Virus record (IMG/VR): IMGVR_UViG_3300047548_000085
Location: 1 to 56,858 of that record
Source: a virus
Length of the DNA: 56,858 nt
Reading direction: 5' to 3' (one strand)
This document shows positions 1 through 56,858 of the stretch, piece by piece. The first letter of the stretch is position 1. Each line of letters starts with the position of its first letter. The notes below the pieces were generated by a model, which was not told where the DNA came from, did not search any database, and saw only the letters and a program-made list of their open reading frames with translations. Both the position numbers and the translations under genes were made by a program.

Positions 1-7600: not shown

Positions 7601-8252
7601 TGATTTTACTCAGGAAATTTTGGAAAGCGATCATCTTCGCTTCCTGCAATTCTTTTGAAGAAGCCTTACGAATAAACTTCTGAGTTTCTTCAATATGTTT
7701 TTCCACAAACTTTCCATCAACGAAAACCCACTCTTTGTTCTCCATAATCCCACGAACGTAGGCATCTGGAGCAGATGGGTCAGCAACGATGTCAGCTGCT
7801 GTTGACAGCATAAAATCGTCTTGAACAATGGAAATACCCTCATTGTTTGTTTTGAGGGATCCAAGTGCTCTGGATGAAACACCAAGGTTTGCACCGCCAT
7901 CTAGTAAACCACGTGCAATGTTACCCATTGGAGTTTCAAGAATCTTCGCTTTACCGATATAGTTGTGACCTTCTTTACGTAGATCTACGATTAGGTGTGA
8001 AACACGGTCAAGATTGATGCTTGGATTTTCTGGATGACCTAGTTCACCGTATGCTCGGTTGTTCTTAACTTGTTCTTGCATATAGCGAGCAACTTCTTTA
8101 TCCATAATGTCTTCGCTATACATACGCTTATTGCGGTTAACAATATTAGACTGAAGGAAGATACCCTCAATGTAATATTGCTTACCTTTGCCAAGTCCTT
8201 TGTCTTCAACAATGAACTTGGTTTCGTTAATGTCTTCTCTGATTAGTTTCAT
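7596..8252 (-). CDS. 21: prohead core protease gp21
   Basis: 218 aa, matching T4 gp21 (212 aa), the U9/S78-type serine protease that cleaves gp22, gp23 and core proteins after head assembly. Key features are YIEGIFLQSNIVNRNKRMY near residue 28, the catalytic-type His in GELGHP (H73) and the catalytic Ser in LGVSSRALGSL (S126/S127). These correspond to the His/Ser pair in the T4 enzyme. AAGG precedes the ATG. The C-terminal KELQEAKM...FLSKIR may be an autoprocessing tail (inference). Confidence 0.92.
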   Translation of the reverse strand: MKLIREDINETKFIVEDKGLGKGKQYYIEGIFLQSNIVNRNKRMYSEDIMDKEVARYMQEQVKNNRAYGELGHPENPSINLDRVSHLIVDLRKEGHNYIGKAKILETPMGNIARGLLDGGANLGVSSRALGSLKTNNEGISIVQDDFMLSTAADIVADPSAPDAYVRGIMENKEWVFVDGKFVEKHIEETQKFIRKASSKELQEAKMIAFQNFLSKIR

Positions 8253-8254
8253 TT

Positions 8255-8719
8255 TTATACCTTATCTGGAGAACCACTTAGTGTAGTAGATGCGCCAACA
8301 CGAGTGCGGTCATCGTAAGCACCGTAAGTAGATTCTTCAACTTTAGTTGCCCAACCAGCTTGTTTACGTAGAACTAGAATACCAGTAACGTCTGTAGCTG
8401 CACCATTAGTAACAACGATGTCGCTAGTGTTCTCGATGTTTAGTGGAACACCCCATGTATTAAATTCTAAGTATGGTGCGTTTTCTGGTGCGCCAGCAAT
8501 AACAAGTTTAGCATTACGAGTAACTGTTACTTTAGAATCTAGTGCACCACTAACAGACCACTTAACAATATCAACAACAGGAGTTCCGCCGACGATAAGT
8601 TCTTGGGTTGCTGCTGCTAATGTATTGATAGTGATAGTGCCTGACTCTGCTGCAGAAGATGCGAAGTGAATCACAGTCTCCTGATTTGTATTCTTTAGTG
8701 TTGTGAAGGTCATTGCCAT
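8255..8719 (-). CDS. beta-rich virion protein of unknown function, head module
   Basis: 154 aa, beta-rich and poor in Cys, with repeated Thr/Val/Ala strands (ESGTITINTL, DSKVTVTRNAKLVIAG, VTNGAATDVTGILVL) and a C-terminus ending in DRTRVGASTTLSG. No catalytic motif is visible. It lies between the prohead core genes and gp21, with only 2-nt gaps on both sides, in a slot where T4 has no extra gene. A head decoration or completion role is plausible from context but not shown. GAGG lies 9 nt before the ATG. Confidence 0.6.
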   Translation of the reverse strand: MAMTFTTLKNTNQETVIHFASSAAESGTITINTLAAATQELIVGGTPVVDIVKWSVSGALDSKVTVTRNAKLVIAGAPENAPYLEFNTWGVPLNIENTSDIVVTNGAATDVTGILVLRKQAGWATKVEESTYGAYDDRTRVGASTTLSGSPDKV

Positions 8720-8720
8720 C

Positions 8721-9158
8721 TTAGTTTTCCTCTAATTTGCTTAGTACATGCATAAAGTTCTTTTTGTTCTCACGCATGTATTCAATAATCTCAGATTGAT
8801 TCTGTAATAGATTATTTAGTCGCTCTTGGGTGTTCTCACTAATTGCTACAATGCTATCGTCCTTTAGAACATAGTGTAGTTTATTTTCAATCAAACGATC
8901 AAGTTTGTTAATAGAGCGAATTTCTTGCACAACTGGATCGACTGAAAACATGTTTGAAGAAGCAAGCTGTTTGTATGATTCTACTAATGTATCTGTTACT
9001 TTAATATCGTGGTATTCTCTAATAATATTAGCGATTGTTTTCTCAGATAGTTCTTCGTATAGTTCTTTAGTTGCTTGCTCCTCCAAAGAGGGTGTGATGG
9101 ATCTGGTGTCAAACGCACCAGATTCCTTAAATTTAGCAATGAACTCTTTATATTGCAT
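8721..9158 (-). CDS. helical charged protein in the gp68 (prohead core) position
   Basis: 145 aa, strongly helical and charged, with no enzyme motif. It begins MQYKEFIAKFKESGAFDTRS and ends with a Glu/Asn/Lys-rich helix (QSEIIEYMRENKKNFMHVL). T4 gp68, a minor prohead core protein of 141 aa, occupies the same place between gp67 and gp21. The size and position agree, but I do not see enough sequence similarity to claim homology. Its ATG overlaps the stop of the preceding 47-aa gene as TAATG. Confidence 0.6.
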   Translation of the reverse strand: MQYKEFIAKFKESGAFDTRSITPSLEEQATKELYEELSEKTIANIIREYHDIKVTDTLVESYKQLASSNMFSVDPVVQEIRSINKLDRLIENKLHYVLKDDSIVAISENTQERLNNLLQNQSEIIEYMRENKKNFMHVLSKLEEN

Positions 9159-9301
9159 TATTCTTTAGGGATTTCAACAACAACCTCTTCAGAAGCAGAT
9201 TGCTCTGGTTCTTGTTTTGGCTCTTGTGGTTTCTCAGTGAAAATGTTAGAAGTCCCACCGAGACCCATTGCAGCTAGAGATTGTTGTACTAAATCAGTCA
9301 T
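9158..9301 (-). CDS. 47-aa acidic protein in the prohead core block
   Basis: This frame is short but well supported: its ATG (9301-9299) overlaps the gp67-like stop and its TAA (9160-9158) overlaps the next ATG, both as TAATG. It therefore fills the 142-nt interval exactly. The peptide begins MTDLVQQSLAAMGLGG, followed by a Pro/Gln/Glu-rich stretch (TEKPQEPKQEPEQSASEE) and a Val-rich acidic end (VVVEIPKE). Its acidity and place between gp67-like and gp68-position genes suggest another prohead core peptide. Function is inferred from position only. Confidence 0.65.
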   Translation of the reverse strand: MTDLVQQSLAAMGLGGTSNIFTEKPQEPKQEPEQSASEEVVVEIPKE

Positions 9302-10317
9302 TACTGTGTAACTTTTGTTTGATCGTCAACTACTACTTCTTCAGCAGCTTGTTGAGCATAGTCTTCGCGAAGCCTATGCGCATAGTCTTCGTGTTCGTCA
9401 GCTTTCATTGCGTGTTGATTTGCCACGTAAATGCGACCTTTATTGTTACTCCAATGTTCCATTGCATCGTGGTGGGCTGACATATGTTTGTGGTAAGAGA
9501 AGTGGTCGCCAGATTTGCGTGCTTTTTCTGCAGCTTGCTTATGATCTTGAGCGTCGAAGTAAGGTTTATCAGCTTCAGAATTACCACGATAACCTTCTTC
9601 TAGTTCTGCTTCTTCTTTGATCTTCTTACGCTTTGATAGTTCTTGGCTAACACGCTTTAGTTGTGCAGCAAACGCAGGTGCTGGTCGCTCTTCATCTTTG
9701 TGAGAATCCCAGTGCTTCTGTAGCTTTTCAGTTGACCATTTGCTTAGGTCTTCATCTAGTTCTTGTTCTTCTTTAACATCTTGAACAGCAGGGTGCTTAG
9801 GATTAGTTTTCTTAATATCTTTCAACACTTTTGTTAGATCTTCTCTAGCCTTCTTTTGCTCAGGTGTATCTAAAGGAGAGTCATATGCTTCATTCTGCTG
9901 TTTAGGTAGATTTGAAGAAACAGTAAACTTATGTACCTTACCACCGCTTGACTTATCAGCTTGGAAGTGAACTTCTTTACCATCGTTCTTTGTTACTTTA
10001 CCAGAGATCTTGTCACCAGTGCCATGAGCATAGAAGTCAGTTTGGTTACCAACTTTGTGCATCTTAGCGTGGTCTGGATGCATAACACCTTGTGATGCAT
10101 ATTCACGACCATTGATGAACGCTTCATCTAGATCGGTTTCTTCGTTAGCCATTTGAGCAGCACGACGTTGAGCAAACATGTTTGAAGCAACTGCTTGGCG
10201 CATGTCATCGATCTTTGCAGATAGTTTCTCAGCCATTGCAGCTGCGAACGCTTGTTCTGTTGCTAGTGCATCGCCAGACTTAATGGCATCAACTAGGTTA
10301 TTCACTGTTTCACTCAT
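9301..10317 (-). CDS. 67: prohead core protein, gp67-like N-terminus with long extension
   Basis: 338 aa. The N-terminus NNLVDAIKSGDALATEQAF and AMAEKLSAKIDDMRQAVASN aligns with T4 gp67 (EGLIEAIKSNDLVAARKLF then AMAARTIDLIKEEKIAIARN). T4 gp67 is only 80 aa, so about 270 residues are extra here: a charged, His/Lys/Asp-rich, probably disordered region (EDLTKVLKDIKKTNPKHP, KSGDHFSYHKHMSAHHDAM). It lies directly downstream of gp20, as gp67 does in T4. AAGGAG precedes the ATG. A near-perfect 24-bp palindrome lies in its last 90 bases. The role as core/scaffold component follows from the N-terminal match and synteny. Confidence 0.75.
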   Translation of the reverse strand: MSETVNNLVDAIKSGDALATEQAFAAAMAEKLSAKIDDMRQAVASNMFAQRRAAQMANEETDLDEAFINGREYASQGVMHPDHAKMHKVGNQTDFYAHGTGDKISGKVTKNDGKEVHFQADKSSGGKVHKFTVSSNLPKQQNEAYDSPLDTPEQKKAREDLTKVLKDIKKTNPKHPAVQDVKEEQELDEDLSKWSTEKLQKHWDSHKDEERPAPAFAAQLKRVSQELSKRKKIKEEAELEEGYRGNSEADKPYFDAQDHKQAAEKARKSGDHFSYHKHMSAHHDAMEHWSNNKGRIYVANQHAMKADEHEDYAHRLREDYAQQAAEEVVVDDQTKVTQ

Positions 10318-10327
10318 TTATTTCTCC

Positions 10328-12037
10328 TTAATTTGGCCAAGTGTCTGATTTTTGCTTAGACGCTTTGCTTTTCTGTTGTGTTGTTTGGGTGTCTTGTCCA
10401 GCATCTTGCTGAGTATCTTGTGCCTGATCAGGTTGTCCTTGATCAGCAGGTTGTGCTTGTGCTTGCATAGCCATTTGTTGTTGCGCTTGTTGCTGTTGCA
10501 TTTCTGCTTGGGCATCCATCGCTGGCTGTTGCATTGCTGCTTGAACCTCACCTTGGTTAGTAGCAATCTGTAGTAGTTGCTTCTGTTCCTTAGCGATCTG
10601 CTTATCCATTTCCTTAATCTCATCAGCATCCATACGTAGGATGTTCTTCTTGGCATAATCCATTGAGTAGTATTTGCCAACGTATGGGTCAATAATTTGT
10701 AGGAGAGCCATGCGAGATTGCATAATCTCAGAATCACGCAGTTCAGCGTAGTGATTGTCTTCTAGGTAATCGTACTTAATATTATAGACGATGTCATCCC
10801 AATCATCAGGAGTGATAATGCCTTTAGCGATTAACTGAACACGAAGTGCGTTGCTGAATAGAACAGAGAACTTCTTACGAAGTCTAACAATAAACTTATT
10901 GAACTTAATTTCATCACGATTGATTTCTTGCGAACGACCAATTGAGAAGCCTTGTGATTGTTGTAAACGGCTCGCTGGTACGTTCAATGCGTGATATAGT
11001 TTGTTCTGGAAATATTCGATGTCTTGGATCTCACCTAGATTCTGACCACCTGGAAGAGTAGTAATTTCTGTACCCTTACCACCCTCACGACGAGGCATCC
11101 AGAAGTCTTCCATCATTGATAGATGACGACGATCGTCACGTGTTTCACCAGTAGTTGCATCATAAACAATTTTGTTACGGAACTTGTTCATGATGTCAGA
11201 AACATACTGCTCTGCTTTTAACTTTGGTAGGTTACCAACGTCAACGTAGAAAATACGACGTTCTGGTGCACGTGAAATACGATAGATGACTAAAGAGTCT
11301 TCAATCATCTTTAATTGATTAACTGGCTTGATCGCTTTGTGTAGGTAGGACATAGCCATACCAGTATTTGGATCAAAGAAACCAGATGGAACATAAACGA
11401 CTGAATCTAGTGCTAACTTAACACCATGAGTCGTTTGTTCAGTAATTCCTTTGTCGTTGTATAGGTAGTATTCTTCAACTTCCTTAACGACTTCAACACC
11501 CTGTGGGGTGCGTTCTTTTTTGATGTTCTTAATGCGACGAATCTTACGAGGGTCAATGTAACGTAGTTCTACGATACCCTTTTTGATGTTTTGTTCGTCA
11601 ATAAGAACTTGATAATATAATCTACCATCAATGTACCAAGCACGAAATGTTTCATGTGCACGTTCATTGAATTTTAAGATCTTTAGGACATTATCAAATT
11701 CTTGTCGAATTTTATTCTTGATGTTGTCAGATACATCTACTTCATCAAGCACGATTTCAACTGAGCGACGATCTTCATCTGCAACAATTGCTTCGTTTAC
11801 GATATCTTCAATTGCGCCATCACAATCGGAATATTGTGCAACTTCACGATAACGACGAATAAGATCGTTTTCGTTTTTGATTACGCCTTCGAGATCCATG
11901 ACCATACCGTAGTACCCACCAGCATTTACGCCAGTGTTAACTACGGTTGCGCCTGTCTCAATAGGTGACGGTGGCACCACCGAAGGTAGTGCCACATCGT
12001 CCTGTTTACGCTTTATCTCAAAACCAAAAATCTGCAT
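10328..12037 (-). CDS. 20: portal vertex protein gp20
   Basis: 569 aa (T4 524 aa), the dodecameric DNA gateway and head assembly initiator. Clear gp20 signatures are ENDLIRRYREVAQYSDCDGA, AIEDIVNEAIVADED, FRAWYIDGRLYYQVLID, RYIDPRKIRRIKNIKKE and PGGQNLGEIQDIEYFQNKLY. After residue ~490 there is a Gln/Ala-rich low-complexity tail (QQQQAQQQMAMQAQAQ, QPDQAQDTQQD), longer than in T4, probably exposed or disordered. AAGG lies upstream of the ATG. It stands between gp19 and the gp67-like gene, as in T4. Confidence 0.95.
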   Translation of the reverse strand: MQIFGFEIKRKQDDVALPSVVPPSPIETGATVVNTGVNAGGYYGMVMDLEGVIKNENDLIRRYREVAQYSDCDGAIEDIVNEAIVADEDRRSVEIVLDEVDVSDNIKNKIRQEFDNVLKILKFNERAHETFRAWYIDGRLYYQVLIDEQNIKKGIVELRYIDPRKIRRIKNIKKERTPQGVEVVKEVEEYYLYNDKGITEQTTHGVKLALDSVVYVPSGFFDPNTGMAMSYLHKAIKPVNQLKMIEDSLVIYRISRAPERRIFYVDVGNLPKLKAEQYVSDIMNKFRNKIVYDATTGETRDDRRHLSMMEDFWMPRREGGKGTEITTLPGGQNLGEIQDIEYFQNKLYHALNVPASRLQQSQGFSIGRSQEINRDEIKFNKFIVRLRKKFSVLFSNALRVQLIAKGIITPDDWDDIVYNIKYDYLEDNHYAELRDSEIMQSRMALLQIIDPYVGKYYSMDYAKKNILRMDADEIKEMDKQIAKEQKQLLQIATNQGEVQAAMQQPAMDAQAEMQQQQAQQQMAMQAQAQPADQGQPDQAQDTQQDAGQDTQTTQQKSKASKQKSDTWPN

Positions 12038-12060
12038 TATGTAATTGCCTTAATTAAATA

Positions 12061-12648
12061 TTATAGCGGGAAACTGCCAACTGGAGTGTCGATAGAAACA
12101 TTGACACCGAAGCCAGAAGTTGCGCCAGTATTTGAAGTAAAGAAGTTGAAAGTAAACTCTACGTCAAATTGTTCAATAGCATTTTGTTGTTCATAGTCAA
12201 GACCGATTGCAGAGATAGCAGTTGGGTAAGCATCAACGAACTTGTAAGTCTTGATGGTTGCGCCATTGCGGTCTAGTTGGTGTACAAGCAAGTCAACTTG
12301 GTAATCAGTAGGATTAGTACGACCATTAGTGGTGTTGTAATTCTGAATACCAGATTGCCACTGCTCAAGAGCGTTACGAATACCGAAAGTAGTATCGTTG
12401 TAAATTGTTACTGTCCATGGTTGGAAAGTACGCTCGCCAGCAAAGTTCACTGGACGACCACGGTATAGAACTGGTAGGTTCTCTACAGTAGATGCTGGTA
12501 GTTGTGCAGCCTTACATAAGAACTGAGCACGTTGACCAGCAACTGGTCCAAGTGTAACGTATGACGGGAATGTCATTTCAACACGGAACTGATTAGGACG
12601 AGCACCGCCCCCAATCATTTGCGCTTTAAAATCAGCAATATTTGCCAT
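12061..12648 (-). CDS. 19: tail tube protein gp19
   Basis: 195 aa (T4 163 aa). The pattern PNQFRVEMTFPSYV, AQFLCKAAQLPASTVENLPV and FAGERTFQPWTVTIYND is typical of T4-type tube monomers, as is the C-terminal YKFVDAYPTAISAIGLDYE and FDVEFTFNFF. It assembles the inner tube through which DNA passes. AAGGAG lies 6 nt before the ATG and a GATAAATA late promoter 24 nt upstream. It is located between sheath gp18 and portal gp20, as in T4. A diverged paralogue lies at 4589-5140. Confidence 0.93.
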   Translation of the reverse strand: MANIADFKAQMIGGGARPNQFRVEMTFPSYVTLGPVAGQRAQFLCKAAQLPASTVENLPVLYRGRPVNFAGERTFQPWTVTIYNDTTFGIRNALEQWQSGIQNYNTTNGRTNPTDYQVDLLVHQLDRNGATIKTYKFVDAYPTAISAIGLDYEQQNAIEQFDVEFTFNFFTSNTGATSGFGVNVSIDTPVGSFPL

Positions 12649-12671
12649 TTAATTCTCCTTGTGTTCTCTCT

Positions 12672-12679
12672 TATTTATC
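12672..12679 (-). promoter_or_regulatory. late promoter octamer GATAAATA before gp19
   Basis: GATAAATA on the minus strand predicts a start near 12666, giving an 18-nt leader with the AAGGAG site of gp19. It overlaps the last codons and stop of gp18. Confidence 0.6.
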
Positions 12680-12684
12680 CCAGA

Positions 12685-14859
12685 TTACGCACCGATTTCT
12701 GAGAAGTTAATCGCAGAACGAGCAGCAACGAAAGTAAGAGTGATAAAGTTGATTGAACGATTTGGCTTAACGAAGATGTCAGCAACGAATTCGTTACGGT
12801 CAATAACTTCGCCAGTGTTGTTAGACTCATCGCACTTAACAACGAAATCAGTAATACCACGACGACCTTGAACATCACGGAGGAATGGCTCTACTAGGTT
12901 CTTGAACTGAGCACGAGTGAAACCATCGTTGAACTCGAATAGTTGGAACTTAGCAGCTGTAGCAATCGCCTTTTCCATAACGATGAATAGACGACGCACG
13001 TTGATACGATCGAACGCACTTGGCTTAGCCAATAGAGTCTTGTCACCGAATAGAACAGTACCTTCTCCTGGGAAAGTAACGACTGGGTTAACACCGTTCT
13101 TGTATAGGTTGTCACGCATTGTCTTGTTTGGATTAACAGCAAGACGAACAACATTCTTGATCTGACCACGGTTCAGACCACCTGGAGACCACCATGGATC
13201 GTTAGTGTAGTCAGTACGTGCGCATAGACCAGCAACGTCACCGTTTAGTGGAACATAACGGTACTTATCATTGTAACGGTCATACTGGTACTTGTAACCA
13301 GAGTCAAGAACTGCGTAAGAAGTGCTTGGTAGTTCGTTACGGTATGCATTGATTTCATCTACTTGAGTAGAAGTAGAACCAATGATAATATCACCAGAAG
13401 TAATATTCTGTGGTGAAGCGAACACAACGCAATCTAGACGAGTTTCAGCAACATTGTTGATAACATACTCAGTAGTAGTTGCAGATGCTTTACCCATGAT
13501 TACTAGGCTGATGTCATATAGTTCTGCGTTAGCGAATAGTTCGTAAGCAGTTTGTTGCTGACCATCAGTTAGAGTGAAGTTATCAGTACCACCAGTTAGT
13601 GAAATAGTAACGTCAGTTAGTAGGTTGCTAAAGTTTACATTAGCAGCATCGCTACCCCAATCAGCTACACCAGTTGGATGATCCATCCACCAGATATATT
13701 GTGAACGAGCATTTAGAACGTCTTTGTAATAGTTGTTAGTACCGTCTGCTTTCTTAGCATCACCAGCTTTAGAAACAAAAGCGAACTTCTCTAGAATTGT
13801 ACCTTGTGTACCAGTGATCGCACCATCTTCGTCAATAACGATAATGTGCATTTCATCATCAGCACCACCAACAGATGCAGCGTATGGTGATGTGCTTGGT
13901 GCACCATCGAACTCATCTTCATAGTCCCAACCAGAGAAAGTTCCTGAGTCAGCTACAGAAATCTTTAGAGAGTTACCCATTGTACCTGGATATTTTGCAG
14001 CGAATGCACCAACTAGACCAGCACCATTGATGTAAGTTGATTGGTATGTTTCACCATTGATAACTTTAACACCAGCAGTAGTAACTGTAGCAGTTGCAAC
14101 GGCAGTAGTACCACCACCAGCTGGAGCAGCAATAGTGATAGATGGAGCAGTTGAGTAACCAGTACCTGGAGTTACAACAGTCAGTGCAGAAATAGTAGAA
14201 GAAGCAACAGTTGCAGAAGCTGCAGCACCAGTACCACCACCACCAGAGAATGTCGCAGTAATTGTACCTTTGTATCCTGAACCACCAGTAGCAACCGCTA
14301 CTGCAGTAACAGCACCGTCAGTAACAGTTACAGTAAATGTTGCACCAGTACCACCACCAGAACCAGAAACTGATAGAGTTGGAGCAGAAGTGTAACCAGA
14401 ACCACCGCTAGAAACTGAAACAGCAGTAATAGCACCACCTGATAGAGTAGCGGTAATAACTGCTTGTGTGCCACCTACTTCGTCTGGAGCACCAACAGTA
14501 ACAGTTGGGGCAGCTGCAGTTGATGAATAACCAACACCTGGATTGGTGATAGTAACGGCAGAAATACCACCAGTTCTATTTGCTACCGCATTCAATGATC
14601 CAGTGTCGGCACGAACTAGCAATAGGTTATTTGTATATGATAGGAAGTTCGCAGCAGTGAAGAAAGATTGGAAGTTGCTATCGTTTGGCTTACCAAAACG
14701 ACGAACTAATTCATTCTCTGAAGCAACAGTAGTTGGTTCAAGAACTGGACCCCATGGGAACGCACCAGCAAAAGCACCGATTGATGAAGATACGGCTGGA
14801 ACGATAGATGAGAAATCTTTTTCTACGACTGCAACGCCTGGAGATAATTGAAACGGCAT
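12685..14859 (-). CDS. 18: contractile tail sheath protein gp18
   Basis: 724 aa (T4 659 aa). The N-terminus PFQLSPGVAVVEKDFSSIVP with FPWGPVLEPTTV and the C-terminal half (RGQIKNVVRLAVNPNKTMRD, FDRINVRRLFIVMEKAIATA, EFNDGFTRAQFKNLVEPFLR) are classic T4 sheath. Residues ~98-263 hold an insert of four tandem glycine-rich repeats of the form GxGYssaPtv...GGGGTGA. The same type of repeat occurs in gp14 and gp8 here. Such inserts probably form a surface domain projecting from the sheath. AAGGAG precedes the ATG. Confidence 0.95.
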   Translation of the reverse strand: MPFQLSPGVAVVEKDFSSIVPAVSSSIGAFAGAFPWGPVLEPTTVASENELVRRFGKPNDSNFQSFFTAANFLSYTNNLLLVRADTGSLNAVANRTGGISAVTITNPGVGYSSTAAAPTVTVGAPDEVGGTQAVITATLSGGAITAVSVSSGGSGYTSAPTLSVSGSGGGTGATFTVTVTDGAVTAVAVATGGSGYKGTITATFSGGGGTGAAASATVASSTISALTVVTPGTGYSTAPSITIAAPAGGGTTAVATATVTTAGVKVINGETYQSTYINGAGLVGAFAAKYPGTMGNSLKISVADSGTFSGWDYEDEFDGAPSTSPYAASVGGADDEMHIIVIDEDGAITGTQGTILEKFAFVSKAGDAKKADGTNNYYKDVLNARSQYIWWMDHPTGVADWGSDAANVNFSNLLTDVTISLTGGTDNFTLTDGQQQTAYELFANAELYDISLVIMGKASATTTEYVINNVAETRLDCVVFASPQNITSGDIIIGSTSTQVDEINAYRNELPSTSYAVLDSGYKYQYDRYNDKYRYVPLNGDVAGLCARTDYTNDPWWSPGGLNRGQIKNVVRLAVNPNKTMRDNLYKNGVNPVVTFPGEGTVLFGDKTLLAKPSAFDRINVRRLFIVMEKAIATAAKFQLFEFNDGFTRAQFKNLVEPFLRDVQGRRGITDFVVKCDESNNTGEVIDRNEFVADIFVKPNRSINFITLTFVAARSAINFSEIGA

Positions 14860-14933
14860 TGTAATTCTCCTTGTTAATAAGTTTTACTAGACAACTTTCA
14901 TGTCTACTGATTTATTTAGTTTTTACACGATTT

Positions 14934-16511
14934 CTAGAAGTTTAGAGGAGCCTTTTCTGGACCACCATCGTCATAGAACCCAAACGGAGTCAATTCTTCT
15001 TCGATTGCCTGCATCTGCTTCTTGTACATTACTTCTCTTAGGTTTACATTATTTAGGTCTTTGAAATACGAGTTGGTGGTTAGCCAACCGAATAAGACTA
15101 AAGGCATAACCAAGTCATCATGATAGCCTTCGTCTGCTTCGTATGAACCCTTCTTTTCAATGAAAGTTGAGATCTCGGAAATCGTGTCGGCGTCATTTAC
15201 AATCAATTTGTTCTCTTCAACTAGAGCCTTAAAGTTGTGACATCCGATACGTTTAATCTTCTTATCGGTGTTCACCCCTAGTTGAGTCTTACCACCACCG
15301 AAACCTCCAGAAACTGTCTGTCCGTTAGTGTGGCGTGTAACCATCAGGATATTATCGTATTCTAATTCGCTGTATAAAATATGTGCTACTTGTTCGGAGA
15401 TGTTTGTCTCCATTAGAACCCATGCTTTATTGTAATCGTTACCTACCTTATAGATGACGTTAGGATAGAGCAATGGACTAATTTCGTTGTTACGGTATTT
15501 TGCTACGATTCGATAAGGAATCTCAGTAATGTCAATAACTTGGAACGCTGAATAGTCACCACCAACACCCTTCGCCATATCGGCTACTAGACAATAAGAG
15601 TGTCCAGCCTGTGGTTCAACATAAACGTCTAGTCCATCCTTTTGGTGGATGATAGTATCTGGACTCATCTTAGCGATACAATCAGCACGAACTAAGGTTA
15701 AAGAAGAACCCAAGAAGTTACATAGAACTTCCTGTGTGAATTTTAGTTCGCCAAGTGCAGCCTTTTGTTCTGCAGCCCATGCTTCATCACGACCTGGAAT
15801 TTCCCAATACGGAATAAACAATGGAACGAATCCATTGCGACCCTTTTCAGCGTCAGTCCAGAACTTCCAGAAATGGTTGTAACCAAGTGGAGTTGAAGAC
15901 AATAGAATCTTCGTAGTCTGACCCGCAGAAATTGTAGGGTAAACAGAGGTGAAGAATTCTTCAGCCACGTTGTTTGGAATAATCGCTGCTTCGTCAACGT
16001 ATAGTAAGTTTACAGACTTACCACGAATACCAGAACGACCAGTCGCTGCAGTGAATACCTTTGAACCATTTTCTAATTCGATGTCACCCTTGTTCCATGT
16101 CAGAACACCTTGCTGCATCCAAGCAGGTAATCCTTCATACATGGTCTGATAACGATCTAGAACTTCACGTGCAGCGTCTTTCTTGTTGGCAAGAATCGCT
16201 ACGTTTTTATTTGATTGGAACAGAGTATACCAAAGGATATATGCAGCAGAAGTGGTAGTCTTACCTTGCTGACGACCTTCCATAAGAATCACACGACGAT
16301 TGTTATGGATAATATCAATCTTACGTTTTTGACAATCATACAACTTGAATAGTTGTAGACCATGGTCAAGAGTTACGATGTAGCAGTAGTTCTCAATAAA
16401 GTAAATTGGATCCTGAGAACACTTAATGTACTCTTGAATAGTATCAGGGGTAAACTCAACTTGTACGCCAGCTGCTTTAAGGTTGGCGTTACTATTATAA
16501 ATTTCTGCCAT
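14934..16511 (-). CDS. 17: terminase large subunit gp17
   Basis: 525 aa packaging motor. ATPase: Walker A GRQQGKTT (79-86), Walker B LLYVDEAA (169-176) and coupling motif LLSSTP (203-208). Nuclease: CLVADMAKGVGGDYSAF with Asp 311 and 319, and a C-terminal Asp pair in EGYHDDLVMPLVLF. T4 gp17 is 610 aa; this one lacks part of the C-terminal tail. The ATG comes 3 nt after the gp15 stop. No small terminase gene (gp16) lies between gp15 and gp17 as it does in T4. Confidence 0.96.
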   Translation of the reverse strand: MAEIYNSNANLKAAGVQVEFTPDTIQEYIKCSQDPIYFIENYCYIVTLDHGLQLFKLYDCQKRKIDIIHNNRRVILMEGRQQGKTTTSAAYILWYTLFQSNKNVAILANKKDAAREVLDRYQTMYEGLPAWMQQGVLTWNKGDIELENGSKVFTAATGRSGIRGKSVNLLYVDEAAIIPNNVAEEFFTSVYPTISAGQTTKILLSSTPLGYNHFWKFWTDAEKGRNGFVPLFIPYWEIPGRDEAWAAEQKAALGELKFTQEVLCNFLGSSLTLVRADCIAKMSPDTIIHQKDGLDVYVEPQAGHSYCLVADMAKGVGGDYSAFQVIDITEIPYRIVAKYRNNEISPLLYPNVIYKVGNDYNKAWVLMETNISEQVAHILYSELEYDNILMVTRHTNGQTVSGGFGGGKTQLGVNTDKKIKRIGCHNFKALVEENKLIVNDADTISEISTFIEKKGSYEADEGYHDDLVMPLVLFGWLTTNSYFKDLNNVNLREVMYKKQMQAIEEELTPFGFYDDGGPEKAPLNF

Positions 16512-16514
16512 ATT

Positions 16515-25321: not shown

Positions 25322-25657
25322 TTAAATCTGAGTGATTTCTGGGGTTACTGTGACGATCCCTTCAACTACTCTGGTTCTATTACCAGCTGCTGAAGTGATC
25401 TCTACGTCATACAGGTATCGACCTGGAGGGATTGCTCCCGTTTGAGCTGCGGTTAATTCTAACCTGATTTTGCCTGCCAGTGCATCAAATACGCTGGAAG
25501 TGAAATTATAAGCAATTGTGGAGGTATAAGACTTACGGATTTGCGACTTAACTGTGTAGCCTGTTAGATTAAGCGCACCTGTGCCACTAGAAGCTACGGT
25601 AATAATGTTACTGTAGTTAGCTCCTGCGTCAATAAAAATGTTAGCAATAGTCGCCAC
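25322..25657 (-). CDS. virion protein with Ig-like/BppU-type beta domain
   Basis: 111 aa beginning at GTG 25657 with GGAG 8 nt upstream. The sequence (YSNIITVASSGTGALNLTGY, VKSQIRKSYTSTIAYNFTSS, RLELTAAQTGAIPPGRYLYD, VEITSAAGNRTRVVEG) follows the pattern seen in phage baseplate/tail proteins with an N-terminal BppU-like immunoglobulin fold: D....YS..I.V....G...NLTGY.V..QIRKS. It is the first gene of a unit insulated by a strong terminator and equipped with a late promoter. Likely a structural adaptor. Confidence 0.65.
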   Translation of the reverse strand: MATIANIFIDAGANYSNIITVASSGTGALNLTGYTVKSQIRKSYTSTIAYNFTSSVFDALAGKIRLELTAAQTGAIPPGRYLYDVEITSAAGNRTRVVEGIVTVTPEITQI

Positions 25658-25684
25658 GTGAAGATCTCCAAATTCTGTACTCTT

Positions 25685-25692
25685 TATTTATT
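25685..25692 (-). promoter_or_regulatory. late promoter octamer AATAAATA
   Basis: AATAAATA on the minus strand, with a predicted start near 25679 and a 22-nt leader carrying GGAG for the GTG start at 25657. It lies 20 nt beyond the terminator at 25712-25737. Confidence 0.6.
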
Positions 25693-25711
25693 CGTTTGTG
25701 AATTTGGATGC

Positions 25712-25737
25712 AAAAAACCCGCCGAAGCGGGTTTTTT
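25712..25737 (-). terminator. strong bidirectional-type intrinsic terminator
   Basis: Perfect stem AAAAAACCCGC / GCGGGTTTTTT with a TTCG loop on the minus strand (CGAA on plus) and six T residues on the 3' side. It overlaps the stop codon (25736-25738) of the 85-aa gene and so ends the fibre/maturation transcription unit that begins upstream. Confidence 0.9.
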
Positions 25738-25993
25738 ATACTAACGGTTCTGGTTGTGTGTCTTTTGCAAGTTTAACCCACCCACGATTAAATGCTAGTA
25801 ATACGATCTCGTCTTTAGACGTTGGTAGAGTTGTTGATGTCTCGATTGATTTCTCAAGAGCAATCTTCATAATATCATCCATAGCTACTCTACATCTCTC
25901 GTGAATCACGTTATTAATCCACTCTTCTTGAGATAAAGCAACATGTCCTAGCGCAAGATTTTCCGCTTCAGTTAGTGTTACGTTAAAGTTCAT
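25736..25993 (-). CDS. 85-aa protein of unknown function
   Basis: 85 aa, helical: MNFNVTLTEAENLALGHVAL, SQEEWINNVIHERCRVAMDD, IMKIALEKSIETST and a C-terminal FNRGWVKLAK. No recognised motif or signal sequence. GGAG precedes the ATG. It is the last gene before a strong terminator in the fibre unit. It could be a small cytoplasmic or assembly protein; nothing more can be read from it. Confidence 0.6.
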   Translation of the reverse strand: MNFNVTLTEAENLALGHVALSQEEWINNVIHERCRVAMDDIMKIALEKSIETSTTLPTSKDEIVLLAFNRGWVKLAKDTQPEPLV

Positions 25994-26006
25994 ATCTACT
26001 CCTATA

Positions 26007-26480
26007 TTATCCTAAAAGGAAAGCCCACATGGAATTGTAATGTGAGTTTCCATGTGATGTATTCTGAATAACCCACCACTCAATATAATCTCCAGCTGCA
26101 AGCACTCTTACAATTTGGGAACCGAAACTGTCGTTACTGCTGTTAGTGTCTTGCGTAGCAGATCCCTGAATGGCAGTGCCATTGATTCGAATCTCTATCT
26201 GACAATCACCAGTACCAGAGTTCCCTAGGTGATGATATCCGATAACATACACTCCACCAACAGGCACATTCACTCTATTGTTGGTGTTATCAATAGACAT
26301 ACCACCACGATATGCGTTATTCGCATTTAACAAAATCTTTCCGTTTGTGATAGTGGTGTTACAGCTAGCTTGAGCGAACGGTTGATAGGGTTTAACAACA
26401 AGTCCACTACTATTTGGTTGTAACGCCCAGTTTGATCCGTTTGTTGAGATACCATCTGTACCCGATAAGACTAATGGCAT
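26007..26480 (-). CDS. C1q/TNF-like fibre tip protein
   Basis: 157 aa. The short N-terminus PLVLSGTDGISTNGSNWAL is a linker found on phage fibres. The remainder reads like a C1q-type jelly roll: NRVNVPVGGVYVIGYHHLG, DCQIEIRINGTAIQGSA and VRVLAAGDYIEWWV, where the GVY, iNG and aGDyi positions match that fold. Such trimeric heads act as receptor-binding tips. GGGAGTG precedes the ATG. It follows the second fibre-tip/chaperone pair. The fold is inferred from pattern, not from a search. Confidence 0.6.
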   Translation of the reverse strand: MPLVLSGTDGISTNGSNWALQPNSSGLVVKPYQPFAQASCNTTITNGKILLNANNAYRGGMSIDNTNNRVNVPVGGVYVIGYHHLGNSGTGDCQIEIRINGTAIQGSATQDTNSSNDSFGSQIVRVLAAGDYIEWWVIQNTSHGNSHYNSMWAFLLG

Positions 26481-26481
26481 A

Positions 26482-26802
26482 TTACACTCCCTCTGGTTTT
26501 GGATACTTGGCTTTTACTGCGTTGATAGCATCTTGCCAAGTAGTTGTGCCGTTTACTGAATCCCAATACTGCATATCCATTTGTTCTTGAATAGAAGGAT
26601 ATTCAGCAGCACGAAGACGTTGGTATTCTTTATTGTTATATTCTTGTTGTAATCTAATAACTTCAGATTCAAGTTCTACCTTAGAAGGCTTTTCGCTGTC
26701 TTCCATCCATTCCAAAGTAGAATAGTTGCCGTCTCTAATAACAAAGGATGCGTTTGGATATAAACTGGTAAGAGCATCAACCAGATCGAATTTTTTAATC
26801 AT
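26482..26802 (-). CDS. tail fibre assembly/chaperone-like protein (copy 2)
   Basis: 106 aa. The pattern is of XkdW-like/fibre assembly proteins: ALTSLYPNASFVIRDGNYST, a Glu-rich helix (KVELESEVIRLQQEYNNKEY), then QRLRAAEYPSIQEQMDMQYW and a C-terminal TTTWQDAINAVKAKYPKPEG. The ATG overlaps the stop of the fibre-tip gene upstream as ATGA, with GGAG inside that gene, so the two are co-translated. A related protein is coupled in the same way to the neighbouring fibre-tip gene. A chaperone role is inferred from family and coupling. Confidence 0.7.
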   Translation of the reverse strand: MIKKFDLVDALTSLYPNASFVIRDGNYSTLEWMEDSEKPSKVELESEVIRLQQEYNNKEYQRLRAAEYPSIQEQMDMQYWDSVNGTTTWQDAINAVKAKYPKPEGV

Positions 26803-27269
26803 GCTGCAATCTCCAATAATGTCATGGTGGCTCCACTACTACCACTACCACCACGATTATAACGAACCTGTCCTCGGTTGCTCCCAACCATCGCATATGT
26901 ATAAGTTAAAGCCGATATTGAAGATGGAGAATCTAGATAATTTGTAGACCACGATTCAATAATCATAGTAGCAATATTACCATATATTCTTTCTCCATTA
27001 AAATAAACTTGAGTTCCGTTTCTTGAAATTCTTTCACCAAAAGAATAATCACTAGAAGTAGGATCACATGCACCAGAACTGTGGATAAGAATTAGAACTT
27101 TACTAGTAGTGAATCTTGGTGTTATTGATGCGCTTAGTACTGTTGGACTAGCAACACCATTAATTGTTGTTTCTGTTCCTCCTGCAGAAGTCTGAACAAC
27201 TTGAAGAACTGTACCATAATTAACACCAGCACTATTCTGCCATGTATCAAATTTTGCGATTGACGCCAT
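26799..27269 (-). CDS. receptor-binding fibre-tip protein (copy 2)
   Basis: 156 aa, beta-rich. After a short MASIAKFDTWQNSAGVNYGT anchor it shows PTVLSASITPRFTTSKVLIL and a C-terminal GGSGSSGATMTLLEIAA. The SITPrfttSKvlil motif and the TMTLLEIAA end recur in the neighbour at 27634-28152 (LTPSSVNSRFFV; STLTVWELAA), showing the same domain family. It is coupled to a chaperone-like gene by ATGA. It probably forms a short trimeric receptor-binding head. AAGGAG precedes the ATG. Confidence 0.65.
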   Translation of the reverse strand: MASIAKFDTWQNSAGVNYGTVLQVVQTSAGGTETTINGVASPTVLSASITPRFTTSKVLILIHSSGACDPTSSDYSFGERISRNGTQVYFNGERIYGNIATMIIESWSTNYLDSPSSISALTYTYAMVGSNRGQVRYNRGGSGSSGATMTLLEIAA

Positions 27270-27271
27270 TA

Positions 27272-27637
27272 TTAAACTCCTTTAGGATACTTTTGCTTAA
27301 CAGCTTCAACAGCAGCTAGGTAAGCAGTCATTTTAGTTTCATCACCTTGAGATTGCCAATAGATAGCATCAGCTAGATCAGCTAGAGGTGGATATTCGAA
27401 TTTACGAAGTCTCTGGTATTCTGAAGAAACAAACTCTGCTTCTAAACGAGCAATTTCGGCGTCTAGTTCTTCTTTAGACGGCATAGTTTGAACTTCGTCT
27501 AACCAAATAATACTTTTGGATTCAAACTCGCCAGTAGGTTCGCCATTTGCGTTTACAATTTCTTGCCAACCTGCGTCTTCGCCATTAACTGCCCACTGAG
27601 CATTTGGTCTTAAATTTTGTAGTGCTTGTCCAATCAT
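27272..27637 (-). CDS. tail fibre assembly/chaperone-like protein (copy 1)
   Basis: 121 aa from the ATG at 27637, which overlaps the stop of the fibre-tip gene as ATGA (GGGAG 8 nt upstream); a TTG five codons earlier is less likely. Features parallel copy 2: IGQALQNLRPNAQWAVNG, ELDAEIARLEAEFVSSEYQR, LRKFEYPPLADLADAIYWQS and EAVKQKYPKGV. The RLRxxEYP...YW...KYPK signature is shared. It probably helps fold or attach the neighbouring fibre tip. Confidence 0.7.
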   Translation of the reverse strand: MIGQALQNLRPNAQWAVNGEDAGWQEIVNANGEPTGEFESKSIIWLDEVQTMPSKEELDAEIARLEAEFVSSEYQRLRKFEYPPLADLADAIYWQSQGDETKMTAYLAAVEAVKQKYPKGV

Positions 27638-28152
27638 GCTGCTAACTCCCAAACAGTTAATGTGCTTCTAGTTTGTGTGCCATAATAGTTACCATAAGAA
27701 CGATTCAAATATAGTACATAAGAAGCGTTCATCGAAGCGAATTGCGCTTGGAATGTTACAGGGTTTGTAGTTCCAGGTGTAACTATGTTACAGTCGTAAG
27801 AAGTATTCATCTCATAATCAGTGTTGACATTATCAGCGCCATACTGGAACTGCCATTGGGCACTACCATTACCAAGAATTGTTCCTAGAGCACCACCAGA
27901 CCAATACGCTCTACACCCAATATAACATCCGTTTGTGTTCCATGTTCTAGTACCCCAATATAACTGCATCTGAACAAAGAATCTACTGTTAACAGAAGAT
28001 GGAGTTAATGTTACTGCCAGAGGGGTAATATCAACATAACTCGTTGAGCTTGTTGAAAATGTGCTATCTGTTCTTGCAATAGCAACTTGTAATGGCGCTT
28101 GTACAACTGTACCATTAGTTTTTTGCCACTGATTCGCTTTAATAATACTCAT
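27634..28152 (-). CDS. receptor-binding fibre-tip protein (copy 1)
   Basis: 172 aa. N-terminal anchor SIIKANQWQKTNGTVVQAPL, then TFSTSSTSYVDITPLAVTLT (a common motif in phage fibre heads) and a C-terminal domain with aromatic-rich strands ending in TRSTLTVWELAA. It is followed by a coupled chaperone-like gene and resembles the 26799-27269 pair, indicating a duplicated fibre-tip/chaperone cassette. AGGA precedes the ATG. A role in receptor binding is inferred. Confidence 0.65.
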   Translation of the reverse strand: MSIIKANQWQKTNGTVVQAPLQVAIARTDSTFSTSSTSYVDITPLAVTLTPSSVNSRFFVQMQLYWGTRTWNTNGCYIGCRAYWSGGALGTILGNGSAQWQFQYGADNVNTDYEMNTSYDCNIVTPGTTNPVTFQAQFASMNASYVLYLNRSYGNYYGTQTRSTLTVWELAA

Positions 28153-28166
28153 TGTATTTTCCTATA

Positions 28167-28559
28167 TTAAACAATTGTCCAGACAGAGCCATCTGGAACG
28201 GTTACTGTAATACCATCAGAAATAGTTACTGGTCCAGCAGTCATAGCATTCTTACCAGAAGTGATAGTATAGTTCGCAGTAATATTTAGGTCGTTCTCGA
28301 AGAAGACATAGTTACCAACACCACCAGTAGCACCAGCGCCAATAGCACCCCAAGCAGTACCGTTGTGTCCTTCAAACTGATTCAGTTCGCTGTTATAACG
28401 AATCTTACCTGCAACACCAGTTGGTCGTTGAGCAGAAGTACCCTTTGGTAGCTGAATAGAACCAGTAGAAGACGGTATTGACACATATGTGAATTTATAT
28501 GGCATCTGCATTAGATTGCCATTAACATTTTGCCATGTATTAACTTTTAATTTATCCAT
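28167..28559 (-). CDS. short fibre protein with conserved C-terminal cap
   Basis: 130 aa. It has an anchor like its neighbour (DKLKVNTWQNVNGNLMQMPY), then the QLPKGTSAQRPTGVAGKIRY and NSELNQFEGHNGTAWGAIG domain that also occurs in the 836-aa fibre. The cap is NAMTAGPVTISDGITVTV, ending in VWTIV. With no shaft in between it looks like a minimal fibre formed from N-terminal and cap modules. AAGG precedes the ATG. Trimeric fibre component by inference. Confidence 0.65.
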   Translation of the reverse strand: MDKLKVNTWQNVNGNLMQMPYKFTYVSIPSSTGSIQLPKGTSAQRPTGVAGKIRYNSELNQFEGHNGTAWGAIGAGATGGVGNYVFFENDLNITANYTITSGKNAMTAGPVTISDGITVTVPDGSVWTIV

Positions 28560-28567
28560 AATTTACC

Positions 28568-29284
28568 TTATACAATAGTCCAAGTAGAGCCATCTTGTAC
28601 AGTAACAGTCACACCATTAGCAATAGTCACTGGACCAGCTGTCATAGCATTTTTATTTAATGGAATAGTATAATTGTTAAAAACTGTCACATCGTTTAAA
28701 AAGAAAATCTGATCAGTGCTACCACCAACCGCACCAGAAACAGTAACAACACCAGTGGCACCATTCACTGAAATAACGCCAGTGTTTGTGATCGTTGGAT
28801 TACCAGAAACACCATCACCATTTGAAACAGAGATACCTGTGCCAGCAGTAACGGATCTAGATGTTACCGTATTAACGCCATTTCTAACAACAAACCCAGT
28901 AGTGGCTAGGTTTGCTAAAGAAGTCAATTGGTTGCTAAATGCCTGAACGTCTGTACCGATAGCCAAACCAAGATTAGTTCTAGCAGTAGTAGCGGTTGAT
29001 GCGCCAGTACCACCATCTACAATAGCCAAATCTGTGATACCAGTAATAGACCCACCAGTGATGCTAACTGCAGTGGAGTTTTGAGTTGCAATAGATCCCA
29101 ACCCCAAGTTGGTTCTAGCAGTAGTAGCGTTAGTTAAGTCGCTTAGGTTGCTACTTTTCTCTAATTTACCATTATTGATACTAATAAAATTATTATCAAT
29201 TTCAGCGTTAGATAGAGGGGCATCTTTTCTGGTTACGCCATCGACCCCAGTGGTGCCAGTCTGTCTAGTTGTAATAGAAGCCAT
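28568..29284 (-). CDS. tail fibre protein with repeat shaft and conserved C-terminal cap
   Basis: 238 aa. The N-terminus SITTRQTGTTGVDGVTRKDA then PLSNAEIDNNFISINNGKLE is a fibre attachment motif. The middle SLATQNSTAV-type unit (VSITGGSITGITDLAIVDGG, TGASTATTARTNLGLAIGTD) is nearly identical to the 418-aa fibre at 37734-38990. It ends with the cap NAMTAGPVTIANGVTVTV...TWTIV. Its unit is preceded by the maturation block and followed by short fibres. AGGA precedes the ATG; the late promoter at 29314 lies just upstream. Confidence 0.7.
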   Translation of the reverse strand: MASITTRQTGTTGVDGVTRKDAPLSNAEIDNNFISINNGKLEKSSNLSDLTNATTARTNLGLGSIATQNSTAVSITGGSITGITDLAIVDGGTGASTATTARTNLGLAIGTDVQAFSNQLTSLANLATTGFVVRNGVNTVTSRSVTAGTGISVSNGDGVSGNPTITNTGVISVNGATGVVTVSGAVGGSTDQIFFLNDVTVFNNYTIPLNKNAMTAGPVTIANGVTVTVQDGSTWTIV

Positions 29285-29313
29285 TTTATGGTTGTTCCTG
29301 TAGGTTTACAAGT

Positions 29314-29321
29314 TATTTATT
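29314..29321 (-). promoter_or_regulatory. late promoter octamer AATAAATA
   Basis: AATAAATA on the minus strand, with a predicted start near 29308 and a leader of about 24 nt before the 238-aa fibre gene. It separates the fibre genes from the maturation block upstream, so these can be transcribed independently. Confidence 0.55.
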
Positions 29322-29323
29322 AT

Positions 29324-29875
29324 TTAGGAGACTACTAACCCGTGTAGGGAGTCTAAAACTGTATCGTAGTCTTCATTCCAGGAGTATTGGAGGAAAACTC
29401 TAGTTTTATCATCCTTTTTGGTAACGCTATGAAGTTCGTTAATATTAAGCAGATATGCTTCTCCAGCCTTAGCCGACAATGAACACTCTATGTTTAAATC
29501 CTCAAAGTCGTATACATGGTAATCTTCTCTAACTATCCCGTCTTTTGGAGTGTAAAAAATGGTTTCGTCTTCAGATGTGTCAATGTAGTAGTTTAAAGAT
29601 ACCTTAGATTCGCCTCGATCACGATGAACGTCTAGCCACCCCTGTTTTTCAATCTGCCAAATTTGAATGGTGGTTGGAGGAATCTTAAAATTGTAATTTT
29701 GAATGTTGGCATAAAACCCTTCCATATCAGCGATTTCGAAAAATCTAAGCAAGGTATCACCCTTTAGTGGATCAGTATCTACACCAAATGTAAAGATGTT
29801 ATCTCCCCTGTAGTCTAAAATTTTACTAGGGTTTTTAACGAAACATGGTTTTATCTTACTGAAGTATTTGTTCAA
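29324..29875 (-). CDS. 2OG-Fe(II) dioxygenase-like protein
   Basis: 183 aa from a TTG start (29875) with GGAG 7 nt upstream inside the preceding gene; overlap 20 nt. The facial-triad motif is clear: H84-R-D86 (GWLDVHRDRGESKVSLNYYI), distal H149 (NINELHSVTKKDD) and R159 exactly ten residues later, the usual 2-oxoglutarate-binding position. Both halves of the double-stranded beta helix are present (KVSLNYYID, AYLLNINELHS). The family typically hydroxylates or otherwise oxidises amino acids, peptides or small molecules. It is last in a block of four radical SAM genes, suggesting it oxidises the same peptide or protein. Substrate unknown. Confidence 0.7.
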   Translation of the reverse strand: MNKYFSKIKPCFVKNPSKILDYRGDNIFTFGVDTDPLKGDTLLRFFEIADMEGFYANIQNYNFKIPPTTIQIWQIEKQGWLDVHRDRGESKVSLNYYIDTSEDETIFYTPKDGIVREDYHVYDFEDLNIECSLSAKAGEAYLLNINELHSVTKKDDKTRVFLQYSWNEDYDTVLDSLHGLVVS

Positions 29876-31157
29876 TTCCAGACTCCATCAACTCAACCTG
29901 TTCGCCGAATAGTAAAGATAACGAGTTTTGTTGAATAGCCGAATACCAAATCTTTTCGACTCTGCAATTGTGTAAGAAAACTTCGTTAGGGAAGTCGATA
30001 GGACAGCTAGACTTACACAATCTTTTAACGGGGCAGTGATAGCAGTGAGTGTTCTTTCTTTCAAGAGCCATTCCTACAATCTTAACACCCTTCAAATTAT
30101 TTATGTGACCACCTGTAAATTTTTCATTTGTATGTGGACATAATCTTACGCTACCACGGATGTCTAACGATAGAATATCCGCTGAATCTGCACCACATGA
30201 GGAAGTCATCGTTATAGGAATCTGATGACGAGTCAATGCAGCGTATTTAAGAATACCTGTGTCGTTATCTACAATGTTAGACTTTAGGAAACGATCTCCA
30301 CCTTCTTTCTTTTGGCGAATGCATGCTTTAAGATAAGCGTCTACATTTTCCTTAAACTTGGGTAGGAGGTCACCAGTGATAACGTGCTCAGCTGAGTTTT
30401 CCTCTCCACGTTCATCGTACACTCTCGCTGGAATGAATGACAACCTAGCGTCTTTCAATCCTAGACGATCTGCAACTTCTTTAAAGTAATCGTTGATTTC
30501 AAACAGATCGTAGTTAGTGGCTGAAACAACAGAGTTGAAACTAAACTGAACTTTTGGAGCGAGTTCGGCTAGTTGTTTGATAGATGACACTACGCTTTCT
30601 TTATTGAAGATGTCTTCGCCACGAAGTCGTTCATGTCCTGGACCATCGTGTGAAATACCCATCATCACAGATGCCTGTAAAGTCTTAAAGAAGTCTACAT
30701 GCTTTTGACGTAGTGGTGAGCCATTAGTTGAGATGTAGAAGTGACGACCTGGAGCATCAAGAAACTTCATAATTGGAACCATATCATTCCAGTAAAGGAA
30801 TGGCTCGCCACCCCACAACTCAATGCGTTCTAGTTGTTCTAAATCTAAGTGAGTTTTAACTGACTCAATGAATGACTCTAACCAGAAGTTCTCTGGTCGT
30901 TCGTTTGGGTTACCGATGTCTTTTTGCATACAGTAACCACATGAGTAGTTACAAGCATGACCCAGTAGGATGCGTAAAGCGACTGGTTTATTGTTCTTAT
31001 GAGTTACACCGAAAAGACCCTTGTCTTCGAAATACTCCCAACCTTCTTTTGGTGGAAGTGATAGCATCTCACCTTGCTCGCTGTGGATGCTATTATCAGT
31101 GTTGTCGTAGTAGAAAATACGACCAGAATCTTTTAGTTTAAATTTTGAAAAACTCAT
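29856..31157 (-). CDS. radical SAM/SPASM protein D
   Basis: 433 aa. The radical SAM cluster-binding motif CxxxCxxC is C69, C73, C76 (GHACNYSCGYCMQ), followed by the GGEP motif at 116-119 (ELWGGEP). The C-terminal part is a SPASM/twitch type region with Cys in SCGADSADILSL, SVRLCPHTNE, THCYHCPVKRLCKSSCP and HNCRVEKIW, enough for auxiliary Fe-S clusters. An N-terminal ~60-aa segment precedes the barrel and could be a peptide-recognition part (not identified as an RRE). Such enzymes form thioethers, C-C or C-O links, or epimers in peptides. Its start overlaps the end of protein C (ATGA) and its end the oxygenase gene. Confidence 0.9.
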   Translation of the reverse strand: MSFSKFKLKDSGRIFYYDNTDNSIHSEQGEMLSLPPKEGWEYFEDKGLFGVTHKNNKPVALRILLGHACNYSCGYCMQKDIGNPNERPENFWLESFIESVKTHLDLEQLERIELWGGEPFLYWNDMVPIMKFLDAPGRHFYISTNGSPLRQKHVDFFKTLQASVMMGISHDGPGHERLRGEDIFNKESVVSSIKQLAELAPKVQFSFNSVVSATNYDLFEINDYFKEVADRLGLKDARLSFIPARVYDERGEENSAEHVITGDLLPKFKENVDAYLKACIRQKKEGGDRFLKSNIVDNDTGILKYAALTRHQIPITMTSSCGADSADILSLDIRGSVRLCPHTNEKFTGGHINNLKGVKIVGMALERKNTHCYHCPVKRLCKSSCPIDFPNEVFLHNCRVEKIWYSAIQQNSLSLLFGEQVELMESGIEQILQ

Positions 31158-32224
31158 AATTTCGTCACAAAACTTTTGATGGGTGTTCCGTCTAACTTAA
31201 CGAACCCATGTTTAGTTTTTGTCCATCCTCTTTGTTGTAATTTATCACAGTAGCGACTATAAGGAACCATCATCATTGAAGGTATAAAATTATAGTCATC
31301 GTTAAAGGTGTAGTTCAAAGTCTTTGTAAAGTATTCTTTAAACTTAGGATTGGTAGTCCTATCTTTCCACTTGTCATACAAAATTTGTTTACCACGAGCC
31401 AATGAAATTAAGAACTTTTCTGGCTCGAACTCTCTATTTAGAATGTAGTAGGGTTCGATGCTAGGATCGGATGCAACGTCATTGGAGAAGTAAAACCTAT
31501 CAAAGAATAGACAGATGGCTTCATCTCCATAGACCTGCATATTACCTTCGGTATCTACGTCAATCCATGTCACCTGCTGGTCAACCCAGTCTTCAGTTAG
31601 CAACTCTCGCTCACCAGCCAAGAAGTTGTAGTGAAACATCGTCTCAATGTTTTCTTTCTTAGCCCACTCATAATATTCACGCAAGGCATTGATGTTACCA
31701 CAGTCGATTAACTTCAACTGTAGGATAGGCGAAACCTCATGAATCTCTTGTAGCGATCTTTTTAACTTATCACCATTTACCTTTTCAACAAAGTAAGAAC
31801 TAAGGGAAATACTAGCGATCTCTTTGAAGTTGAGTTCCTTCGCCATACCTCTGTAACGGAAAATCTGATTGTCGGTCATTCCGTACTGAAAACGCTTTCC
31901 GTTACGCTTGAAGTAATCGTAGTGCTTTGGGTAGTTCAACTTTAAGAACATCATATCATCGTCTGTTCTTAGATACCCAAAGTAATCAAATACAGTTTCC
32001 CACTTTTCTTCAAGAGCATCATCAAAGTCGAAGTAATAATTACTAAGACCCTTCTTCATGTTCTTGAGGTTTTCTTGAATGTAGCAAACATGGCACCCAG
32101 CATCGCAAAAATAACGAGTGCTGATGCTAAAGTAAAGATCTCGCTTAACTGACTTGATACAATCCTGTAGGAGCCAGTGTTCGTCTAGATCCTTTGCTTC
32201 TTCAAAATGAGTCAAATAGTTCAT
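31154..32224 (-). CDS. divergent radical SAM protein C
   Basis: 356 aa. The CxxxCxxC motif is present at C40, C44, C47 (RYFCDAGCHVCYIQ), but no GGE motif follows and I see no SPASM cysteine group. The rest is rich in aromatic and acidic residues (DFDDALEEKWETVFDYFGYL, MMMVPYSRYCDKLQQRGWTK). A radical SAM core with a non-standard SAM-binding region is the best reading; it may partner one of its neighbours. It overlaps both flanking radical SAM genes by 4 nt (ATGA), which argues for stoichiometric production as part of a complex. Function unknown. Confidence 0.75.
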   Translation of the reverse strand: MNYLTHFEEAKDLDEHWLLQDCIKSVKRDLYFSISTRYFCDAGCHVCYIQENLKNMKKGLSNYYFDFDDALEEKWETVFDYFGYLRTDDDMMFLKLNYPKHYDYFKRNGKRFQYGMTDNQIFRYRGMAKELNFKEIASISLSSYFVEKVNGDKLKRSLQEIHEVSPILQLKLIDCGNINALREYYEWAKKENIETMFHYNFLAGERELLTEDWVDQQVTWIDVDTEGNMQVYGDEAICLFFDRFYFSNDVASDPSIEPYYILNREFEPEKFLISLARGKQILYDKWKDRTTNPKFKEYFTKTLNYTFNDDYNFIPSMMMVPYSRYCDKLQQRGWTKTKHGFVKLDGTPIKSFVTKL

Positions 32225-33348
32225 TCGTTAATCTTAAAGTCTTCCTTAACACCAACCCATTCAAGCACAGACTTCTTCTCGTTTAGTTTGGCGTTATGCA
32301 TAATGGCATAATCCATGTAAGTATAGAACTCTTTACAACTACCGTTTGGTTGTTCATCAAATAATTTATAAAGATATTTCAACCCACAACTTGGTCGCTT
32401 CTCGCAAGACGAACAAGAATCGTGGATACGTCCAGCGTCACCTTGATTGCGCCAGAGTTGTTTATTCTTCCAGTCGCCAATACGAGCGTTTTCTGTTTTG
32501 TATTCTAGGAAGTCAAACTCTGGATAAATGTATCCGTCTGGGGAGAGAATGAGTTTGTTGTGTTCACCGAAGTATGCTTTATCAACGTCAGTGTAGCAAC
32601 CATCAATAAACACAGTCAGTTTCTTAACATAAAGAATCTGAATGAATTGAAGGAATGCATCTAAGAATTGTGGTAGGTGGATTCTATCAAGGATAACATC
32701 AAACTTATGTTTTCCTCGTTTGTGTCGTAGGGGAATAATGTTGATAACACGGCAACCAGACTTGTAGCAAGTCGCCACAATTTCTTTGATGTTATCAAAT
32801 GAGAATGACTTTGGGTCATCAATCGGAAGGACGAACTGCCACTGCCAAGAATCGCAAGTTCGGTTTAAAATCTGAGCCATCTCCATGACATCAAACTCAC
32901 TACGATTCTGCCCTTGATACATGAAGTCGTAGCTGACTGTGGCATAAAGGACATCTTTGTACTTGTCAAAGAACCACTCGCATTCCTTAACCAACGAACC
33001 ATTGGTAGTCATAGTGACTTTCCATCCGTTACGTTTAGCCATAGGGTAAAGCCATTCCATAACCTGTTCCATTCGTTTAATGAACAGAAGAGGTTCGCCA
33101 CCATGGAATGACACTCGTTCGATTACGTTTGGTTGAGTTTCAACCCACTCCAAAAACTCCTTCATTTCTAAAAGAGTCTTTGTGTTTAGGTTTTGTCCAC
33201 CAAGCGATTCAATGTAACCTCTATCACAGTAAACACAGTCGAAGTTGCAAGTGTTACCAAGATAAAGAACTACAAGTTTAATTTTGGATAGATCGTTATT
33301 GACTATGCGAACTGGATTCAACAAGTCTTTCACTGAATGTTCCTTCAT
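32221..33348 (-). CDS. radical SAM/SPASM-like protein B
   Basis: 375 aa. C34, C38, C41 (NTCNFDCVYCDRG) form the CxxxCxxC site, with GGEP at 83-86 (VSFHGGEPLLF). C-terminal cysteines in DSCSSCEKRPSCGLKYLYKL and SCKEFYTYMDY fit a SPASM-type auxiliary cluster. The frame opens at ATG 33348, 53 nt inside protein A; a GTG five codons later (33333) has a better-placed AAGGAA and could be the real start. The central region is basic and hydrophobic without other signature. Context implies peptide modification with A, C and D. Confidence 0.88.
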   Translation of the reverse strand: MKEHSVKDLLNPVRIVNNDLSKIKLVVLYLGNTCNFDCVYCDRGYIESLGGQNLNTKTLLEMKEFLEWVETQPNVIERVSFHGGEPLLFIKRMEQVMEWLYPMAKRNGWKVTMTTNGSLVKECEWFFDKYKDVLYATVSYDFMYQGQNRSEFDVMEMAQILNRTCDSWQWQFVLPIDDPKSFSFDNIKEIVATCYKSGCRVINIIPLRHKRGKHKFDVILDRIHLPQFLDAFLQFIQILYVKKLTVFIDGCYTDVDKAYFGEHNKLILSPDGYIYPEFDFLEYKTENARIGDWKNKQLWRNQGDAGRIHDSCSSCEKRPSCGLKYLYKLFDEQPNGSCKEFYTYMDYAIMHNAKLNEKKSVLEWVGVKEDFKINE

Positions 33349-35032
33349 AAGTCTTGTAAACAGACTGTAAAATAATCATGTGGAGCAATCCAAGATAGAA
33401 CGCTCGTTGGTGTGGGGTCTTTGCTTCAATCTTTTTATTGGTTGGAGCCAGACTTCCTTTTTGTAGAACAAAGTAATAGAAGTCATCAATCTCAGTTAAT
33501 TCGTCAGTTATTGCAAGTTTTATTTGACTAGTGAAGTTTTCTGGGGTAAGATATACAGTGTTCCCGTTGATGAGTGATTTCCAAAGAGTTAACATCTGTC
33601 TGTAATCAATATCTTCTAATCCAGTATGAACCATCTCTAGTTTTGGATGGTAGTTGAAATAGAAGTAAAACAACAGATAACTAATACCCTTCGCAAACGA
33701 TCTCTGTTCTCCCTCTGTATCCAATGCAGAACAGATTGTCTCAAACTTCTTTCTAAACTGCTTCTTAGAAATATCTTCGTGTAAATCCAAATACAATTTT
33801 ACAATCTTCTGACACATATCGTCTGGTCGGAACATTCTCGTTCCAGTATCAAGATTACCAGCTGGACATTGGTAACATGCATTCTTTAGATCACAAGTTC
33901 TGCACTGTTCTTCTTCTTGGAACATCTTAGCGTATTCTGTTTGGAATGCTTTGTAACGATCAATGTAGATTGCATTGTCGTAGATGTTACCAAGAATCGC
34001 TACCTCACCAGCACCAGCCTTTTGGTTAGTGAAGAAGTAGCAACCAGAGAAGTCACCAGAAGCGTCAATGGCAATCATGTCAGAACCAATCATGCAGTTC
34101 TCTTCGCCTTTTTGACCAACACCTTCTGAGAAGTGAATCTGAAGATCGTTATACTTATCTAGAACGAATAGGATATCTTTATGGAGTTTGTCCCATTCAT
34201 CATCGCTCCAACGAATAAATCCCTTGCTTGAATCAAGAACTAGCGGATGAACCACCATACGACGAATACCACGTTGGTATAGATTATCAACAAAGTTTGT
34301 GAAATATGGAGCATTCTCTCTTGCAAGAGTACAACGGATGGTCACACGCTTCTGTTGTTTGGCATCTTCATTGATGTACTGAATCATCTCCATAAGTTTG
34401 TCAATTTTATCTTGACCAATCTCACGATGATCAACTTCTGCTCTATCTGTATCTAATGAGATGAGCATGTAAGTGAAGTCGTATGTGAACCACTCATCAA
34501 CTAAAGACTCAGTTAGAAGAAGACCATTGGTTACCATACCGATGACAGTATTAGTATCTCCACGTGAGTGTAGTTGAATTTCCTCTTTGTTTTTATGAAC
34601 AAAGTCTAGGATAATGTCTTTGTGGATTAGTGGTTCGCCACCGAAGAAGTTAAAGATTTTCTTCTGGCGTTTATTGGAGTTCATCAGAAAACGATATGCC
34701 TTTAGAAGACTCTCGCTAGTGAAACGTCCAAAATCTTTATTATGCTGTTCGTAACAATAGGTGCAAGAAAGGTTGCACGCATTTGTCAGAATGAGGTTCA
34801 TCTGTTTCAATTCTTCGAAAAGATATGGAACAGATTCCATCGGAACGATGGTTTCTTCTGGTTTAGGTACGACTGAAACTAACTTGTTAGTTTTAGAAAG
34901 ACCTTTTGGAGTGATAATTTCTTCACTCTTAAAACGCAATGAACCATCCTCAGATAGTTCAACTGTTGCAGAGTGTTGCGCTTTACGTTCTGCTAATTGT
35001 TCTTTAGTTAACCAAATAACTGGTTGTGACAT
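33296..35032 (-). CDS. radical SAM/SPASM protein A, with C-terminal extension
   Basis: 578 aa, the largest of the four. C86, C90, C93 (TNACNLSCTYCYEQ), GGEP at 131-134 (NFFGGEPLIHKD), and a full SPASM set: C313, C331, C377, C380, C386, C389, C407 (QCRTCDLKNACYQCPAGNLD...DDMCQKI). This is the architecture of anaerobic sulfatase-maturase-like and RiPP-maturing enzymes. About 85 residues precede the barrel and ~160 follow SPASM (SKKQFRKKFETICSALD, TYEGTFSERLVESSS); neither resembles a known domain. It starts 14 nt after the Cys-rich peptide gene with GAGG before the ATG, the usual position of the main maturase next to its precursor. Confidence 0.92.
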   Translation of the reverse strand: MSQPVIWLTKEQLAERKAQHSATVELSEDGSLRFKSEEIITPKGLSKTNKLVSVVPKPEETIVPMESVPYLFEELKQMNLILTNACNLSCTYCYEQHNKDFGRFTSESLLKAYRFLMNSNKRQKKIFNFFGGEPLIHKDIILDFVHKNKEEIQLHSRGDTNTVIGMVTNGLLLTESLVDEWFTYDFTYMLISLDTDRAEVDHREIGQDKIDKLMEMIQYINEDAKQQKRVTIRCTLARENAPYFTNFVDNLYQRGIRRMVVHPLVLDSSKGFIRWSDDEWDKLHKDILFVLDKYNDLQIHFSEGVGQKGEENCMIGSDMIAIDASGDFSGCYFFTNQKAGAGEVAILGNIYDNAIYIDRYKAFQTEYAKMFQEEEQCRTCDLKNACYQCPAGNLDTGTRMFRPDDMCQKIVKLYLDLHEDISKKQFRKKFETICSALDTEGEQRSFAKGISYLLFYFYFNYHPKLEMVHTGLEDIDYRQMLTLWKSLINGNTVYLTPENFTSQIKLAITDELTEIDDFYYFVLQKGSLAPTNKKIEAKTPHQRAFYLGLLHMIILQSVYKTYEGTFSERLVESSSHSQ

Positions 35033-35046
35033 AACGAATCCTCATT

Positions 35047-35250
35047 TTATAGTGTTCCACGCCCACAAGCGCAAGCGCATTGACATTCACAAACAGTTGT
35101 GTAGTCGTCGTAAAAGATATGATTATGTGATGCTAGTTGTTCTAAAACATCTAACATCTGGCGGTAAGTGTCCGCAGTAATATTGTCTCCGCTATTTTTA
35201 GCAGGAACATCTGAATTAACTGACGTAGTTGATGTGTTTTCTACACCCAT
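35047..35250 (-). CDS. Cys-rich putative precursor peptide (67 aa) with CxCxCxCxC tail
   Basis: 67 aa. Three parts are visible. Residues 1-24 are Ser/Thr/Asn-rich and probably disordered (MGVENTSTTSVNSDVPAKN). Then comes a helix plus HxH...DD segment (ITADTYRQMLDVLEQLASHN then HIFYDDYTT). The tail is VCECQCACACGRGTL, with five cysteines at every second residue. The middle part resembles the repeated ASrhNELRDAINQIRSHYHT-VDD motif of the protein at 36972-37358. The gene lies immediately upstream of four radical SAM genes. A strong AGGAG precedes the ATG, and the gaps are 8 nt and 14 nt. I infer it is a substrate of those enzymes (RiPP-like leader plus core) or a Cys-rich metal-binding tail-tip peptide. 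No GG-type leader cleavage site is seen. Confidence 0.8.
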   Translation of the reverse strand: MGVENTSTTSVNSDVPAKNSGDNITADTYRQMLDVLEQLASHNHIFYDDYTTVCECQCACACGRGTL

Positions 35251-35258
35251 GATTTCTC

Positions 35259-36167
35259 CTATTCGATAACATCAACGATGTACTCTCGGAAGAATCGGTT
35301 TTTACTTGCAGTAAAAGCCATGTCCATAGTAGTACCAGTATTCCAACGGATGCTGATGTATCCTCGTTGTTTATTTAGGGTATTGACTATTACCTTATTT
35401 CCGTCCATGGTGTAGTCAAAGTTCGTGTCAACCTTAATCTTGGCGTCTTTGAAGAACTCTGGGAAGTGGTGATTCACAAACCAAGTCTTAAATGGCTCTA
35501 GTGTAAACTCAGTTCCACGAACCATAATGCTATTTTCGCCAATGATTCTAGCGTTTTTGCTAACACGAGGTTTAAAGATGATTTCGTTTAAATTCTTAAG
35601 ATGATTCGCCACTGTGTATACATGGTTCTGCCCATACTTGGCTTCAATGTTTTCAACACACTGAACTGAATGTGGGTTTAGAACGATGTAGTAAAGCGGA
35701 AGGTCTTTGGCTTTGTAACAGAACATCCAAGGAATCATTTTTGGATTTTCAATTTCTTCACCAGATACCAAATCAACAATGGTGTTACCTAACCTGTGAT
35801 ACCAAGAAGTTTTAGAAATAACATCTTTCTGTTCAATTCCACCTGTTGGTAAAATAGCACCCATCATTGCAATGTTATCTGAAGTCTTGTCCATAATTTC
35901 TGCGATTGTGTCAAAATTTAATGGGACTTCAGTTTCTGGGTCGTGTACACTGAATGGACGTTTTAAGATCAAATGATCTTCAGTGTAAACGGCTCCAGTG
36001 ATGGCGAACCTATTATCAACTTTTTGAAAGAATGAAATGTAGTTGGTGTAATCTTTGGCGTTGTTGCTATACCCAAGTCCTGGATTGATACCAACATTAG
36101 CCATGTTTAAAGAATCATCCCATGGATCTGGTTGACCCATAGCAGTTTGTAGTAAGAATACTCTCAT
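35259..36167 (-). CDS. unknown 302-aa protein in the maturation block
   Basis: 302 aa, not recognised. The N-terminal part (MRVFLLQTAMGQPDPWDDSL, NMANVGINPGLGYSNNAKDY) and the central VVSGEEIEN...MIPWMFCYKAKDLPLY look beta/alpha mixed. There is no Walker, radical SAM, Cys-cluster or membrane signature. Its ATG overlaps the diiron gene's stop by 4 nt (ATGA) and its end lies 8 nt from the Cys-rich peptide, so it is made with both. It could be a peptide-binding partner, scaffold or modifying enzyme of a new kind. I cannot say more. Confidence 0.7.
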   Translation of the reverse strand: MRVFLLQTAMGQPDPWDDSLNMANVGINPGLGYSNNAKDYTNYISFFQKVDNRFAITGAVYTEDHLILKRPFSVHDPETEVPLNFDTIAEIMDKTSDNIAMMGAILPTGGIEQKDVISKTSWYHRLGNTIVDLVSGEEIENPKMIPWMFCYKAKDLPLYYIVLNPHSVQCVENIEAKYGQNHVYTVANHLKNLNEIIFKPRVSKNARIIGENSIMVRGTEFTLEPFKTWFVNHHFPEFFKDAKIKVDTNFDYTMDGNKVIVNTLNKQRGYISIRWNTGTTMDMAFTASKNRFFREYIVDVIE

Positions 36168-36952
36168 AGTGTTTTTCTATACGCCTTCAAATCATTAACA
36201 GTTTCAAATTCTTTACCAACCAAGTTTGATGCAATTCTTAAGATTGTTGAGTGTAACCTTCTTTGGTCTTTCTCATTAAACTCTAAGATGTCATTTAGGA
36301 AGTGGTCGAATAACTCTGGGTTTGGTAACCTAGAATGTACCGACTTCTTATCTATGTCTAGAGTTGATGACGCTTTAATAGAAATGAAGAAACGCTTAGA
36401 TAAGAACAGTTGAAAAATAGTAAGGATAGCCTTTTCATGTTCTTTCTTGTAATACTTTTTCATAAAAGTCTTAAACGCTGCAGCATGATTGGCTTCGTCA
36501 AGGACTAGATTTTTATAGATGTTCTTGATTAGTGGTTCTTTATGCCAATCAGCCATCTTACGATACCAACGAATAACTGACAATTCAGTACACATATGAA
36601 GAGCCATCATTTCAGCAACTGACATAGGAGAATCGCTGAATGGAATAGCGACTTCTTCAAACTCTCTTATTGTTGCTTCGTTATCGGGAATAAAACGGCT
36701 GCAATATTCTTTTAGGATATATGCGTGTTTATGCTCATCGTGCACCCACTTGATGATGAATGAACGTAAGTCTAAGTCTTCTGGGATTTCGTTAAGCATA
36801 GAGATTGCTGCTGGTAGAGATGCATACTCAATAACGGTATTCATCTTCACAACCTCTGCATTAGTTTGGGATAGTTCAGTTTCCTGATAACTATCCCAAT
36901 TTATTTTAGATGCGTCAAACGATCTATTTTGGTAAATTTTTTGCGAAAACAT
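36164..36952 (-). CDS. ferritin-like diiron oxygenase-type protein
   Basis: 262 aa. The four-helix carboxylate-bridged diiron site is readable: E42 (NTVIEYASLP), E73 and H76 in the ExxH of KWVHDEHKHAYIL, E123 (MCTELSVIRWYRK), and E153 and H156 in LVLDEANHAAAF. This two-ExxH arrangement is that of the ribonucleotide reductase R2/ferritin-like oxidase family, including AurF-like and desaturase-like enzymes that oxidise amines or carbon chains. No ferritin storage-type pattern is seen. It is the first gene of the coupled maturation block and overlaps the 302-aa gene by 4 nt. The start has a weak ribosome binding site. Substrate unknown; oxidation of the neighbouring peptide is inferred. Confidence 0.72.
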   Translation of the reverse strand: MFSQKIYQNRSFDASKINWDSYQETELSQTNAEVVKMNTVIEYASLPAAISMLNEIPEDLDLRSFIIKWVHDEHKHAYILKEYCSRFIPDNEATIREFEEVAIPFSDSPMSVAEMMALHMCTELSVIRWYRKMADWHKEPLIKNIYKNLVLDEANHAAAFKTFMKKYYKKEHEKAILTIFQLFLSKRFFISIKASSTLDIDKKSVHSRLPNPELFDHFLNDILEFNEKDQRRLHSTILRIASNLVGKEFETVNDLKAYRKTL

Positions 36953-36971
36953 AATATATCACAATAAACCT

Positions 36972-37358
36972 TTATGATGTTCTATCGTCAACTGTGTGGT
37001 AGTGACTTCTAATTTGATTGATCGCATCTCTCAATTCATTGTGGCGAGATGCAGAAATTGCTGTGTTGGCTGTTGTATTAGTTGGTGCAGAAGTTGCAGC
37101 GTCTGGACCAGAAGTATTTACGTCACGATAGTAGTTGTTTCTATCGCCATTATTACCATATGTAGCCAACTGATAGGCATCGTCATATGTATGATAATGC
37201 CCATTCATATTATTGATAAGAGTAGCAATGCTATTTAAGTCGCTGGCACGTACTGTGTTTCCTGCCTGAATCGCATTTCTAAGTGTTGCTATTTCAGTAG
37301 CGATAGAACCACTACCAGTAAAAACTAATGCCTTTGCGCCACGCTCTGCGGTTGCCAT
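36972..37358 (-). CDS. HxH-DD repeat virion-type protein
   Basis: 128 aa with two copies of one unit: ASDLNSIATLINNMNGHYHT-YDD (near residues 39-62) and ASRHNELRDAINQIRSHYHT-VDD (near 102-125, C-terminus). Each is a short helix followed by HYHTxDD. HxH motifs in T4 fibres (gp12, gp37) coordinate metal at trimer axes, so this may be a metal-binding trimeric tip. A related unit occurs in the Cys-rich peptide at 35047-35250. Between the repeats is a low-complexity region (YRDVNTSGPDAATSAPTNTT). AGGAG lies before the ATG. It sits between a small unknown gene and the maturation block. Virion location and metal binding are inferred. Confidence 0.65.
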   Translation of the reverse strand: MATAERGAKALVFTGSGSIATEIATLRNAIQAGNTVRASDLNSIATLINNMNGHYHTYDDAYQLATYGNNGDRNNYYRDVNTSGPDAATSAPTNTTANTAISASRHNELRDAINQIRSHYHTVDDRTS

Positions 37359-37359
37359 G

Positions 37360-37734
37360 TTACACTCCTAGTACTTCGTTTGCCCAATCCGTGTCCCAAG
37401 AATCGCCAACTGCAACATAAACCTTTTCAGAATCAATATTTTTACTAATAAGATATTTAACAGTATCTGTGACTAAAGAAACTGCTTCACCTTCTTCCAA
37501 TAACTCTTTAATGTGACTAACTGCTTCTGGGTTAAAATCAAGTTTTAAGAATGACTCATAGACTTTATCCCAATCTGGATTTATTACTGCAAAACCACCA
37601 GGAATATCTGCAACTGCACTTTCTTTAACTGCAATGATAGTTTGTTCAACTGGCTCGTCAGAGTATTCAAAATTGAATAGTCCACTACCCTTAACAAACT
37701 CATAAAAGAAATGAAGGTGTTGCTCTGGAGTCAT
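37360..37734 (-). CDS. 124-aa acidic protein of unknown function
   Basis: Starts at ATG 37734, overlapping the fibre stop as TAATG; an earlier in-frame start at 37749 lies within the fibre gene and is unlikely. The protein (TPEQHLHFFYEFVKGSGLFN, FAVINPDWDKVYESFLKLDF, LVTDTVKYLISKNIDSEKVY) is acidic and mixed alpha/beta, with no known motif or Cys cluster. Position between fibre genes suggests an assembly or virion function, but none can be named. Confidence 0.6.
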   Translation of the reverse strand: MTPEQHLHFFYEFVKGSGLFNFEYSDEPVEQTIIAVKESAVADIPGGFAVINPDWDKVYESFLKLDFNPEAVSHIKELLEEGEAVSLVTDTVKYLISKNIDSEKVYVAVGDSWDTDWANEVLGV

Positions 37735-38990
37735 TATAGAATTACACACTCAACTAATTTTACACCAGCATCTTGATTGGTCTCAAGAGCGATGGCAAAT
37801 GAATTTTGATGGTCACTGTAGAATGCGCAACCTTCTTGATTGCTGATTAGTGGTTGACCCTTACGAATTGGACCAACTACTTTAACTGGAACACGACCAC
37901 GTAGGGCAATCGCTTGTCCTGGAGCCTCGTCATTCATTAAGAATGCTGGGTTTGTGGAAACAACACCAAGGACTCGTTGACCAGATAACCATGAGGCAGT
38001 TGCCTCAGACTTTTCGTCGTATGAAACAACCAGAACAGTTCCTGGTTCATATTCTTTATCAGTTGTATATTTTTCTGCCAAGTCGGCGTAGCGAGCAGAA
38101 GTAGCAGTACCGTAAATAACACCGAAACGATTGTCTGATTGACCAATATCACCACTACCATTAGTACCAGTTTTGATTAAAGATGGGGCAGATAATGCAG
38201 ATGTAGTCAATGAACTTAGAGTCATTGAAGCATTAGTTGCAATAGAAATTTGTGGGTTTCCAGCAACACCGTCACCGTTAGTAATAGAAAGACCATTACC
38301 ACCAACAGTTATTGTGCGTTCTGTGACACCAGCGTTACCTGTACGAACATAGAAGCCTGTAGCAGAAGTGGCAGAAGCAATAGCAGTTAGTTCATTAGAG
38401 AACGGCTGAATATCAGTACCAATACCAAGACCTAAGTTAGTTCTAGCCTGAACAGCAGTTGATGCACCAGTACCACCATCAACAATCGCTAAGTCAGTAA
38501 TACCAGTGATAGAACCACCAGTAATAGAAACTGCAGTGGAGTTTTGAGTTGCAAGAGAACCTAAACCTAAGTTTGTTCGAGCATTACCAGCAGTTGTAGC
38601 ACCAGTACCACCGTTACCGATAGCAACAATACCAGACACGTTAGTAGCATTACCAGTAACAGTACCAGTAAGATTTCCAGTTACGTTACCTGTTAGGTTT
38701 CCAGTAAATGAAGCAGTAATAACACCAGCAGAAAAGTTACCATTAGTTCTAGTAACAACAGTATTACCAGTCGTGTCTGTGCTAGATGAGGTTAAACCAT
38801 CTAGTAAGTCTGCATCAAGACCAGATCCAAGACCATCTACAGTTAGTAGTTTAGTTAGCACATCTGCTGCAGTGTAAGCAGATGCGTCTAATTTTTGACC
38901 AACCTCAGCATTAAGATTACTGAAATTAGCGTCTGCCTCTGCGATTGTAAGAGGAGATCCTTTAATAGATCTTAAAACGATCGTTGCCAT
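37734..38990 (-). CDS. tail fibre protein with C-terminal YADLAEKY domain
   Basis: 418 aa. The N-terminal LRSIKGSPLTIAEADANFSN is a fibre attachment motif. The shaft contains SLATQNSTAV-type and TGASTAVQARTNLGLGIGTD units almost identical to the 238-aa fibre. The C-terminal domain (TATSARYADLAEKYTTDKEY, EPGTVLVVSYDEKSEATASW, RGRVPVKVVGPIRKGQPLIS) is the widespread phage module in which AxLAEKY is followed by a beta domain with LSGQRVLGVVSTNPAF. The gene overlaps both neighbours by TAATG. A trimeric fibre or baseplate-linked appendage is most likely. Confidence 0.72.
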   Translation of the reverse strand: MATIVLRSIKGSPLTIAEADANFSNLNAEVGQKLDASAYTAADVLTKLLTVDGLGSGLDADLLDGLTSSSTDTTGNTVVTRTNGNFSAGVITASFTGNLTGNVTGNLTGTVTGNATNVSGIVAIGNGGTGATTAGNARTNLGLGSLATQNSTAVSITGGSITGITDLAIVDGGTGASTAVQARTNLGLGIGTDIQPFSNELTAIASATSATGFYVRTGNAGVTERTITVGGNGLSITNGDGVAGNPQISIATNASMTLSSLTTSALSAPSLIKTGTNGSGDIGQSDNRFGVIYGTATSARYADLAEKYTTDKEYEPGTVLVVSYDEKSEATASWLSGQRVLGVVSTNPAFLMNDEAPGQAIALRGRVPVKVVGPIRKGQPLISNQEGCAFYSDHQNSFAIALETNQDAGVKLVECVIL

Positions 38991-39220
38991 TACTTGTCCT
39001 TATTAATCAATAGCATTAGCATTTGTTTGATTTCTGAAACATCCGATTCAATCTTATCAATCTTCTCGGCGTTTTGTTGTACTTGTTCTTTCAATTCTAT
39101 CTGCGCTTGTTGTTTCTTTAAAAATGCTTCTTTGGCAGACCTGTTAGTATTTATGATTGCACCACTAGTCATGTCTCGGACAAGACCAGTGGCGTTTTCA
39201 ATCTTAACAAATCTTTCCAT
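38990..39220 (-). CDS. small coiled-coil virion-associated protein
   Basis: 76 aa from ATG 39220, which overlaps the stop of the 2159-aa gene as TAATG; an earlier frame opening at 39232 is not needed. It begins MERFVKIENATGLVRDMTSG then AIINTNRSAKEAFLKKQQAQ, and continues as a Gln/Lys/Glu-rich coiled coil (LKEQVQQNAEKIDKIESDVS). Proteins with this ERFVKIEN...GLVRD...GAIINT start are small conserved members of marine T4-like phages, usually near tail genes. It probably forms a helical spacer or plug. Function unknown. Confidence 0.6.
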   Translation of the reverse strand: MERFVKIENATGLVRDMTSGAIINTNRSAKEAFLKKQQAQIELKEQVQQNAEKIDKIESDVSEIKQMLMLLINKDK

Positions 39221-42200
39221 TATGCGCAACAAACAACACGTAGATCTTTGATTCGTGGTACTTGAGAACTGTTGATTGACTTCATAACTAACTTAACTTG
39301 AATACCATCGAACGCTGCTGCAGTAGCGGAGAACGCTGCATCGAAGAACTGATTAGTTTCGTTCTGAGCAGTTGTGATAGTTGAGTCTGGTGAAGCGATC
39401 TGTACGTATGGTAGAGCCTCAAAGTCACCAGTGTAACCAACTGGGTTAGTTCTATACCAAACTTCAATCTCAGACTCAGCTGGTAGGTTAGCAGAGAAGT
39501 TTACACGAACGTAAGTGTTTACGTCTGCGAAGTTGATTCTCTTAGTAACATACTTACTCATAGTACCAGAACCATCTGGAGTATTTTCTTCAACAAAACG
39601 CTCACGTTGTACTAAAGTAGCATTTCCAGAGATCGCTGAAGGAGCAGAGTCGAAAGTGATTGAAGAACCATCTGCTGCAACTGCAGTAATCAGACGAGTG
39701 CTTGAACCAGAAGAAGCACCAGAAATAGTTAGGTACTTACCAACCTTAGCCAACTTAAATGCTGCATTCTGAGTAGAAGTAGTGATAGTGTTCCCAGAGA
39801 TTGTAACACCAGTCGCTGCAGAAAGGATAGTGTTGTAATCTAGGTTAGCCACGTTAGTATTCAACTCAGTTGGACTATTTACCTTGTTATTGATAACGAT
39901 CATGCTAGTGCGATGTGTATCAATAATTGGAGATAGAGCATCGTTAGTTGAAGACATTAGAACATTGAACGCTAGAGATTTATCGCTACCAATGTTTTGG
40001 TCTTCGTTGTACTGTGATGCAACCATTCTTGGAGAACCGAAGTAGTTAGTTTCGTTCGCAAGAACACCAGTAAATAGTGAGTCTTGTGTATAAGCAGACT
40101 GGGTTAGTGAGTGTACTGACTTACCACTAATAGTCTTCATACCAAATTCAATTGGTGTTTCAGAGAATGTCTGCATTGTAACAGAAGGTTGAACAGCATC
40201 ATATTGGTAATGACGAGTTGCACGAACTGTTGAACCACCAGAGTAACCAGATGCAGAAGCATTGGTAGTGGTATTGATGATGTAACTATCAATGTCTAGA
40301 CCATCTGCTTGAACAGTATGAGTAGTGTAGATTTCGTTTGCTGGGATACCGTTTACTGGTGCTTTATACTTGAATGAAGAACCAGCAGTAACTGCTCCAG
40401 TTGCATTTGCAGCAAGAGTTAGAGAAGTGTTAGATGCAATAGATGCAACCTTACCTAAGAAGTTTCCATTTGCATCGTACAAGCAGTAACCAGCAGCGAG
40501 TTGAGTAGTAAACGCTGTACCGCTACCAGTAACAGTAGTTGAAGTAGCAGAAGCAGTAATAGTACCAGTGCCGTTATCGTAAGTTGTGCTGATAGTGACG
40601 AAAGTTCCGCCAGCAGAAACTGGTGGGAATCCGTGGTCTTTCTGCCACACACGAATCTTATTAACACCTGCTCTAGTTTCGAATGGATCGATATCTAGAG
40701 TTTGTAGAGGTACAATGTCGTTAACATATTCAACATTACCAACAACAGTGGTGTCGAACTGGGCACGATAGATTGTGAACTTCAAGTCTTGTGTTTGGTC
40801 AGCAGTCCAAGTAGAAGCATTCTGTGACTTGAATAGAGAACCAAGATATGGTTGCTCAGAGATAGTACGAGAAGTTCCTGGCATTGTGTCGCCAACTTGT
40901 GAAACCCAAACACGGTAGCCATTAGAGTCAGACGCTAAAACTACAGCATATTCAGTATTCTCTTGAACATAAACTGGGCTTGGGAATACGAATGAAGTTG
41001 CTACGTCATACTTATTAGCAGTAGTTCCATCTTCTAGTGGAACTACGTTTGATGACAAGTTAACTTGTTCTGGGTTTAGAGTAACACGTGAGAATGGTAG
41101 AACACGCTTACCTGGATATCCGTTAACGCACTCACGAATTTCTAGTGTGACTGGAATTTTGTCGTCTTTAGTAGCAAAGAAGACATCAATCTTAGATAGG
41201 AAGCAACCACCCTTCTGCTCAATCAAGAATGTTTGAGCAAGTGGATCCCACCAGCCAGTATCAGAAACAATACGTTCTGCGGTGTTAACAATAACACGGT
41301 TATCTACTAATTGTTCTTCAACGAGTTCAGCGTTACGAACAGCGTGGACAGTTTGTTGACGAGTTTCTAGGATACCTTCTGCACGATAGTTAGCACGAGC
41401 ACGTGAAGTGAAGATGCCATCAGCAGTGTTTACGTCAACAAGTTTAAGTTCACGAGTACCAGAACGGAAACGTAGTGAATCATTGTTTGGAATAGCAAAC
41501 AATAGCTGGATCTCACCAGAGAAATTGGTGATTAGATCGCTACCCTTAGCCTTAGTTGTAACTGCAACAACAGAGCCAGTAGCAGCTGAAACTGAACCAG
41601 TGATAGTTTCGTTATTAGAGAATGTACCGATAATGTTTACAACAGATAGGTAATATTTGTTAGTGTCTGGGTTATATTCTTTACCAACCACAACAGCAGT
41701 TGCTCCAGAAGTACCACCAGTAACAACGTCACCACGATTTAGACACATCTGTGAGTCACCGTTGATACGACGAGAAACACCAGACGCTAGACCACCTACG
41801 TTAGTGTCTACGTCAAATGTACCTCCACCTGGAGTGTATTCAATCTTAGATGCTGGAGTACAGTAAGTGCTGATATCAACACCATCAAAGAATGGGTAGA
41901 ACTTAGTGTTTGGCTTTAGTTTCTTAATTTGAACTAGAACATTTCTAGATCTCATGTAAGGAATTGCAGCAGTTGAAAGAACACGGTCGCCGACAACTTG
42001 ACGATCAATTCTTGAAACTAGAGAAGTCTTGATACCAGTTCTAGTTTGACCAACTTGAGTAGCAGTAGTCTCAACAGTAATCTGACGAGCATTACCCCAA
42101 GAAGTGATACCGAACTTTTGTTGAACTTCTGCTTGTGATAGACGAACATCACCTTGACCAGATGCCCATGCAGAACCGAATGTGTATTTTACACTACCAC

Positions 42201-45200
42201 GGCTGATTGGTGTACCAGTCCAAGAAGTTTGCCATGCGTTCCAAACTGTACCAAGAACACCAGCACGTTCTGCAATATTCTTAACAGCGTTGTAATTACC
42301 TTCAACGTCAATCACTAGATCTGGACGACGATCTACTTCAAACCAGTCGTCTGAAGATGGGTTTAGTTTAACATCACCAAGGAAAGTGAATACAGCGAAC
42401 GGGTTGATGTTTTCTAAACGAGATGCGAAGTCTTGTTTAATTAGAGGGATGTGATCAAGAACTGGAAGAGTGATAACATCACCATAAGTCTGGTAATTTG
42501 CAGCAGAACGCTCAGTGTTGCTAGTAGCCTTCTCTAGAAGGTTTACGTTATGCATCGCAAAGAATGGACGTAGTTCACCATTCTCCATATCGATAGAACA
42601 TAGGTAATCTCCAGATGAAGTATTACCAACACCTTGTGATGTGAAGTTATCTACAATGAAACCATTCTTGAAACGATCAAGACCATTAGAGTCAACAATG
42701 TTTAGAGTTTCTGTTTGTTGTTCTAGTAATGATAGTGATGTGTAGTATTCAAGATTATCAATACGCTTTTCAAGTTTACCAATGTCACGCATTGTGTAAC
42801 GCTTGTTGTCGTATTTTTGTACGCTTACACTACCAGAAGTAGTAGTTGGTGTGAATGGTTGTAGAGTTAGACCGTATAGAACTAGACCAAGAGATGGGTC
42901 TAATGGCTCACCTGGATTAACAGAAGGAACACCATCAATCGCAAAGAAGTTACCTGCGAAGTCTACAGCGATCTTAGCCTTACGACCAAGGTAGTAAGAA
43001 TAGTCAGCAACAGGATCTACACCACGCTTAGGAATTAGTGTGAATGATGAACCAGTGCCAGTGAAGTTAGCACCAGTGTCGTCAATACGTGGACGGAAGT
43101 CGATGTAGTCAGTTAGTGGAACACCATTCCAGTATGGAATTGCTTTGTATTCTACGTTTGCTGGATATGAATCAACAGTGAAATAGTCACCAGTTGAGTG
43201 AGTGAAGTAATCAAATGTTACTTGAATTGGTGCTTCTGGTGGTGCGTATGAACTCTTTAGAACCAAACGAGTTTGGTCGTAGAATGAATCACGTTGACCA
43301 CCATCAAAGTCGTAACGATCAGTGATGTCGATAGAGTAAGTAGCACCTGGAGATGAGAAATTACCAGACTTCATCTTAACTGAAATTAGTCGATATCCGT
43401 CTGCCTTACCAAGTAGTAGAGTCTTCGCCTGAGCAGTTGCTTGTGTTGTGAATGTTGCAGTTGCAGCTGAAACAAGAGTCTTAGACTTTCTTGTTAAAGT
43501 TGAACCAGACTTATTAACCTGTGCGATAACTACAACAGAACGACCATTCAATGCAGTCGATACGTTGATGGTTGCACCAGAACCAGTTGCTGAGATGGAT
43601 GTCCATGCAACTGAAGCACCTGAAGTTAAATCAATAACTAGGTATTGGTCTGTGTCTGCACCATTAGCCAGAGTACCAGAAGAAGTTGAGATACTAATCT
43701 GACCAGAAGAAACGCTTCCAGAGAAAGTTTCGTAAACGCTGTAGATGGTGTCATTAGTACCATCAGCTGCAGTTACGCTCTTAATAGCATTTTTCTTAAG
43801 TGGGAAAACTAAAGGACTATTTTCTGTTTCATATACTTTAGTTCTAACTAGACTAAACGCTGAGTTAGTTACAGTGCCAGAAAACGCTGCGTTAATAGTA
43901 GCAGTAGTTTGAGTTGTTTTAGCATCGATTCTGCGAGTTTCAACAACACCAGAAGTATTTGTTACGCTGATGTAATCACCAACTGATAGTTGAGTTAGGA
44001 AAGAAGTTCCGTTACCAGTTAGAGTAGTAGTTGATGCAGAAACAGAACCAGTCAATTGAGTTAGTTCTGGAGAAATATCAGCAGTAAAGTCTGCGCCAGA
44101 TGCATTATTGTAGTAGAATGATTTGACGTCATCGTTGAAGTCATAACCATTACCCATCTGTACATCGAATAGACCTAGTTTGTAAACTGCGGTTGCAGTG
44201 CCGTATGTTCCGTTATCTAATTCTAAGAAACGAACACGAGCAGTACCAACCACAGTACCACCTGCTGGTGTAGCACCATTGGTGTCAACGTGGCGGTTGT
44301 ATAGTGTGACAGCAGCAAAACGATTTGAAGAGATTAGTGGTGGTGGACCATACAGATTAGTAACCTTGACATAGTTACCAACAGTCGCTGGAATAGTCTC
44401 AGCGTTTACTTGTACGCTAGTTCTAGCCTTTTCTACAGCAACATACTCAGTAGAAACTTTTTCAATTTCGTAACCTTGTACGTATGCTTTTCCTGGTTCC
44501 ATACCAACAGCAAGTTTTGATTCCATTGCTTGGTTGGTTGCTAAGTCTGCATTATCAGCTGGTTTGTTAACACCACGATTAAAATATGGAGTTGTGGTAT
44601 ATTCCCACTGAATACCAGTGTTACCTGGACCATCGTAAACTGCGCCAGCAGTATGAGTTGGTGGAACTGAAGATGAAGAAGTGCTTGAGTTGCGAGCGAC
44701 GTAATAGTTACCACCGTTAGTAACTACGTCACCTGCTAGGTAAACTCTACCTGACACCCAGTCTCCACGATTGTTATCACGGAACTCACGGATATCAATT
44801 TCAAAATTACGAACAGTGTAGTTACCAGATTCATCGTAAGTACGACGAGCAAACTCTCTTGCTAGAACAGAGTATTCAGTTTGGTTGATAGCCTTCTTAA
44901 CTTGACCATTGCCAGTACGAATAAGTTCAATAAACTCAGCATCATCTGTTGAGTCAATTCCGATTGCTACGAAATTTGTAGTAATTGTGTAACGATGCGC
45001 ACCTGGAGCAGCATAGTTAAAACTGTTCTGTGCATTATCAAATAATGATTCATCTTCTTGAGCGGTAGTTTCAGTCTCAGAAACTCTTAGACCAATACGG
45101 TAAGAAGGTGTGTTGCTGAATTTATCTAGAACGATAGTTTCAGATGGAACATAAACGAAGCATCCCTTAATAAAGTAGATACCTTGTTTGATAGATGCAA

Positions 45201-45699
45201 GTGAACCTTTACCAGTTGCGTTCGATGCAGCAACTTGGACGTTGTATGTACCATCTACGTCTTCTAGAATATCGCTGCCACCAAAAACTTTAGTGGTGTT
45301 ATCTTCTGCAGATGTTTTGTAACGAACATAAAGAGCAGCTGGATCTGAACCAGTAGATTTAACATACCAAACGACTTCGGCTTGAAGACCGTTTGATGTA
45401 GACTGGATAGTAGTTCCTAAGAAATTCTCGATGATGTTATCTGTTAAAATACCACCATAAACTGACTCTAACTTAACATAGTCGATCTTAGTGTCAATGC
45501 TGGCTTCGCCTGGAATAACCATAGCACCTTCTTTGAACACATGCTCACCAAATTTGGTGATTTGGTTCTGAAGTGCTGTTTGAAGTTGGGTTAATTCACG
45601 AGCCTGAACTGCATACCCTGGACGAAACAAGATTCTATGATAATTCTTGGTTTCGTCAAAATCGTCATAATATGGTTCGGTATTGTAACTTTTAGCCAT
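39220..45699 (-). CDS. giant DUF4815-type baseplate/tail protein
   Basis: 2159 aa. The N-terminus NTEPYYDDFDETKNYHRILF, PGYAVQARELTQLQTALQNQ and ITKFGEHVFKEGAMVIPGEA is the DUF4815 signature of marine T4-like phages. The long middle holds beta modules, including repeated VTGNGTSFLTQLSVGDYISV-type and TVTGSGTAFTTQLAAGYCLY units, and a SGATAVVVGKEYN segment like the insert in gp13. A late region (FLIEQKGGCFLSKIDVFFAT, LEIRECVNGYPGKRVLPFSR) is typical of these proteins. It follows gp8, where T4 has gp9 and gp10, so a baseplate or fibre-socket role is likely. Start: GAGAATTAAAGA before the ATG. Confidence 0.8.
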   Translation of the reverse strand: MAKSYNTEPYYDDFDETKNYHRILFRPGYAVQARELTQLQTALQNQITKFGEHVFKEGAMVIPGEASIDTKIDYVKLESVYGGILTDNIIENFLGTTIQSTSNGLQAEVVWYVKSTGSDPAALYVRYKTSAEDNTTKVFGGSDILEDVDGTYNVQVAASNATGKGSLASIKQGIYFIKGCFVYVPSETIVLDKFSNTPSYRIGLRVSETETTAQEDESLFDNAQNSFNYAAPGAHRYTITTNFVAIGIDSTDDAEFIELIRTGNGQVKKAINQTEYSVLAREFARRTYDESGNYTVRNFEIDIREFRDNNRGDWVSGRVYLAGDVVTNGGNYYVARNSSTSSSSVPPTHTAGAVYDGPGNTGIQWEYTTTPYFNRGVNKPADNADLATNQAMESKLAVGMEPGKAYVQGYEIEKVSTEYVAVEKARTSVQVNAETIPATVGNYVKVTNLYGPPPLISSNRFAAVTLYNRHVDTNGATPAGGTVVGTARVRFLELDNGTYGTATAVYKLGLFDVQMGNGYDFNDDVKSFYYNNASGADFTADISPELTQLTGSVSASTTTLTGNGTSFLTQLSVGDYISVTNTSGVVETRRIDAKTTQTTATINAAFSGTVTNSAFSLVRTKVYETENSPLVFPLKKNAIKSVTAADGTNDTIYSVYETFSGSVSSGQISISTSSGTLANGADTDQYLVIDLTSGASVAWTSISATGSGATINVSTALNGRSVVVIAQVNKSGSTLTRKSKTLVSAATATFTTQATAQAKTLLLGKADGYRLISVKMKSGNFSSPGATYSIDITDRYDFDGGQRDSFYDQTRLVLKSSYAPPEAPIQVTFDYFTHSTGDYFTVDSYPANVEYKAIPYWNGVPLTDYIDFRPRIDDTGANFTGTGSSFTLIPKRGVDPVADYSYYLGRKAKIAVDFAGNFFAIDGVPSVNPGEPLDPSLGLVLYGLTLQPFTPTTTSGSVSVQKYDNKRYTMRDIGKLEKRIDNLEYYTSLSLLEQQTETLNIVDSNGLDRFKNGFIVDNFTSQGVGNTSSGDYLCSIDMENGELRPFFAMHNVNLLEKATSNTERSAANYQTYGDVITLPVLDHIPLIKQDFASRLENINPFAVFTFLGDVKLNPSSDDWFEVDRRPDLVIDVEGNYNAVKNIAERAGVLGTVWNAWQTSWTGTPISRGSVKYTFGSAWASGQGDVRLSQAEVQQKFGITSWGNARQITVETTATQVGQTRTGIKTSLVSRIDRQVVGDRVLSTAAIPYMRSRNVLVQIKKLKPNTKFYPFFDGVDISTYCTPASKIEYTPGGGTFDVDTNVGGLASGVSRRINGDSQMCLNRGDVVTGGTSGATAVVVGKEYNPDTNKYYLSVVNIIGTFSNNETITGSVSAATGSVVAVTTKAKGSDLITNFSGEIQLLFAIPNNDSLRFRSGTRELKLVDVNTADGIFTSRARANYRAEGILETRQQTVHAVRNAELVEEQLVDNRVIVNTAERIVSDTGWWDPLAQTFLIEQKGGCFLSKIDVFFATKDDKIPVTLEIRECVNGYPGKRVLPFSRVTLNPEQVNLSSNVVPLEDGTTANKYDVATSFVFPSPVYVQENTEYAVVLASDSNGYRVWVSQVGDTMPGTSRTISEQPYLGSLFKSQNASTWTADQTQDLKFTIYRAQFDTTVVGNVEYVNDIVPLQTLDIDPFETRAGVNKIRVWQKDHGFPPVSAGGTFVTISTTYDNGTGTITASATSTTVTGSGTAFTTQLAAGYCLYDANGNFLGKVASIASNTSLTLAANATGAVTAGSSFKYKAPVNGIPANEIYTTHTVQADGLDIDSYIINTTTNASASGYSGGSTVRATRHYQYDAVQPSVTMQTFSETPIEFGMKTISGKSVHSLTQSAYTQDSLFTGVLANETNYFGSPRMVASQYNEDQNIGSDKSLAFNVLMSSTNDALSPIIDTHRTSMIVINNKVNSPTELNTNVANLDYNTILSAATGVTISGNTITTSTQNAAFKLAKVGKYLTISGASSGSSTRLITAVAADGSSITFDSAPSAISGNATLVQRERFVEENTPDGSGTMSKYVTKRINFADVNTYVRVNFSANLPAESEIEVWYRTNPVGYTGDFEALPYVQIASPDSTITTAQNETNQFFDAAFSATAAAFDGIQVKLVMKSINSSQVPRIKDLRVVCCA

Positions 45700-45714
45700 T
45701 CTTTAATTCTCTCG

Positions 45715-48360
45715 TTAGAATTTGATAACTGTTCTTAGTGTGACTGTTTCATCTGCGGATGGAGTGAAACCTGCCTTGTTATCGATAAACATTAATTGTC
45801 CAGAATATTTATCCACCGTTGGGGCAGTCACGGAAGAAACAGTAAAGGTTTTTGCAGAGTCTGTTGCATTTTTAAATGTGTCATTAACCTGAGGCACATC
45901 ATTCTCAAGTGATTCTAAAAGTGCTGCATTTGATGTAACAGTAACTACACGATATAGTCTTTCGAATGTATCTGCACCGACTGTTCTGGAAACAACAACA
46001 TCAGTATCTCTTGGGAAATTGGTCGTATTAATAACACCTTGTACCAAGTAGCAAGATGAGCCAACCTGACTTGTGAAACGAGTTGTGTCAGCAAACTTTC
46101 TGGGGTTCTTGATAATACCAACTTGACGATAGTCGTTATTAACTGCAAGACCTTGGTTCAAGTCAGTTGATAGGTTAGAGTAGAACATCAGAGTAGTTGC
46201 AAACAACTCATCTGGAGAGTTCTTACCATGACCACCATATGGAGAAATAATTGCTCTCAATTTTGCAGCGTGACCATTACCTGTGATAATGATATTAGCG
46301 TATGTATAGCCAGAACCTGGATTTGTGATATTAACCTTTTCGATACTACCAGTAGCACTATTAATAACTGCCTCTGCTGTGCATCCAGTTCCATCACCTT
46401 GAACAGTTAAGTTAGCCACACCATAACCATAACCACCAGAAATAATTCCAATAGCGTTGATAGTTCCATCCTGTACCAAAATTTCATTATTTGCTTGTAG
46501 TGTCTGAATAGAACCGATGCTTAAATCTGCAATAAGTGCTGCATTTTCTCCGTCACCAGTTACGTCAATTGTAGCTGCAGAATAACCGACACCAGCATCT
46601 TTAACAATAACTTGAACGATTTGTCCGTTGTCGATAACTGGTAGAAGTTTGGCTTCTGATTTAGAAGTCAACCATGATGCCTCAGCACCTGAACCCATAC
46701 CACCCGTATCAGTGATAGTAATTGATGGCGCAGAACTATACCCAGCACCATATCTTAGGATCACTTCACCAGTGGCTTTTTGCCCAGCATAAGTTAGTAC
46801 AGCTGTTCCAAGAGTTGCAGTTCCACTAGTATGAGTTGGATTAACTGTACCAGTTGTACCAGCAGTGGTAACTGTGTAAAGATTGTTACCGTAAAAATAT
46901 TGTTGACCAATAGTAACTGCAGTGTTAGTTGGGAATTGCTCACCAAAAACTACTGTAGGTGCGCTAGTGTAATTATCGCCCTGATTAGTAACAGTAACAT
47001 AGATTACTGAATCTTGATATAGTTTGGATTTGGCAGTCGCACCTGAACCTCCACCACCAGAGAAATATACATTAGGTGCAGTAGTATAACCAGAACCACC
47101 ATTGGTCATAGTTACATCATACACTCCACCATTCAGCACAAATCCAGTAATAGCACCTGAACTAACAGTAACGCTACCTTTAACAGTAGTGCCAAGATAT
47201 CTTAGTGCAGCAGTTCCGTTTTGAACTGTACCGAAACGATGAGTTGGTTCTGAAGTACCCAATGTTCCAGGTGCTTCAACCTTATAGAAGTCATCTGTAG
47301 AATTCTTAATAATCTGTGAAATGAACACAGCTGAATTTGCTAAGAATACGTTAGAATCTGTTACTGGTGGTCCAAATGCAACAGTTGGTGTAACGTAACC
47401 AGACCCACCAGAAATAACATTAATCGAAGATAATAAAGTTGGATCTGCTTCAATGTAACCATCACCAACAACAGAAATGTTAGCGTATGTGTATCCAGTA
47501 CCCTTGTTGTTGATAGTAATATTATCAACAGTACCGTTTGAGTAGAATTGGTTGGTTAGAGCAGAAACTACAGGGATATACTGTTCAGATAAGAACTTAC
47601 TTCTTAGGTTGATTGGAACAGTATACATATACTTCCAAACATAACCATCATCAGTGGTAATGGGGTCTACAGAAGTTCCTAGTGGCTTATTCTGAGATTG
47701 AGCACCATTGTTGTTATCTAAACACTTATATACGTTATAATCTTCAGTCATAACGTAGAACTTACATTCTTCTAGTTTCTGAGAACCAGAAGGAGCAACA
47801 TTAACCTTTGCTTTTAACACAGCACCGATACCAGCCCCACCTGTTACTGTAACAGTTGGCTCAGAAATGTATCCTACACCATTAGAAGCATCTGAAATTC
47901 CGTTTGCACGAAGTTCAGCATTATCTTCAATACCGATAATTTGTCCATCAAGGACAATAGGGTAAAATTTAGCCCCAGTACCACCACCACCTGTTATAGT
48001 GATGGTTGGTAATGAAGTGAAACCAGTACCACCGTTGACTACATCAATACCAAGAATTTCTGTAGTGTATTGATCATCATACATATCATAGATTTCACCG
48101 CTAGTCCAGTTAATTCTTGGGATAACGAATGAAACATCTGATGGAGCAATCTGCTTCATTGTGATAATTTGGTTACGAACTTGATTCTCGTATGCCACGC
48201 TATCAAATGGAGCAGGTGGATTTGCTTCATCATCCCACTTCAGAGTTTTACCTAAAAAATAGTAATACTGAGAAGTTCTGTTTGTAATATCCTTATAAAC
48301 ACCGTCTGCTAGTGCTTTATGTAGAATAGTTTTTAATAATGCAGATGATGTAGTCGCCAT
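45715..48360 (-). CDS. 8: baseplate wedge protein gp8-like, expanded by repeats
   Basis: 881 aa against 334 in T4. The ends match gp8: SQYYYFLGKTLKWDDEANPP (T4 LNFYNSIGSGPDKNTIFITF then E-VGFAPPYPTDS), SDVSFVIPRINWTSGEIYD, FYVMTEDYNVYKCLDNNNGA, DDGYVWKYMYTVPINLRSKF, and late VGIIKNPRKF and TVDKYSGQLMFIDNKAGFTP. Between and after these are many glycine-rich units (NGGSGYTTAPNVYFSGGGGS, GAGYSSAPSITITDTGGMGS, NPGSGYTYANIIITGNG). They account for most of the extra length. Gp8 is part of the six baseplate wedges. Synteny with gp6 and gp25 supports the call. Confidence 0.82.
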   Translation of the reverse strand: MATTSSALLKTILHKALADGVYKDITNRTSQYYYFLGKTLKWDDEANPPAPFDSVAYENQVRNQIITMKQIAPSDVSFVIPRINWTSGEIYDMYDDQYTTEILGIDVVNGGTGFTSLPTITITGGGGTGAKFYPIVLDGQIIGIEDNAELRANGISDASNGVGYISEPTVTVTGGAGIGAVLKAKVNVAPSGSQKLEECKFYVMTEDYNVYKCLDNNNGAQSQNKPLGTSVDPITTDDGYVWKYMYTVPINLRSKFLSEQYIPVVSALTNQFYSNGTVDNITINNKGTGYTYANISVVGDGYIEADPTLLSSINVISGGSGYVTPTVAFGPPVTDSNVFLANSAVFISQIIKNSTDDFYKVEAPGTLGTSEPTHRFGTVQNGTAALRYLGTTVKGSVTVSSGAITGFVLNGGVYDVTMTNGGSGYTTAPNVYFSGGGGSGATAKSKLYQDSVIYVTVTNQGDNYTSAPTVVFGEQFPTNTAVTIGQQYFYGNNLYTVTTAGTTGTVNPTHTSGTATLGTAVLTYAGQKATGEVILRYGAGYSSAPSITITDTGGMGSGAEASWLTSKSEAKLLPVIDNGQIVQVIVKDAGVGYSAATIDVTGDGENAALIADLSIGSIQTLQANNEILVQDGTINAIGIISGGYGYGVANLTVQGDGTGCTAEAVINSATGSIEKVNITNPGSGYTYANIIITGNGHAAKLRAIISPYGGHGKNSPDELFATTLMFYSNLSTDLNQGLAVNNDYRQVGIIKNPRKFADTTRFTSQVGSSCYLVQGVINTTNFPRDTDVVVSRTVGADTFERLYRVVTVTSNAALLESLENDVPQVNDTFKNATDSAKTFTVSSVTAPTVDKYSGQLMFIDNKAGFTPSADETVTLRTVIKF

Positions 48361-48382
48361 CGTGGAAACCCTAAAATTTTAA

Positions 48383-48841
48383 TTACGCTACTGTAACAAC
48401 CCAAGTAATTGCTAGTGTGTCGCCAGAACCCTTAGTAACAACTGGGAAAGTAGTGCGGCAAAGCATAGTACCACCTGAAGAAGCATTGAAAATACCTGCT
48501 TCAACGATCGCACCGTCGCCAGTACCAGCTGGGAAAGTTGCAGTGAAAGTAACAGCGTTATTGGTAGCAGTATCACCAGATAGTGAAACACGACCAGTCT
48601 GAGTGCCTAGAGCAGTGTCAGATGCTGATGGAGTAGTTGAGTTTGTACCAATAGCCATGTGAGTCATGGATGCTGGTGAGTTTGTGGTTGCACGAAGTTT
48701 TGCTGCGATGAAGTTCTTACCAGTTGTAACAACTAGGTTAGGAACTACGTAATCATAGGTAACTTCACCCTGAGCATTAGTCTTGACGATATGTACACGA
48801 CCAGTTGCTTTAACTTCAGATGTTTCGAATTGTTCAGTCAT
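48383..48841 (-). CDS. beta-rich virion protein between gp7-position and gp8
   Basis: 152 aa: TEQFETSEVKATGRVHIVKT, then TYDYVVPNLVVTTGKNFIAA, SMTHMAIGTNSTTPSASDTA, GTQTGRVSLSG and a C-terminal VVTKGSGDTLAITWVVTVA. The layout (a strand with VxxLVVTTGKNFIAA, an MAIGT turn, then a jelly-roll-like part) recurs in small phage tail proteins next to baseplate genes. It is probably a peripheral baseplate or fibre-related structural protein. AAGGAG precedes the ATG. No further function. Confidence 0.6.
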   Translation of the reverse strand: MTEQFETSEVKATGRVHIVKTNAQGEVTYDYVVPNLVVTTGKNFIAAKLRATTNSPASMTHMAIGTNSTTPSASDTALGTQTGRVSLSGDTATNNAVTFTATFPAGTGDGAIVEAGIFNASSGGTMLCRTTFPVVTKGSGDTLAITWVVTVA

Positions 48842-48855
48842 AGAGATCTCCTTGT

Positions 48856-50748
48856 TTAATTAGTGAAGGTTGTCTGCAGTCCAACACTATATTCTTCTGA
48901 ATAGTAATCTTGCGCTTGATAAGAGTTTTTCCAAACCTTACCTGTATTAGTCCATGTTCCAACACTGGTATCGGCAAGCGATTTACCTATATTTAGGCTG
49001 TTTGTATCGGATAGACTCTGTGAATCGGATAATGATTTGCCGAAAGAGAAGGTCTCATCATCAGTCATTGTAACGCTAGTGCTTTCTAGAGTTACACCAC
49101 CGAATAAGAATTGAGAACCTAATGCTTTAGTAGTTGAATGAACCCAGTTAGCGTCTGTCATAGAAACGCTATTGTTATCTAGTGTAACCCCACCGAACAG
49201 ATAATGAGAATTCAACGCTTTAGTTGTAGTTCTAACCATTGAATCTGATGGGGATACTGTGTTGTTATCTAGTGTAACTCCACCGAACAGATAATGAGCG
49301 TTTAATGCTTTTGATACATCACGCTTTGTGATAGACTCAGAAACGCTTTGTGATGTAGAAAGTGCCTTACTAAACACAAATGATAGTTCATCTGTAATAT
49401 CTTCAATATAATCTTCAAGACCGATACCAAGAGACTTAACGATACATTCTAGGGCAACGCTTAGGTCAAACTTATTGGTGATATTAAACTCACCAAACAA
49501 CTTCATGCCAGTTGGGTGTAATAGAGTTTTAACAGCTGCTTTATAGTTTTGTAGACGTTCATCAATCTTAACCACATAAGAGTATTTCTGATAATAGAAA
49601 CTGTCTTGTAGTTTGATAGAATCGTCTAAGAAACCATTATTTGAAGTATAGTAACCTGGATACTTAACAAGAGCACCAAGTTTAATAGAAAGTTGAGCAC
49701 CTTCGTTTGAGTCTGTCTGAGCGTTTCGGTAGTTTAGTGCAAATTCACGAGCGATTGTACCAGCGTATGTAGCATCAATGTATTGATAGTCTACCCAATC
49801 TGCATAGTTGACATAACCCTGTTCATCAAAACCTAAAGTTCTATCTCTAATGGTTAAGTCTTCACCAACTACAGTAGAACTAGAAGTTGGAGGATCTGCA
49901 AGATAGTTGTTAATTGAGTTTGACGCAAGAATTGAAACACCAAAGTCTGATGTGTAACCAATACCGAATTTAATCAGTTCGCAATACTTGATACCGTTTT
50001 CTGGAGTAACTTGTGTAACTTTTAGTAGTGCACCAGTACCACCACCAGAGTTGATCTGGAAAACCTGCCCAACACGGAATTTAGTTCCTGGTTGTAGAAC
50101 AATTGGTCTTTGTGTTGCTGGTAGAATTTCTGCTTGGAAAGTGTCACGATATTTAATTTTATCGCCTACGTTGATAACACCAAAGAAACGCTTGTCTAGG
50201 TAAAATTCATAAATATCACCACCAAGAGCAACAATACGATCTACTTCACCAGTAAGAACTTCTTTACGGTCAACTAGAACACGAATAGTTCTACCTGCAG
50301 TAACGATGTCAACAAGTCTTCCGACTACATCATCTGGGTCACCATATTCAACCTTAGCAAAAACTGAGATTTCTTGGTTCCAAGTACCGTCTGATGCTTT
50401 AAGCATCTGTTGACCTGGATAATCAATCTCAACATTCTTACCATAAAGCAATCTGAACAATAATTTGAACGATGCTTGTGAACCCTTTGAACGATATAGT
50501 TCTTTGATTCGTGGTAGTACAAGACGCTCGTCTTCAAGCATTAGCGGTAAGTGAACCGCTAATTCTTTTCTGAATAGTTCGATGTATTGGTCTAGTGTTT
50601 TATCAAGATCTCTAGCATCAACAAAGTCTACTTGTTGAGTCTTTAACCAAGCATAGTACGCTTCAACGAAAGCGACGAATGCTGGGTAATCCTCCCTGAT
50701 AAACTCAGGGAGTTGTCTTGCCACTACTGCTGATAAATCGGTTCTCAT
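48856..50748 (-). CDS. baseplate wedge protein in the gp7 position
   Basis: 630 aa. It starts RTDLSAVVARQLPEFIREDY then PAFVAFVEAYYAWLKTQQVD, a conserved opening in marine T4-like phages. The central part (YRSKGSQASFKLLFRLLYGK, NVEIDYPG) and later GSGTGA-like INSGGGTGALLKVTQV and GIGYTSDFGVSI are structural. The C-terminal ~110 residues hold three tandem repeats of KALNxHYLFGGVTLDNNSVS followed by Ser-rich KSLSDSQSLSDTNSLNIGKS. Position between gp6 and gp8 is that of T4 gp7 (1032 aa), but I see no clear sequence match, so the name rests on synteny. Confidence 0.7.
   Translation of the reverse strand: MRTDLSAVVARQLPEFIREDYPAFVAFVEAYYAWLKTQQVDFVDARDLDKTLDQYIELFRKELAVHLPLMLEDERLVLPRIKELYRSKGSQASFKLLFRLLYGKNVEIDYPGQQMLKASDGTWNQEISVFAKVEYGDPDDVVGRLVDIVTAGRTIRVLVDRKEVLTGEVDRIVALGGDIYEFYLDKRFFGVINVGDKIKYRDTFQAEILPATQRPIVLQPGTKFRVGQVFQINSGGGTGALLKVTQVTPENGIKYCELIKFGIGYTSDFGVSILASNSINNYLADPPTSSSTVVGEDLTIRDRTLGFDEQGYVNYADWVDYQYIDATYAGTIAREFALNYRNAQTDSNEGAQLSIKLGALVKYPGYYTSNNGFLDDSIKLQDSFYYQKYSYVVKIDERLQNYKAAVKTLLHPTGMKLFGEFNITNKFDLSVALECIVKSLGIGLEDYIEDITDELSFVFSKALSTSQSVSESITKRDVSKALNAHYLFGGVTLDNNTVSPSDSMVRTTTKALNSHYLFGGVTLDNNSVSMTDANWVHSTTKALGSQFLFGGVTLESTSVTMTDDETFSFGKSLSDSQSLSDTNSLNIGKSLADTSVGTWTNTGKVWKNSYQAQDYYSEEYSVGLQTTFTN
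49008..49317 (-). repeat. three tandem ~33-residue coding repeats, C-terminus of gp7-position protein
   Basis: Three units read KALNAHYLFGGVTLDNNTVS, KALNSHYLFGGVTLDNNSVS and KALGSQFLFGGVTLESTSVT, each followed by a ~12-residue linker (e.g. PSDSMVRTTT). The underlying bases are also similar, implying recent tandem duplication. Confidence 0.8.
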
Positions 50749-50750
50749 CT

Positions 50751-52637
50751 TTAAGATCTGATAGAATTAAACTTATAGTTGTAACCTGCACCAGTATCAC
50801 CAGAGATGGTATCATCAGCGATAGCAGTAACACGGAGTTCTGTTGGGTCAATCTGCACGATTTGGTTTAGAGCAGAAATAACGTCGTATGTTTCTGGGCG
50901 AACAATCCAGTCATAGATTGGACCATCAAGAGCAGTGATAGTAAGGTTACGAATAACAACTTCACCGAGTTCGTAGTTAATTTGACCAATGGCTGGATTT
51001 ACGATAACTTTATTGAAAGAATCATCTAGGTAATAAAGTCTAACATTACCAACTGAGTCATCATCCATAAAGTGGATTCTTGTGCTATTTGGAATGTAAA
51101 AACCAGTTGTATAGAACGCTGGGTTTTCTTCAGAACCTTCTTGAGAGATTGGGTTAATCAACTTAAGAATATACTGAGTAGATACGTTGTATACTGGGCT
51201 ATGTGGATGGTGTAGAGTTAGCGTTGTGATGTTGTTAGCGATCGCTGGATCTGCAGAGTCAATAACTCGTAGAAGTTTAGAATAGCGAAGAACGCTATCA
51301 AAACGCTCCAACTCTTCATCGTTATACTTCATGATTGCTTCTTTAACCTGAGTCTCAATCTGAACTGAAGTTTTTGGTGTAGCACGTGGATCATAGTAAA
51401 CAGCCACGTCTAAGCCGATGTTAAAGTATTCTGGATCAACAATTTCTGGAACAACAGTAACGATATTACGTTGTTGTAGAATTTGAGTAGTAATCAGTTC
51501 TTTTTGTTGGTTGGTTAGTTTAGTTGCGTCTTTTGGCTTGATGCAAATGAACACCTTACCATATTGTGGTGTCTTACTTTTTGCTTCATCTACGTTAGAA
51601 TATCCAACTGTAATACCAGTTGCGATACCGTCTTCGCCACCCCAAACCTGAACAGATTGAGCGTCAGCAAAGTTATTGTAGACTAGAGTTTTGTAGTCGT
51701 CAGTTGTAACTGCTCGGTTCTGAGCAGCGTACATTCTTGGTGCATTAAATTTAATAGAAGTAATATCTTCTGGAGCACCACCACCGAAAGCAGCAGTGGT
51801 TGTGGTAACTGCCAAGTTACTACCTAGAATGTTTACACCATTATAGGTGAAAGTGCTTGCGCCATTTGGTGCTTCTAGACTAGAAACGAAATAAGAAACT
51901 GTGACAACATTACCAGCGTCTAACGCTTTACCTAAAATGTTGTCACCAAACTGAAGTTCGTATAGACCATCATCAATTTCTTTAATGAAGTATACACGTG
52001 ATTCGCTATTTACAGAAGACAAGTCTTGAGAAACAGTGTATGTGTAATATACGTCTGATGTGGCGTTTTCCTGCATCGTTACAGAAAGAGTATCCAAACA
52101 AACATTGGCGTTTGGAATAATAAATCTTACACCTGGAGCATTAGTGTATCTGTAAGTTAGTGGAGTGCCTTCGTATAGTTTTAGATTATTAAAGACATAA
52201 GCACCACCAGATTTGGCTACCGTAACATCTTCTAGGTTATAGAAAGTATAGGTTTTATTATCAACAATAGTAGTGAATGCTTGAAGTGCTGGGATAGTGG
52301 CAACGTCTGGTGAAGAAGTTGGAGCAATGATTCGAGCAGAAACTTCAGCAATAGAACACTGAGCAGAACGAGGCATGTAACCTAAAGTCTTAGCGATAGA
52401 AACAACAGATGAACGCTTGCTCGCTGAGTCTAAGAACATCTCATTAAATGCTAGATTAGTATAAATGGCATTATAATGAGTGTTATACGCTAGGATGTCT
52501 AAGAGAACTGATAAAGCAGAACCTTCAAAATCATAGTCAGTAAACTGGTCTTGATTCTGTAGATACGCTTTTAGGTTGGTCTTAATGTTATCAAAGTCTA
52601 ACTCTGATACTGCAATTCTTTTGTTATTTGTAGCCAT
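50751..52637 (-). CDS. 6: baseplate wedge protein gp6
   Basis: 628 aa (T4 660 aa). The N-terminus is the gp6/gpJ-like signature: LDFDNIKTNLKAYLQNQDQF (T4 AEIKQNLIEWLNGQNEF), DYDFEGSALSVLLDILAYNT (T4 DYDFEGSRLNVLCDLLAYNT), MFLDSASKRSSVVSIAKTLG and a downstream DITSIKFNAPRMYAAQNRAV then TTDDYKTLVYNNFADAQSVQ. These regions form the inner ring of the wedge. The stop of gp25 overlaps its ribosome binding region (CGATAAATGGC). Order gp25-gp6-gp7-like-gp8 follows T4 logic. Confidence 0.93.
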   Translation of the reverse strand: MATNNKRIAVSELDFDNIKTNLKAYLQNQDQFTDYDFEGSALSVLLDILAYNTHYNAIYTNLAFNEMFLDSASKRSSVVSIAKTLGYMPRSAQCSIAEVSARIIAPTSSPDVATIPALQAFTTIVDNKTYTFYNLEDVTVAKSGGAYVFNNLKLYEGTPLTYRYTNAPGVRFIIPNANVCLDTLSVTMQENATSDVYYTYTVSQDLSSVNSESRVYFIKEIDDGLYELQFGDNILGKALDAGNVVTVSYFVSSLEAPNGASTFTYNGVNILGSNLAVTTTTAAFGGGAPEDITSIKFNAPRMYAAQNRAVTTDDYKTLVYNNFADAQSVQVWGGEDGIATGITVGYSNVDEAKSKTPQYGKVFICIKPKDATKLTNQQKELITTQILQQRNIVTVVPEIVDPEYFNIGLDVAVYYDPRATPKTSVQIETQVKEAIMKYNDEELERFDSVLRYSKLLRVIDSADPAIANNITTLTLHHPHSPVYNVSTQYILKLINPISQEGSEENPAFYTTGFYIPNSTRIHFMDDDSVGNVRLYYLDDSFNKVIVNPAIGQINYELGEVVIRNLTITALDGPIYDWIVRPETYDVISALNQIVQIDPTELRVTAIADDTISGDTGAGYNYKFNSIRS

Positions 52638-53030
52638 TTATCGAGTTCTCTCTAGTGCTAAGTCAAGAGTAATTGGTCTTGTGGTGTTAACGATGCTGAA
52701 TGTTAGAGTAACGTATACAGCGTTTGAGTCGCTTTCATCTTGAACCTCAACGTCTATGATATTGACTCTTGGTTCGAAGTTGTTGATAACATCAATAATG
52801 GCTCTACGCATCATAACCGTAAACATTGGTCCAGGAAGATCAAACAGTAGTTGTCTAACTGGAGAGCCGATTTCGCTATGGAATGGTCGTTCAAAGTTTC
52901 TTGTTAGAAGAAGACTCTTAATAGACTGCTTAATAGCATCTTCATCGTTTCTACGGACAATATCGCCTGTCACTGGGTGAGCAGTAAAATTTAGGTCGAA
53001 GTCGGTGAAGGTTCTTGTATTTCGTGCCAT
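52638..53030 (-). CDS. 25: baseplate wedge protein gp25
   Basis: 130 aa (T4 132 aa). It carries the gp25/lysozyme-like (T6SS TssE-type) signature: TGDIVRRNDEDAIKQSIKSL, LLTRNFERPFHSEIGSPVRQ, LLFDLPGPMFTVMMRRAIID and NNFEPRVNIIDVEVQD; T4 has RSIKNSLLGIITTRKGSRPF and NYEPRIDKLAVNVI. It connects wedge and hub and is near the site where sheath assembly starts. A late promoter motif ends 7 nt before the ATG. Confidence 0.92.
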   Translation of the reverse strand: MARNTRTFTDFDLNFTAHPVTGDIVRRNDEDAIKQSIKSLLLTRNFERPFHSEIGSPVRQLLFDLPGPMFTVMMRRAIIDVINNFEPRVNIIDVEVQDESDSNAVYVTLTFSIVNTTRPITLDLALERTR

Positions 53031-53036
53031 ATTGAT

Positions 53037-53044
53037 TATTTATT
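53037..53044 (-). promoter_or_regulatory. late promoter octamer AATAAATA before gp25
   Basis: AATAAATA on the minus strand. With T4 geometry the start falls at about 53031, one base before the gp25 ATG (53030), so the message would be almost leaderless. The same arrangement occurs at 5146-5153. Confidence 0.55.
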
Positions 53045-53052
53045 AACCTTTG

Positions 53053-56000
53053 TTAAGCCTTGCTTGGTCTGTAGATTCCGATAATATCGAATCCTTTGTA
53101 TCCACTCATACTAATCAAACCATCATATGACAAACTAACTCGTCCACCCTGTGGGTTGTTTGCTGTGCTACCAGAACCACCTTGGTTACCACCCAGCATA
53201 CCGAACTTACCGTTAGATTTGACGTTCCAAACGAACGCCACGTGATTACCACCTTTGTTAAACTTGATGTGCATTACGTCGCCATTCTGAGGATTATCCG
53301 TAACTTTGGTGAATCCGAATTTTTGTTGCATATTGGTAGCTGCTGCAGCAGAAGCAGTTTGAACCCACTTATGACCAGTTTGTTTGAGTACCCAAGTACA
53401 GAAAGCCATACACCAAGCAGTTTGGTCGCCACCAGCTGCGTAAAGTCCTGGAGAACTTCTATCTGGAACAGGGTTCTGGATTAGGCTGTACAAGCCAATA
53501 TCTTTCCACATGGCAACGATATTTGGATTACTGTCTTCAACTTTACCTGAAGTCATCGCACGTTCAGTCCAATAACTACCCTTACCTAGTTCATAATGCT
53601 TCTGTAGGAATGCTTGTAAATCACCCTCAGCCATAGGTTGCGCTGGTCCAACTGGTGCAGCTGGATCTTCTGGAGGTTGTTTCTTAGCAGCAACTGCGCC
53701 AACACCTGCTGCATCTAGATCTTTATCAATAACAACTGTGCCAGCAGATTCTAACCACTGATCAAGAAGTTCAGTCTTAATTGGTGCTTCTGGTGCTGGA
53801 CGAACTGGAGTAGTTAAAACTTCAAATGAGTCATCTCGAGCATCTGCAGTTGGAGGAGAAGCAAGAGTGGTAACTGGCGCAGTACCACGCTCCAATGATT
53901 CAAAACCTTCTGTTTCAACTGCAGCACCTTGTTGGGCTTTCAACTGAGTACCGTCTAGAGCAACGATACCACCTGGAGATTTAACGTGAACGATATCGCT
54001 ACCAGTTAGTCGAGTTTCTTTACCATACAGGGAAAGCATAACGCCTGCATCTGTTTTAATGTTTCCTGAGGATTTTAGAGAAAGATCTCCAGCTGTTTCT
54101 AGAGCATGTTTACCACCAACATAGTTAATAGAGTCGCCAGTTACAGCAGTTTCGCTACCGCCAGAAACATAATGTGCAGTATTACCAGTTGTTACGCTAA
54201 CCTTATCACCAGAAACCCAAGTGTTGAAGTTTCCTTCCACAGATAGATTGAAGTCACCACCAACTGCCATATTTACGTCTTTGGTTGCACCGATGTCTAC
54301 TTGTCCGTGGAAAATTGCCTGTGTACCACCATTGACTTCAATATTAGCGTCACCTTGAACGAGAATATTGACAGAATTACCAACAGTTAGATTACATTTA
54401 CCAGCAACATAAATCATTCCATTGCGGTCGTAGATTGTGTATCCATCACCAACGATTTTATTAACCTGAGTGCCGTTAGCGTCAATGTCGATGAACGTAC
54501 CCTTGCGATGAGTCAGAGAAATTGTCTCATGACCAGTCGTATCATCAAACATCATAATGTGACCAGACTCAGATTCATACACTTTGTTGTATGGATACTG
54601 ACCACCGAATGGAGCAATAGGTTGCTCAAAAGAAGTTCCAAGTGCACACGGAATCTTCAGTGTTCTGATTTGGTCTTTATACGCAATTGCAGTTTCTTGG
54701 ATAACACCACGTGCTAGACGATTGGTGTCTGGCTCGTTTAGGAGATTACGTAGAGGATACTTACCCTTTGGATCTCTGAAACCAATTGTGGCGTTTTCAG
54801 AACGATCTTCTAGTAGTGCATCTTGCTTTTCTTTTGGTAGCTGAGAAACTTCTTCTTTAGTGTAAACTTTACCAGTTGCGTCATCAACTGGTGGACGAGT
54901 AGTAGGTTGAGCAGAAATTTCTTGACCAAGGAAGTAGTTGTAGAAAACTTCTTTCTTAGCGTAACCACCTTGAATGTCTTTACCTGTGCGCTCTCTAGCA
55001 ATAAAGAAATAACGTGGAGAATCTTGTGGTGTATCCTTCATGCGCTCTTTGTAATAAATAGCACAAGCTGCTGCAGCGCAAGTAATGTCGCTGTTTAGTA
55101 GTTCAGGATTACCTAAGATGTCGTAAGTGTAACCATACTTCTTCAAATCATTTTGCATTTTGGTATAATTTGATTTACCAGTCAGCTGATTAAAACCACG
55201 ACCAAAATACTTTCCACCATCTCCAGGTTCTTTGTTACCTAGTTCTTGACCCTTTGGTGTAGTGTGCCCGTAAATTTTCTCAAAGAACTGTTCAGGTGTA
55301 ACTTTACCACTTGTATACTTTTCTGCTTCAGTGATATCACCTTTGAATGCACGGAAACTATTAACCAGAGTATTTGCGTTAGAGTATCTGTGTCCCTCGT
55401 TCTTTGGAACCCACTTTGTTTCACCGCCAACGATACCTAGAATACCAGCAACAGCATATTTGTGAGTGATACCTAGTTTAGCAAGAGCATTAACGATCTC
55501 TTGGCATGATTGTTTTGCAATACCTTCTTTACCTTTCTCAATTTCTTTTGGAGGTGGCTGAAGGTTGATTGGTGTATTGAGAACAACTGGGTCTGCTTTT
55601 CCAGGTTCTGGTTGAGCAGTGATTGAAGTGTCTTTTGCTGCTGGCGCAGGTGGAATTACGATATCCTTACCTTCTTTATCAGCACCAGTGATTGGTAGAG
55701 TTTTAGTCTGCAGTTTAGCACCAGCTGGTTTACCAAACAGAGAAGCAAACTTATCGCCAAATGCAGCTGCAGTAATCGCAGCCATCTTGTTCTTGATGTT
55801 TTGAATCTCGCTGTCAACTGCAGTTGTTAATTGATTAACTTCTGCTTCTACTCGATTACCTAGAGTAACAACAGAACCATCTGCTTTTGTTACTGGTTTG
55901 CCATCTGGCGCAGCAATAACACCACCATCAGTGGCAATGTTTCCGCTATCTTCTAGAGCAACTGATGCAGCCTTTGATTGTGGAATACCACCAATCGTAC

Positions 56001-56256
56001 CAAGCATAATTGGTTGTTGTTGGTCAGCATCAGCAAATGTTATGATTACAGAAGTACCTTCAACTGGACCAACTGGTGACCAGCCAATACCGTTCATTGC
56101 AGCAGATGTGACTGGCTGCATTGGTGTTGCCCATGGTAATTCTGAAGTAGGTAGAACTGCCTTATCGTGAGTGTGCAAACCTACCACACGAACTTGGCAA
56201 CGACCAAGTTTTAGTGGGTCTTTACGGTTTTCTACAACGCCATAGTATAACTGCAT
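53053..56256 (-). CDS. 5: baseplate hub/spike gp5-like with GH19 and CHAP hydrolase domains
   Basis: 1067 aa. Residues 1-95 form the gp5/VgrG OB fold (MQLYYGVVENRKDPLKLGRC, QVRVVGLHTH, GTSVIITFADADQQQPIMLG). Residues ~250-440 resemble GH19 chitinase/lysozyme, with Glu 279 (GIVGGETKWV) and GKYFGRGFNQLTGKSNY at 349-364. Residues ~560-780 are beta-helix repeats of VgrG/gp5C type (VGNSVNILVQGDANIEVNGG). The C-terminal ~180 aa resemble a CHAP/NlpC-like peptidase, with Cys 949 (TAWCMAFCTWVLKQ), His 1005 (GGNHVAFVW) and Asn 1024 (LGGNQGG). The spike would puncture the envelope and cut wall glycan and peptide. The ATG overlaps the upstream hub stop as TAATG. Confidence 0.9.
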   Translation of the reverse strand: MQLYYGVVENRKDPLKLGRCQVRVVGLHTHDKAVLPTSELPWATPMQPVTSAAMNGIGWSPVGPVEGTSVIITFADADQQQPIMLGTIGGIPQSKAASVALEDSGNIATDGGVIAAPDGKPVTKADGSVVTLGNRVEAEVNQLTTAVDSEIQNIKNKMAAITAAAFGDKFASLFGKPAGAKLQTKTLPITGADKEGKDIVIPPAPAAKDTSITAQPEPGKADPVVLNTPINLQPPPKEIEKGKEGIAKQSCQEIVNALAKLGITHKYAVAGILGIVGGETKWVPKNEGHRYSNANTLVNSFRAFKGDITEAEKYTSGKVTPEQFFEKIYGHTTPKGQELGNKEPGDGGKYFGRGFNQLTGKSNYTKMQNDLKKYGYTYDILGNPELLNSDITCAAAACAIYYKERMKDTPQDSPRYFFIARERTGKDIQGGYAKKEVFYNYFLGQEISAQPTTRPPVDDATGKVYTKEEVSQLPKEKQDALLEDRSENATIGFRDPKGKYPLRNLLNEPDTNRLARGVIQETAIAYKDQIRTLKIPCALGTSFEQPIAPFGGQYPYNKVYESESGHIMMFDDTTGHETISLTHRKGTFIDIDANGTQVNKIVGDGYTIYDRNGMIYVAGKCNLTVGNSVNILVQGDANIEVNGGTQAIFHGQVDIGATKDVNMAVGGDFNLSVEGNFNTWVSGDKVSVTTGNTAHYVSGGSETAVTGDSINYVGGKHALETAGDLSLKSSGNIKTDAGVMLSLYGKETRLTGSDIVHVKSPGGIVALDGTQLKAQQGAAVETEGFESLERGTAPVTTLASPPTADARDDSFEVLTTPVRPAPEAPIKTELLDQWLESAGTVVIDKDLDAAGVGAVAAKKQPPEDPAAPVGPAQPMAEGDLQAFLQKHYELGKGSYWTERAMTSGKVEDSNPNIVAMWKDIGLYSLIQNPVPDRSSPGLYAAGGDQTAWCMAFCTWVLKQTGHKWVQTASAAAATNMQQKFGFTKVTDNPQNGDVMHIKFNKGGNHVAFVWNVKSNGKFGMLGGNQGGSGSTANNPQGGRVSLSYDGLISMSGYKGFDIIGIYRPSKA

Positions 56257-56858
56257 TATTTGTCCCTGTTCATATTCATAACTGAAGATTCTTTAATCAA
56301 TTGCATATGACACTCGTGTCTTTCTCTGTCAAAATAATGATTAACTGCTGAGATTAGATAATTACCAGAGAAGATTTTATCTTCAATATCAGTTTCTGCT
56401 TTTTTAATTGGCTCAACTCTGTTTAACTTAACGCTTACTTTCTGACCAACAGTATAGTCACAACGTCCTGGAACAGACATTTCTAGGATATTGGCTTCGG
56501 CTAGTTTCATTGTAGATAAACGCTCTTGATTAAACTTAGCGTTGGTGTTATCGCCATATCCAACGTATGTACCAAACATCTTAGGATAACTCATGATAAG
56601 AGAGTTGGCTTTAAACAATGCTTTATCTGAGTTGATTGGGTTTTCGTTTAAGTGTTTCTGTTCTTTGAATCTGTCAAACATGCTATACACTTTAGTGCTG
56701 TATTGTTTAGTTGTTGTGTCGTAACTAATCTGACGAGAACCGAGCATACCATTAGACAGTCTGTCAAGATAATCAAATCCAACTGGAATGCGAATGTCTA
56801 AAATTCTTTTATAGTCTTCCTGAGTATTTCTGATATCAGAAGCATTTGGAACTTTATC
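56256..56858 (-). CDS. baseplate hub protein, gp27-like, 3' part (cut at window end)
   Basis: The frame stays open to the window edge, so this is the last ~200 aa of a longer gene; an ATG at 56747 is internal. The visible part begins DKVPNASDIRNTQEDYKRI and includes GFDYLDRLSNGMLGSRQISY then DTTTKQYSTKVYSMFDRFKE, EMSVPGRCDYTVGQKVSVKL and SGNYLISAVNHYFDRERHEC. The GMLGSR...YD...K.Y turn and the late SGNYLISAVNHYF...H pattern occur in hub (gp27/gpD-like) proteins of T4-like marine phages. It is followed, with a TAATG overlap, by the gp5-like spike, which docks on a gp27 trimer in T4. Identity is fairly likely but based on half a gene. Confidence 0.7.
   Translation of the reverse strand, partial: DKVPNASDIRNTQEDYKRILDIRIPVGFDYLDRLSNGMLGSRQISYDTTTKQYSTKVYSMFDRFKEQKHLNENPINSDKALFKANSLIMSYPKMFGTYVGYGDNTNAKFNQERLSTMKLAEANILEMSVPGRCDYTVGQKVSVKLNRVEPIKKAETDIEDKIFSGNYLISAVNHYFDRERHECHMQLIKESSVMNMNRDK

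What the first reader, a model, noticed from the sequence alone, without database searches (positions are those of the whole stretch)
29324..36952. RiPP-like peptide-maturation cassette inside a phage tail-fibre operon
Eight tightly coupled minus-strand genes encode, in order: a ferritin-like diiron protein, an unknown 302-aa protein, a 67-aa peptide ending in CxCxCxCxC, four different radical SAM proteins (three with GGEP and SPASM-type cysteines), and a 2OG-Fe(II) oxygenase-like protein. Junctions are 4-nt overlaps (36164/36167, 32221/32224, 31154/31157), 53-nt and 20-nt overlaps, and gaps of 8 and 14 nt around the peptide. The set is flanked on both sides by fibre and virion genes and sits between gp8 and gp13. 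Peptide plus SPASM enzymes is the hallmark of ribosomally made, modified peptides. Finding it in a lytic phage's adsorption region suggests the phage modifies a virion tip component rather than secreting an antibiotic. I know of no described equivalent.
Basis: partly seen in the sequence, partly recalled or inferred. Interest (0 to 1): 0.96.

Follow-up and report, generated by a model that had tools for sequence, protein, structure and literature searches.

The report
Enzyme cassette for phage tail-tip protein
A family of phages appears to carry a fixed set of radical enzymes next to a small tail-tip-like protein that ends in alternating cysteines, suggesting that these viruses chemically tailor the tip of the fibre they use to attach to bacteria, which I could not find described anywhere.

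Summary
In detail: eight tightly coupled minus-strand genes at 29324-36952, including a 67-aa protein ending CECQCACACGRGTL and four (three certain, one probable) radical SAM (rSAM) proteins, lie inside the baseplate/tail-fibre operon of a T4-like phage. It is not a one-off. Profile searches found 60 phage-type contigs with the same set. The order rS578-rS375-rS356-rS433 never changes, and the Cys-tailed protein is present in all 57 contigs complete enough to judge (3 to 6 Cys, always C-x-C, always ending ..RG..). A Cys-blind search for the protein found no copy without the enzymes (42/42). One member is the cultured Ralstonia jumbo phage RP12. The protein's N-part is not a RiPP leader: it matches the HxH domain of the neighbouring virion-type protein, and in Ewingella two such domains are on one chain. 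Independently, C-terminal (Cys-Asn)n tails sit on real tail fibres in other phages with an rSAM in the same locus (67/88 versus 3/32 controls, P=3e-11), including cultured Achromobacter phage JWF. Best reading: a phage tail-tip maturation system, RiPP-like in logic but with a virion part as substrate. The chemistry and virion location are inferred, not shown. I found no published description.

The parts
36164..36952 (-). Ferritin/rubrerythrin-like diiron protein (262 aa), accessory
   Evidence: Pfam Rubrerythrin above cut-off; two ExxH motifs; present in 5 of 60 related loci only, others carry DUF3050 instead or as well
35259..36167 (-). 302-aa beta-rich protein of unknown function (u302), core member of the set
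   Evidence: No Pfam/PHROG/PDB hit; homologues in 54 of 60 loci; AF2 pLDDT 81; best fold match Ralstonia phage RP12 protein A0A1L7N0Q3, TM 0.77, E 6e-20
35047..35250 (-). 67-aa putative tail-tip protein and proposed substrate: N-terminal HxH..DDY domain plus C-terminal CECQCACACGRGTL tail
   Evidence: Homologues in all 57 loci where the region is complete; tail pattern conserved; N-part matches u128 HxH domain
33296..35032 (-). rSAM/SPASM protein (578 aa), closest to thioether-forming maturases
   Evidence: Pfam Radical_SAM + SPASM; PapB 2e-35 and SCIFF maturase 4e-24, both below NCBI cut-offs; PDB best CteB 5WGG 7e-18
32221..33348 (-). rSAM protein (375 aa), GGEP, twitch-like C-terminal cysteines
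   Evidence: Pfam Radical_SAM; conserved Cys
31154..32224 (-). Probable divergent rSAM protein (356 aa)
   Evidence: CxxxCxxC in 49/50 homologues; phrog_36229; weak TIM-barrel fold match; no profile match to rS433 beyond the Cys motif
29856..31157 (-). rSAM protein (433 aa), GGEP and 7 SPASM-type Cys
   Evidence: Pfam Radical_SAM; conserved Cys; distant homologue in Achromobacter phages JWF and 2-1
29324..29875 (-). 183-aa protein with HxD...H...R motif, possible 2OG-Fe(II) oxygenase, accessory
   Evidence: Motif in sequence only; no Pfam hit. It occupies the place where relatives carry DUF3050
36972..37358 (-). 128-aa virion-type protein with two HxH..D domains (u128), conserved partner gene
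   Evidence: Homologues in 57 of 60 loci; HxH invariant; phrog_31780
37734..38990 (-). Tail fibre protein, flanking gene; homologue elsewhere ends in a (CN)4C tail
   Evidence: 44% identity over 264 aa to L327 fibre whose C-terminus is FCNCNCNCNC
39220..45699 (-). T4-like VrlC/baseplate-wedge-type protein, flanking
   Evidence: 43% identity to the Synechococcus phage BUCT-ZZ01 homologue

Best explanation
The cassette is a dedicated maturation system for a phage tail-tip (fibre or spike apex) protein. The 67-aa protein folds as a small HxH domain of the kind found in its neighbour u128 and in phage fibres, probably docks on the tail structure, and exposes a (Cys-x)n tail at the distal end. The rSAM/SPASM enzymes act on that tail (steps inferred), most likely forming thioether or related C-S/C-C crosslinks between the cysteines and the alternating N/D/Q/E/A residues. 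The diiron (ferritin-like or DUF3050) and 2OG-type enzymes add optional oxidations. The result would be a rigid, hypermodified or metal-binding tip used in adsorption or envelope penetration. Shown: gene set, order, co-occurrence, shared domain, and Cys tails on real tail fibres associated with rSAM. Inferred: substrate identity, chemistry, virion location, role.
For: Invariant order rS578-rS375-rS356-rS433 and a Cys-tailed partner in 57/57 evaluable loci; the 60 contigs form 36 groups at 90% rS578 identity. A Cys-independent scan for the peptide (pattern H[TNS]Hx[FY][YTF]DDY) returned 42 relatives, all in rSAM-cassette contigs (contigs compared). The link survives rearrangement: enzymes inverted (L063/L088), peptide downstream (L167), rS375-rS578 fused (L171). 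The peptide N-part matches the HxH domain of u128, hhalign P 5e-8. The Ewingella peptide carries two HxH motifs plus the tail on one 122-aa chain. In L171 an intein sits exactly inside the CxC tail (TIGR01445 above cut-off); inteins favour essential, conserved sites (established knowledge). Independent cases: Achromobacter siphophage JWF tail fibre with CNCDCNCNCSC tail plus Hint domain, and an rSAM gene two positions on; 88 viral loci with C-terminal CNCxCNC tails, 67 with an rSAM versus 3/32 controls, P 2.8e-11, 52 of them same strand and downstream within 2 kb; 5 of 10 tested carriers hit tail-fibre PHROGs, one 44% identical to the window's own fibre. T4 gp37 HxH sites bind iron and are essential for tip function (PMC6957217, PMC11705849). 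rS578 is closest to the thioether maturases CteB and PapB.
Against: No modification, expression or virion location has been observed. All NCBIfam matches to named maturases are below their cut-offs. No RRE was detected. PapB needs Cys-X3-Asp strictly (PMC8172795), which the CxC tail does not match, so the exact bond is open. rS356 is not proven to be an rSAM. 21 of 88 Cys-tailed loci lack a detected rSAM (some are short contigs). The Bdellovibrio MAG copy sits among chromosomal and pilin-like genes, so the product is not strictly phage-bound.
Confidence: 0.7

Rival explanations
1. A true RiPP: the peptide is cleaved after modification and the Cys-rich core is released as a small molecule (antibiotic, superinfection or host-control agent, or metallophore).
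For: Short precursor next to several rSAM/SPASM enzymes is the usual RiPP layout (PMC8172795); closest maturases are CteB/PapB.
Against: The N-part is a conserved structural-type HxH domain rather than a leader, with a second HxH motif on the same chain in Ewingella. No transporter, protease or immunity gene was seen around it in the window (and the scanned flanks). Location and linked genes are fibre/baseplate genes in T4-like and jumbo phages. Similar tails occur on full-length tail fibres.
Confidence: 0.12
2. The Cys tail is an unmodified metal or Fe-S binding tip, and the rSAM enzymes act on another substrate such as a glycan or another fibre.
For: CxC repeats bind metals in general; HxH fibres bind iron (PMC11705849). 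In Campylobacter phage CP220, clustered rSAM genes sit with sugar-nucleotide transferases and no Cys-repeat tail was found.
Against: Strict co-occurrence of tail and enzymes in both directions and the rSAM enrichment around unrelated Cys-tailed fibres. No glycan gene in the window cassette.
Confidence: 0.15
3. Auxiliary metabolic cassette (cofactor or nucleotide metabolism) that happens to lie in the tail region.
For: Published annotations call parts of it MoaA-like, Fe-S oxidoreductase, MgoB, or DNA repair/host metabolism (PMC5468394, PMC8541153).
Against: All three firm rSAMs match peptide maturases at least as well as MoaA. The set moves as a unit with the Cys-tailed protein and u128 between T4-like and phiKZ-like phages.
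Confidence: 0.03

Closest known systems
Radical SAM/SPASM RiPP systems forming thioethers: CteA/CteB (SCIFF) and PapA/PapB (ranthipeptides)
   Same: SPASM rSAM enzyme next to a short Cys-rich protein; rS578 is most similar to CteB (PDB 5WGG) and PapB
   Different: Four different rSAMs in fixed order; scores below family cut-offs; alternating C-x-C tail rather than C-x3-D or spaced Cys; N-part is a phage structural-type domain; no protease or exporter seen
Phage tail fibres and spikes with HxH iron sites (T4 gp37, Alteromonas phage R22Y gp12)
   Same: HxH motifs in tail-fibre proteins; fibre/baseplate gene neighbourhood
   Different: Known ones carry no reported Cys-repeat tail or maturase genes
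Tail fibre with Hint domain plus anSME-like rSAM in Achromobacter phage JWF (annotated, function not recognised)
   Same: C-N-C-D-C-N-C-N-C tail on a fibre with an rSAM gene two positions on
   Different: One rSAM instead of four; tail followed by a Hint domain; fibre is one long protein
rSAM arrays in jumbo phages DT01, S13 and 332-Vera (noted as unusual in PMC12390700)
   Same: Several rSAMs near virion genes; DT01 and S13 also have 2OG oxygenases and a ~180-aa protein ending (CHxS)n..RGRR
   Different: Different Cys/His repeat; no homology shown to the window set; cupin genes, and in S13 DHFR-like genes, included

Membership tests
RiPP biosynthetic cluster | Ribosomal precursor encoded beside modifying enzymes | tested here: met
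   67-aa ORF conserved with four rSAM genes
RiPP biosynthetic cluster | N-terminal leader, cleaved from a core | tested here: not met
   N-part is homologous to a structural-type HxH domain; no protease gene recognised in the cassette or the scanned flanks. Cleavage itself was not tested
RiPP biosynthetic cluster | Export or immunity genes usually present | tested here: not met
   None recognised in the cassette or the flanking window genes scanned; the relatives' flanks were not scanned systematically
RiPP biosynthetic cluster | Post-translationally modified product | not testable with these tools
   Needs mass spectrometry
PapB/CteB-type thioether maturase | rSAM core plus 7-Cys SPASM domain | tested here: met
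   rS578 and rS433
PapB/CteB-type thioether maturase | Score above the curated family cut-off | tested here: not met
   PapB 122.5 vs 340 bits; SCIFF 85.2 vs 425
PapB/CteB-type thioether maturase | RRE domain binding the precursor | tested here: inconclusive
   No PqqD/RRE-like Pfam or NCBIfam hit in rS578, but these are weak tests and no structure was predicted for it
Phage virion tip/fibre component | Encoded among tail structural genes | tested here: met
   Window and relatives
Phage virion tip/fibre component | Homology to virion domains | tested here: inconclusive
   Matches the u128 HxH domain, but u128 itself is not proven virion-borne
Phage virion tip/fibre component | Detected in purified virions | not tested
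   RP31 virion MS table (PMC5468394 suppl. S3) could not be opened

The most novel reading that the evidence does not exclude
Phages of several unrelated lineages carry dedicated radical-enzyme pathways that build chemically crosslinked or metal-loaded (Cys-x)n tips on their tail fibres: a virion-borne, post-translationally made tip material that acts in attachment or penetration (possibly mimicking a metallophore), and which a Bdellovibrio appears to have acquired.
Probability: 0.5. Interest if true: 0.96.

Novelty: categorically new. Interest (0 to 1): 0.92.

Why it matters
Enzymatic radical chemistry on virus particles is, as far as I could find, undescribed. If true, it explains the puzzling rSAM arrays in jumbo phages, adds a new layer to phage-host recognition, and gives a large unexplored set of peptide-modifying enzymes. 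It is testable now because cultured phages (RP12/RP31, JWF, DT01, S13) carry this or an analogous arrangement.

Tried and rejected
Cultured-phage search with the peptide gave only chance terminase hits at E 0.1-0.2. u302 and u128 found nothing in cultured phages. PDB sequence searches with the peptide, u302 and u128 gave nothing usable. u302 has no confident solved-structure match; Ig-like hits are local only. T4 late-promoter TATAAATA: none in the window, uninformative. Peptide profile in GTDB bacterial genomes: none. Search of 141 genomes around the Bdellovibrio copy: only that one. The RP12, RP31, RSL2 and 332-Vera records are not held in the phage collection. CP220 rSAM cluster checked and judged different. 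Literature searches found no paper linking rSAM maturation to phage fibres; only open-access papers could be searched.
Full report
WHAT IS THERE. The window is a 56.9-kb IMG/VR virus record of a T4-like phage. The large wedge-type protein at 39220-45699 is 43% identical to that of Synechococcus phage BUCT-ZZ01, and PHROGs name baseplate wedge, hub-lysozyme, gp13-, gp14- and gp15-like proteins, terminase and tail sheath on both sides. Pfam supports rSAM in three proteins, SPASM in the 578-aa one and rubrerythrin in the 262-aa one. The 578-aa protein is nearest to PapB and SCIFF maturases, below their cut-offs, and in the PDB to CteB, 5WGG. The 356-aa protein has CxxxCxxC in 49 of 50 homologues, no profile match to rS433 beyond that motif and a weakly barrel-like predicted fold; I call it a probable rSAM. 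The 375-aa protein has twitch-like rather than full SPASM cysteines.

IT IS A CONSERVED MODULE. The peptide alone found 15 viral contigs, a DNA pattern more, and an rS578 profile 62 loci. Profile annotation of 60 contigs (window and two genome-assembly contigs included) found the peptide in 57, u128 in 57, u302 in 54, rS375 in 54, rS356 in 50, rS433 in 50, DUF3050 in 31 and the ferritin in 5. The three without the peptide are contig-edge cases: L139 starts at rS578, and L159 and L168 end inside the cassette. The order rS578-rS375-rS356-rS433 never varies where the genes are separate and complete; in L171 rS375 and rS578 are one fused protein in the reverse order. The 60 fall in 36 groups at 90% rS578 identity and 23 at 70%. 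A scan with a Cys-free pattern from the peptide's HxH..DDY part returned 42 relatives, all in contigs with the enzymes (one search compared). The link survives rearrangement: enzymes inverted and convergent (L063, L088), peptide after rS433 (L167), and the 758-aa fusion (L171).

THE SMALL PROTEIN. The tail varies from three to six cysteines, nearly always alternating with A, N, D, Q or E, and ends x-RG-x with a short mostly hydrophobic end. The part before it, H-x-H-x-F-Y-D-D-Y, matches the C-terminal HxH..D domain of the adjacent u128 protein (hhalign P 5e-8). In the Ewingella americana contig the peptide ORF is 122 aa with two HxH motifs and a CNCNCNCNCNC tail. So the 'leader' is a structural-type domain. 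In L171 an intein interrupts the tail exactly at a cysteine (TIGR01445 above cut-off; CNCA|C...N|CNCTCC). Inteins usually sit in essential, conserved sites (general knowledge), which suggests the tail is the functional site.

CULTURED MEMBER. L165 is 279,845 bp, the exact length of Ralstonia jumbo phage RP12 (PMC5468394). Its neighbours (an SbcC-like ATPase and a RuvC-like nuclease, read from the ORFs) agree with the published order, and the top fold match of u302 is an RP12 protein of the same 295-aa length. The authors listed the genes separately as radical SAM (ORF76), Fe-S oxidoreductase (ORF77), MoaA (ORF79) and MgoB (ORF80). RP31, its sister, had 32 virion proteins identified by LC-MS; that table could not be opened here. 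DUF3050 (PF11251) is the protein annotated MgoB there, by gene order.

THE WIDER CLASS. Achromobacter phages JWF and 2-1 have a distant rS433 homologue. Two genes upstream in JWF is a tail fibre whose C-terminal part reads NCNCDCNCNCSC, directly followed by a Hint domain. This prompted a scan of viral contigs for CNC[DN]CNCxC. In 88 the motif is a C-terminal tail of an ORF, and 67 of these have an rSAM of this kind in the same locus, against 3 of 32 where the motif is not a tail (Fisher P 2.8e-11; 52 of the 67 on the same strand within about 2 kb downstream). The loci are not all independent, and a few are members of the window's own family, so the P value is optimistic. Of ten carriers tested, five hit tail-fibre PHROGs; one is 44% identical over 264 aa to the window's own fibre at 37734-38990. 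Jumbo phages DT01 (Pseudomonas) and S13 (Burkholderia) show an analogous layout with another repeat..CHTSCHTSCHSARGRR and ..CHSSCHTSCHGSRGRR, beside several annotated rSAMs (six in DT01, four in S13) and two 2OG oxygenases. A 2025 paper called eight rSAMs in the structural cluster of Aeromonas phage 332-Vera highly unusual (PMC12390700) without explanation.

HOW IT MOST LIKELY WORKS. Shown: gene set, order, co-occurrence, shared HxH domain, Cys tails on real fibres. Inferred: rS578 and rS433 (SPASM) crosslink or otherwise modify the tail, with rS375 and rS356 adding further changes and diiron/2OG enzymes optional oxidations; the mature protein caps a fibre or spike near u128; HxH pairs bind iron as in T4 gp37, where these histidines are essential (PMC6957217). 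The exact bond is open: PapB demands Cys-X3-Asp (PMC8172795), which does not fit C-x-C. A metal-loaded tip that exploits metal-uptake receptors, in the spirit of the Trojan Horse idea (PMC11705849), is a speculative sub-case.

LIMITS. No expression, modification or location data. Many contigs are fragments and some are near-duplicates. The Bdellovibrio MAG copy lies beside pilin-like and metabolic genes and was the only one in 141 genomes of its order, so it may be acquisition or a binning error. Novelty rests on open-access papers only.

Noticed in passing
L171:9793-10416 (-): Intein inserted inside the CxC tail of the peptide gene, splicing predicted to restore ..CQCNCACNCTCCTRG..
   Followed up: yes
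L204 and L218 (Bdellovibrio MAG contig NCGL01000045): Complete cassette among chromosomal and pilin-like genes with a second rS356-like gene; possible capture by a predatory bacterium or a binning error
   Followed up: partly
L225:34666-35226 and L228:12046-12582: Second type of repeat tail (CHxS)n..RGRR on ~180-aa proteins inside rSAM/2OG/cupin arrays of Burkholderia phage S13 and Pseudomonas phage DT01
   Followed up: partly
L230-L349: Dozens of phage proteins, many tail fibres, end in (Asn-Cys)n tails; 21 of 88 such loci had no rSAM detected nearby
   Followed up: partly
L229 (Campylobacter phage CP220, record 70-85 kb): Several rSAM genes next to sugar-nucleotide transferases and an amidinotransferase, a different use of rSAM in a T4-like phage
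   Followed up: no
window 24428-25069: GIY-YIG-like homing endonuclease-type ORF (read from sequence only) within the fibre operon
   Followed up: no

What the first reader, a model, noticed from the sequence alone, without database searches (positions are those of the whole stretch)
35047..37358. The putative precursor shares its helix-HxH-DD unit with a neighbouring virion-type protein
The 128-aa protein has two units of the form A-S-x(3)-N-x(2)-[hydrophobic helix]-H-Y-H-T-x-D-D. The 67-aa peptide has T-A-D-T-Y-R-Q-M-L-x-V-L-E-Q-L-A-S-H-N-H followed by IFYDD, the same layout with one extra residue. So the 'leader' of the peptide appears to be a virion domain and the Cys-rich tail an added C-terminal extension. 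In T4, HxH pairs in gp12 and gp37 bind metal at the trimer axis. A trimer of the peptide would put six His and fifteen Cys at a fibre or spike tip.
Basis: partly seen in the sequence, partly recalled or inferred. Interest (0 to 1): 0.85.

Follow-up and report, generated by a model that had tools for sequence, protein, structure and literature searches.

The report
Phage Cys-tailed peptide built on V128 unit
A small cysteine-tailed peptide, encoded beside four radical-SAM enzymes in many uncultured phages, shares a helix–His-x-His–Asp unit with a neighbouring phage protein that it always travels with, so the supposed leader of this peptide is a real protein domain, which suggests that phages chemically modify a small part of their own tail machinery.

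Summary
The 67-aa peptide (PEP, 35047-35250, -) and the 128-aa protein (V128, 36972-37358, -) share a homologous unit of about 30 residues: G-x-x-I-x-A, an amphipathic helix, then H-x-H-x3-D. Profile-profile P is 3.6e-6 on the first alignments and 5.6e-8 on diverse ones, and no column shuffle (0 of 200) comes close. A PEP profile without its Cys tail, run on 1,041 background proteins, picks out V128 proteins and no other non-PEP protein (41 of 58 at E<=0.01), nearly always twice. The register is gapless, not 'one extra residue'. V128 is not a bystander: it is in 46 of 48 related phage contigs, and the two exceptions start or end inside the cluster. Its position changes between lineages, yet it stays with PEP, g302 and four radical-SAM genes. 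No relative was found in 84,980 prokaryotic genomes with the motif scan used. Ralstonia jumbo phages RP12/RP31 appear to carry the same cassette. PEP thus looks like a stand-alone copy of V128's last unit with a (Cx)3-5-RG tail, probably modified by the radical-SAM enzymes. A place in the virion is inferred from tail-gene context only. The metal-binding trimer is untested.

The parts
35047..35250 (-). PEP, 67-aa peptide: one helix-HxHxxxD unit plus (Cx)5-RG tail
35101..35193 (-). PEP residues 20-50: unit shared with V128 (SGDNITADTYRQMLDVLEQLASHNHIFYDDY)
   Evidence: hhalign; leader-only HMM
35050..35100 (-). PEP residues 51-67: Cys tail TTVCECQCACACGRGTL, absent from V128
   Evidence: alignment A1; 3-5 Cys across family
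36972..37358 (-). V128, two-unit protein; AF2 model pLDDT 84, pTM 0.70
   Evidence: in 46/48 related contigs
37173..37265 (-). V128 N-terminal unit, residues 32-62 (HxHxxxD at 54-60)
36975..37076 (-). V128 C-terminal unit, residues 95-128 (HxHxxxD at 119-125); best match of PEP
35259..36167 (-). g302, conserved partner; its C-terminal part aligns with Ig-like domains
36164..36952 (-). Fer262, rubrerythrin/acyl-ACP-desaturase-like diiron protein; present in some clusters only
33296..35032 (-). rS578, radical SAM/SPASM enzyme, nearest the PapB/ScfB/CteB thioether maturases
32221..33348 (-). rS375, radical SAM enzyme with C-terminal Cys cluster
31154..32224 (-). g356, divergent radical SAM protein; CxxxCxxC invariant in 9/9, no Pfam match
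29856..31157 (-). rS433, radical SAM/SPASM-like enzyme
37734..38990 (-). tail fibre protein upstream of V128 (context)

Best explanation
PEP and V128 are paralogues at the level of one unit: PEP is a stand-alone copy of the kind of unit that ends V128, with a new (Cx)3-5-RG tail. Most likely PEP is made together with V128 and g302 as a small component of the tail fibre or baseplate tip. Its helix-HxHxxxD unit packs against the like units of V128 (a docking domain that stays on rather than a discarded leader), and its Cys tail is modified by the four radical-SAM enzymes, often with a DUF3050 haem-oxygenase-like oxidase, before assembly. Shown: homology of the unit, constant co-occurrence, conservation of the tail, the four radical-SAM genes, the tail-gene context in several lineages. 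Inferred: that the tail is the substrate (from co-conservation and the PapB/CteB relationship), that the unit mediates assembly, and that the product is in the virion.
For: Homology. Co-occurrence: V128 in 46 and PEP in 46 of 48 rS578-bearing contigs once PEPs hidden by my ORF caller are counted; the two others start or end at rS578. Gene order varies while the set stays: V128 upstream in most, between g356 and rS433 in L078-L085, on the opposite strand with PEP in L070. V128 distances track rS578 distances over 26 non-redundant contigs (Mantel r=0.70, 0/999 permutations). Tail invariants: DD(Y/F)x(T/S)xCxC...RG with the first Cys at a fixed distance from the DD. rS578: PapB model E=2e-35 and CteB structure 5wgg E=2e-17. 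Context: baseplate wedge genes upstream in L088, tail fibre genes beside the cluster in the window, L069, L072, L075. V128 variants carry extra domains, including a Hint-like one in L080.
Against: No virion proteome was available to check. In L070 the enzyme genes lie beside DNA-metabolism genes rather than tail genes. No modified PEP has ever been observed. V128 has no known fold relative except an uncharacterised RP12 protein, so 'virion' is not shown by homology. The unit could instead be what the maturases bind.
Confidence: 0.5

Rival explanations
1. The shared unit is the recognition element of the maturases. PEP and V128 are both bound by the radical-SAM enzymes through the helix-HxH unit; V128 is a scaffold or second substrate, and the modified tail is cut off as a small product (an ordinary RiPP, acting on the host or on competing phages).
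For: Four radical-SAM genes next to a short Cys-rich peptide is RiPP-like. V128 lies inside the enzyme operon in L078-L085. V128 is co-conserved with the enzymes.
Against: I saw no peptidase, transporter or immunity gene in the cluster. The unit is a domain shared with V128, and V128 lacks the Cys tail in every member. Late-gene, tail-side location in several lineages.
Confidence: 0.27
2. PEP is a metal carrier: the CxCxCxCxC tail and HxHxxxD site bind Zn, Cu, Fe or an Fe-S cluster at a tail tip, and the radical-SAM enzymes modify something else or build a cofactor.
For: Alternating Cys and invariant His/His/Asp are good ligands. IscU/IscA-like genes (recognised by eye) lie nearby in L015 and L061. 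HxH pairs bind iron in T4 gp37 (PMC11705849).
Against: Cys number varies from 3 to 5. No similarity to gp37/gp12 found. Strict linkage of PEP to four radical-SAM genes is unneeded for plain metal binding.
Confidence: 0.15
3. Chance or convergent resemblance of two short helical segments with HxH and DD.
For: The single-sequence comparison is weak (E=0.067) and the unit is short.
Against: Profile P 5.6e-8, 0/200 shuffles, specific retrieval of V128 among 1,041 proteins, survival after masking the HxH/DD columns.
Confidence: 0.03

Closest known systems
PapA/PapB ranthipeptide system and CteB/ScfB (SCIFF) maturases
   Same: rS578 has a radical SAM plus SPASM core and matches the PapB model (E=2e-35) and the CteB structure 5wgg (E=2e-17); a short Cys-rich peptide is encoded next to it
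   Different: rS578 scores 122 bits against a PapB cut-off of 340; three further radical-SAM proteins; tail is (Cx)3-5-RG, not CX3D/E repeats; phage-encoded; the peptide's N-terminal part is a domain shared with a partner protein
T4 gp37/gp12 HxH iron-binding fibre tips
   Same: HxH pairs in phage proteins encoded among tail fibre genes
   Different: HxH here follows a helix and has an Asp at +4; no sequence or fold match found; no fibre repeat
Ralstonia phage RP12/RP31 ORF76-80 cassette (PMC5468394)
   Same: Isolated jumbo phages with adjacent radical SAM, Fe-S oxidoreductase, MoaA-like and MgoB-like genes; best fold matches of both V128 and g302 are RP12 proteins
   Different: Described in the paper only as separate homologues; the RP12 record is not in the collections, so the peptide there was not seen
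PHROG 31780 and PHROG 36229
   Same: V128 family members (17 of 18 tested) match phrog_31780; g356 matches phrog_36229
   Different: Both are of unknown function; no link between them is recorded in the library

Membership tests
V128 unit family (helix-HxHxxxD) | significant profile match of the unit | tested here: met
   P 3.6e-6 to 5.6e-8; 0/200 shuffles; leader-only HMM specific for V128
V128 unit family (helix-HxHxxxD) | HxH with invariant Asp at +4 | tested here: met
   22/22 PEPs, 58/58 V128s
Radical-SAM RiPP (ranthipeptide/sactipeptide type) | short precursor with Cys-rich C-terminal part beside a SPASM radical-SAM maturase | tested here: met
Radical-SAM RiPP (ranthipeptide/sactipeptide type) | maturase reaches the curated cut-off of a known RiPP maturase model | tested here: not met
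   best is PapB, 122.5 bits against a cut-off of 340
Radical-SAM RiPP (ranthipeptide/sactipeptide type) | CX3D/E motifs as in PapA | tested here: not met
   tail is (Cx)3-5-RG
Radical-SAM RiPP (ranthipeptide/sactipeptide type) | thioether or other radical-SAM modification of the peptide | not testable with these tools
   needs mass spectrometry
T4 gp37/gp12-type HxH metal fibre | sequence or fold similarity to gp37/gp12 | tested here: inconclusive
   not among PDB sequence or fold matches
T4 gp37/gp12-type HxH metal fibre | metal at a trimer axis | not testable with these tools
   no multimer modelling available
Virion structural protein | found in purified particles | not testable with these tools
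   a virion proteome of RP31 exists (PMC5468394) but its table could not be read

The most novel reading that the evidence does not exclude
A phage-borne 'virion RiPP': a structural micro-protein made by duplicating the last unit of a tail protein, adding a Cys tail, having it modified by four radical-SAM enzymes, and building it, with its domain still attached, into the tail of diverse T4-like and jumbo phages.
Probability: 0.4. Interest if true: 0.92.

Novelty: new variant of a known kind. Interest (0 to 1): 0.76.

Why it matters
It turns a vague resemblance into a defined, recurrent phage system: a peptide, a partner sharing its domain, g302 and four radical-SAM enzymes, seen in 26 or more non-redundant viral contigs and not found in 84,980 prokaryotic genomes. 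If the peptide is part of the tail, phages use radical chemistry to finish a virion component. I found no paper describing such a case in the searches made. RP31 offers an isolated phage with an existing virion proteome in which to test it.

Tried and rejected
Single-sequence BLASTP of the pair was inconclusive and replaced by profiles. tblastn of PEP in phage records gave only chance terminase hits (E>=0.1); V128 gave none. The PEP scan of bacterial and archaeal genomes found no relative, nor did the rS578 scan. I first thought L017, L020 and L045 carried V128 without PEP. L055, L061 and L067 show that a ketoacyl-synthase cassette can lie in the cluster, between V128 and g302-PEP in L055 and L061, so those contigs may just be cut short. 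PEP seemed missing in L064, L082, L085 and L087, but it is there in a frame hidden by my ORF caller. The VIA-align look at V128 against the PDB gave only Z<3; for g302 only generic Ig-like matches, Z 4-6. RP12 accessions AP017924 and NC_041911, and LC819005 of a related phage, are not in the collections. The 'one extra residue' layout was rejected: the invariant Asp shows a gapless register.

Full report
What is there. The window is a 56.9-kb IMG/VR virus fragment of T4-like late genes, nearly all on the - strand. Its portal protein is closest (56% identity) to Methylophilales, Pelagibacter and cyanobacterial myoviruses. Reading along the - strand, the stretch holds a tail fibre gene (37734-38990), a 129-aa ORF, V128 (36972-37358), a rubrerythrin/desaturase-like protein (36164-36952), g302 (35259-36167), PEP (35047-35250), rS578, rS375, g356 and rS433. 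Three of the last four match Radical_SAM. The fourth, g356, has no Pfam match, but CxxxCxxC is invariant in nine relatives, so I read it as a divergent fourth radical-SAM protein.

The resemblance. Alone, the two window proteins align weakly (E=0.067). With relatives it becomes clear. Sixteen PEPs against eighteen V128s give hhalign probability 87.5 and P=3.6e-6 to the second V128 unit and P=0.0012 to the first. Column shuffles reach at most score 20 against 35.6, and the reversed alignment gives 13. V128's own two units match each other at P=1.1e-7. With more diverse sets the PEP match rises to probability 94.7, P=5.6e-8, and P=8.5e-6 to the other unit. It stays at P=9.7e-5 with the His and Asp columns of PEP masked. 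Among 1,041 background proteins a PEP profile without the Cys tail finds, apart from PEPs, only V128 proteins at E<=0.01 (41 of 58), nearly always with two stretches each.

The register. The invariant positions say otherwise: H42-x-H44-x3-D48 in PEP, H54-x-H56-x3-D60 and H119-x-H121-x3-D125 in V128. The motif is in all 58 V128s, 43 of them twice, in all 22 PEPs, and in 7 other proteins. The match extends upstream of the helix (G-x-x-I-x-A), so PEP resembles the last unit of V128 with a tail added.

The tail. Across the family it is DD(Y/F)x(T/S)xC followed by alternating Cys, then RG near the C-terminus. There are five Cys in most members, four in L064 and L066, and three in L078 and L082-L085. 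The residues between the Cys vary (E, N, Q, D, A). V128 never has this tail.

The system. A scan with the rS578 alignment gave 48 contigs with clear relatives, 41-75% identical, on contigs up to 379 kb, and none in 84,980 prokaryotic genomes. That scan tests the two most conserved stretches only, so remote relatives could be missed. In these 48, V128 is present in 46 and PEP in 46 once hidden frames are counted; the two others start or end at rS578. Gene order differs: V128 first in most, between g356 and rS433 in L078-L085, and with PEP on the opposite strand in L070. V128 distances follow rS578 distances over 26 non-redundant contigs (r=0.70, 0/999), although shared descent of whole phages would give this too. 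V128 is therefore a cluster member, not a tail gene that happens to lie there. A DUF3050 oxidase is present in 27 of 48.

An isolate. The AlphaFold models of V128 (pLDDT 84) and g302 (pLDDT 77) each have one strong match in the viral library, and both are uncharacterised proteins of Ralstonia phage RP12 with neighbouring accessions (E=4.3e-8 and 3.6e-19). The RP12/RP31 paper lists radical SAM, Fe-S oxidoreductase, MoaA-like and MgoB-like ORFs 76, 77, 79 and 80 (PMC5468394), which fits the same order of gene kinds if MgoB is the DUF3050-type oxidase (own knowledge). I could not read that genome, so PEP there is a prediction. The paper reports 32 RP31 virion proteins, whose table I could not open.

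Mechanism. I think PEP is modified on its tail by the radical-SAM enzymes and joins V128 and g302 at the tail tip through the shared unit. The enzyme part rests on rS578's relation to PapB and CteB; PapB accepts Cys-Xn-Asp with n=0-6 (PMC9413430), but the PEP tail does not have the PapA motif and the type of bond is open. The virion part rests on gene context: baseplate wedge genes in L088 and tail fibre genes in the window, L069, L072 and L075. The main rival is that the unit is the enzymes' handle and the product is released. Metal binding is possible but has no direct support; the T4 gp37 analogy rests only on HxH.

Limits. Contigs are fragments from metagenomes. hhalign P-values are for single comparisons. 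Only monomers could be modelled. 'New' means not found in the collections and papers searched here.

Noticed in passing
L055:4824-9995, L061, L067, L020:8416-10678: A ketoacyl-synthase (FabF-like) gene with two small conserved ORFs, and in some a membrane desaturase or a MaoC-like ORF (the latter by eye only), lies inside or beside the cluster: an acyl-chain-making cassette in phages.
   Followed up: partly
L072:14662-16512 (-), L078:6098-8149, L070:16382-18274 (-): A B12-binding radical-SAM protein lies beside the cluster in three lineages, a possible fifth radical-SAM enzyme.
   Followed up: partly
L003:5798-7066 (-), L047:4981-7102 (-): The slot held by the ferritin-like gene in the window holds a class-III aminotransferase in L003-type contigs, and an Asp/Asn hydroxylase plus two membrane desaturases in L047.
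   Followed up: partly
L015:14536-15617, L061:16769-18795: IscU/IscA-like Fe-S assembly genes (recognised by eye) lie close to the radical-SAM cluster.
   Followed up: no
L080:7491-8849; L092:7876-8760; L098:12934-13800: Long V128 variants: a Hint-like C-terminal domain in L080, an extra C-terminal region in L092, an extra N-terminal region in L098.
   Followed up: partly
L098:6478-13800 (contig of 543 kb): Five radical-SAM genes of the rS433 and rS578 kinds in a row followed by a V128-like protein; a remote version of the system.
   Followed up: no
L064:6510-9879: Three g302 copies around V128 and PEP, suggesting expansion of a structural or binding partner.
   Followed up: no
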